From a virus, in IMG/VR virus record IMGVR_UViG_3300025687_000159, positions 1-34,817 of that record: DNA of 34,817 nt, one strand, 5' to 3'. Shown piece by piece: positions 1 through 34,817 of this stretch. The notes beneath the pieces were generated by a model. That model was not told the origin of the DNA. It was given only the letters and a program-made list of their open reading frames with translations, and searched no databases. The first letter of the stretch is position 1. Every line of letters starts with the position of its first letter. The translations under genes and the position numbers were made by a program.

Positions 1-376
1 CGATCGACGCACGAGCGACCACATGATACACGCGAGCCATGTCCGGCGTCTTGGCGAACACGGCGAGCTCAAGTGACTCGCTGATCATGTAGGTGTCGAG
101 TGCTTCACCGCTCGCTGATCGCCCCCCAAAGTCGCTCAAGAGCTCCTGTGTCACCGCCTCCGCTTGTGGAACGACGGTGATCAGCGGCGCTTGTACGCTC
201 CCTTGTGCGTTGCGTGAACGGATCGCAGGAAAGTGAGCACCGCTGAAGTCAGCGAACCACGCGCTCAACGTAGCGTCGCCCACACCCACAAAGAGCCCCT
301 TGAACGCCGACTCTCTGGTGCGGTAGTACGTGAAGCCGCTCGTTAAGGCGTTGACGACGTGGAGGTCTAGGATCAT
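1..376 (-). CDS. Virion-block protein, 3' end cut by window edge
   Basis: An open frame starts at the ATG at 376-374 and runs to the window edge without a stop, giving 125 residues beginning MILDLHVVNALTSG. The start overlaps the stop of the preceding gene (ATGA), as at other junctions in this block. I do not recognise a named domain. It is soluble-looking, with a segment AVFAKTPDMARVYHVVARA near the visible end. It lies after the capsid, adaptor and neck genes, where phages usually encode tail terminator or tail completion proteins. That role is inferred from position only. Confidence 0.75.
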   Translation of the reverse strand, partial: MILDLHVVNALTSGFTYYRTRESAFKGLFVGVGDATLSAWFADFSGAHFPAIRSRNAQGSVQAPLITVVPQAEAVTQELLSDFGGRSASGEALDTYMISESLELAVFAKTPDMARVYHVVARASI

Positions 377-1122
377 CAGTACACCTGCTGAAAGAGGTCT
401 GGGAGGCGTTGTGCCACTTGATCAATGAAGCGTCGCGCTGTGATGCCTTTGGACACCCATGCGCCGGGGCGTTGATTGCGCCAGCTCGCTCGACGCCACG
501 TTCGATAACCGCCTGTCTGCGTCACCGGTGCGCCACCTTGCCCTCGTGAGTACGTTGAGGCGAGCCTCACCATCCCTGCGAGTGGATCGCTGACGTGGTG
601 AGGTTTGAGACGTGGGGCGAGCCCCCTTCCGAGCCGACCGCCCCAGCTTGTTCCGTTGGGGCCTGTCGTTGTCGCTGCGAGTCGTCGCGCCGCTTGTCTC
701 GCTGATTGACCGCCCATTTGCTCAATGCTCTTGGGCGTATGGCTGAAAGGCACGTTGAGGTAGAGACCGCCGCTCCGCGAGACTCTGATGTTTCGCGTCG
801 ACGCTCTCAAGAGATACTGCCTCACGTCGTAAGGGCCACTCGTGCCGATACCGCCGGCGCCCATACCTTGCTCGACCATGTGAGCGAGCGTCGCTGTTGA
901 CGGCGCGGCAGGCAGTCCACAGATGAAGCCGTTCGGTGTGACGTTCCTCACTTGCAGGCTGTTGAGGTACGCTTGACGCGTCGTGCGTAGTCCAGCGCGA
1001 GCAAGTGAGCTCCACTCGGCGAGCACAAGATCAGCGAGCATCTGTGAGCGACGTTGCGCGTCTTGGTCTGTGAGACCCATCGAGCGCACCATACGCTCGA
1101 CCTGCACTTGCACACTAGCCAT
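376..1122 (-). CDS. Putative neck/tail-completion virion protein
   Basis: A 248-residue basic protein. I chose the start MASVQVQVER because it overlaps the end of the preceding gene by only 8 bp (start ATG and stop TAG interlocked); a longer frame to 1185 would overlap it by 71 bp. Around residues 105-130 is a segment with SGGLYLNVPFSHTPKS, resembling the 'G-x-Y-L-x-V/I-P-F-x-H' patch I associate with phage neck and tail-completion proteins; this is recognition from memory, not a database hit. The C-terminal part is rich in Gly, Arg and Trp. Its place after the zinc-motif connector gene supports a virion role. Structural function is moderately likely; the exact role is unknown. Confidence 0.72.
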   Translation of the reverse strand: MASVQVQVERMVRSMGLTDQDAQRRSQMLADLVLAEWSSLARAGLRTTRQAYLNSLQVRNVTPNGFICGLPAAPSTATLAHMVEQGMGAGGIGTSGPYDVRQYLLRASTRNIRVSRSGGLYLNVPFSHTPKSIEQMGGQSARQAARRLAATTTGPNGTSWGGRLGRGLAPRLKPHHVSDPLAGMVRLASTYSRGQGGAPVTQTGGYRTWRRASWRNQRPGAWVSKGITARRFIDQVAQRLPDLFQQVY

Positions 1123-1930
1123 GATCGTAGCCCATGAACTCAAGTGAGCAGTGAGCTTGAACCGGCAGGAGCAACGGCGCCTCATCTGGCGACTTGCGAA
1201 TGAACGTCGAGTCTCTGTGCGTGTGAGGTCGGTCTGCGACGTAGTATCGAGGGCGAGCGTAGTAGCTCACAGCGTAGCGCGCCCCCACGAGAGGCGCTGT
1301 CCCTAGTGCGTCGCCCTTCGTAAAGTCGAGCAAGCCTTGCGTCGTCACGTCGAAGTCAACACCCTCGACGAGCACGTCGCTCTCTGTGCTGAGGCCGCTC
1401 AAACCTGCTCGCTGTAGACGTAGGACACCGAGCGTCCGCTCACCTGTCGCGAGGTCGAGCTGTCTCGGCTGTATCGGATAACGCAACGCCTCAACGAGCG
1501 CTGAACGTGTCCTCGTCTCTCTGTACACCATGACTGAGGCGACGAGCGTGTATCGGTCGCCGTATGCAGGGAGATGCTCTGGGAGCAAGCTCACCGACAC
1601 CATCCCCCTGGCGTACTCGCCGTACATCGTAAACTGCTCTGTGTTCGATGAGCCGCCTGTGACGATAGCGCGTATCGGCTGTGCGCTGTGCCAAAAGTAG
1701 CCTTTGCCGCCGCACAGCTCACAGTCGGCCCTCGCCTCACCTGTCACGCCGCTCGTCGTCTCGATGAGCCCCACGTCGTAGGCGCTCGAAGGCTGTGAGC
1801 AAGGACACTCAGCACACTGCTCCCACGTCAGATCGACGCCCTTTGAGAAAACGAGCTTCCGATACTCCGTCATGTCGAAGTCGACGCGAGGGCGCACCTT
1901 CGTCGGCTGTCTGCTTGGGAGCGACGTCAT
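1115..1930 (-). CDS. Head-tail connector-region protein with Cys (zinc-like) motif
   Basis: A 271-residue protein. The ATG at 1930-1928 overlaps the preceding stop (TGATG); a GTG three bases earlier is possible. Cysteines at about 39, 42 and 44 (CAECPC) and 70 and 73 (CELCGGKGYF) form a CxxCxC ... CxxCGGKGY pattern like a small zinc ribbon or DnaJ-type knuckle. The middle (about 85-130) and C-terminal parts look beta-rich. Proteins with a Cys knuckle followed by beta structure occur in phage neck regions next to the head-tail adaptor, as here. Zinc binding and the neck role are inferred from motif and context; no enzymatic residues are evident. Confidence 0.75.
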   Translation of the reverse strand: MTSLPSRQPTKVRPRVDFDMTEYRKLVFSKGVDLTWEQCAECPCSQPSSAYDVGLIETTSGVTGEARADCELCGGKGYFWHSAQPIRAIVTGGSSNTEQFTMYGEYARGMVSVSLLPEHLPAYGDRYTLVASVMVYRETRTRSALVEALRYPIQPRQLDLATGERTLGVLRLQRAGLSGLSTESDVLVEGVDFDVTTQGLLDFTKGDALGTAPLVGARYAVSYYARPRYYVADRPHTHRDSTFIRKSPDEAPLLLPVQAHCSLEFMGYDHG

Positions 1931-2880
1931 CACACCACCCCAAACTGAACGATCTTATATTGTGCTCTCAGCGCGCCCATGAGGAGCTTGTACTGCTTGT
2001 CGAGCGCTTCGGCCCTTGAGCTGTACCCACTGTACATCGCGCTCGACGTAGTCCCCACGCTCTGTGAGAGGCCGTCGACGCTGAGGCTCTGTGAGGCGAT
2101 ACCGGCGCCCAAGATCAAGTCACCTGCCACATGGAGCAGGAGCAACGTCGCGCCCTTGATACCGATGGCCTGTTTGAGATCGGCTGGCAAGGTGTCGGCG
2201 AGCCAAGTGATCACGAGGTCGCTTGTCGGCGCTGTGCTCACGCTCAACGTGAAGCCGCCTTGCCCCTTCGCGCTCACCTTGACGTCGCTTTGGTCGGTCT
2301 CGACGAGGTACTGTAGCAAGAGACGGTTCTCAAGCTCGACCCTCACCGACGTCTCACCTGCTTTGATCGTCGCTTGTCCTGTCCTTGTATCAAAGCCGGC
2401 GGTGTAGTCGAACTCGAAGTACGAGGGGATGTAGTCTCGGTGTTCATAGATGCCTTGACCACCCATCAAGGGTACGCCCTGTGAGAAGAAGTAGCTTCCC
2501 AAGCTGTCCTCTGAGGGGATCAAATTGAGCTGTCCGTGCGTCGTCGATGTCCATCTGATCCAAGAGGTCGGTATCTCGACGCCCTGGAACGAGCCGAACT
2601 TGATGCGAGCGGCGTTCACCGCTTGTACAGGCCGGTGATCCAATCTAAAGGGCCAATAAGCCGTCCGGTTTTGGCGCTCGGCGTCGTGCGTCTCTTGCTC
2701 GACCGAGAACGGCTCGATAGATATGCCAAGATCGCTCTCGACGTGTCGGATCGCCGCCTTGATCGACTGCTCAAAGATCACATCTGGATAAGGTGAGCCG
2801 TCGTCAAGCGTGAGATCGACACCTAAGAGGAACGTGTCTTTGAGCCATTGTGGTGTGATCTGCGTATATACGCCGCTCAT
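1930..2880 (-). CDS. Head-tail adaptor/connector protein
   Basis: A 316-residue protein. A GTG at 2886 is possible, but the ATG at 2880 has GAGGAG eight bases upstream, while the GTG would sit only two bases from it. The N-terminus has LLGVDLTLDDGSPYPDVIFE followed by a helical stretch (IKAAIRHVESDLGI), the layout of phage head-completion or adaptor proteins that dock on the portal. The central part is beta-rich and aromatic. The C-terminal 90 residues are helical with a Gly/Ala/Leu patch (about 235-255), which could insert against the portal ring. The gene follows the capsid by one small ORF, the usual adaptor position. Adaptor role is likely, not proven. Confidence 0.78.
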   Translation of the reverse strand: MSGVYTQITPQWLKDTFLLGVDLTLDDGSPYPDVIFEQSIKAAIRHVESDLGISIEPFSVEQETHDAERQNRTAYWPFRLDHRPVQAVNAARIKFGSFQGVEIPTSWIRWTSTTHGQLNLIPSEDSLGSYFFSQGVPLMGGQGIYEHRDYIPSYFEFDYTAGFDTRTGQATIKAGETSVRVELENRLLLQYLVETDQSDVKVSAKGQGGFTLSVSTAPTSDLVITWLADTLPADLKQAIGIKGATLLLLHVAGDLILGAGIASQSLSVDGLSQSVGTTSSAMYSGYSSRAEALDKQYKLLMGALRAQYKIVQFGVV

Positions 2881-2898
2881 CGGCACGTCTCCTCGGTG

Positions 2899-3165
2899 TT
2901 ATTTGGCGGTCTTGCGCGTCGTGCGCCTCCGCTGTTTTGGCGCAGGGGGCTCTGAGTGCTCCGCCTCATCAGACGTCGGCTCATCGCCCTCTGCGTCATT
3001 GTCCTCGATAGGTGTCACAAAGACAAACTCTGCGACGTCGCCGTAGCGCTGAAGGACGTCTAGCGCGTAGGCGGTGGGCGACACAACGAAGCCTTGCTCG
3101 TCGAGCTCGATGTAGCCTTGTCCGATTTGGATGCGGCAGTCTCTCAGCTTGTTATGTCGCCACAT
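2899..3165 (-). CDS. Small conserved head-region protein, acidic linker and basic tail
   Basis: An 88-residue protein starting MWRHNKLRDCRIQIG; the ATG at 3165 has AAGAGG six bases upstream, whereas a longer frame would run back into the capsid gene. The first 55 residues look folded (QGYIELDEQGFVVSPTAYALDVLQRYG). An acidic stretch (residues 58-72) and a strongly basic end (KQRRRTTRKTAK) follow. It sits between the major capsid gene and the adaptor gene. Small ORFs here are common in tailed phages and may encode head decoration or connector accessory proteins. I do not recognise a named family. Confidence 0.65.
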   Translation of the reverse strand: MWRHNKLRDCRIQIGQGYIELDEQGFVVSPTAYALDVLQRYGDVAEFVFVTPIEDNDAEGDEPTSDEAEHSEPPAPKQRRRTTRKTAK

Positions 3166-3176
3166 AGTCCGACCTC

Positions 3177-4607
3177 TTAGGCGATGGTGTCGAGCATACC
3201 GCTGGTGGCGGTGACGCCGGCGTTCTGCAAGACCCACATCTTGTTAGGCACCTTCACGATGGGGGAGCCGAACAGCATGAGGAGGAAGGGCTTTGAGGTC
3301 GCGACCTCGGCGAGCGGACGGCGGAAGAAGTCGAGGAGGCGAGCGAACTCAAGCACGTCAGGGTCGTGCTGGACGAACACGATCTTAGATGTGCCGGGGC
3401 GCACAGCGTTGAGGTCGACGAAAGAGGTCGCGCCGGAAGAAGCGGCCTTGATCTCACCGATGAGAGTCGCGCTCTCCTCAGCACCGCCGGCCTCGGTGCG
3501 GTACACCTTGAAGAACACAGCGTCAGCCTGGTTGGCGATGCTGAGAGTCACCTTCTCACCGAGAGACACAGACACAGCGGAGCTAGACACAGGCGCGCTA
3601 AAGCCACTGTTGTTCACGGCGACCACTCGGTAGATGTAGTCACCGGCGTCGGCGGCGTAGAAGCGAGACGCGCTGTCGCTAGAGGCGGTCGCAGAGCTGA
3701 TCACAGGGTTCGCAGGGGCGTTGGTGGTACCGCTCGCCGCGACAGGCGCCTTGTACGCGTTGAACAGGAAGGGCGCGCTCTTGACAGGAACCGCACCGTA
3801 GGGGCTCATAATGGTGAGCTCCTGGACGCCGTAAGAGATGCCGTCAGCGGCGCGAGACACACCGAACTGATCGTGACGACCGAACTGCACAGCGAACTTG
3901 ATGAGCTCGGCGTGGATGCGAGGCTCAACGTAGATGCAATCAGGGCGACCGAAGCGAGGAGCGCTTTGGAGCTCTGCGAGCACCTCTTGGAGCAGACGAG
4001 GGGTGGGGGACTTGCCACCGAGATCAAAGGTGTTCGCGCCGTTGTTGTGCGACTCGATCTGCTTGATGATACCGTCGAACGCGAGGGGGTTGACGCTCTC
4101 GTCAGCATGCCAGAGTGAGCGCTCGAGCTTCTGAAGGAGGCGCAGTGTACCGCGCTCGGTCTCAGCGGCGATGGCGTTGGTCTGATTGCCGATCAGACCC
4201 ACGAGTGAGCCGACGTCAGTCACCTCACGGCGCTCTGCCATGTACTTGATACGGACGCTCTTGCGCTCGTACTCAGAGCGGTTGGTGGTGCCGCCGGAGC
4301 CCTCAGCAATGAACGCCTCAAGATCGAGACCGTGATCGTTGATGACCGCGTACTCGTGAACGGTGTTGGTCACGTTCACCTTGGGGATCGCAGGCCAAAG
4401 GGCGAGCTCCTTCATGGTGTAGGTGGCCGACGCGAGGGTGTTCTCGATGGACTGAGGGACGAGAGGGCTGAGTGAGCCGTTGTCGCCGCCAGCGGTGCCT
4501 GCAGGGGTCTGATAACCCATGTTGGCGCTCTTGCGGAGTGCGTCGTTGAGTTGGGCCAAGTCTGCGACGTTGACCATCTGATTTGCCTCTGGGAATGAAA
4601 TGCTCAT
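3177..4607 (-). CDS. Major capsid protein (HK97 fold) with Ig-like insertion
   Basis: A 476-residue protein; the ATG at 4607 (MSISFPEANQ) has GGAG nine bases upstream. After a short N-terminal arm, residues about 60-290 carry typical major-capsid features: PLVPQSIENTLA, the strand-rich AIPKVNVTNTVHEYAVIND, IKYMAERREVTDVG, and a receptor-like helix TERGTLRLLQKLERSLWH. Residues about 293-406 form a Ser/Ala/Val-rich beta domain (YIYRVVAVNNSGFSAPVSS, FFKVYRTE) like an immunoglobulin or fibronectin fold, after which the capsid fold resumes (VFVQHDPDVLEFARLLDFFR, PLAEVATSKPFLLMLFGSPIV). It follows the protease and scaffold-like genes, the classic order. Capsid identity is strong from context and pattern; the Ig-like domain is an inference from sequence style. 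Confidence 0.88.
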   Translation of the reverse strand: MSISFPEANQMVNVADLAQLNDALRKSANMGYQTPAGTAGGDNGSLSPLVPQSIENTLASATYTMKELALWPAIPKVNVTNTVHEYAVINDHGLDLEAFIAEGSGGTTNRSEYERKSVRIKYMAERREVTDVGSLVGLIGNQTNAIAAETERGTLRLLQKLERSLWHADESVNPLAFDGIIKQIESHNNGANTFDLGGKSPTPRLLQEVLAELQSAPRFGRPDCIYVEPRIHAELIKFAVQFGRHDQFGVSRAADGISYGVQELTIMSPYGAVPVKSAPFLFNAYKAPVAASGTTNAPANPVISSATASSDSASRFYAADAGDYIYRVVAVNNSGFSAPVSSSAVSVSLGEKVTLSIANQADAVFFKVYRTEAGGAEESATLIGEIKAASSGATSFVDLNAVRPGTSKIVFVQHDPDVLEFARLLDFFRRPLAEVATSKPFLLMLFGSPIVKVPNKMWVLQNAGVTATSGMLDTIA

Positions 4608-4620
4608 ATTCGTCAGCTCC

Positions 4621-5283
4621 TTAGCCGATGAGTGAAGTGAGATCGTTTGAAAGGGGTGCACCAGACTCAAGCTGGGCGATGGCGCCGCGTAAGCGGTACC
4701 TAGTGGGGGCGTCGGTGTCGGCGCTTTGGAGCTTCGTGAGAGCCTTGCGGATCATCTCACCACGCTCGACGACAGGCGCGACGACGACAGGCGCGACCGA
4801 TGCAGAGGTCACAGCGCGAGGTGCGACAGGCTGTGCGGCGACGGCGTTGAGTGACTTGGCCATCGCGCCCTGCTCGGTGCGCATCGCCTTCATCTCCTCT
4901 AACATCGCCTCCATGCCCTTCATCATCGCGCTCATGCGCTTCTCCATGTCGGCGACGATGCGGTCGGTGCCGTCAGCCATCGCCTTCATCGCCTCCTCCA
5001 TGCCGTACATCTTGAGGCCCTTCTCCATGTCCTCGTCGTCCATGTCCTCGTCGTCCATAGACTCCTCGTCCATGTTCTCGTCGTCCATGTTCTCGTCGTC
5101 GAACAGAGGAGCCTGCTCCTTAGCTGGCTTTGACTTAGGCTCGTCGTCCTTCTTCATCGCCTTCGCGAGCGAGTCAATCGCCTCAGTGAGTGCGTCGACC
5201 TCGACCTCGTCGGCGACAGTCTCAACGACCGCCTCCTCGATGAGCGCAGGCGCGCTCTCAATGTGCTCATTGTGCTCGTTCAT
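4621..5283 (-). CDS. Scaffold-like acidic coiled-coil protein
   Basis: A 220-residue protein starting MNEHNEHIES, with GGAG six bases before the ATG at 5283. It lies between prohead protease and major capsid, the usual scaffold position. Residues about 15-55 are acidic and helical; residues about 63-88 contain tandem five-residue units (FDDEN, MDDEN, MDEES, MDDED, MDDED) with matching DNA repeats; residues about 95-140 are a Met/Glu/Lys helix suited to a coiled coil. An Ala/Val/Pro linker and a basic helical C-terminus (ERGEMIRKALTKLQ) follow, the part that in scaffolds binds the coat. Scaffold function is inferred from position, charge and helicity, not a recognised domain. Confidence 0.75.
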   Translation of the reverse strand: MNEHNEHIESAPALIEEAVVETVADEVEVDALTEAIDSLAKAMKKDDEPKSKPAKEQAPLFDDENMDDENMDEESMDDEDMDDEDMEKGLKMYGMEEAMKAMADGTDRIVADMEKRMSAMMKGMEAMLEEMKAMRTEQGAMAKSLNAVAAQPVAPRAVTSASVAPVVVAPVVERGEMIRKALTKLQSADTDAPTRYRLRGAIAQLESGAPLSNDLTSLIG

Positions 5284-5315
5284 CACGTGCTCCGTTTGTT
5301 GGTGTGTTTGTATTG

Positions 5316-6311
5316 TCAAGGTTTTTTCCGTCGTTCGCAAGTTTTCGCGAGATCATAGACCTTTGAGACGATTGAGTCTAGCTCATCAGCGCTCATCGAG
5401 GGGAGCTGTCCCCTTAACACGTCGGCGAGCTGTGCTCGTGTCATCTTGCGCTTCGGCGTGTCCGTTGTCGCGCTAGAGAGGCGACCCTCAAGGCTCTGTT
5501 GCGCGAGCGCGCTCAACGTAGCGTCGGCGTCTGGGATCGTCGCCTCTTGGTAGCCCATGCTCGCCGCACCGATCGAGCGAGCGATCAGCTCAAGGTTCGT
5601 GTGGGGGTTCACCGGCGCCGACGTGATCGCCACGTTGAGTACACGCGCCTTCAAGACCCTCTTGGGGTTCGTGGGGTCGCGTTGCAGAACTTGCCCCTCG
5701 ATCGAGAAGCCAAGTGAGCGAGGCGCCGCCGCCTTCTGCAACGCGAGCGCCGTCTCATAGATACGTCGCCCCAAGTCCTTCGCCAGGTACAACACACCCT
5801 CGACGCGAGTGCGCCTCTCGTCCACCGGCTCGATCTTCACAGGGTGACCGAGTACGGCGCTCGGCCCTTGCTCATGCTCGTGATTGAACCAGCCGTGCCT
5901 CAGGAAGTACGACCAGTCGAGACCATCTTGAGCGATCGACTCGCCCTCAAAGTCGAGGTCGTCCGTCGAGCAGATACCGCCGATCGCGACGCTCTCTGGC
6001 TCGTCGTCGCCCTCAGCTTTGCTCAAGGTGTCGAGCGACAACGGCACCCACCGAGCGAAGCCTTGAAAGCTCTTTTGTGTCGCCTCCTCGATGTCACCAT
6101 GCTCAAAGTCGTTGTCTTTGAGCCATTGACGGAAGGCGCTCGGCGTCATCTTGTCGGCCTTCGCTCGCACCGACTGCACCTCAGATGCGCCGTCTTTGAT
6201 CCCTAAGATCATCGACAAGCCCTCTGGAGCTCCCTTCGGTCTGAAGCGGCGGAACTCATCATACATCGCAGGGTCGGTCTGCCTTGCGGCGTGTTCGTTG
6301 GGGAATGGCAT
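5316..6311 (-). CDS. Prohead maturation serine protease
   Basis: A 331-residue protein; ATG at 6311 with GGAG seven bases upstream. Residues 1-75 form an N-terminal domain with FPNEHAARQTDP and an AFRQWLKDNDF helix, seen fused to several phage head proteases. The protease core spans about 105-235: a conserved His in WFNHEH (His144) followed by the LGHPVK strand, and Ser in RSLGFSIEG (Ser199 is the best nucleophile, Ser203 the alternative), matching the 'NHD ... SxGF' layout of HK97/U35 prohead proteases. The C-terminal third is helical and basic. It would cleave scaffold and capsid arms during head maturation, which fits its place just before the scaffold-like and capsid genes. Confidence 0.9.
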   Translation of the reverse strand: MPFPNEHAARQTDPAMYDEFRRFRPKGAPEGLSMILGIKDGASEVQSVRAKADKMTPSAFRQWLKDNDFEHGDIEEATQKSFQGFARWVPLSLDTLSKAEGDDEPESVAIGGICSTDDLDFEGESIAQDGLDWSYFLRHGWFNHEHEQGPSAVLGHPVKIEPVDERRTRVEGVLYLAKDLGRRIYETALALQKAAAPRSLGFSIEGQVLQRDPTNPKRVLKARVLNVAITSAPVNPHTNLELIARSIGAASMGYQEATIPDADATLSALAQQSLEGRLSSATTDTPKRKMTRAQLADVLRGQLPSMSADELDSIVSKVYDLAKTCERRKKP

Positions 6312-6314
6312 CGT

Positions 6315-7343
6315 TTACTCCGCTCGGCGCAACGCGCCTTCTCTTGTGACTTTGAAGCCTTGTGGCACTGTGATCGTATCACATCGACAGTTGGGGTGCA
6401 TCGGCCAAACGGTCGCTTGCCACTGCGCTCGGTCACGCCCCACGTTGACGCCGTTGCCGATGAGATCAACGACCTTAAACACGATCGGCTCGCCTCCCTC
6501 GGTGAACAGGTCGAGACAGCGTGAGCAAGCGTCGCTCTCTGGTATGCGAGCCACCTGTGCGTCGTCACCATGCGCTCTCAGCGCCGCGTTGATGCGCCCT
6601 TCGTTGTGCGAGCCTTGAAGCTCTGTGACAGCGATCCTCTGCCAGTTGTGCGCGTAGTATTGCGAGCGATCCGCCAACGTCCCTGCGAGCGCTCTCGCGT
6701 CTCTCGTTGTGGCGAGTGTGCGCGCTGTCTCGTTGCGTATCTCGTCGAGCCTCTGTTGCCGCTGTATCGGATCGACCTCTTGAGCGATGACCTCGCCGGC
6801 CCACGCCTCAGCGACCACTTGGTCGAGATCAGCGTTGAGCCGATTGCCTAGACCGCGACAGTACTCGCCGGCGCGAGTGAGCGCTCGCACATATCCAGCC
6901 GACTCCGCCGGGCTCATCCACGTTGGCGGCTCGATCGGCATCGGCGCCGTTCGCTCAATCGGTGGCGCAGGTGGGAGCGCTCCACGACCGCCGCCCACCG
7001 CCTCAAGCTCATCGCGTCGCCTGTTGCGTAGATCGACGGCGCGCACCTCGACGAGAGGCGCCCAACGCTCGATCCCCCACGTCCTCATCTGTGCTCGCGT
7101 CGCGTCGTCCGCCGTCCCCATGATGTCACCGGCGACGAGCAAGAACTCATACATATCAAGGTCGGTTCCACCGGCTTTGAGGCCCTTCAGCGACTCGTCG
7201 TCGAGCAAGCCAGCGTCGATCAGCTCACCTAGTCGCTCTTGTGACAGACCGGCTCGTTGAGCGCCCAAGAACTCGACGAGGAAAGCGTCGTGGTGGAGCT
7301 CCGCGAGCCTGCGTTGTTCGGCGAGTAGCTCGTCGCGTGTCAT
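6315..7343 (-). CDS. MuF-type phage head morphogenesis protein
   Basis: A 342-residue protein. The N-terminal half is helical (RDELLAEQRRLAELHHDAF and onward), with a Pro-rich linker near 125-140. The C-terminal half has the hallmarks of the Mu gpF/SPP1 gp7 head morphogenesis domain: the RIAVTELQGSHNEGRINAAL helix, a Cys pair in SDACSRCLDLF, and the signature WPMHPNCRCDT near residue 320. This family is a minor head component associated with the portal and needed for correct head assembly or DNA ejection. It ends 4 bp before the protease start. Family assignment is strong; no toxin or nuclease domain is fused to it. Confidence 0.9.
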   Translation of the reverse strand: MTRDELLAEQRRLAELHHDAFLVEFLGAQRAGLSQERLGELIDAGLLDDESLKGLKAGGTDLDMYEFLLVAGDIMGTADDATRAQMRTWGIERWAPLVEVRAVDLRNRRRDELEAVGGGRGALPPAPPIERTAPMPIEPPTWMSPAESAGYVRALTRAGEYCRGLGNRLNADLDQVVAEAWAGEVIAQEVDPIQRQQRLDEIRNETARTLATTRDARALAGTLADRSQYYAHNWQRIAVTELQGSHNEGRINAALRAHGDDAQVARIPESDACSRCLDLFTEGGEPIVFKVVDLIGNGVNVGRDRAQWQATVWPMHPNCRCDTITVPQGFKVTREGALRRAE

Positions 7344-7346
7344 CGC

Positions 7347-7664
7347 TCAGTATACCTTCTCTGGGTCTTTGTCCGCAGGGCGAAGATAGTCGGCGAGGTT
7401 GAGCGGTGGCTCGATGGTATATGTGAAGCCGTCAAAACGTGCCGCCGCCGCGTGTGCCGCGTTTAAGTACGTCTCGGCGTTGAACACCGACGGGGGCTTT
7501 ATGTAATACCCCGGCGACGTCTCAAACAACGTCGTAAACGCGCCGAGCACTTTGCTCGATCCTGCGTACTTTGCCACACAGAGGAACGGCGTCTCTTTCC
7601 ATCTGAGCTTGACCGTTGCGCTCTCTCCCTTATACCTACAGGTGATCGTTGTGCTGTTGCTCAC
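7347..7664 (-). CDS. Unknown small protein in head block
   Basis: A 105-residue protein with a GTG start at 7664 that overlaps the stop of the preceding 587-aa gene (GTGA), suggesting translational coupling. The sequence looks like a compact alpha/beta fold: strands STTITCRYKGESATVKLRW, then a loop with YYIKPPSVFNAETYLNAAH, a helix and a Pro-rich tail ending EKVY. I recognise no domain. It lies between the polyvalent structural protein and the MuF head protein and is probably made with them. Confidence 0.65.
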   Translation of the reverse strand: MSNSTTITCRYKGESATVKLRWKETPFLCVAKYAGSSKVLGAFTTLFETSPGYYIKPPSVFNAETYLNAAHAAAARFDGFTYTIEPPLNLADYLRPADKDPEKVY

Positions 7665-9424
7665 TTTGCATATCCCTTCAAGATGCCGTATGTCACAAGG
7701 TAGTGGTGAGGGTCGGTGATCGCAAAGTCGGCGATGTTTTTCATTTGGTATTCACTAGGCGCTATGTCCACTGCTTTTCCGATCTCGTTATCAAAGTATC
7801 TGGTACTATAATCAAAGAACTGCGCGACCCCTACCCCTACGAACTCGGACTCTCCGGTGCTGTGTAGGAGACCGACATTCCTGTCGCTATACTTGCCGTC
7901 TAGTGCGAACTCTTGCCTTTGCCCCCCCACGTCAACGCCTGTGTCCTCTGTACGAGAAACGTGCGTCAGTGTCACCGCATCTTGTATGCGTTGCTGGTAG
8001 AGTGGGCGCTCCCCCCCTTTGCCTTCTAAACTATAAGCGAGCTCACGCACCGCTTGTTTACTGCCTCGGACAGCGGACACTTTAGAGCGAGCAAGACTCG
8101 TCTCTCTATAAAAGAAGTTTCCGGCCATACTCGCCAGAACCGCATTATCGTCTCCGCTTGGCACCGTGATCTCCGTTTCATGTTCTGCGCGCTCACCATA
8201 AGCGCGCAAGAACACATCCTCTACGTGAGCGAGTATGTGAGACGTTGCGTTTATGGCTTCGCGCTGTCTTTTTGTTCTCCTGCTTTTGTCTCTCTGGTGG
8301 TTTTGGTGCGTCTGCCCTTCTTTATATCGTATTTGATCAAAACTGAACTCAGCGCATGCCTTCTCAATGTGTTTTTGTATCGCCTCTCTTGCGCGCTTTG
8401 CTACCACAGCGTTCCGCTTGTGCTGTTCCATGTTCTTGATTGTTTGACTCGTACCTTGAGAGCATACCTGCTTGATCGTTATACTAGCACGATCATCGAA
8501 GTCCGCGCCTGTGCGCTGTTTTACATCTTCTTTGAACTCAAGATATTTACCTTCTGTTTTCAGCGCTTCACGGACGTCCACAGCAGTCATGTCCGGTGTA
8601 AGCCCATAACCAACAGTGAGGCTTTGTAGATTATCCGCTTGTGCCTGCATAACTTGGTTTAGCGTTGCAGGGTCATCAAGTCGAACAGCGATCATGTCTT
8701 TATACGCTTCGATCGCGGTGAGGACGTCTTGGTTCTCGGTCGCCGAGCGTTCAAGCATAGCATTATAACTTGCAACGGCGTCCTCAAGACCTTCGCTCTC
8801 CATCAGGCTGATGCGTTTTTCTAGCTTTCTAGCGGCGGCCCCGGATCGAAGGCTAGGGTCGATGCGCTCGATCCTCATTTTGCGGCTCTTTACGCCTTCC
8901 GCTGTGACCATGTGCTCTTTAAGGAGTCTCTTTTGTAGCTCGCTCGGCGTGTCTCGTTTGATGTCTTGCTTCAGACGCTCGATCCTAGCTTCGATCTTGG
9001 CCAGCACTTTACTTGACGCTCCGGAGCGACGAGCGACGTCTAGCTTCTCTTGTTCCTTCTTACGTGCGGCGTCGAGCTTTGCGCTGATCCCATGCACCTT
9101 GTCGAGCTCTGAGGCGAGCTTATCCTTGCTCATCGTGACGCTCTCGCCCTTCTTAGGGCCGTCGTCGTAGATGAACGTCACCTTGTCGCCGCTCACGCTC
9201 TGAATGTGACCATGCACCTCCGCTCCGCTTGTAGCGTCGAGCATGAGCTTTGTGCCGACCTTCATGTGGGCTGGATCGAGAACGTGCTTCCCTTGATGCG
9301 TGTGTGTCACGTTGTAGATGTACCGATAACGCATCTTTCCGCCGCTCTGATAGGGGATGCGTTTGATGTACTTGTGGCCTGCCGCTTTGATGAGCTCGTC
9401 GAGCCATTGTGTGTATGAAAACAT
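7661..9424 (-). CDS. Large polyvalent head-associated protein with metallopeptidase-like remnant
   Basis: A 587-residue protein; ATG at 9424 with AGGA seven bases upstream. The N-terminus carries HKYIKRIPYQSGGKMRYRYIY, a 'K-Y-I-x-R ... Y-x-Y-I-Y' patch I associate with large phage minor-head proteins, then a small beta domain (about 40-98). Residues about 105-205 are highly charged and helical, probably coiled coil. Near the C-terminus, SHILAHVED (residues 395-403) aligns with the HExxH helix of metallopeptidase-like domains in such proteins, but the catalytic Glu position is Ile. The last 60 residues (ESEFVGVGVAQFF, FAITDPHHYLVTYGILKG) fit the conserved tail of that domain. Part of the gene (about 8030-8650) is visibly AT-richer than its neighbours. 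Structural role likely; any enzymatic activity is doubtful. Confidence 0.72.
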   Translation of the reverse strand: MFSYTQWLDELIKAAGHKYIKRIPYQSGGKMRYRYIYNVTHTHQGKHVLDPAHMKVGTKLMLDATSGAEVHGHIQSVSGDKVTFIYDDGPKKGESVTMSKDKLASELDKVHGISAKLDAARKKEQEKLDVARRSGASSKVLAKIEARIERLKQDIKRDTPSELQKRLLKEHMVTAEGVKSRKMRIERIDPSLRSGAAARKLEKRISLMESEGLEDAVASYNAMLERSATENQDVLTAIEAYKDMIAVRLDDPATLNQVMQAQADNLQSLTVGYGLTPDMTAVDVREALKTEGKYLEFKEDVKQRTGADFDDRASITIKQVCSQGTSQTIKNMEQHKRNAVVAKRAREAIQKHIEKACAEFSFDQIRYKEGQTHQNHQRDKSRRTKRQREAINATSHILAHVEDVFLRAYGERAEHETEITVPSGDDNAVLASMAGNFFYRETSLARSKVSAVRGSKQAVRELAYSLEGKGGERPLYQQRIQDAVTLTHVSRTEDTGVDVGGQRQEFALDGKYSDRNVGLLHSTGESEFVGVGVAQFFDYSTRYFDNEIGKAVDIAPSEYQMKNIADFAITDPHHYLVTYGILKGYAK

Positions 9425-9427
9425 CGT

Positions 9428-10084
9428 TTAGTCCTTTACTTGTGTCTCAAGTGCCTCGACGTCACTCAACAGCGCGTCGAGTCGGCGCTCATATAGATCA
9501 GTCATCTTTGAGGCGAGCTCCACAACGAGGTCGATCTCACCGCCTCTGTGTTTCGTGGGGCGCGCCTTCTCTAGTTTGCTTCGTCTAGGGTGATCAGCGC
9601 TCAAGAGATCATCGTCTTGGGTGTACTTTGGGTTTCCGCCGCCCATCGCGATCTTGAGGAAGCCGTTGACGCGAGCGTAGGCCCAGCTCTGTCGGTTTTG
9701 TGACGGCCTATGGCTCACCGAGAACGCGCCAGCGCCTCGACGCCACACCGACTTGAGCGCGCCTAGTGTGACTCTCTGCCACTCGTGCTCAGTCTCGTCG
9801 TTGTGTGCCTTTACTTTGTCGCGCAGGGCGTCCTCGATCTCTTTGGTGACCTCGATCGACGCGCCGCTCGTGCGTGAGCGCGCTGAGCCCTTTGGGTTTC
9901 GGTCGCTCCCTTTGATGCGCTCGTGAGGCTCCGCCGGTGTGTCGGCGCGCTCTCTCGCCTTAGATAGCCCCTCGGTGAGCGCCGCTTCCGCCACCAAGCG
10001 CGCCGCTCCCTTGATGCGCTCGCTCAGTGACTCGACGCTCTCGGTGGTCAGCTCGCTCGGTGACGCTTCAAGGTGTAGCTTCAT
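9428..10084 (-). CDS. Conserved phage protein, DUF5824-like domain
   Basis: A 218-residue protein whose ATG overlaps the preceding stop (ATGA). Residues about 105-165 contain a pattern I associate with DUF5824 phage proteins: a 'TLGALKSVWRRGAGAFSVSH' segment followed by SWAYARVNGFLKIA and YTQDDDLL. The function of this domain is not established; it is usually found near portal and head genes, as here. The N-terminal 100 residues and the C-terminal 40 (LVVELASKMTDLYERRLDALL) look helical and charged. It could be a minor head or packaging accessory protein. Family label from memory, moderate confidence. Confidence 0.7.
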   Translation of the reverse strand: MKLHLEASPSELTTESVESLSERIKGAARLVAEAALTEGLSKARERADTPAEPHERIKGSDRNPKGSARSRTSGASIEVTKEIEDALRDKVKAHNDETEHEWQRVTLGALKSVWRRGAGAFSVSHRPSQNRQSWAYARVNGFLKIAMGGGNPKYTQDDDLLSADHPRRSKLEKARPTKHRGGEIDLVVELASKMTDLYERRLDALLSDVEALETQVKD

Positions 10085-10485
10085 TGTTGAGACTCCTCAT
10101 CCGCTCTCGCCATCTGCGCGGTGATCTTTTGCGCCCATCGCTCACCAGCGTCTCCCCCCCAAAGGAGCCAAGAGATGTACGCCGGCGACGTCTTGTCGCT
10201 GTGGTGCTCTTTGTAGGCGCTGTGACGCGCAAAGAACGCCCTCATCCGCTTGGCTGTACGAGGGGACACACGCTCCCCGTTCGCGAGGTCGCTCGCTCGC
10301 TGAACACCGCTCCCAATCTTGAGCGCGCCTGCTTGCGATGTGCTCAGCCCCCCTCGGCCATGCTCGCGTCTCAGCTCAAGACCACGACGCGCCGCCTCTT
10401 GTACGTCCTTCGGTGGCTCAAAGTCGATGTGTGCGTACTTGGCAGGGATCGCTTTAAACAGCGCCTCCACGATCTCAACGAACAT
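10081..10485 (-). CDS. Conserved phage protein next to portal
   Basis: A 134-residue protein starting 2 bp after the portal stop. It contains a conserved phage pattern: PPKDVQEAARRGLELRREHG, then a basic helix pair GVQRASDLANGERVSPRTAKRM and RAFFARHSAYKE, and a final AYISWLLWGGDAGERWAQKI motif. I recognise this arrangement ('xGLxLR ... VxRMxxFFxRH ... WLLWGGxAGxxWA') from phage contigs, usually beside portal or protease genes, but know no assigned function. The short, basic, helical form would suit a DNA- or head-associated accessory protein. Its ATGA overlap with the following gene suggests co-translation. Confidence 0.7.
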   Translation of the reverse strand: MFVEIVEALFKAIPAKYAHIDFEPPKDVQEAARRGLELRREHGRGGLSTSQAGALKIGSGVQRASDLANGERVSPRTAKRMRAFFARHSAYKEHHSDKTSPAYISWLLWGGDAGERWAQKITAQMARADEESQQ

Positions 10486-10487
10486 GA

Positions 10488-12068
10488 TCAGAGCTCCACT
10501 GAGACGCGCACACGGCGCGCCTTGAAGGTGTCCTCGAAGCCGTCGCCCTCGTCCTCTTGCTCCTCCGTCGGTACGAAGCCGTCGCCCTCGTCGCTCTCCG
10601 CGCCTTCGTCGGCTCCCTCAGCGAGCTCTTGCTCACCCTCACCGCCCTCCATACTGAGCGCCGTGACGTAGGTCTGGTTGAGCACGATGTCGCCCCCCTT
10701 CTCAAGAGGCTCAAGGCCGTTCGCGGCGCGCACCTCGTTAATCGTGAGGTAGTGTGACACCTTGTCCACGTCGCTCTTGAGCTTTGAGCTTGCGTCCTCG
10801 GCATCCAAACCAACGAAGCGAAACGAGAGCTCTGGGTCGATCGGATGAATGATCCACCGATTGATCCACCCTTGCACCTGCCGCAAGAGGGGACGCAGAC
10901 CGCGATCTTTTGAGGCGAGGATGCGTTGCTCTGGGCCACCTTGAGACAACGAGCTTGTCACGCCCTCACTGCCGAACACGAAGCCCAGCTCGGCAGGGTC
11001 GATCTGATAGATTGCACACGCGATCTTTGTCAGATACCCCATCCACGTCGAATAGCCCATCTCCTCTGCGCTCGATCCCATGTTGACCGACGAGACCTCC
11101 TCGTTGGCCTCCGGGTCGAGCTGTAGGATCGGCGTTCTCTTGGCGTTCTGTGCGCCGCTCAACATCGCATAGAAGTCACGCCGAAACGCCCTAAACATCT
11201 GAGGCGACATCTTCGACTTGACGGCGAGGATGCTGTTGACATGAATACCATTCACAAAGTTGGCGGCGTTGTACGTCTCAGCGTTGACGAGATAAGTCAC
11301 AGTCCTCACAAGCTCGGCGAGCTCTGGGTAGCCGTAGCCTCTCGAATATATCCACGTTCTAGGACGTCTCACGGCGAAAGCGAGCGAGTCAGCGTCCCAC
11401 TCGGCGACCTTCTTTTGATTGATCACTTGAATGAACGCCGCCTCATCCCAGTCACGCCTCCCCTCTTTGCGCGCCTCATCATCGACGCTCGCTCGACGGA
11501 TCGTCGAGGCGTCAACAGGCACGAAGCCGACGACCTCCCCCTTGCGGTTCCTCATCAGCTCAAACGCCGCTTGATCGTACGTCAACGAGTCTCTGAGCAC
11601 CATACGCACAAACGACTCGAAGTCATACGCGCCGCCGTACTTGTAGCCCTCGCCACACGTCTCAAGCCAAGCGGTGAGCTCGCCGATGCGCTTCTTCATC
11701 GCGTCGTCGATCTCCGCGTCCTTCTGTCGTGGGGCGATCACAAAGCCGGCGTCGTAGGGGCTGTCTTGAGGCGTACAGAACTCAGCGACTTGATTGATCC
11801 TCGTCTGGATGATCGCTGAGATCACCGGCACCTGCGCCATCGACAGCAGAACATCGTAGTCAAGACCGAGCGTCCCCTCGTGCTCTGTCGATCTGTATGC
11901 GTCACCATACGCCGTCGCGCTGTCCCAGGGGTTCAGATCGTGCGCCGTTGGGAGCGCGCTGTACTCGCCCTTCTGTCCTTTGAGCGCTTTTGAGATGACC
12001 TCCTCTGCTTCGGTGGCGAGCTGTGCCATCGTCTCAAAATAGTTCGGTGTAGGGTTGTGCGCCTTCAT
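10488..12068 (-). CDS. Phage portal protein
   Basis: A 526-residue protein starting MKAHNPTPNYFETM; this ATG overlaps the stop of the M15 peptidase gene (ATGA), favouring it over a longer frame to 12092. Portal features include LLSMAQVPVISAIIQTRINQ (the wing/stem entry helix region), the 'FVRMVLRDSLTYDQAAFELM' segment, VGFVPVDASTIRR, YLVNAETYNAANFVNG, and YLTKIACAIYQIDPAELGF followed by a Gln/Gly-rich loop and a WINRWIIHPI helix. These match HK97/SPP1-type portals, which form the dodecameric DNA channel at the head vertex. The last 60 residues are very acidic (Glu/Asp/Gly), then basic. Position upstream of MuF, protease and capsid fits. Confidence 0.9.
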   Translation of the reverse strand: MKAHNPTPNYFETMAQLATEAEEVISKALKGQKGEYSALPTAHDLNPWDSATAYGDAYRSTEHEGTLGLDYDVLLSMAQVPVISAIIQTRINQVAEFCTPQDSPYDAGFVIAPRQKDAEIDDAMKKRIGELTAWLETCGEGYKYGGAYDFESFVRMVLRDSLTYDQAAFELMRNRKGEVVGFVPVDASTIRRASVDDEARKEGRRDWDEAAFIQVINQKKVAEWDADSLAFAVRRPRTWIYSRGYGYPELAELVRTVTYLVNAETYNAANFVNGIHVNSILAVKSKMSPQMFRAFRRDFYAMLSGAQNAKRTPILQLDPEANEEVSSVNMGSSAEEMGYSTWMGYLTKIACAIYQIDPAELGFVFGSEGVTSSLSQGGPEQRILASKDRGLRPLLRQVQGWINRWIIHPIDPELSFRFVGLDAEDASSKLKSDVDKVSHYLTINEVRAANGLEPLEKGGDIVLNQTYVTALSMEGGEGEQELAEGADEGAESDEGDGFVPTEEQEDEGDGFEDTFKARRVRVSVEL

Positions 12069-12460
12069 GGTGTCACTCCTCGGCCGTACCAACGAGCGCG
12101 GCGACCTCTAACGTCATAATGTACAAAGGTTTCATACAAGCCTAGACCACCCTCGGCCATCTTACCCTCAGCGATCAAACGCTCAATGATACGATGTACC
12201 TCTCTCGGCTCGTACCCCTTGACCTTGATGTCCGCCGCACAAGCGCTCATGTGTTGCGATCTAGGCGCTCCGTTGATCCGCTTGTTGTACGCTGGCGATC
12301 TGTACCCACTGATCACTCGTATCGGCGCGCCGAGCTCTGCGCGTAGCACCTCAAGCTGACGTACAAGTCGCTCGACGTTGGCGCGTAAATCGCTTGGGAT
12401 CGGCTCGCCGTCCGGTGAGTCGAACTCACGAAGCTCAAAGTTTTCGCTGATCTGTGGCAT
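12065..12460 (-). CDS. M15-type peptidoglycan peptidase (D-Ala-D-Ala carboxypeptidase-like)
   Basis: A 131-residue single-domain protein; GAGG five bases before ATG 12460. RVISGYRSPAYNKRINGAPR leads into the zinc motif SQHMSACAADI (His70, Asp77), and the third ligand region is FVHYDVRG (His114, Asp116), the arrangement of the Peptidase_M15_3 family. The usual Gly in SxHxxGxAxD is Ala here. These enzymes cut peptide stems of peptidoglycan and in phages act as endolysins or virion-associated lysins. No signal peptide is seen. The gene is coupled to the portal and follows the deaminase and micro-ORF genes, so it could be a lysin with the membrane micro-ORFs supplying release, or a virion enzyme. 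Confidence 0.87.
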   Translation of the reverse strand: MPQISENFELREFDSPDGEPIPSDLRANVERLVRQLEVLRAELGAPIRVISGYRSPAYNKRINGAPRSQHMSACAADIKVKGYEPREVHRIIERLIAEGKMAEGGLGLYETFVHYDVRGRRARWYGRGVTP

Positions 12461-12487
12461 GACAACCTCGTATGTTTCATCTGTATC

Positions 12488-12937
12488 TTAGCACGTCTCA
12501 ACGTAAAACACATTAACACCATACGTCTCAAGATACGATACACCGTCCCCTTGATACTCCGCACCTTTCGCGATGTACACCGAGCTGATCCCTGCGTGAT
12601 GTATCAAGCGCGCACAGCCGAAACATGGAGGCAAGGTCACGATGAGCGCGCACCCTGCGACGCTGATCCCCTTGTGGAGCGCGTTCATCAGCGCGTTCTG
12701 CTCGGCGTGGTGACACCCTAACACGCTGTCAGACCCACTCGGCACAGACGCCCTCAAGCACGTTGAGCCACCGCACAGCGAGCCAGAGGCCCCACGAGGC
12801 GCGCCATTGAAGCCCATCGCGAGTGGGTTGTTGCGCTCGTCCACAATCACAGCGCCGACCGCTCGACGGCAACAAGGGCTCATCTCGCTGATCAGCTCTG
12901 CGTGTCTCATCCAGTGACGTTGCCACTTAGGTTTCAT
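12488..12937 (-). CDS. Deoxycytidylate (dCMP) deaminase
   Basis: A 149-residue protein of the cytidine/deoxycytidylate deaminase fold. Zinc ligands are His77 in HHAEQNA (with Glu79 as proton shuttle) and Cys105/Cys108 in PPCFGCAR. The N-terminal CCRRAVGAVIVDERNNPLAMGFNGAPRG segment and an extra Cys-rich loop (LCGGSTCLR) are typical of dCMP deaminases. The reaction, dCMP to dUMP, feeds the thymidylate synthase ThyX encoded at 24733. The SD before ATG 12937 is GGGTGG-like and modest. The gene lies upstream of the lysin and portal on the same strand, separated from the other nucleotide genes by more than 10 kb. Confidence 0.92.
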   Translation of the reverse strand: MKPKWQRHWMRHAELISEMSPCCRRAVGAVIVDERNNPLAMGFNGAPRGASGSLCGGSTCLRASVPSGSDSVLGCHHAEQNALMNALHKGISVAGCALIVTLPPCFGCARLIHHAGISSVYIAKGAEYQGDGVSYLETYGVNVFYVETC

Positions 12938-12940
12938 CGC

Positions 12941-13024
12941 TCACCACCCCATCGCGTCAGCGAACACTTTGATGCAGAGGAGGCAAAAGATCACTCTGGT
13001 GAGATCGTTGTTTTGGCTGTTCAT
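12941..13024 (-). CDS. 27-aa membrane-type micro-ORF
   Basis: Reads MNSQNNDLTR then VIFCLLCIKVFADAMGW. GGAG lies seven bases before the ATG, which overlaps the stop of the preceding 25-aa ORF (ATGA). A polar N-terminus and one hydrophobic stretch of about 12 residues suggest a small membrane-associated peptide. It ends 3 bp before the dCMP deaminase start. Support is start signals and overlap organisation only; no homolog is recognised. Confidence 0.5.
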   Translation of the reverse strand: MNSQNNDLTRVIFCLLCIKVFADAMGW

Positions 13025-13098
13025 AGAAGCGCCTCCAAGAGCTTCGCCGCAACGAGACACCCCACGACGTACAACGCGATCTCGGTGATGGTGATCAC
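13021..13098 (-). CDS. 25-aa hydrophobic micro-ORF
   Basis: Begins at GTG 13098 (MITITEIALYVVGCLVAAKL, then LEALL). The GTG is preceded by AAGGTGGT and overlaps the stop of the 43-aa ORF (GTGA); its own stop overlaps the next start (ATGA). Nearly the whole peptide could form one membrane helix with few charges (Glu6, Lys19, Glu22). Single-helix peptides like this occur as phage holin or lysis accessory proteins, but that is inference. Confidence 0.5.
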   Translation of the reverse strand: MITITEIALYVVGCLVAAKLLEALL

Positions 13099-13226
13099 GC
13101 GACCACCTTACCTGCGAGGAACGCTCCAAAGACCGACGCCATGATCGCCCACAGCGTCCACTCGTGCTCGACGCTCACCGGCACAAAACAACACAGCATC
13201 AACACTAACATCACATCAAGTTTCAT
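13095..13226 (-). CDS. 43-aa two-helix membrane micro-ORF
   Basis: Starts MKLDVMLVLMLCCFVPVSVE and ends GAFLAGKVVA. GGAG lies about ten bases before ATG 13226. Two hydrophobic segments (about 4-18 and 24-40) are split by a polar turn VEHEW, a possible two-pass hairpin like small class II holins, or a signal-like N-terminus with a second helix. It is first of a three-gene chain joined by GTGA and ATGA overlaps ahead of the deaminase, M15 peptidase and portal genes. The organisation supports coding; function is inferred. Confidence 0.55.
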   Translation of the reverse strand: MKLDVMLVLMLCCFVPVSVEHEWTLWAIMASVFGAFLAGKVVA

Positions 13227-13287
13227 AGGGGACTCGCTCCTTGTATCATCTCCTCACACTAACACACGAAAGGGCGCATCATGTCTG
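13227..13287 (-). promoter_or_regulatory. Divergent intergenic region with TGTTAG promoter-like element
   Basis: A 54-bp gap separates the leftward micro-ORF chain from the rightward 51-aa ORF. On the minus strand, CAGACA (13287-13282), a 17-base spacer and TGTTAG (13264-13259) form a promoter-like pair also found before the kinase gene (24021-24049) and the large terminase (28320-28348). The identical 11-mer CACTAACACAC (13257-13267 here; 24019-24029 before the kinase) contains the TGTTAG box. Match to the sigma-70 consensus is partial, so this may be a phage-specific promoter. Confidence 0.4.
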
Positions 13288-13436
13288 TGATTGATCTCGA
13301 CGACATCCTAAAAAACATCGACTACTCAGAGGACTATGCTCGGTGGGACGATGAGGACGACGAAGCGGAGACGCTCGACCCAGATGAGAGCGACGACTCA
13401 GAGTACGGCGACCTCGTTGATGATCTCCTCCGCTGA
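13281..13436 (+). CDS. 51-aa acidic protein
   Basis: Reads MSVIDLDDILKNIDYSEDYA and continues as an Asp/Glu-rich chain ending DLVDDLLR. ATG 13281 has AAAGGG eight bases upstream. The protein is extremely acidic, like some DNA-mimic or RNA-polymerase-binding phage proteins, but no family is recognised. Its last 39 bases overlap, antisense, the end of the sigma-like gene. Evidence is a clear start region and uniform composition; it could still be a chance ORF. Confidence 0.45.
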   Translation: MSVIDLDDILKNIDYSEDYARWDDEDDEAETLDPDESDDSEYGDLVDDLLR

Positions 13437-14045
13437 AGCGTCGCTCTGATCCTCCGCTGACACGTCGCTCTGATCCTCTGCGTCGGACTGATCCTCTGCG
13501 TCGGACTGATCCTCTGTATCGTCGAGCCACCCATCGTTGAGCAGTCTCACGTCGGCTTGCCAACGGCGATACTTTCCCCAAAAGGTGTTCCTGTTCACGC
13601 CGAGCTCGTCGGCGACGTGACGCGCCTTCGCTTCCTTCGTCGCCATCGCGACAAAACGATGGCCGTGTGGGCTCAACGATAACGACGCCTCCATCAGCTC
13701 GCGTGTCTCCGCTTGCTCACACGCCGTCTCTGGTGTGCTGTGCTCGACGCCGTTCAAGCCCACATCGTCCGCCCACTCGGCGCTCCTTGCGGCTCGGTGT
13801 TTGAGCTGATTTGCCTCTGTGCGATGTACGTTGAGCGCCGAGCTCCACGCAACACGACGCGCCCACGCGCTCACCTTGTCCACCTCGCCCTCGAAGATGT
13901 CCGAACGCTCCAACATACGCTCCACACACGCGCTCACAAGCTCGTCCGCTGTGATGTGCGGCGCTTGGTACGTCGCCACATACCTCTTGAGCTGTGTCAG
14001 CGACTCCGGACGACTCAGCCACGCCCTCACAGGGTCACTGCTCAT
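13398..14045 (-). CDS. Sigma-70/ECF-like transcription factor
   Basis: A 215-residue protein from MSSDPVRAWL; ATG 14045 overlaps the preceding DUF3310 gene by 11 bp. Residues about 32-76 (ADELVSACVERMLERSDIF, KVSAWARRVAWSSALNVHR) resemble sigma region 2 of ECF factors, the part that binds core polymerase and the -10 element. Residues about 120-168 (SLSLSPHGHRFVAMATKEAK, ARHVADELGVNRNTFWGKYR) form a region-4-like helix-turn-helix for -35 recognition. The last 40 residues are an acidic repeat (EDQSDA) encoded by 18-bp DNA repeats. It could direct late or middle transcription from the non-consensus promoters in this window. A divergent HTH regulator is the main alternative. Confidence 0.65.
   Translation of the reverse strand: MSSDPVRAWLSRPESLTQLKRYVATYQAPHITADELVSACVERMLERSDIFEGEVDKVSAWARRVAWSSALNVHRTEANQLKHRAARSAEWADDVGLNGVEHSTPETACEQAETRELMEASLSLSPHGHRFVAMATKEAKARHVADELGVNRNTFWGKYRRWQADVRLLNDGWLDDTEDQSDAEDQSDAEDQSDVSAEDQSDASAEEIINEVAVL
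13440..13517. repeat. 18-bp tandem repeat in sigma-like gene 3' end
   Basis: CTGATCCTCTGCGTCGGA occurs at 13470-13487 and 13488-13505, with a partial third copy from 13506 and two degenerate copies (GTCGCTCTGATCCTC...) just before. In the minus-strand gene it encodes the acidic EDQSDA units. Copy number could vary by slippage without breaking the frame. Confidence 0.85.
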
Positions 14046-14286
14046 TGTTGCCTCCCAAACGCTCGATCTCTCGCTCAAGGTACCAGCGCGCTTTGAGCAA
14101 GTCCTCCATCCGCCTCGATGGGTCTTTGTGACCGGCTCGGCTGATGTACTTGACGACGTTCCCAAGACTGAACGACAGCTCCCACGCCTCGATCGCGTCA
14201 ATGACCTCGACGCCACTCGCCGCGTGATAGTGACTCGGATGATCGACGTTCTGGCGCGCTGTCACGTCGCTGTGATCAATCTTCAT
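14035..14286 (-). CDS. DUF3310 protein
   Basis: An 83-residue protein starting MKIDHSDVTARQ; GGGAG precedes ATG 14286 by six bases. It is essentially one DUF3310 domain: DHPSHYHAASGVEVIDAIEA, then FSLGNVVKYISRAGHKD, then MEDLLKARWYLEREI. The family is common in phages, often near replication or nucleotide genes; its biochemical role is not established, although some members are annotated as nucleotide kinases. The start overlaps the upstream HTH gene by 11 bp and the end overlaps the sigma-like gene, so the three genes look like one operon running leftward from 14866. Confidence 0.88.
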   Translation of the reverse strand: MKIDHSDVTARQNVDHPSHYHAASGVEVIDAIEAWELSFSLGNVVKYISRAGHKDPSRRMEDLLKARWYLEREIERLGGNNEQ

Positions 14287-14866
14287 CGGTCGCTCCCTCG
14301 TTGCGCAACGTCGCTTGTCTGATCGACGCCCCTTGCCACTTTTGACCGCGCTTCCCACGATACCCACGAGCGTTGAGCGCTGAGGCGACCTGCTCCCACG
14401 TCTTGCCCTCGTCACGTAGCTCTCTCGCGACGCCGAAGGCGCGTTGACGGCGGCTCCTCTGCTCGGCGCGTGTCGGCGCGCTCCGCTTCGGCTGAAGCGT
14501 CTCCAAACGTAGCGCGAGCGACTCAAGCGCGCTGTGATCCATGCTGTCACCCCTCTCAGCGATACGTCTCACCAGCTCAGCCACTCGCCGGAACAGCGTC
14601 ACGCCTTGCTCGGTGAGCTCCTCAAGCTCCACCGACTCGATGATCGGCGCTCGCTGTGGAGGCGCTGTTGGCGCTGTTGGCGCTGTTGGCGCTGTTGGCG
14701 CTGTTGGCGCTGTGGGCGCTGTGCGCTGTGCTCTCAGCTCGCTGAGGCTCAGCGCGTAGTGCGAGGGGATCGCCGACTCTCTCGCCGCCAAACCCTTCAA
14801 GTCGCTCGCCGGCGTCGTCATCGGTGGGAGCTGTGAGAGCTCCGGGTCATTCATCCAATCTTCCAT
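14276..14866 (-). CDS. HTH DNA-binding protein with Thr-Ala-Pro repeat linker
   Basis: A 196-residue protein from MEDWMNDPEL; the ATG is preceded by the extended SD ACAGGAGACACG. Residues about 45-68 are followed by seven tandem APT units. A Glu-rich helical region (residues about 75-125) follows. The C-terminal 50 residues (RQRAFGVARELRDEGKTWEQ, VASALNARGYRGKRGQKWQG) resemble the helix-turn-helix found after the catalytic domain in serine recombinases, but no recombinase catalytic domain is present. It is probably a regulator; it starts at the divergent region that carries an inverted repeat and heads the HTH-DUF3310-sigma operon. Confidence 0.7.
   Translation of the reverse strand: MEDWMNDPELSQLPPMTTPASDLKGLAARESAIPSHYALSLSELRAQRTAPTAPTAPTAPTAPTAPTAPPQRAPIIESVELEELTEQGVTLFRRVAELVRRIAERGDSMDHSALESLALRLETLQPKRSAPTRAEQRSRRQRAFGVARELRDEGKTWEQVASALNARGYRGKRGQKWQGASIRQATLRNEGATDED
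14661..14723. repeat. 9-bp minisatellite encoding APT units
   Basis: Five exact copies of GGCGCTGTT (14661-14705) are followed by two copies of GGCGCTGTG (14706-14723). The period is a multiple of three, so the frame of the minus-strand HTH gene is kept and the linker length can change by replication slippage. Confidence 0.92.
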
Positions 14867-14957
14867 CGTGTCTCCTGTCTCGTTGGTCGTTCTTAGTTGA
14901 CAGAATGAACAAACATTGTCAACCATGTCCTCCCCTTCAACCGATACAGGAGACTCT
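14867..14957. promoter_or_regulatory. Divergent regulatory region with inverted repeat
   Basis: Between the leftward HTH operon and the rightward gene at 14958. It contains the inverted repeat GTTGACA-N14-TGTCAAC, whose arms each include a TTGACA -35-like box facing opposite directions. No good -10 lies 17 bases from either box, so the dyad may instead be an operator. Both flanking genes have the extended SD ACAGGAGAC. The neighbouring HTH protein is an obvious candidate ligand; this is inference. Confidence 0.5.
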
Positions 14958-15416
14958 ATGTTCGACATCGAACAGCTCATCGACGACCTCTATGCCCTCC
15001 GACCTGCGCGCTATGGCCATCATGTGGCCTGTTGCGTTGTCACGACGCCTATGACCTCAGAGGTCTACTGGGCGACCTCCACCGACTCATCCGCAACGCA
15101 ACGTGTCATCGAGGCCGTCGCTCAAAAGTGGCAGACCACACCAGACCAGGCTCGTCGGTGGGTCAGCGGTGCTAGGACGCCTCACCGCCTCGAAACACGC
15201 GCCACCGCTCACCTCCGCTCATGGATCGTGTGGCACGATGAGAGCGATGTGCCAGACCTCCCTCGTGGCACGATCGACTCACAGGCGCTCATCTCAACGA
15301 TCGACGCCCTCGTCTCTAGCGCAGATCGCGACCTGCACCTCTCCGTGTGTACGGCGAGCGGCGCCTCTCCCCTCTACCGTTGGCTCGGCTCGGCGAAGCT
15401 CATTAAGGATATGTGA
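14958..15416 (+). CDS. Unknown 152-aa protein
   Basis: Starts MFDIEQLIDDLYALRPARYG; ATG 14958 has ACAGGAGACT just upstream, so I prefer it to an upstream in-frame ATG at 14916. Residues about 45-80 (STDSSATQRVIEAVAQKWQT followed by TPDQARRWVSGART) look like a helix-turn-helix with a DNA-contacting arginine helix, while the rest is mixed alpha/beta with Trp residues (HLRSWIVWHDE). I recognise no domain with confidence. It is divergent from the HTH operon and precedes the sliding clamp gene by 55 bp, so it may be an early protein connected with replication or regulation. Confidence 0.7.
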   Translation: MFDIEQLIDDLYALRPARYGHHVACCVVTTPMTSEVYWATSTDSSATQRVIEAVAQKWQTTPDQARRWVSGARTPHRLETRATAHLRSWIVWHDESDVPDLPRGTIDSQALISTIDALVSSADRDLHLSVCTASGASPLYRWLGSAKLIKDM

Positions 15417-15471
15417 CAAAAGCGCCTTGATCCTGTGTTAAGGGTGTACCACCCCCACACAGGAGACAGCG

Positions 15472-16608
15472 ATGATCCACATCGACACCAGCGCGCTCAA
15501 GGCGGCGCTCAACACCCTCAAGTCCTACGTCACCACCAAAGGCACCCTCTCAGCGATCCTCTCCTCTGTGCTCGTCGAGTACAGCGACTCACAGGGGCTG
15601 AGGATCAGCGCCACCGACCTCTCACAGAGCGCTTGTCTCGACGTCGAGTGTATCGCTGACGCGCCCCTCGGTGAGCTCGCCTTCTGCGTCGAGCATAAGA
15701 CGTTGAGCTCACTGATCAACCGCCTCAAGGGAGAGCGCGTCACCCTGCACTATGACAGCGACGCTCTCTCGATCCGCTGTGGGCGCGTCGCCGTCGAGCT
15801 CCCTACGCTCAACGCTCAAGAGTTCCCAGAGCTCCCACAGACCGACGCGGTTATGAGCCCCCTGCTCATCGCTCCCCTGCTCACAGCGCTCGAGGCCGTC
15901 TCGCCGTTCGCCTCCACCGACGAAGCAAGGCCCAACCTCAACAGCGTACTCGTCGAGGGTCGCGAGCACGGTGTCGCTCGTCTCGTTGCTACGGACGGCT
16001 ACACCATCGCCGTCGTCGATGTAGACTGTGGCGTCGATCAGCCCTTTCGTGAGCGCCTGGTGCCTCGTGACGCTGTCGGCGCGCTCATCAAAGCGCTCAA
16101 GAGCGCTCAACGTGACGGCGCTTCATCGGTCGAGGTGTTGATCGGTGAAGGGATGATCCACCTCAAGAGCGGCTTGTTGCGCTCGTCGATCCGTCTGCTC
16201 GCTGAGCAATACGTCCCCTATGAGGGCGTTATCCCCACCGAGTACAAGAGCGTCGCTGTGCTCGACGTTCGTGAGCTCGCCGATGAGGTGAGCACCGTCG
16301 CCTCACTCGACAGCGACTCCCTGGGCCGTGTGCGCTTCACCGCTGAGGGCGATCAGCTCCTCATCGAGAGCGACGCGGAGAAGGGCAGGGTCGCGAGCGC
16401 CGTCACCATCGAGCCGGTGAGCGGTGAGCTCCCTTCGCTCGCTCTCTCGTCCACCTACGCCGCCAGAGCGCTCAAGAGCGCCTCGATGATCAGCGAGCGC
16501 GCTGAGCTCGGCGCTAACGTCTCCACATCGCCCATCGTTCTCACACCCACGTCGCTCGGTGATAAGGTCGTCAGCGCTCGCTTTGTCGTCGTTCCGTTGA
16601 GAAGCTGA
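15472..16608 (+). CDS. dnaN: DNA polymerase III beta sliding clamp
   Basis: A 378-residue protein, the normal size for bacterial beta clamps, with ACAGGAGACAGCG just before the ATG. The three-domain clamp pattern is visible: N-terminal SALKAALNTLKSYVTTKGTL and CVEHKTLSSLINRLKGERV; middle DEARPNLNSVLVEG and VARLVATDGYTIAVV (the 'ATDGxRLA' motif); and C-terminal QYVPYEGVIP and SLGRVRFTAEGDQLLIESDA. It would encircle DNA and tether the replicative polymerase; phages rarely carry their own copy. No polymerase gene is in the window, so the partner is elsewhere in the phage or in the host. Confidence 0.92.
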   Translation: MIHIDTSALKAALNTLKSYVTTKGTLSAILSSVLVEYSDSQGLRISATDLSQSACLDVECIADAPLGELAFCVEHKTLSSLINRLKGERVTLHYDSDALSIRCGRVAVELPTLNAQEFPELPQTDAVMSPLLIAPLLTALEAVSPFASTDEARPNLNSVLVEGREHGVARLVATDGYTIAVVDVDCGVDQPFRERLVPRDAVGALIKALKSAQRDGASSVEVLIGEGMIHLKSGLLRSSIRLLAEQYVPYEGVIPTEYKSVAVLDVRELADEVSTVASLDSDSLGRVRFTAEGDQLLIESDAEKGRVASAVTIEPVSGELPSLALSSTYAARALKSASMISERAELGANVSTSPIVLTPTSLGDKVVSARFVVVPLRS

Positions 16609-16624
16609 TCGGCGTAAGCGCACG

Positions 16625-16701
16625 AAACATAAGGCGCTTTTAGGTCTTTTGTTAACTTTGTTAAAAAGTCTCTTGACGAGGTTGGTAGGGGTCGCTACAC
16701 G
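16625..16701 (+). promoter_or_regulatory. Promoter preceded by duplicated 54-bp upstream element (copy A)
   Basis: Sequence 16625-16678 matches the reverse complement of 23266-23319 at 49 of 54 positions. It begins AAACATAAGGCGCTTTT and ends in the -35 box TTGACG (16673-16678). A 17-base spacer leads to TACACG (16696-16701), a weak -10; the second copy has TTGACA-N17-TATGCT. It lies between the clamp gene and the leader of the T/E-rich gene and should fire rightward. The conserved part upstream of -35 is AT-rich, suggesting an activator site or UP element. Confidence 0.6.
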
Positions 16702-16727
16702 TTGATCAAGGCTGGCGTACAGAGCGC

Positions 16728-16784
16728 CACCGACACAACGACACAGCGCCTCCCCCTTCGGCGCTACACAGGAGACAGACATGA
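16728..16784 (+). repeat. 57-bp leader repeat, copy 1 (5' UTR with hairpin and SD)
   Basis: Identical over 57 bases to 17401-17457 and ending on the first base after the start codon of each downstream gene. It contains a hairpin AGCGCC (16745-16750), nine-base loop and GGCGCT (16760-16765), then ACAGGAGACAGAC before ATG. The stem ends ten bases or fewer from the SD, so it may tune ribosome access or mRNA stability. Confidence 0.93.
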
Positions 16785-17386
16785 CGACTTACACCGCGTA
16801 TAGCCCAGAGACCGGAAAGCTCATCGCTAGAGAGGAGCGCTCAAGGCGTTTCACTCACTGCGTCGCCATCCCCCCCTCCGCTCATCGTCCATGCTACAGC
16901 GTTATGTCGCTTCACGGCTCCGAGAAGCTGGCGCACAAAGCAGGCAAGGTTCACGACCGCTACGTCGTTCTCCCTCTGAACACCGAGCCCAACGGCGTCA
17001 TCCCTGCTGTGTACGGCACGACCGAGAGTGGCAAGTGGGGCGTTGTGCGAGAGGCGCGTAAGATCGAGGCCGAGGCCACCGAGACCACCGAGTCCACCGA
17101 GGCCGAGACCACCGAGTCCACCGAGTCCACCGAGACCACCGAGTCCACCGAGTCCACCGAGGCCGCCGAGACCACTAGGTACGATAACATCGTGACTGTG
17201 ATGAACGATCTCTTTAACGCTGGTAAGTACCTCGATCTCGCAAAGGTCGATGACCACAGTGATCTCCCCTACGTCTCACACCCCTCGACAGGTGATGCGA
17301 TCTACGTCACCTCAGACGCAGACACAACCACATTCTATCGCCGCACCGTTGACGGCGCTGTCACTCGCTACACCTTCGCCAACTAA
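16781..17386 (+). CDS. Unknown protein with Thr/Glu/Ser repeat linker
   Basis: A 201-residue protein. Residues 1-95 look like a small beta-rich domain (MTTYTAYSPETGKLIAREER, then HCVAIPPSAHRPCYSVMSLH) with two Cys and several His. Residues about 98-133 are a low-complexity linker of ETTEST/ESTEA units encoded by GAGACCACC/GAGTCCACC repeats. The C-terminal part (about 134-201) has alternating polar strands (YVSHPSTGDAIYVTSDADTT). No domain is recognised. It shares its complete leader with the pentapeptide gene immediately downstream and lies behind promoter copy A. Confidence 0.72.
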   Translation: MTTYTAYSPETGKLIAREERSRRFTHCVAIPPSAHRPCYSVMSLHGSEKLAHKAGKVHDRYVVLPLNTEPNGVIPAVYGTTESGKWGVVREARKIEAEATETTESTEAETTESTESTETTESTESTEAAETTRYDNIVTVMNDLFNAGKYLDLAKVDDHSDLPYVSHPSTGDAIYVTSDADTTTFYRRTVDGAVTRYTFAN

Positions 17387-17400
17387 GACCGGCACACCCA

Positions 17401-17457
17401 CACCGACACAACGACACAGCGCCTCCCCCTTCGGCGCTACACAGGAGACAGACATGA
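17401..17457 (+). repeat. 57-bp leader repeat, copy 2
   Basis: Exact copy of 16728-16784, ending at the start of the pentapeptide gene; hairpin arms at 17418-17423 and 17433-17438. A third, truncated copy (19 bases, CACCGACACAACGACACAG, 18064-18082) follows the pentapeptide gene. The repeats therefore flank each gene and could mediate cassette gain or loss by recombination. Confidence 0.93.
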
Positions 17458-18056
17458 GCAACCTCAAGACCGATCACAGCGACATCGACTTCGGCAACAT
17501 CGACATCGACACCAACCTCATGCTCCGCGACTTCGCTGGCGCTGACCTCTCGTACATCGACGCCGATCACATGAGCTTCGCCGGCTCTGACCTTCGCGGC
17601 GCCAACCTCACCGGGGCAAGCCTCGCTCACTGCGACTTCGACAACGCTGACCTCACCGGCGCAAACCTCCAGAGCGCCAAGCTGTTCGGCGCTGACCTCC
17701 GCTTCGTGAGCCTTCGTGGCGCTGATCTGCGTAGCGCTCGCATCGGTGGCGCGAAGCTCGCTGGCGCTGATCTGCGTGGCGCTGACCTCTCTCACACCGA
17801 GATCGACGCGAGCGACCTTGCCGGCGTTGAGGCGCTCGATGGCGCGACGCTCCCCTCGAACATCTCCCTCAGCGCGTTCATCGAGACGAGCCTGTTCAGC
17901 GTCAACGGTGGTGAGCCCCTCACAGGCGAGGCGATCATGGAGATCAACGACTACGACGACGAGGCGCACGAGGCGCTTGTGCGCGCCATCGAGAACGGCG
18001 CCATCGAGGGCGAGAACGGTGTGAGCGACATCGTGCTCGTTCGTCTGCGCGGCTGA
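17454..18056 (+). CDS. Pentapeptide-repeat protein
   Basis: A 200-residue protein from MSNLKTDHSDID with the shared leader SD. Residues about 25-125 are pentapeptide repeats of the A(D/N)LXX type (GADLSYIDADHMSF, GSDLRGANLTGASL, NADLTGANLQSAKL, GADLRGADLSH), expected to fold as a right-handed quadrilateral beta-helix. The C-terminal 75 residues are non-repetitive and acidic. Some pentapeptide proteins mimic DNA and inhibit gyrase (Qnr, MfpA), others are scaffolds; no specific activity can be assigned. A second, separate pentapeptide gene lies at 21688-22449. Confidence 0.88.
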   Translation: MSNLKTDHSDIDFGNIDIDTNLMLRDFAGADLSYIDADHMSFAGSDLRGANLTGASLAHCDFDNADLTGANLQSAKLFGADLRFVSLRGADLRSARIGGAKLAGADLRGADLSHTEIDASDLAGVEALDGATLPSNISLSAFIETSLFSVNGGEPLTGEAIMEINDYDDEAHEALVRAIENGAIEGENGVSDIVLVRLRG

Positions 18057-18063
18057 TCGCACA

Positions 18064-18082
18064 CACCGACACAACGACACAG
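18064..18082 (+). repeat. Truncated third copy of leader repeat
   Basis: CACCGACACAACGACACAG matches the first 19 bases of the 57-bp repeat, immediately downstream of the pentapeptide gene and with no gene after it on this strand. It is probably the scar of a lost or moved cassette. Confidence 0.8.
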
Positions 18083-18108
18083 ACACCAAGCGAGCTGACA
18101 AGCGAGCG

Positions 18109-18132
18109 CCCTCACGTCGTCACGATGTGGGG
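18109..18132. terminator. Possible convergent hairpin terminator
   Basis: A stem of about 10 bp with two G-U pairs (CCCTCACGTCG, loop TCA, CGATGTGGGG) lies where the rightward pentapeptide transcript meets the leftward unknown gene; the minus-strand stop is in the loop. No clean U-tract follows on either strand, so termination strength is uncertain. Confidence 0.3.
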
Positions 18133-18584
18133 ACGCTCTTTCGTTTCGGTCGCGGAACCGCTGTCCACTGCCACCTCGTAGGCTCGCCCTCATAGCACGG
18201 CGTCCAGCTCTGCGACGTGGGGAGGTAGATCAACGAATATGAGTAGGCGCGCCTCACCTGCTCATCGAGCTCCCCACGTCGTAGCGCCCTCTCGATGGGG
18301 CGAGCGTAGAACGTCACCTGGTAGCGCGCCTCTAGTCGGCTGAGGCGCTCTAGGATGTGCGCCGCCTCGACGAGCAGGTGAGGTGACGTCGCGAGTGACG
18401 CCGGCAGACCGAGCCCCTCGACGTGAGGTCGCCCACAGCGTAAGCGCGCCTCATAGACGCGAGCGGCGCGAGCCCACGTCGTCACCACACCCTCACGTCG
18501 CCTCTCGGTCGAGGGCGCCCACGTCAGCTCACCGCGCTCTGGGTTGTACAACGCGCCCTCAGCGCCACCGATCAAGCGCCTCAC
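18120..18584 (-). CDS. Unknown 154-aa basic protein
   Basis: Starts with GTG 18584, overlapping the stop of the small-terminase candidate (GTGA), which argues for coupled expression. The protein is Arg-rich (TWAPSTERRREGVVTTWARA, HILERLSRLEARYQVTFYAR, RALRRGELDEQVRRAYSYSL) and mostly helical with a Trp/Pro-rich end (QSWTPCYEGEPTRWQWTAVP). I recognise no domain. Its coupling to a putative packaging gene suggests a DNA-binding or packaging accessory role, but this is positional inference only. Confidence 0.68.
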   Translation of the reverse strand: MRRLIGGAEGALYNPERGELTWAPSTERRREGVVTTWARAARVYEARLRCGRPHVEGLGLPASLATSPHLLVEAAHILERLSRLEARYQVTFYARPIERALRRGELDEQVRRAYSYSLIYLPTSQSWTPCYEGEPTRWQWTAVPRPKRKSVPTS

Positions 18585-19261
18585 TCGTCACCGCCTCTCG
18601 GTGTCACGTCGATCACGTCGAGCTCACGCTGGCTCGGTGGGGGCGGTAGGGCCTCCCCACGTTGAGCCGCTGTTTGCGAGCGCGACAGCCACTCACCGAG
18701 CTGAGCGAGGTGCGACTCGTCGAAGCCTAGTCGCGCTTGTGTGTCCGCGAGCGACGCCTCCAGGCTCAGCGTCACGTTGGTCTGCGTCGAGGTCGCTGTC
18801 GTCGTCACCTGCTCACGTCGCACCGCCGGCAGATAGGAGCGCCCCCCACGTCGCTCAAGCATCCACAGCGCCGTCGAGCTCCCCTTGCCACCAGCCTCGG
18901 CGAGCAACTGCCACCGGACGCGACACATCGCCATCGCTCGGTCGAGCGTATAGCCGAGCGCCCACGTCCACGTCGACTCACCGATCACGTCGCTCGCTCG
19001 CTCACCCTCGCCCTCCAACGCTCGCTCGCTCGCTCGATAACGCTTGAGCGCCTTGTCGAAGAACGGCCAGCGCGCACCCTCGATCAGCGCCGCGTCCTTC
19101 AACGTCGCACCGAACACCACGCGCTCAGCCACACGTAGCGCTCGCTCGATCTCTTTGGGGCGTGGCTCGGTCACGCCGGCGAACTGCCCCACGTCGAGCG
19201 GCGGTAGTTGTTCGCGGACTCGTTGCTCGACCTCACGTTGCTTCTCCTCTTTCGTGCTCAT
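18581..19261 (-). CDS. Small terminase subunit candidate
   Basis: A 226-residue protein from MSTKEEKQREVEQ; two ATGs are adjacent (19264, 19261) and the second is better spaced from GAGGAG. Residues about 40-80 (PKEIERALRVAERVVFGATL followed by KDAALIEGARWPFFDKALKR) look like a helix-turn-helix, and about 100-145 (RAMAMCRVRWQLLAEAGGKG, STALWMLERRGGRSYLP) carries an 'A/TxWxLERR' helix I associate with small terminases. The C-terminal part is helical and Pro-rich. It borders the repeat-rich intergenic region, consistent with a pac-site-binding protein beside its target. The large subunit is 9 kb away on the other strand. Moderate confidence; a generic HTH regulator is the alternative. Confidence 0.6.
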   Translation of the reverse strand: MSTKEEKQREVEQRVREQLPPLDVGQFAGVTEPRPKEIERALRVAERVVFGATLKDAALIEGARWPFFDKALKRYRASERALEGEGERASDVIGESTWTWALGYTLDRAMAMCRVRWQLLAEAGGKGSSTALWMLERRGGRSYLPAVRREQVTTTATSTQTNVTLSLEASLADTQARLGFDESHLAQLGEWLSRSQTAAQRGEALPPPPSQRELDVIDVTPRGGDE

Positions 19262-19346
19262 CATCGCTCCTCTCTCTGGACGTTGTCTCGCTGATCTTAA
19301 CACAGCGCGAGGGAGGTGTTGGTGTAGTTGAACGGCGCGAAAAGCT
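19262..19346. other. Gene-free spacer upstream of small-terminase candidate
   Basis: Contains the GAGGAG SD of the leftward gene and a transition from GC-rich to AT-rich sequence. One imperfect repeat unit, TGTAGTT, is at 19323-19329, marking the left edge of the repeat cluster. No ORF is convincing here. Confidence 0.5.
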
Positions 19347-19613
19347 AACTACATACATAACTACATGCCCAACTACATAACGAAAAACGTAGCAACAACG
19401 CGAGGTTGGCGTGTACATGTAGTTTATGTAGTTAGATCGAGGGTCGCTCGCCAATATATGAGAGATGTGAGAGATGTGAGAGATGTGAGAGAAGCTAGAG
19501 CTGTGGACTTCGATTTTAACTACATAAACTACATGATCCATGTAAGGTTCTGAAAAACAAGAGGAAAAAGCATGTAGTTAGTCATGTAGTTAGTATGTAG
19601 TTAGCATGTAGTT
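19347..19613. repeat. Iteron-like cluster of ATGTAGTT/AACTACAT
   Basis: Eleven exact copies of the 8-mer in 267 bp: AACTACAT at 19347, 19359, 19371, 19518 and 19527; ATGTAGTT at 19417, 19426, 19572, 19584, 19595 and 19606. The first three are 12 bases apart; others are 9, 11 or 12 apart, roughly one helical turn. Between 19456 and 19492 lies GAGAGATGT repeated in tandem. The region is AT-rich against a GC-rich genome. This is typical of a replication origin, a packaging recognition site or a multi-site operator. No direct evidence chooses between them. Confidence 0.9.
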
Positions 19614-20354
19614 AGCCGTTTCATCTGTCACCAAACAGCGAAAATCGCGAAACGGCCCCCCAAGTCACGCTGATCGGCGAGCAACGCCAGAGCGCCTCAC
19701 GCTGACCGGTGATCGACGAGGGGAGCTCCCTCGGTGCCACGTCGATCATCGAGCGCGGCTCACGTCGCACAGTGACCCCGGCCTCACCAGGCACAGCGTC
19801 GCTCATCGATCATCGAGGGGAGCTCCCTCAACGTCACAGCGCCTCGACGTCACAGCGCCGCTCATCGAGCCTGGTTCGGTGGGGCTCACGCGCACACACG
19901 CGAGGAAAGGGACGTAGAGCGCATGATCTTCTCTGCTTTTGAGCCCCTAGCGCCTCAACGTCACACCGGCACAGCGCCACACCGGCACAACGCAACAGCG
20001 TCTCATCGACCTGTACATATTGGGTACGCAACAGCGCGACGTATCCTCTATGGTGCGCCGTTGTAGGAGACTGCGCTTGACAGCTCGCTGATCGTATGAG
20101 ACAAGGTGACTGTGCGCTCTTGTGGAGCCCACTCTCGGCCCCTTCTCCTCTTCTGTTGCCGGCAAGCTTGAGAGAGGTTTTGGGGTCTTGTGCTTTTCTG
20201 CGTTCGTGCCAACGCCCCCAGCGCCTCAGCGCCTCAGCGCCTCAACGAAAAAGACCTCACGAGAGCGGCGTGATGGAGTGTGTCGGCGAACAACGACTCG
20301 ATGATGCTCAGTGAGGTCGCCCTATAGAACACGCGAAACGATGAAAGTCTTTCG
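19614..20354. other. Large gene-free region with palindromes and short repeats
   Basis: About 740 bp without a convincing gene. It holds two copies of CGAGGGGAGCTCCCTC (19717-19732 and 19814-19829), each centred on the perfect palindrome GGGAGCTCCC; many short GC-rich words (CGCCTCA, CACACCGGCAC, CAGCGCCT three times in tandem near 20220-20250); and a TTGACA at about 20068 without a good -10. No tRNA fold was found by eye. Together with the iteron cluster it looks like a cis-acting control region. Confidence 0.7.
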
Positions 20355-20708
20355 TCAGTGACCGAGTTTTTTGAGATCGCGCTCCATCTCGTCACAACGC
20401 TCATCGAGCTTGTCGATGAGGGCGTGTGCGCGCTCCACGTCGATCTTGAGGAGCTTGTGAGCGTTGTTCATCAGCTCGGTGTCCTGCCGCTGATCCTTTT
20501 GGAGCGTCGCGAGGGCGTCCTCGAGCTTCTTGACGCGCTCGTTGGTGTCTTTGTCGCGCTCCTTGAGCAGCTCGATGTAGGCGACTCCCAACTTGTAGGC
20601 GACGAACAGGGCGACACAAGCGACAACGGCCCACGATCCGATCTGTTGAGCGACCTGGGCGAGCGAGTCAATGGACGGCTGAGGGTGTGTGATCTGATCC
20701 GGCGTCAT
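20355..20708 (-). CDS. Membrane-anchored coiled-coil protein (possible spanin/holin partner)
   Basis: A 117-residue protein from MTPDQITHPQPSID with the extended SD CTAGGAGACACG. One membrane helix spans about 24-46 (GSWAVVACVALFVAYKLGVA), followed by about 70 charged residues with heptad character (ELLKERDKDTNERVKKLEDA, LDERCDEMERDLKKLGH), a likely coiled coil. This topology fits inner-membrane spanins, XhlA-like lysis accessory proteins or membrane anchors. No partner outer-membrane lipoprotein is evident nearby. Function is inferred from topology. Confidence 0.7.
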   Translation of the reverse strand: MTPDQITHPQPSIDSLAQVAQQIGSWAVVACVALFVAYKLGVAYIELLKERDKDTNERVKKLEDALATLQKDQRQDTELMNNAHKLLKIDVERAHALIDKLDERCDEMERDLKKLGH

Positions 20709-20765
20709 CGTGTCTCCTAGATCGTCGAGCGTCGAGCTAGGGTACATGATACACGCTAGGGGTGT

Positions 20766-21623
20766 TCAGCGCTCTTTACGTTGTTCGGCTTTGGCTTGCT
20801 CACGTTGCGCCCAGAGATAGATCGTGGACTCTGAAACACCGAACAGGGTGGCGACGTCTTTTGCGGACGTGCCTTGCTTGTATAGCGTGAGCGCTTCGCT
20901 GACGCGTCGCTCTTTGGTCTGTTCGCGCTTGGTGTGGTCGGCGTATCGTCGAGCCCATTGGTACACTCTGGGTGTGCTGACACCGACCTCGGCGCTGATC
21001 TGTAGGTGGTGTACGCCTGCCTCATAGAGCTCAACGACGCGGCGCACACGCACGTCGGTCTCGTAGGTGACGGTGCTTTTCTTGACGCATTGCTTATTGG
21101 CGGTCTTGTACCTTGCTTGCTTGTTGGGCTTGTAGCGCTGGACCCAATCGTAAACGGTGCCCCTCGCAATACCGAGCTCGTTGGCGATGTCTGCAACGTA
21201 AGCGCCGGCCTCATAGAGCTCGGTGAAGCGTTGTACGCGCTCCTTTGATGGCGCTTGTATGGCGCGCATCCGCTCACTCTGACGCTGTCTGCTTCGCTCG
21301 CTCCAGCGTTGCTTTGGGAACCTTCGCTTCTTGACGCCGACCTCATGCGCCCACGCGCAGACGGTGGTCTGTGTGACGCCGATCTCCTCAGCGATCTCAC
21401 GTTGTGTCAGCTCACCTTCTCTCAAGAGCTCAACGGCTCGGTCTTTGCGCGCCTTCCTTTGTTCCTTTGTGAGCGTTGAGCGCTTTGACGTTGTGGCGCT
21501 AGGCGCTTTGGGTGCTTTGACCTTTGGCTCGCCTGGCGCGAGGTAGGGTCGCCCGGAGTACTTGAGGCTCAGCTCGTTGAGCCGAGCGAGCTTCTTTGCT
21601 TCGTAGATGTCTTGGGGTGTCAT
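20766..21623 (-). CDS. Protein with four tandem helix-turn-helix modules
   Basis: A 285-residue, strongly basic protein from MTPQDIYEAKKLARL; the SD is weak and no other start fits. After about 55 linker residues come four homologous HTH units of the transposase/resolvase (homeodomain-like) type, each with an acidic or Tyr-rich helix, a [I/V]A..[I/L]GV turn and a terminal Trp: about 60-95 (LTQREIAEEIGVTQTTVCAW), 129-164 (VADIANELGIARGTVYDW), 192-227 (LQISAEVGVSTPRVYQW) and 239-275 (AKDVATLFGVSESTIYLW). The conserved Trp residues lie at 91, 160, 223 and 271. Linkers are Lys/Arg-rich. No catalytic domain is present. It should contact a long, possibly repetitive, DNA site; the iteron cluster about 1.1 kb away is a natural candidate. 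Confidence 0.82.
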   Translation of the reverse strand: MTPQDIYEAKKLARLNELSLKYSGRPYLAPGEPKVKAPKAPSATTSKRSTLTKEQRKARKDRAVELLREGELTQREIAEEIGVTQTTVCAWAHEVGVKKRRFPKQRWSERSRQRQSERMRAIQAPSKERVQRFTELYEAGAYVADIANELGIARGTVYDWVQRYKPNKQARYKTANKQCVKKSTVTYETDVRVRRVVELYEAGVHHLQISAEVGVSTPRVYQWARRYADHTKREQTKERRVSEALTLYKQGTSAKDVATLFGVSESTIYLWAQREQAKAEQRKER

Positions 21624-21687
21624 GTGTGTTCGCTGTGGGGTGGTGACGTATGCCCCTCCACGTTGTGTCGCTCGTTGTGAGCGGCGT

Positions 21688-22449
21688 TTAGTCGTTGTCG
21701 ATGGAGTCGGCCCAGTCAGCGAGGAGGTCACACAGCTCGCCGTCTGGGTATCTGTGCGAGGTCAGCCCGGCGTGGGCGAGGTGTGCGTTGAGCGCCGAGG
21801 CGGCGGTGTAGTGCGCGTTCTCAGCGGCGTAGGCCTTACGCTCGATGCGCGCTACTCGCCTCTCATCGCGCTCTAGCGCCGCGCCGTTGGCGAGGATGGC
21901 GACCTCAGCGCGCCCTACCTGGATGATACGAGACGCCAGGGTAGAACGGAGCTCGTGGGGGACAACGTGTACACCGTGCTTTGAGACGTGCTCCCACGAG
22001 GGGAGCTTCAGCGTGACCTTCTGACCGTGTCCGGTGTACGTGACCTCCGCAGGCGGAGGTGTGTCACCGATCATGGGCGCGCTGAGGTCGGCGTCGTTGA
22101 GGTTGGCGCCTGTCAAGTTGGCGTCGTTGAGGTTTGCGGCGTAGAGCTTGGCGCCTGTGAGCACCGCGCCTGTGAGCTTCGTGCGGATGAGGTTGGCGCC
22201 GATCAAGTTGGCGCCGGTCAAGTTGGCGCCTGTCAAGTCTGCGTCGCTGATGTTGGCGCCGGTGAGGTTTGCCCCACTGAGATCAACACCAGCGAGCTTT
22301 GCGTCGATGAGACTGACCTTGCGCAGATCGGCACCTGTCAAGTTTGCGCCCTCGATGTGTGCGGTCGTGAGGCCGTCTAGGGCGAGTCCGCGCCCATTTC
22401 CACGCAGGAGGGCGGCGATGTTGGGTTTTGTCGGTGTGTAGTATGGCAT
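21688..22449 (-). CDS. Second pentapeptide-repeat protein with C-terminal domain
   Basis: A 253-residue protein from MPYYTPTKPNIAALLRG; AAGGAAG precedes ATG 22449. Residues about 25-120 are regular A(N/D)LTG pentapeptide repeats (GANLTGADLRKVSL, GANLTGANISDADL, GANLIGANLIRTKL, AANLNDANLTGANL). Residues about 130-253 form a separate alpha-helical domain with His- and Ala-rich helices (AYAAENAHYTAASALNAHLA) ending in GELCDLLADWADSIDND. It differs from the first pentapeptide gene in having this large C-terminal domain. The beta-helix could mimic DNA; the extra domain may give specificity. Function unknown. Confidence 0.85.
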   Translation of the reverse strand: MPYYTPTKPNIAALLRGNGRGLALDGLTTAHIEGANLTGADLRKVSLIDAKLAGVDLSGANLTGANISDADLTGANLTGANLIGANLIRTKLTGAVLTGAKLYAANLNDANLTGANLNDADLSAPMIGDTPPPAEVTYTGHGQKVTLKLPSWEHVSKHGVHVVPHELRSTLASRIIQVGRAEVAILANGAALERDERRVARIERKAYAAENAHYTAASALNAHLAHAGLTSHRYPDGELCDLLADWADSIDND

Positions 22450-22459
22450 CGTAGCTTCC

Positions 22460-22720
22460 TTAGCGTGTGGTGATACGGATGAGCGACGCAACAGCGCGCA
22501 CAGCGAGCTTTGTGAGCGTGAAGGGCGAGACGCCCTCGGCGACCAGCTCGACAGCGTCAACAGCCTCACAAGCCTTGAGCTCGACCTCGGTGATCGTTGT
22601 GATGTGGTACTCAGCCGTGCCGATGTCGCTTTGGGGGTCGTACGCCGGGAGGTCGTACTGAGTGACGTTGGGGCGAAGCTCAAGTGAGTCGTCGTATCGG
22701 ATAGGTGAAGGGCGAGACAT
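22460..22720 (-). CDS. Unknown 86-aa protein
   Basis: Starts MSRPSPIRYDDSLELRPN two bases after the preceding stop, with GGAG eight bases upstream inside that gene. Residues about 33-60 (IGTAEYHITTITEVELKACE) look beta then helix, and the end (PFTLTKLAVRAVASLIRITT) is an amphipathic, basic helix. It lies between an unknown gene and the second pentapeptide gene, all probably transcribed from the promoter at 23243-23271. Confidence 0.68.
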   Translation of the reverse strand: MSRPSPIRYDDSLELRPNVTQYDLPAYDPQSDIGTAEYHITTITEVELKACEAVDAVELVAEGVSPFTLTKLAVRAVASLIRITTR

Positions 22721-22722
22721 GA

Positions 22723-23181
22723 TCAGAGCTCCTCTGAGTCGGCGAGCACAGGCTCAAAGCTGTATGAGTACGAGTAGCGAGCGTGAACAAGCACGGCGCT
22801 CCCCACGAGGCGAGCGTCAAAGTCGGTGAGCTCCATGTGACACCAAAGGTCAACGGAGGCAGGCAAGGCGGCGATGTGGCGGTCTGGGTCGGTGTCGTTG
22901 TGCCACGTGACGCGGTACTCGACCTCACGAGGCGGCGTAGGAATGGACGCGCCGCGCTCGACGCTGAAGATGGTGTAAACGACCGACGCGCCGTCGTAGA
23001 TGTGCTCTGAGCACTCGATGTGCTCACGATGCTCAACACCGAAAGCGTGATCAAAAGAGTCGTCGACGACGTAGAGCATGGGCTCACGGAGCGTCGAGTC
23101 AAAGTGGAGGTGGCACCAGCTCTCCATGTGGCGCTGTGCGTCGTCGCAGTTTGCATACTTGAGGTGACGAGGGTGTCCCAT
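22723..23181 (-). CDS. Unknown 152-aa His/Asp-rich protein
   Basis: Starts MGHPRHLKYANCDDAQRHME with the extended SD ACAGGAGACAACG. It is the first gene after the strong promoter copy B. It has many His, Asp, Trp and Cys residues (SWCHLHFDSTLREPMLYVVD, FGVEHREHIECSEHIYDGAS) that could bind metal, and beta-like segments (YRVTWHNDTDPDRHI, LVHARYSYSYSF). No family is recognised. Leading position in a promoter-controlled operon suggests an early or middle phage function. Confidence 0.72.
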   Translation of the reverse strand: MGHPRHLKYANCDDAQRHMESWCHLHFDSTLREPMLYVVDDSFDHAFGVEHREHIECSEHIYDGASVVYTIFSVERGASIPTPPREVEYRVTWHNDTDPDRHIAALPASVDLWCHMELTDFDARLVGSAVLVHARYSYSYSFEPVLADSEEL

Positions 23182-23242
23182 CGTTGTCTCCTGTGTCAGT
23201 GTAAGGGCGAGCCTCAAAGGGGGGAGGCTCGCTTCACCGATG

Positions 23243-23319
23243 AGCATAGAGACAACCTTTCAAGCTGTCAAGACACTATTTAACAAAACTAACAAAAGAC
23301 CTAAAAGCGCCTTATGTTT
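23243..23319 (-). promoter_or_regulatory. Sigma-70 promoter with duplicated 54-bp upstream element (copy B)
   Basis: On the minus strand: AAACATAAGGCGCTTTT begins at 23319, TTGACA is 23271-23266, then a 17-base spacer and TATGCT (23248-23243). It starts transcription leftward about 55 bases before ATG 23181. The 54 bases up to and including -35 match copy A (16625-16678) at 49 positions. It lies just beyond the stop of the kinase gene. Confidence 0.72.
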
Positions 23320-23326
23320 CAGCGAC

Positions 23327-23989
23327 TTAGTGACCACCACCATGTTCAATAATACGAGTGACGAGCTGATCGGCGGCGCTGTGATATGCACCGGCGCCGC
23401 TAAGATCGACGCTCCAATCGACATGATGAACGGTGACGCCGTGAGAGCTCGCGTCAGCGAGGACGTCGATGTACGCCGCCTCAAGCGCCTCGGTGTACTC
23501 GTGGTCGGTGCTCAGCGCTTCACCGCTTCTTGATCGCTTGGCGCGACGTTCGGCGCAGACGTCGAGCGAGGTGTTGAGCCAGAGCACGTCTGTCGGCGGC
23601 GCGAGCGTCTCGGTGAGCACGTCATAGAGCTCGACGAACACGCTGTACTCGTGAGCGTCGAGGCGACCAACAGCATGGTTGGCTCTCGCGAACGCGAGGT
23701 CGCCGTAGATCGAGCGGTCGAGCCAGATGGGGCCGACGTGTCGGACGTCGTGAGCGGCCTTGAGGAGCCTGGTGCGTTGGACGATCGAGTCCACTTGTAC
23801 AGCGAGGGCGTATCGGTGAGGGTCGACAAAGTACGAGGGGAGCATGGGCGACATATACTCGTCGACATAATGTCCGCTTGTGTTGCGTCTGATCCATCGC
23901 CCCAACGTGCTTTTACCTGCGCCGATACCGCCTTCAATGGCGATGAGGGGGTGTTTGGGTGTGATCTGTGTCTGTCTGTGTGTGCTCAT
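23327..23989 (-). CDS. Deoxynucleoside kinase
   Basis: A 220-residue protein from MSTHRQTQITPKH; GAGGAG lies eight bases before ATG 23989. It has the dNK family layout: Walker A GGIGAGKS (20-27), acidic VDEYMSPML (about 42-50), the DRS motif in WLDRSIYGDLAFA (91-93), LWLNTSLDVCAERRAKRSRS with the Arg-rich lid (about 137-154), and a C-terminal HHVDWSVDL strand. It would phosphorylate a deoxynucleoside to the monophosphate; the preferred base cannot be told. It complements the dCMP deaminase, ThyX and NrdJ encoded in this window. Confidence 0.88.
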   Translation of the reverse strand: MSTHRQTQITPKHPLIAIEGGIGAGKSTLGRWIRRNTSGHYVDEYMSPMLPSYFVDPHRYALAVQVDSIVQRTRLLKAAHDVRHVGPIWLDRSIYGDLAFARANHAVGRLDAHEYSVFVELYDVLTETLAPPTDVLWLNTSLDVCAERRAKRSRSGEALSTDHEYTEALEAAYIDVLADASSHGVTVHHVDWSVDLSGAGAYHSAADQLVTRIIEHGGGH

Positions 23990-24018
23990 GTGATACGCTC
24001 CTCGGTGTACGCTGTAAG

Positions 24019-24049
24019 CACTAACACACCACAGAGGGGGTCTTGTGGG
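24019..24049 (-). promoter_or_regulatory. TGTTAG promoter-like element before kinase gene
   Basis: On the minus strand CCCACA (24049-24044), 17 bases and TGTTAG (24026-24021) repeat the spacing seen at 13259-13287 and 28320-28348. The 11-mer CACTAACACAC (24019-24029) is identical at 13257-13267. It would drive the kinase gene leftward; the RecU-like gene diverges from the same 55-bp region. Only partial resemblance to sigma-70 boxes. Confidence 0.38.
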
Positions 24050-24710
24050 CTGGAACACGCACAAACCGACGCGCCGAGCCGCTGAGAAGCCGTATCTTAG
24101 GCAACGTCGCCTCAGCGAAGCGGAGCAAAAAGCGAAGGACGCGAGCAGAGAGGCACAGCGCACCGGCGCCGACGCAGAGGCGCTCGTCGAGTCGATCGCT
24201 CAAGAGTATGAGCGCGCAGGGAGGGCGCACCTACGAAAGCGCTATGAGCCGTACAGGCGCATCGGTCGTGTGATGAAGGGCGGTACATTCAAGGCAGTGA
24301 ACATCGGCTCAAGTGGGCCGGACTTTGAGCTGTGGTTGCGCGATGGGCGAGCCGGGCTCATCGAGGTCAAGAGTCGTAAGGCCGCTCGTGTACCGTTGGC
24401 CGCTGTGGGCGACGCTCAGTCGCTCGCGCTGAGACGCTGTGCCGAGTGGGGTCACCTCGCGCTCGTGCTTGTGAGGCTTGAACACGAGTGGTTCTTGCTT
24501 GACTATGCGGCGTGGACACACCATAAAAAGAGATCGCTGAACCGCACCGACCTCGCCACACAGGGCGCGCAATGTCCTGTCGACGCGCTAGGTCGCCCAG
24601 ACTTCCTCAGCGTACTCCCTACAGCGCAACATAAGGCGCGCTGTTATCTTGAGAGCCTCCCCCCACGAGGCGCGTATGAGCTCGATGATGATGAGCTCGA
24701 CGTAGACTGA
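24045..24710 (+). CDS. RecU-like Holliday junction resolvase
   Basis: A 221-residue protein with a GTG start (MGWNTHKPTRRAAEK); AGAGGGGG lies five bases upstream. The nuclease core resembles RecU/PD-(D/E)xK resolvases: FKAVNIGSSGPDFELWLRDG (Asp93), GLIEVKSRKA (Glu107, Lys109), then a helix with DAQSLALRRCAEWG and a LALVLVRLEHEWFLLDYAAW strand pair. The N-terminal 65 residues are charged and helical, and the last 15 acidic. Such enzymes cut four-way junctions to clear branched DNA before packaging. It diverges from the kinase gene and precedes thyX by 22 bp. Another PD-(D/E)xK nuclease role remains possible. Confidence 0.78.
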   Translation: MGWNTHKPTRRAAEKPYLRQRRLSEAEQKAKDASREAQRTGADAEALVESIAQEYERAGRAHLRKRYEPYRRIGRVMKGGTFKAVNIGSSGPDFELWLRDGRAGLIEVKSRKAARVPLAAVGDAQSLALRRCAEWGHLALVLVRLEHEWFLLDYAAWTHHKKRSLNRTDLATQGAQCPVDALGRPDFLSVLPTAQHKARCYLESLPPRGAYELDDDELDVD

Positions 24711-24732
24711 CACACCCTAGACAGGAGACACG

Positions 24733-25398
24733 ATGCACAGACCAAGCGCTGTCGCTCTCTACGGCGACGGCATAGGACACGTGACCCTCGTTCACCACAG
24801 CGGCGACGACTTGAGCGCCGTGAACGCGGCGCGAGTATCGTTCGGCGCGGAGCGTAAGAAGCTCGACGCCAAGGACGTTAAACTGCTCAACTATCTCGCC
24901 GAGCACAACCACACGAGCCCCTTTGAACACTGCTCAGTGACCTTTCGCGTGAAAGTTCCGCTGTTCGTCGCTCGCCAGTGGATGAGACACCGTACACAGA
25001 GTTTCAATGAAATCTCGCGTAGATACACCTCGGTGAACATCGAGCTGTGGACACCGAGCACCTTACGCAAGCAAGCTGAGAGCAACCGACAAGCGAGCGA
25101 GGGTGTCTGTGAGAACACCAACGCCTCAGCGATCTATGAGGCGTCGCAGATGAACGCGCTGAGAGCGTATGAGGCGCTGATCGACGCTGGCGTGTGCCGT
25201 GAACAGGCTCGCGCAGTGCTCCCTCAGTCGATGTACACCGAGTTCATCGTCACAGCTAACTTGTTGAATTGGCTCAAGTTTATTGAGCTCCGTACCCACG
25301 AAGGCGCACAGCCGGAGATCGTCGAGGCCGCACAAGCGATCCGATCTACGTTGCTCGCCCTCTACCCACACACCGCCAGAGCATGGTTTCACCGATGA
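24733..25398 (+). CDS. thyX: Flavin-dependent thymidylate synthase
   Basis: A 221-residue protein with ACAGGAGACACG before ATG. The ThyX signature RHRTQSFNEISRRY is at 85-98, fitting RHR-x7-S. Supporting motifs: LLNYLAEHNHTSPFEHCSVT (His-rich helix), FVARQWMRHR, and the C-terminal REQARAVLPQSMYTEFIVTA NLLNW segment with FIELRTHEGAQPEI. It methylates dUMP to dTMP using methylene-tetrahydrofolate, NADPH and FAD. It follows recU and overlaps the ribonucleotide reductase start (ATGA), forming a nucleotide operon; the dCMP deaminase provides dUMP. Confidence 0.96.
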   Translation: MHRPSAVALYGDGIGHVTLVHHSGDDLSAVNAARVSFGAERKKLDAKDVKLLNYLAEHNHTSPFEHCSVTFRVKVPLFVARQWMRHRTQSFNEISRRYTSVNIELWTPSTLRKQAESNRQASEGVCENTNASAIYEASQMNALRAYEALIDAGVCREQARAVLPQSMYTEFIVTANLLNWLKFIELRTHEGAQPEIVEAAQAIRSTLLALYPHTARAWFHR

Positions 25399-27899
25399 CG
25401 ACAAAGCACACAGACCCACAACGAGAGGCGATGGGCGCCCTCAACTTCAAACAGTCATACGCACGATACGACGCCACAAAGAAGCGCCGTGAAAACTGGG
25501 GCGAGAGCGTCGAGCGCGTGATGGCGATGCACCGAGAGCATCTTGGGGAGCTCGCTGATGGTCTCTCAGAGGAGCTTGGGCTCATCGAGCAAGCGTACAA
25601 AGAGCGCCGCATCTTGGGCTCACAGCGCTCCCTCCAGTTCGGCGGTCACGCGATCCTCGACAAGCACCCACGAAGCTACAACTGCACGTCGTGCTATGTC
25701 GATGATACTAAACGCTTTTCTCAAGCGCTGTACCTGCTTCTCTGTGGCGCCGGTGTGGGCTATAGCGTCCAGCGCCACCACGTCGCACAGCTCCCCAACG
25801 TGATCAGCGCCCCGGCGCTCTCAAAGATGCCACAGAGCACGTATATCATCGAGGACACGATCGAGGGGTGGTGCGACGCGCTCGACGCGCTCGTCTCGGC
25901 GTACTTTGGGCTCAGCGATCAGCTCCCCTCATTCAGCTTTGAGCTCATCCGTCCGGAGGGAGCGGCGATCTCATCGTGCGGTGGCAAAGCGCCTGGGCCA
26001 TATCCGTTGAGGGTGATGTTGAGTGAGGCCGAGCGTCTCTTGCGTTCTCGCGTTGGTCAGCCTCTGCGCCCTTGCGACGCGAGCGACCTCATGTGTATCG
26101 CGGCTGACTGTGTGCGCGCCGGCGGTGTACGTCGATCAGCGCTCCTGTGTATGTTCTCGCCGGACGACGAGGACATGATCGCGTATAAGAGCGTCGATCA
26201 ATGGTGGGCGACGCACCCATATCGCGCTCGCGCTAACATCTCCGCGATGATCGAGCGTAGCGACCCAAAGGCGACGCAGTACTTTGAGGCGATCTTCGAG
26301 AAAACGCGAGCTTACGGCGAGCCGGCGACCATCTGGTGTGAGTCCACCGAGGTCGCCTACAACCCTTGCGTCACAGGCGACACGCTCGTCACGATGGCAG
26401 ACGGCACGACAGCGCGCATCGACTCTTTTGTCGGTGAGCGACGAGAGATCGCGATCGACGCTCGCTTTGGTAAGGGGCGCTCAGCGTGGACAACCGACGA
26501 GGGCGCGTTCGTGACACGTGAGCGCGCTGAGGTGTTCCGCTTGACGCTTGACAGCGGACACAGTGTGCGTCTGACCGCTGACCACCAGGTGATGACGACG
26601 GAAGGGTGGGTCGCGGCGAGCAACCTCAACGAGCGCTCAGTCGTCCATGTTGAGGGTGGGGGGATCGCTCGCTTCGTGTCGCTGATCTCAGAGGGGGAGG
26701 AGACGGTGTACGACCTCACACAGCCAGACACATCGAGCTTTATCGCCAACGGCGTCGTCGTCCACAACTGCGTTGAGATCGGCATGGTTCCGCTCTTGAT
26801 CCGCGACCCACAGGGGGAGGTGGTCGACGAGTACAGCCGCGATCTGCTCGACCCTTCACGTCGCCATCAGTGGCGCGCTAAGGGGTACACGTTCGAGACA
26901 GCGTTCCAGTTCTGCAATCTGACAGAGGTCAACGTCGCGGCGTGGACTAGTAAGCGTGAGGCATACGAGGCGGTTGAGCTCGCGACGATCTTGGGGTGCA
27001 TTCAAGCGAGCTACACGCTGACCGATGATGACTATCTCGCCGGCACAGCGACAAAGGCGATCTTGGAGCGCGAGTACCTGTGCGGCGTGTCGCTGACCGG
27101 CTTGGGCTCGGCGTCGCCGTTTGCGCGTGATGACAAGTTCCTCGCGGCGCTCGGCGCCTACTCTGCCGACGTCGCAAACAACTACTTTGAGCGATGTGGC
27201 TTGAAGAAGGCGCCAGCGAGGGTGACTTGCGTCAAGCCAAGCGGCAACGCCGCAGTCTTGCTCGGTGTATCGAGTGGCGTTCACGCCGAACACGCCCCTC
27301 GGTTCTTACGCCGTATGCAACAGCCGAAGAACAGCCCCATCGTGCAAGCGTTCGCTGAGGCCAACCCACAAGCGGTCGAGGACTCGGTGTGGTCGGCGCT
27401 TGGGACGGACTACGCTGTGAGCTTTGCGATCGAGACGCCACCAGGCGCTCGACTCAAGACCAACGAGACGGCGGAGGACTTCTTGCGGTGGGTGAGCGCC
27501 GTTCAAGGTGGGTGGGTCAAGAATGGTACACTGCGCCCAGAGAGCGTCGAGGGCCTGACGCACAACGTCTCGAACACGTGCGTCGTACATCCGCATGAGT
27601 GGGACGACGTTAAGAGGATGCTCTTGATGTACCGCTCGCAGTTTGGCGGCGTGTCGTGCCTCTCAGCGAGCGGCGACTACGACTACCCACAAGCGCCGTT
27701 TCAGCGTATTTTCGAGCCACAGGAGATCGAGGAGACCGATCCACACCGAGAGGCGAAGATCGCGGCGTGGGAGCTGTGGAACAAGCTTCGTGAGTCTCAC
27801 GTCGAGATCGACTACGACGCGATCATCGAGGAGGACGACAACACCGAGCTCATGGGCGAGGTCGCTTGCGCCGGTGGCGCGTGTGAGCTGACCCTCTAG
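25395..27899 (+). CDS. nrdJ: Class II (B12-dependent) ribonucleotide reductase with mini-intein
   Basis: Precursor of 834 residues from MTTKHTDPQREAMG; ATG 25395 overlaps the thyX stop, an alternative ATG is at 25383. Removing the 134-residue intein leaves about 700 residues, the size of monomeric class II reductases of the RTPR type. Motifs: YNCTSCYVDD (N-terminal redox Cys region), LLLCGAGVGYSVQ, the active-site NP/CVE split by the intein (Asn, thiyl-radical Cys, Glu), VKPSGNAAVLLGVSSGVHAE (substrate loop), THNVSNTCVVHPHEWDD, and the C-terminal redox pair in CAGGACELTL. It makes deoxyribonucleotides using adenosylcobalamin and needs no oxygen. Class II is inferred from these patterns and the absence of a small-subunit gene. 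Confidence 0.93.
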   Translation: MTTKHTDPQREAMGALNFKQSYARYDATKKRRENWGESVERVMAMHREHLGELADGLSEELGLIEQAYKERRILGSQRSLQFGGHAILDKHPRSYNCTSCYVDDTKRFSQALYLLLCGAGVGYSVQRHHVAQLPNVISAPALSKMPQSTYIIEDTIEGWCDALDALVSAYFGLSDQLPSFSFELIRPEGAAISSCGGKAPGPYPLRVMLSEAERLLRSRVGQPLRPCDASDLMCIAADCVRAGGVRRSALLCMFSPDDEDMIAYKSVDQWWATHPYRARANISAMIERSDPKATQYFEAIFEKTRAYGEPATIWCESTEVAYNPCVTGDTLVTMADGTTARIDSFVGERREIAIDARFGKGRSAWTTDEGAFVTRERAEVFRLTLDSGHSVRLTADHQVMTTEGWVAASNLNERSVVHVEGGGIARFVSLISEGEETVYDLTQPDTSSFIANGVVVHNCVEIGMVPLLIRDPQGEVVDEYSRDLLDPSRRHQWRAKGYTFETAFQFCNLTEVNVAAWTSKREAYEAVELATILGCIQASYTLTDDDYLAGTATKAILEREYLCGVSLTGLGSASPFARDDKFLAALGAYSADVANNYFERCGLKKAPARVTCVKPSGNAAVLLGVSSGVHAEHAPRFLRRMQQPKNSPIVQAFAEANPQAVEDSVWSALGTDYAVSFAIETPPGARLKTNETAEDFLRWVSAVQGGWVKNGTLRPESVEGLTHNVSNTCVVHPHEWDDVKRMLLMYRSQFGGVSCLSASGDYDYPQAPFQRIFEPQEIEETDPHREAKIAAWELWNKLRESHVEIDYDAIIEEDDNTELMGEVACAGGACELTL
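26367..26768 (+). other. Mini-intein in NrdJ
   Basis: A 134-residue in-frame insertion. Block A is CVTGDTLVTM at its start; block B is GHSVRLTADHQVMT with the TxxH residues; block F lies in EETVYDLTQPDTSSFIANG; and block G ends VVVHN, followed by Cys as +1 residue. No endonuclease domain fits between blocks B and F (only about 40 residues), so it is a mini-intein that can splice but not home. The +1 Cys is the catalytic Cys of NPCxE, so no reductase activity is possible before splicing. Confidence 0.93.
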
Positions 27900-27901
27900 G
27901 C

Positions 27902-28339
27902 TTAACAGCCGTCGAGGGCGGCGACGAGGGCGCGGTAGGTCTTGAGACGTTGTAAGACTCGCTCGGCGTAGTCGCGAGCGCGCTTGCCGGCGCCGGCGTA
28001 GCGCTCAAGGGCGCGTCTCTCAGAGGGCGACGTGGTGACGTAGTGGTCGAGCGCCTTGAGGCTCGCCTCGATGTAGTCGCACTTTCCCTTCTTAGGACAC
28101 CAGTACTTAGGGAGCACTTGCATCGGCCCTTGTGCGCCGCTCCCTTTGTGGCGAATGTGACGAAAGCGCGTCTCCTCAGCGGCGACGGCGAGCGCGAGGA
28201 GCTCGATGTGCTCGTTGTCGGTACGCTCGGCGGTCTGCACGACCTGCTCGCAGACGTTGAGAGCGCTCTTAAACTGATTGACTTGTGACGGCTGGAGCGT
28301 CGGATAAATTGTCATAACGACGACAAGACAGATGTCCAT
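27902..28339 (-). CDS. Lytic transglycosylase/lysozyme-like protein
   Basis: A 145-residue protein from MDICLVVVMTIYPTLQ (ATG 28339; a second Met at residue 9 is also possible), with GGAG ten bases upstream. Features of SLT/lysozyme-like folds: AVAAEETRFRHIRHKGSGAQ with catalytic Glu56, GPMQVLPKYW, and the C-terminal RYAGAGKRARDYAERVL helix. The Cys pair WCPKKGKC (81 and 87) sits where soluble lytic transglycosylases have a loop. The first 12 residues are hydrophobic and might be an export signal or anchor. It would cut the glycan strands of peptidoglycan. It is convergent with nrdJ (2-bp gap) and divergent from the terminase. Confidence 0.85.
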   Translation of the reverse strand: MDICLVVVMTIYPTLQPSQVNQFKSALNVCEQVVQTAERTDNEHIELLALAVAAEETRFRHIRHKGSGAQGPMQVLPKYWCPKKGKCDYIEASLKALDHYVTTSPSERRALERYAGAGKRARDYAERVLQRLKTYRALVAALDGC

Positions 28340-28348
28340 ACGTGTTAG
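28320..28348 (+). promoter_or_regulatory. TGTTAG promoter-like element before large terminase
   Basis: ACGACA (28320-28325), 17 bases, TGTTAG (28343-28348), then 35 bases to the terminase ATG. Same spacing and -10-like word as at 13259-13287 and 24021-24049. It overlaps the SD and start of the divergent transglycosylase gene. Confidence 0.38.
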
Positions 28349-28383
28349 TCTCCTGTGAGAGATGAAAAGGGAGGTCAACGTAC

Positions 28384-30030
28384 ATGAGCATCGTACTCGC
28401 GTCAAGCCCACAAGAGCGACGTGCTTTGAGCGCTGTTTCGCCTGTATTTTTCGACACTTACTACTGCGGAATGAGGTTCGCTGAACATCGTAAGACGTGG
28501 TTTAGTCGCTTTGATAAAGCGTGGCAAGTAGCGAAAGAGACTAAGGAAAAAGGCCGCTTGTTGGTACTCGCCCCTCGTGATCATGGAAAAACTGAGGCGG
28601 CGATCACGTATGCGGTCAGGGCGATCTTGCTCAATCGAAACGTCCGCATCCTGTGGATATGTGAGAGCGCGGCACAGGCGGAGAAGCGTATGAGGCGCGT
28701 CAAGGCGCTCTTACGAACAGAGCGAGTCATCGAGGACTGGGCGAGCGATCCGGCGAGCGGGTGTACGCCACTTGAGAGCGAGGACGCGCCTTGGACGCAG
28801 ACTCAAGTGTACGTCCCACGTCAGCTTGAGAGCGTCGATCCTACGCTGACCTCGATCGGCTCTGGTGGCGCTGTGACCGGTGCTCACTTTGATCTGATCC
28901 TTGCGGATGACCTTGAGTCGGACACGACGACGTACACAGCGAGCCAACGCGACAAGACTAAGCGGTGGTTTAGAGCGACGGTGCTTCCGATGCTCACACG
29001 AGGTGGGCTGATCGTCTGTATCGGTACTCGCAAGCACTACGGCGACCTCTACGGCGACATCCTCAACGATCCCTCATGGAGCGTTCTTGACGATCCAGCG
29101 ATCATCAAGTGGCCTACGTCGCACCGCTTCATCATGGAGGAGCGCGACGGACGAGAGATCATCACCGACGTCGCTGTTGAGGGTGACTCACAGGTGCTGT
29201 GGCCGGAGGAGAGGCCGATCAAGTACCTGCTAAGAGAGCGTCGTTCGATGGGCTCACAGCTCTTTGCGCGTGAGTTTCAGAACCAAGTACAAGACGACTC
29301 AGCGGCGGCGTTCCGATACGAGTGGCTTGAGAGCGCGAAGAAGCGCGGCGCGAACCTCTCGCTGTACGAGCTCCCGGACGTCAAAAACCTTGAGATCGTG
29401 CAAGGTTGGGACTTCTCGCTTGTGCAGAGCGCCGCCGATGCAGAGAAGCGCGACACGGACTTCACGGTGGGGACGACGTGGGCGCGTGATCCGGCGAACG
29501 GTGATCACTATCTGCTCGGTCTATATAGGAAAAGAGGACTCAGCGCCTCAGAGCTTCGTGGCGCGGTGATCAGCGAGTTCGAGCGCTTTCGTGGTCGCGT
29601 CCGCTCAGTCGCTGTGGAGCGCAATGCGTTCGGCGAGCTCCACTACGTCGGACTCCAACAAACAACCGACCTTCCCCTCGTGGGGCACGTCACCACAGGA
29701 AAAAAGAAGGCTGATCCCTGGGAAGGCGTCGCGTCGCTCGGCGTACTCTTTGAGCGCGATAAAGTGGTCTTTCCGACGGCGACGTCAAGAGACCGAGAGA
29801 TCATTGAGCCGCTGATCCAAGAGCTCTGGGGACTTGGACGTGAGAAGCACGACGACACGGTGATGAGTCTGTGGATCGCTCACAGCGTCTTGAGGCTTGA
29901 GCGTTTTCAACATCGCTACATCGACTCACAGGGGCGTGAGGTCGACAGCGACGGCGCGGTCGAGGAGCATCCCAACGACGGCCTCGACGACTTTTGGGTG
30001 GATGTATTAAGCAAGGGCGATGCGTGGTAG
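28384..30030 (+). CDS. terL: Large terminase subunit
   Basis: A 548-residue protein with GGGAGG before ATG. ATPase: Walker A APRDHGKTE (63-71), Walker B FDLILADDLE (Asp175, Asp176), and the coupling motif IGTR (213-216). Nuclease: Asp343 in QGWDFSLVQ, Glu412 in VAVERNAFGE and the HDDTVMSLWIA motif with Asp490/Asp491, the RNase H-like catalytic set. The C-terminal 40 residues are acidic. It cuts concatemeric DNA and pumps it into the prohead. Unusually, it is on the opposite strand and about 16 kb from the portal, next to the fibre gene. Confidence 0.96.
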   Translation: MSIVLASSPQERRALSAVSPVFFDTYYCGMRFAEHRKTWFSRFDKAWQVAKETKEKGRLLVLAPRDHGKTEAAITYAVRAILLNRNVRILWICESAAQAEKRMRRVKALLRTERVIEDWASDPASGCTPLESEDAPWTQTQVYVPRQLESVDPTLTSIGSGGAVTGAHFDLILADDLESDTTTYTASQRDKTKRWFRATVLPMLTRGGLIVCIGTRKHYGDLYGDILNDPSWSVLDDPAIIKWPTSHRFIMEERDGREIITDVAVEGDSQVLWPEERPIKYLLRERRSMGSQLFAREFQNQVQDDSAAAFRYEWLESAKKRGANLSLYELPDVKNLEIVQGWDFSLVQSAADAEKRDTDFTVGTTWARDPANGDHYLLGLYRKRGLSASELRGAVISEFERFRGRVRSVAVERNAFGELHYVGLQQTTDLPLVGHVTTGKKKADPWEGVASLGVLFERDKVVFPTATSRDREIIEPLIQELWGLGREKHDDTVMSLWIAHSVLRLERFQHRYIDSQGREVDSDGAVEEHPNDGLDDFWVDVLSKGDAW

Positions 30031-30087
30031 TTTTGCGCGTGATATGATCAACACTTACAATGCTACTAGAGACACAAGGAGACGCCG

Positions 30088-30414
30088 ATGAGCGCATACA
30101 AGACAGTCACCCTCAGCCGTACCGGTGACGGCGAGCTCTCGTTCACGCCAGCCGTGCTAGGTTGGCGGCCTGACAGCTACCCTGCCAATATGCAGATCAC
30201 TGTGAGCGGCCTCAATGGGGGGACGTTCGACGTCTACATTCTACCGGCCGACGATGACACATATCGTCTCGCCTATGAAGCCGCGACCGAAGCAGACATC
30301 GCTGTGATCGCCGGCAAAGAAGCACCTCTCGTCGCCGCTGTAGCGCTCGTCGTGGCAGGCACAAGCGGCGCGACGGTCACCGCGAGGCTGACTCTTTGGG
30401 AGAGGGGTATCTAA
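30088..30414 (+). CDS. Unknown 108-aa protein before tail fibre
   Basis: Starts MSAYKTVTLSRTGDGELSFT with ACAAGGAGACGCCG before ATG. Beta-rich and Gly/Ala/Val-rich (MQITVSGLNGGTFDVYILPA, AAVALVVAGTSGATVTARLT), looking like one small beta-sandwich. It begins 57 bp after the terminase and ends just before the fibre start, so it is probably a virion component such as a fibre base or decoration protein. No family recognised. Confidence 0.72.
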   Translation: MSAYKTVTLSRTGDGELSFTPAVLGWRPDSYPANMQITVSGLNGGTFDVYILPADDDTYRLAYEAATEADIAVIAGKEAPLVAAVALVVAGTSGATVTARLTLWERGI

Positions 30415-30415
30415 G

Positions 30416-33400
30416 ATGCCGATTTTACGTTTGTTTACGAGCGCCGGCACAGGCGCAACAGTCCCAGACGCGACAACAACGACAGCAGGCAAAGTCCGTT
30501 TGGCGACGATCGCCGAGGCCAACGGCACAAGCGAGCTGATCGCTGTCACACCGGCAGGTCTCCAAGCGGAGCTCGCCGGGCTCACAGGCGGTATGGAGTT
30601 CAAAGGCGCGTATGACATCGGCATCGGCGTCCCAGACCTCACCACCGGCTCGACGAAAAAGGGCGACTATTATGTCGTGACCAACGTCAAGCTGAACCCC
30701 ACCGACACCAACGTCACAAAAGAGCTTTACGGTCAAGAGTGGGCCGTTGGAGATCACCTCGTCGTGACTCGTGACATCGCGAGCGGCGAGACTGACTACG
30801 ACGACGCGATCACGAAGGTTGATAACAGCGAGTCGATCAGCGTCCTCACCGATCTTCTCGACGTTGCGATCAGCGCTGAGGCTGATGGACAGGTCTTGGT
30901 GTACGACGGCACAGGTGAGGAGTGGATCAATCGTGAGCTGACCGTCGCCGACGTGCTCAACGCGGTCACGCAAGCCGACCACGACGCGCTCGCCGCTCGT
31001 GTGACGGTGAACGAGGGTGACATCAGCTCGATTGACGGTCGCCTCACGACCGCTGAGGGCGAGATCAACGCACTTCAGACTGAGCAAGCGACGATAGAGA
31101 GTCACGTTGGCTTGAACAGCAACGGCTCGTATACGCCAGACCCCACCGCAAACTACATCAGCACAGCTACAACGCTGAAACAAGCGGACAGCATCCTCGA
31201 CGATCAAATCAAAATCAACCGAGACAGCTTGAGCTCGCTGAGTAGCAGAGTGGCGACAACGGAGAGCGAGACCGCCTCGCTCCAAAGTGAGCTCGACGCC
31301 ACACAGAGCGGCGCCGGTCTTGCGGCTGATGGGCAGTACATCACCTCACCGTCGGCAAACTACATCGCCAGCGCGACGAGCCTACGTGGGGCTGACACGT
31401 TGCTCGACGCTCAAGTAAAGCTGAACGCGAACGGCGTCGCGAGCCTTCAGTTCGAGCTCAACACCACACAGAGCGGTGCAGGGCTGACAAGCGGTGGTGC
31501 GTACATCGTGGACGGCGACGCCAACTACATCGCGAGCGCGACCAACCTCGCCGACGCGGACACGTTGCTTGATGCGAAGCTCAAAGAGACTCGCGACATC
31601 GTGGACAATCTAGGCGCAAACAGCGTCGCTTCTGTGAACGGCGTCTCACCTGTCTCTGGTGACGTGACTGTGGGTGGCGCTGACATCGACACAGCGCACA
31701 CCGCATCAAACTACACAGCAAGCGCCGCTGACCTCGACTCGCACCTCAGCGGTGTTGACACTGAGCTCGGCGCGCTACAGACGCAGATCACGAGCAACGA
31801 CGGCGACATCAGCTCGCTTGATGGGCGTGTGACAACCAACGAAGGCGACATCACAGCGCTCGATGGTCGCCTCACGACCGCAGAGGGCGACATCAACGGC
31901 CTACAGACCGAGCTCGACGCTACACAGGGCGGTGCAGGTCTTGAGGCGAACGGCGCTTACGTCGCCAACGTCTCGACCAACTACATCGGCGCTGTCTCAT
32001 CGCTCAAGGGAGCAGATGAGGCGCTCGACGCGAAGCTCAAAGAGACACGCGACCTCGTCGATAACTTCAGCACGAACAACGTCGCCTCAGTGAATGGCAT
32101 CTCGCCTGTCTCTGGTGATGTGACTGTGGGGGGCGCTGACATCGAGACAGCGCACACCGCAGTGAACTACACAGCGTCGTCCGCTGATCTCGACGCTCAC
32201 CTCGCAGGGCTCGACACTGAGGTCGGCCTCGCGGTCAACAGCGTCAATACGGTCACGCCCACCGATGGAGCGCTTACGCTTGGCGGCGCGGACATCGACA
32301 CAGCGCACACCGCGAGCGACTACACCGCGAGCGCCGCCGACCTCGACTCTCACCTCGCAGGCATTGACACACGCCTCAGTGAGAAGGCTAACAGCGCCGA
32401 CCTAGCGGACATCGCGACAAGCGGAGCGGCGAGCGACGCGAGCGTGAGCGCGACGCCCACCGAGTACAGCGCCGCGACCGCTGACGTTGAGGCGCACCTC
32501 GCCGGTATTGATACGCGCCTCGCCGACAAAGCGAACAGCGCTGATCTCGCAGACATCGCGACAAGCGGAGCGGCGAGCGACGCAAGCGTCGCCGCAACGC
32601 CGACAAACTACACGAGCGCGAGCGCCGACGTTGAGGCGCACCTCTCAGGCATCGACACCAAGCTCGGCACCTTAGAGACAGCGACCGTCAACAACATCGC
32701 CGCTGTGGACGGCAACATCACCATCGGCGGCGCTGACATCGACACAGCGCACACGGCTGTCAACTACACAGCGAGCGCCGCTGATCTCGACTCGCACCTC
32801 GCAGGGCTCGACACGGAGCTCGGCCTCGCGGTCAACAGCGTTAATACGGTCACGCCCACCGACGGCGCGCTTACGCTTGGCGGCGCTGACATCGACACAG
32901 CCCACACGGCTGTCAACTACACAGCGGCGTCCGCTGACCTCGACGCTCATCTTGCTGGACTCGACACAGCGGTCGGCCTCAAGGCGAACAGCGCCGATCT
33001 CGCAGACATCGCCACGAGCGGTCTCGCGTCGGACGCTGACGTGGGGCAGACCGGCCCACTCGACCCCGGTAAATATGTTTCCGCCGGCGCTTCTGTTCTC
33101 GACCACCTCACCGGCATCGCACAATATATGGCGACGGTGAACGGCGAGGCGCTGATCCAAGAGATAAAGAACAACCTCGCTGTCGATGCGATCACCCCGT
33201 TCGACTCGGCGAGTTCGCTGATCTACTATACACCAGCGAGCAACGAGACAGCGTTCACCGTCGCCTTGCCAGACATGGCAAACGAGACGATCACCGAGGT
33301 GAACAAGCTCGCGCCAAACATCTATTTTTACAACCGAGGGCAGGCTGACCTCACGTTCACAATCGTCACCACAGAGGCGAACGTGAACGGCGTTGATCTG

Positions 33401-34817
33401 CTCACATACTTCCACGCGCTCAACGACTTCGATCACACGACGACAGGACTCGGTGCAGGTGTCACGTCGTTCGTTGTACCGAAGCAGACAGGCGTCGCGC
33501 TCCACCGTAAGATCACCTTTGTCTCTGGTGTCACCGAGCGCGTCGATTATCTGTTCTTGAGCGTCGAGTCACTCAGCAGTCTTGGCGACGTTGATCTAAC
33601 TGGTGTGGCCGATGGCGACGCACTCGTCTATGACGCGACCTCATCAAAGTTCGTCGTGTCTCCCCTCGGCACGACGAGCGTGAGCTCAGTGAACGGCGTC
33701 TCCCCTGTTGGCGGTGACGTGACGCTTGGTGGCGCAGACATCGACACAGCGCACACGGCGGTCGGCTACACAGCGGCGGCGGCTGATCTCGACTCTCACC
33801 TCGCAGGCATCGACACGAGCCTACAAGGCAAGTCGCTTGTCAGCGCGTCGATCATCACAGGCGCCGGTCTTGAGGAAGATGGCTCGTATCTCGCCAACGG
33901 CGCGACCAACTACCTCGACACCGCGACGTCGCTCAAAGATGCAGATGAGGCGCTTGACGCTGAGCTCGCCCTCAAAGCGAACATCGCCTCGCCTGCTCTG
34001 ACCGGTACGCCGACAGCGCCCACAGCGTCTCTCGGTACGAACACAACGCAGATCGCGACCACAGCCTTCGTCGCGTCTGGGCTCGCCCTCAAAGCGAACA
34101 TCGCCTCACCTGCTCTGACCGGTACGCCGACAGCGCCCACAGCGGCTCAAGGCACGAACACAACGCAGATCGCGACCACAGCCTTCGTCGCCACCGAGCT
34201 GAGTGCGTTGAGCACGACCGCCGCAGGTGCAGAGGGTGTGATCCAAGTGAGCGACGGCTCGGCAGGCTTCAGCGCTGGTCAATGGTCACTCAACGCGACG
34301 AGCGGCGCGTTCCTCCCAGACGGCAACAGCACACGCGACATTGGATCAGCGAGCGCTCGCGCCAAAGACGCCTACCTCAACGCGCTCAAGGTCGGCGCTA
34401 GTCAGCTCGACGTGTCGATTGACGGCACTAGTGGCCGTCTCGTCGCTGGTGGTGGCACAACGGCGCTCACAGCCGACTCAGCGGAGATCGTCCTCTCAAG
34501 CGACCTTGCGACTGTGGCGACGAGCGGCGACTACGCTGACCTGAGCAACGCCCCCACGTCGTTCATCAACAGCGCCTCATTCATCACCGACGCCGACGCG
34601 CTGACGCTTGAGAGCGGTAAGCATTACATCATCGGCACAGCGACAGGCTCGACCAAGACGATGACGCTCCCAAGCGTGACAAACAACGGCGAGTACATCC
34701 GCGTGACGAACTGGGGTCTCGGTGAGCTCGTCATTCAAGTCGATCAAGCCGACACCAACGCTTACCTGCTCGTCGGCCAAAGCATCACGCTGAACGGACA
34801 AGTCACCGTCGAGTCAA
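30416..34817 (+). CDS. Giant repetitive tail fibre, 3' end cut by window edge
   Basis: An open frame from ATG 30416 (MPILRLFTSAGTGATV; AGAGGGG upstream) stays open for 1467 codons to the window end. The first 180 residues contain fibre-like AGKVRLATIAEANGTSELIA and VTPAGLQAELAG motifs. Then come Asp/Ala/Thr/Leu repeats: at least six units of GGADI(D/E)TAHTA-x-x-YTA...DLD(S/A)HL-x-G, two shorter relatives, units with SGAGL...NYI..A.SLK.AD, and NEGDISSLDGRVTT coiled-coil units. Near the end are two 39-residue repeats with ASPALTGTPTAPTA and TTQIATTAFVA, typical of phage tail fibres. The DNA repeats are equally clear. It would form a trimeric fibre contacting the host; receptor-binding and chaperone domains lie beyond the window. 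Confidence 0.9.
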   Translation, partial: MPILRLFTSAGTGATVPDATTTTAGKVRLATIAEANGTSELIAVTPAGLQAELAGLTGGMEFKGAYDIGIGVPDLTTGSTKKGDYYVVTNVKLNPTDTNVTKELYGQEWAVGDHLVVTRDIASGETDYDDAITKVDNSESISVLTDLLDVAISAEADGQVLVYDGTGEEWINRELTVADVLNAVTQADHDALAARVTVNEGDISSIDGRLTTAEGEINALQTEQATIESHVGLNSNGSYTPDPTANYISTATTLKQADSILDDQIKINRDSLSSLSSRVATTESETASLQSELDATQSGAGLAADGQYITSPSANYIASATSLRGADTLLDAQVKLNANGVASLQFELNTTQSGAGLTSGGAYIVDGDANYIASATNLADADTLLDAKLKETRDIVDNLGANSVASVNGVSPVSGDVTVGGADIDTAHTASNYTASAADLDSHLSGVDTELGALQTQITSNDGDISSLDGRVTTNEGDITALDGRLTTAEGDINGLQTELDATQGGAGLEANGAYVANVSTNYIGAVSSLKGADEALDAKLKETRDLVDNFSTNNVASVNGISPVSGDVTVGGADIETAHTAVNYTASSADLDAHLAGLDTEVGLAVNSVNTVTPTDGALTLGGADIDTAHTASDYTASAADLDSHLAGIDTRLSEKANSADLADIATSGAASDASVSATPTEYSAATADVEAHLAGIDTRLADKANSADLADIATSGAASDASVAATPTNYTSASADVEAHLSGIDTKLGTLETATVNNIAAVDGNITIGGADIDTAHTAVNYTASAADLDSHLAGLDTELGLAVNSVNTVTPTDGALTLGGADIDTAHTAVNYTAASADLDAHLAGLDTAVGLKANSADLADIATSGLASDADVGQTGPLDPGKYVSAGASVLDHLTGIAQYMATVNGEALIQEIKNNLAVDAITPFDSASSLIYYTPASNETAFTVALPDMANETITEVNKLAPNIYFYNRGQADLTFTIVTTEANVNGVDLLTYFHALNDFDHTTTGLGAGVTSFVVPKQTGVALHRKITFVSGVTERVDYLFLSVESLSSLGDVDLTGVADGDALVYDATSSKFVVSPLGTTSVSSVNGVSPVGGDVTLGGADIDTAHTAVGYTAAAADLDSHLAGIDTSLQGKSLVSASIITGAGLEEDGSYLANGATNYLDTATSLKDADEALDAELALKANIASPALTGTPTAPTASLGTNTTQIATTAFVASGLALKANIASPALTGTPTAPTAAQGTNTTQIATTAFVATELSALSTTAAGAEGVIQVSDGSAGFSAGQWSLNATSGAFLPDGNSTRDIGSASARAKDAYLNALKVGASQLDVSIDGTSGRLVAGGGTTALTADSAEIVLSSDLATVATSGDYADLSNAPTSFINSASFITDADALTLESGKHYIIGTATGSTKTMTLPSVTNNGEYIRVTNWGLGELVIQVDQADTNAYLLVGQSITLNGQVTVES
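33964..34197 (+). repeat. 117-bp tandem direct repeat in fibre gene
   Basis: Two head-to-tail 117-bp units (33964-34080 and 34081-34197), nearly identical, encode two 39-residue ALKANIASPALTGTPTAPTA blocks. Length is a multiple of three, so unit gain or loss keeps the frame. Confidence 0.92.

Follow-up and report, generated by a model that had tools for sequence, protein, structure and literature searches.

Four tandem HTH modules in a stand-alone phage protein, and a neighbouring iteron array beside a terminase-small-subunit-like gene

Introduction

What does a stand-alone phage protein built from four tandem helix-turn-helix (HTH) modules read on DNA, and is its target the array of short repeats that lies near its gene? 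Both occur in a linear virus record from IMG/VR, the whole of which, 34,817 nt, was analysed and is here called the window (Table 1). An earlier note on this DNA had joined the two, proposing that the protein binds the repeats as an origin- or packaging-binding protein and that a protein of this kind is a plausible new system. Here we consider the protein, the array, and their counterparts in related phages.

Besides TerL and portal genes, the window encodes thymidylate synthase, ribonucleotide reductase, deoxynucleoside kinase and dCMP deaminase; the ribonucleotide reductase gene (25383-27899) is split by an intein (Intein_splicing, 1.9e-11). Two pentapeptide-repeat proteins (17250-18056 and 21688-22683) lie on opposite strands, either side of the array region, and a repetitive tail-fibre-like open reading frame (30416-34816) extends past the end of the record. 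Rfam and tRNA searches of the window returned zero matches. A genome scan for the host identified none; its matches were a 3.6-kb contig from a Deltaproteobacteria MAG (56%) and a weaker one from Lokiarchaeota.

Table 1. Features of the window discussed in the text
Feature	Position	Strand	Remarks
Virus record	34,817 nt		linear; IMG/VR IMGVR_UViG_3300025687_000159
Portal	10488-12092		profile match
Terminase-small-subunit-like (TerS-like) gene	18581..19258	-	motif W.LERR; directly downstream of array
Non-coding region, one kilobase, holding the iteron array	19304-20354		
Iteron array, 11 exact ATGTAGTT	19347..19613	.	GC-skew minimum; equivalent place in relatives
Perfect inverted pair of iteron dimers, CATGTAGTTTATGTAGTTA / TAACTACATAAACTACATG, around 82-bp core	19416..19535	.	
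Small protein, hydrophobic segment and coiled coil	20355..20747	-	upstream of array; weak profile matches only
Stand-alone protein, four tandem HTH modules, 285 aa from ATG	20766..21623	-	Pfam HTH_23, four stretches; AlphaFold2 model
HTH module 4, residues about 238-284, Trp271	20802..20915	-	HTH_23 34.9 bits; highest model confidence
HTH module 3, residues about 191-226, Trp223	20940..21047	-	HTH_23 29.5 bits
HTH module 2, residues about 127-164, Trp160	21129..21230	-	HTH_23 29.4 bits
HTH module 1, residues about 53-94, Trp91	21345..21467	-	HTH_23 25.5 bits
TerL	28384-30030		profile match

Results

The four HTH units that the earlier note had read in the protein, each ending in a conserved tryptophan, are borne out by profile search and by structure prediction. 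In the genome search every unit separately exceeded the curated HTH_23 (PF13384) cut-off of 24.6 bits, at 25.5 to 34.9 bits, and the full protein matched this family in four stretches with E = 1.9e-27 (Pfam). Tryptophan occurs at residues 91, 107, 160, 223 and 271, and the units end at exactly the four positions that had been named, 91, 160, 223 and 271. Had only one HTH been real, structure prediction might have revealed it; AlphaFold2 returned four tri-helical units (residues 53-94, 127-164, 191-226 and about 238-284), with pLDDT mostly 81-96. The linkers have pLDDT below 50 and are disordered, except for one predicted helix, 217-249, that units 3 and 4 share. Since the model was built without an alignment and its pTM is 0.29, the four units are credible and their mutual placement is not. 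As the note had also claimed, there is no sign of a catalytic domain in Pfam, PHROG or further profile searches. The N-termini of the four recognition helices are all different (TQTT, ARGT, STPR and SEST).

Searches of viral contigs, and of phages and plasmids by tblastn, found no ortholog of the protein, and a search of related records gave a serine recombinase and weak HTH matches only. The model resembles the Pax6 paired domain, IstA, the CRISPR-repeat-binding structure 2lvs, Tc3 and CENP-B, none of them significantly, and in a viral structure library it matched many uncharacterised phage proteins and one D5 protein (5.1e-4). HTH profiles cross-match freely, so the family names in such lists carry little weight.

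Multi-HTH proteins that stand alone turn up repeatedly in the phage group, and their modules number three, four or five. A five-HTH-like family, found at 11 viral loci, is strongly conserved (61-82% identity); three of the genomes that carry it (G024, G025 and G027), and another with a three-HTH protein (G050), have TerL or portal genes in common with the window. These proteins resemble the 285-aa protein in standing alone but differ from it in module number, linkers and position, and they align with it by single modules only (E = 0.005; 4e-6), which indicates that the architecture recurs and that the sequence changes fast. A scan of the collection for tandem AACTACAT returned mainly simple or coding repeats, and none of the 12 records then searched held a clear multi-HTH gene. 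Another tandem-repeat DNA-binding type, STPR-like peptide-repeat proteins, occurs in array-bearing relatives (L164:11196-12104, L171:4939-5670 and L212:10663-11088), the first recognised by PF21107 (6.5e-12) and the other two by reading.

The eleven repeats described about 1.1 kb away, some at helical-turn spacing, are also there: 11 exact copies of ATGTAGTT lie 1.15 kb from the 3' end of the four-HTH gene. The window holds 15 copies, against 0.23 +/- 0.47 expected and a maximum of 2 in any of 100 shuffles, so the eleven-copy array is not a product of chance; the remaining four (31151-31986) are Asn-Tyr-Ile codons of the tail-fibre-like frame. The array is nested and nearly dyad-symmetric, with three reverse copies (spacings of 12 and 12 bp), two forward (9), an 82-bp core containing a 9-bp tandem repeat (about 19456-19500), two reverse (9) and four forward (12, 11 and 11).

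Searches with TerL and the TerS-like gene brought up relatives, 11 of which carry a comparable two-orientation array upstream of the TerS-like gene. The repeat word is mostly the lineage's own: AGTTAAGAT in G008, G010 and G011, AGTGATGAT in G009, GGTGTCGAG in L164 and L171, AGTGGAGTA in L162, GCATAAGAT in L174 and TGATAGTA in L161, among others. At 10 of the 12 loci tested, no other stretch of the fetched DNA equalled the array; in G010 the competing stretch coincides in part with the array, and for G007, where the statistic failed, the repeats were recognised by eye and with a repeat finder. In a scan of the fetched genomes, the array outranked every other two-strand cluster of the window and of G008, G009, G010, G011, G052, G056 and G050. 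Choosing the TerS-bearing loci by TerS in part guarantees that array and gene are adjacent, but it does not dictate that the top cluster should fall at that place.

The TerS-like gene is present in all tabulated array-bearing relatives, and G017 has an array though the TerS-like profile is unmatched there. In three of 11 members the relatives' proteins match the terminase small subunit family phrog_4102 (best 7.6e-6); the window's copy matched no family, and a model of the TerS-like protein gave no meaningful structure matches. By reading, G008-G011 also have a TM/coiled-coil protein in the position equivalent to that of the small protein upstream of the window's array. G007 has a second array (L088:1387-1563; GTGTACAGCGTGATCAC at 25-32 bp spacing) and, just downstream of it, a small ribbon-helix-helix-like protein with no Pfam match. 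Four loci carry a class III nucleotide-cyclase-like gene beside a small membrane protein (L164:13111-14408, L168:6893-8193, L171:6246-7579 and L212:5997-7336), which resembles a Pycsar-type cyclase/membrane effector pair; PADLOC gave no match for the pair in L164.

The cumulative GC-skew minimum of the window is at 19303, 44 bp from the array. In G010 and G011 the minimum falls within the array; its distance from the array is 80 bp in G009, 104 bp in G008 and 2.5-5.1 kb in G007, G017, G052 and G056. G009-G011 are close kin and not independent, and the possibility that the contigs are incomplete bears on the skew calculation. Transcription is an unlikely cause of the skew in the window, where the genes either side of the array share a strand and no divergent gene pair lies closer than the one at about 24.4 kb.

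Discussion

We lean towards the view that the four-HTH protein reads, as one chain, a long DNA site that is composite and asymmetric, and that it regulates phage transcription and/or replication in the manner of the D5 protein of phage T5. The regulatory role seems the most likely one because of the protein's architecture and the type of genome that encodes it, as with D5; single-chain binding, the composite site and the regulatory role are all inferred. In the model, modules 1 and 2 would move on flexible linkers while a continuous helix would hold modules 3 and 4 fixed, and together they would cover one long site made of four different sub-sites. Since each module has its own recognition helix, the site should be a composite, not four copies of one word. 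The long recognition site that the earlier note had supposed is in this respect a fair suggestion from the sequence.

Another candidate for the protein's target is the array itself. Neighbouring copies of ATGTAGTT, 9-12 bp apart, would be engaged by successive modules, and the resulting complex would help to start replication. The gene of the protein lies upstream of the array with one small gene in between, the repeats are spaced at about a helical turn, and the array sits at the skew minimum; moreover G050, whose TerS-like protein is the second closest found, combines an array with a three-HTH protein, so that a link may hold in some lineages. We nevertheless consider this assignment unlikely. 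The repeats are identical and the recognition helices are all different. No multi-HTH gene tracks the array among the relatives, as an initiator gene should: G010, G011, G052 and G056, which at 50-68 kb are near full length, have arrays and zero HTH_23 matches, G009 has an array and one such match, in an 88-aa frame, and G024, G025 and G027 have the five-HTH protein without a comparable array. In relatives with no multi-HTH protein the array thus stays beside the TerS-like gene, and the claim that the 285-aa protein binds the window's array is not supported. The array is a separate feature and is not assigned to the four-HTH protein.

Two further accounts of the protein draw on the families that its modules resemble. 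As a DNA-packaging protein, that is, a small terminase subunit with extra HTH modules, it would explain the matches to terminase-type HTH families (Terminase_5, 5.6e-20; phrog_2538, 3e-19; NF040601, 1.4e-9). The NF040601 match, however, reaches 37.9 bits against a cut-off of 120 and is restricted to the HTH part, and the genome encodes a further TerS-like protein, at 18581-19258; we regard a packaging role as most unlikely. It is very unlikely, too, that the modules are relic or domesticated DNA-binding domains of a transposase or recombinase with no specific phage role. They do resemble the HTHs of IS630, Hin-type resolvase and IS3, and near TerS one relative encodes a serine recombinase that has two HTHs, but all four modules are intact, in one open frame, within a co-directional run of genes, and multi-HTH proteins recur in relatives, where one such family is strongly conserved. 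The IS630, IS3 and IS481 transposase profiles score 63.0, 46.3 and 46.4 bits against cut-offs of 100, 160 and 224, and the catalytic domain is absent. Regulation by a single-chain reader of a composite site is the account that we prefer.

As for the array, its position within about 100 bp of the skew minimum in the window and four relatives suggests that it is probably a replication origin. A packaging site (pac/cos) and an operator are alternative meanings; the former was considered because a TerS-like gene adjoins, and the skew minimum favours an origin. The word "origin" in the earlier note was thus a good guess for the array. With repeat words that vary from lineage to lineage, such an origin would require its initiator to evolve along with it. 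One could go further and picture a rapidly changing origin code in this phage group, with a single conserved arrangement (9-12-bp repeats in inverted pairs on either side of a core, upstream of a TerS-like gene), a different word in most lineages and interchangeable modular DNA-binding proteins as its readers, the four-HTH protein among them; we think this rather improbable. The conserved, lineage-specific array is a more interesting lead than the four-HTH protein and may be worth more: a probable origin in a conserved place beside a TerS-like gene makes the co-evolution of initiator and site open to test by swaps.

Literature searches on tandem or multiple HTH phage proteins, and on iterons near terminase genes, yielded nothing directly relevant. 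Tandem-HTH chains as such are already known, in Cbp1 (PMC10883916) and in paired domains, and T5 D5 looks like one, so the suggestion of a new system cannot be kept. The Pax paired domain and the DNA-binding domains of Tc3, Mos1 and IstA likewise place two HTH units on one chain and read a bipartite site; unlike the 285-aa protein they have just two units, which are mostly fused to other domains, and the fold matches to them are not significant. T5 D5 (AY543070), annotated as a "DNA-binding protein; required for DNA replication and late transcription", has 255 aa and weak HTH/Myb-type matches in four segments, and from its sequence and these Pfam matches it appears to be another multi-HTH chain. 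It is like the 285-aa protein in size, in its apparently several tandem HTH/Myb-like modules, in lacking an enzyme domain and in being a phage DNA-binding protein, and unlike it in module types. The D5-like family phrog_323 matches the 285-aa protein at 1.9e-13, covering part of the family, and pairwise similarity to D5 itself is not significant (BLASTP, E = 0.058). Cbp1 of the Sulfolobales is archaeal, with three modules and short linkers, and its profile, NF040595, gives the 285-aa protein 34.6 bits, below the cut-off of 140, so that the latter is not a member; the two are alike in being stand-alone chains of tandem HTH modules from duplication, with no enzyme domain. By analogy, then, the 285-aa protein may work like Cbp1 and T5 D5, a likeness that falls short of established membership in either family. 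From tandem-HTH chains one could learn how the addition of modules builds specificity for a long site; natural examples that have three, four and five of them occur in this phage group. The three HTHs of Cbp1 bind in order along one asymmetric CRISPR repeat, a tested precedent for modular reading by a single chain (PMC10883916).
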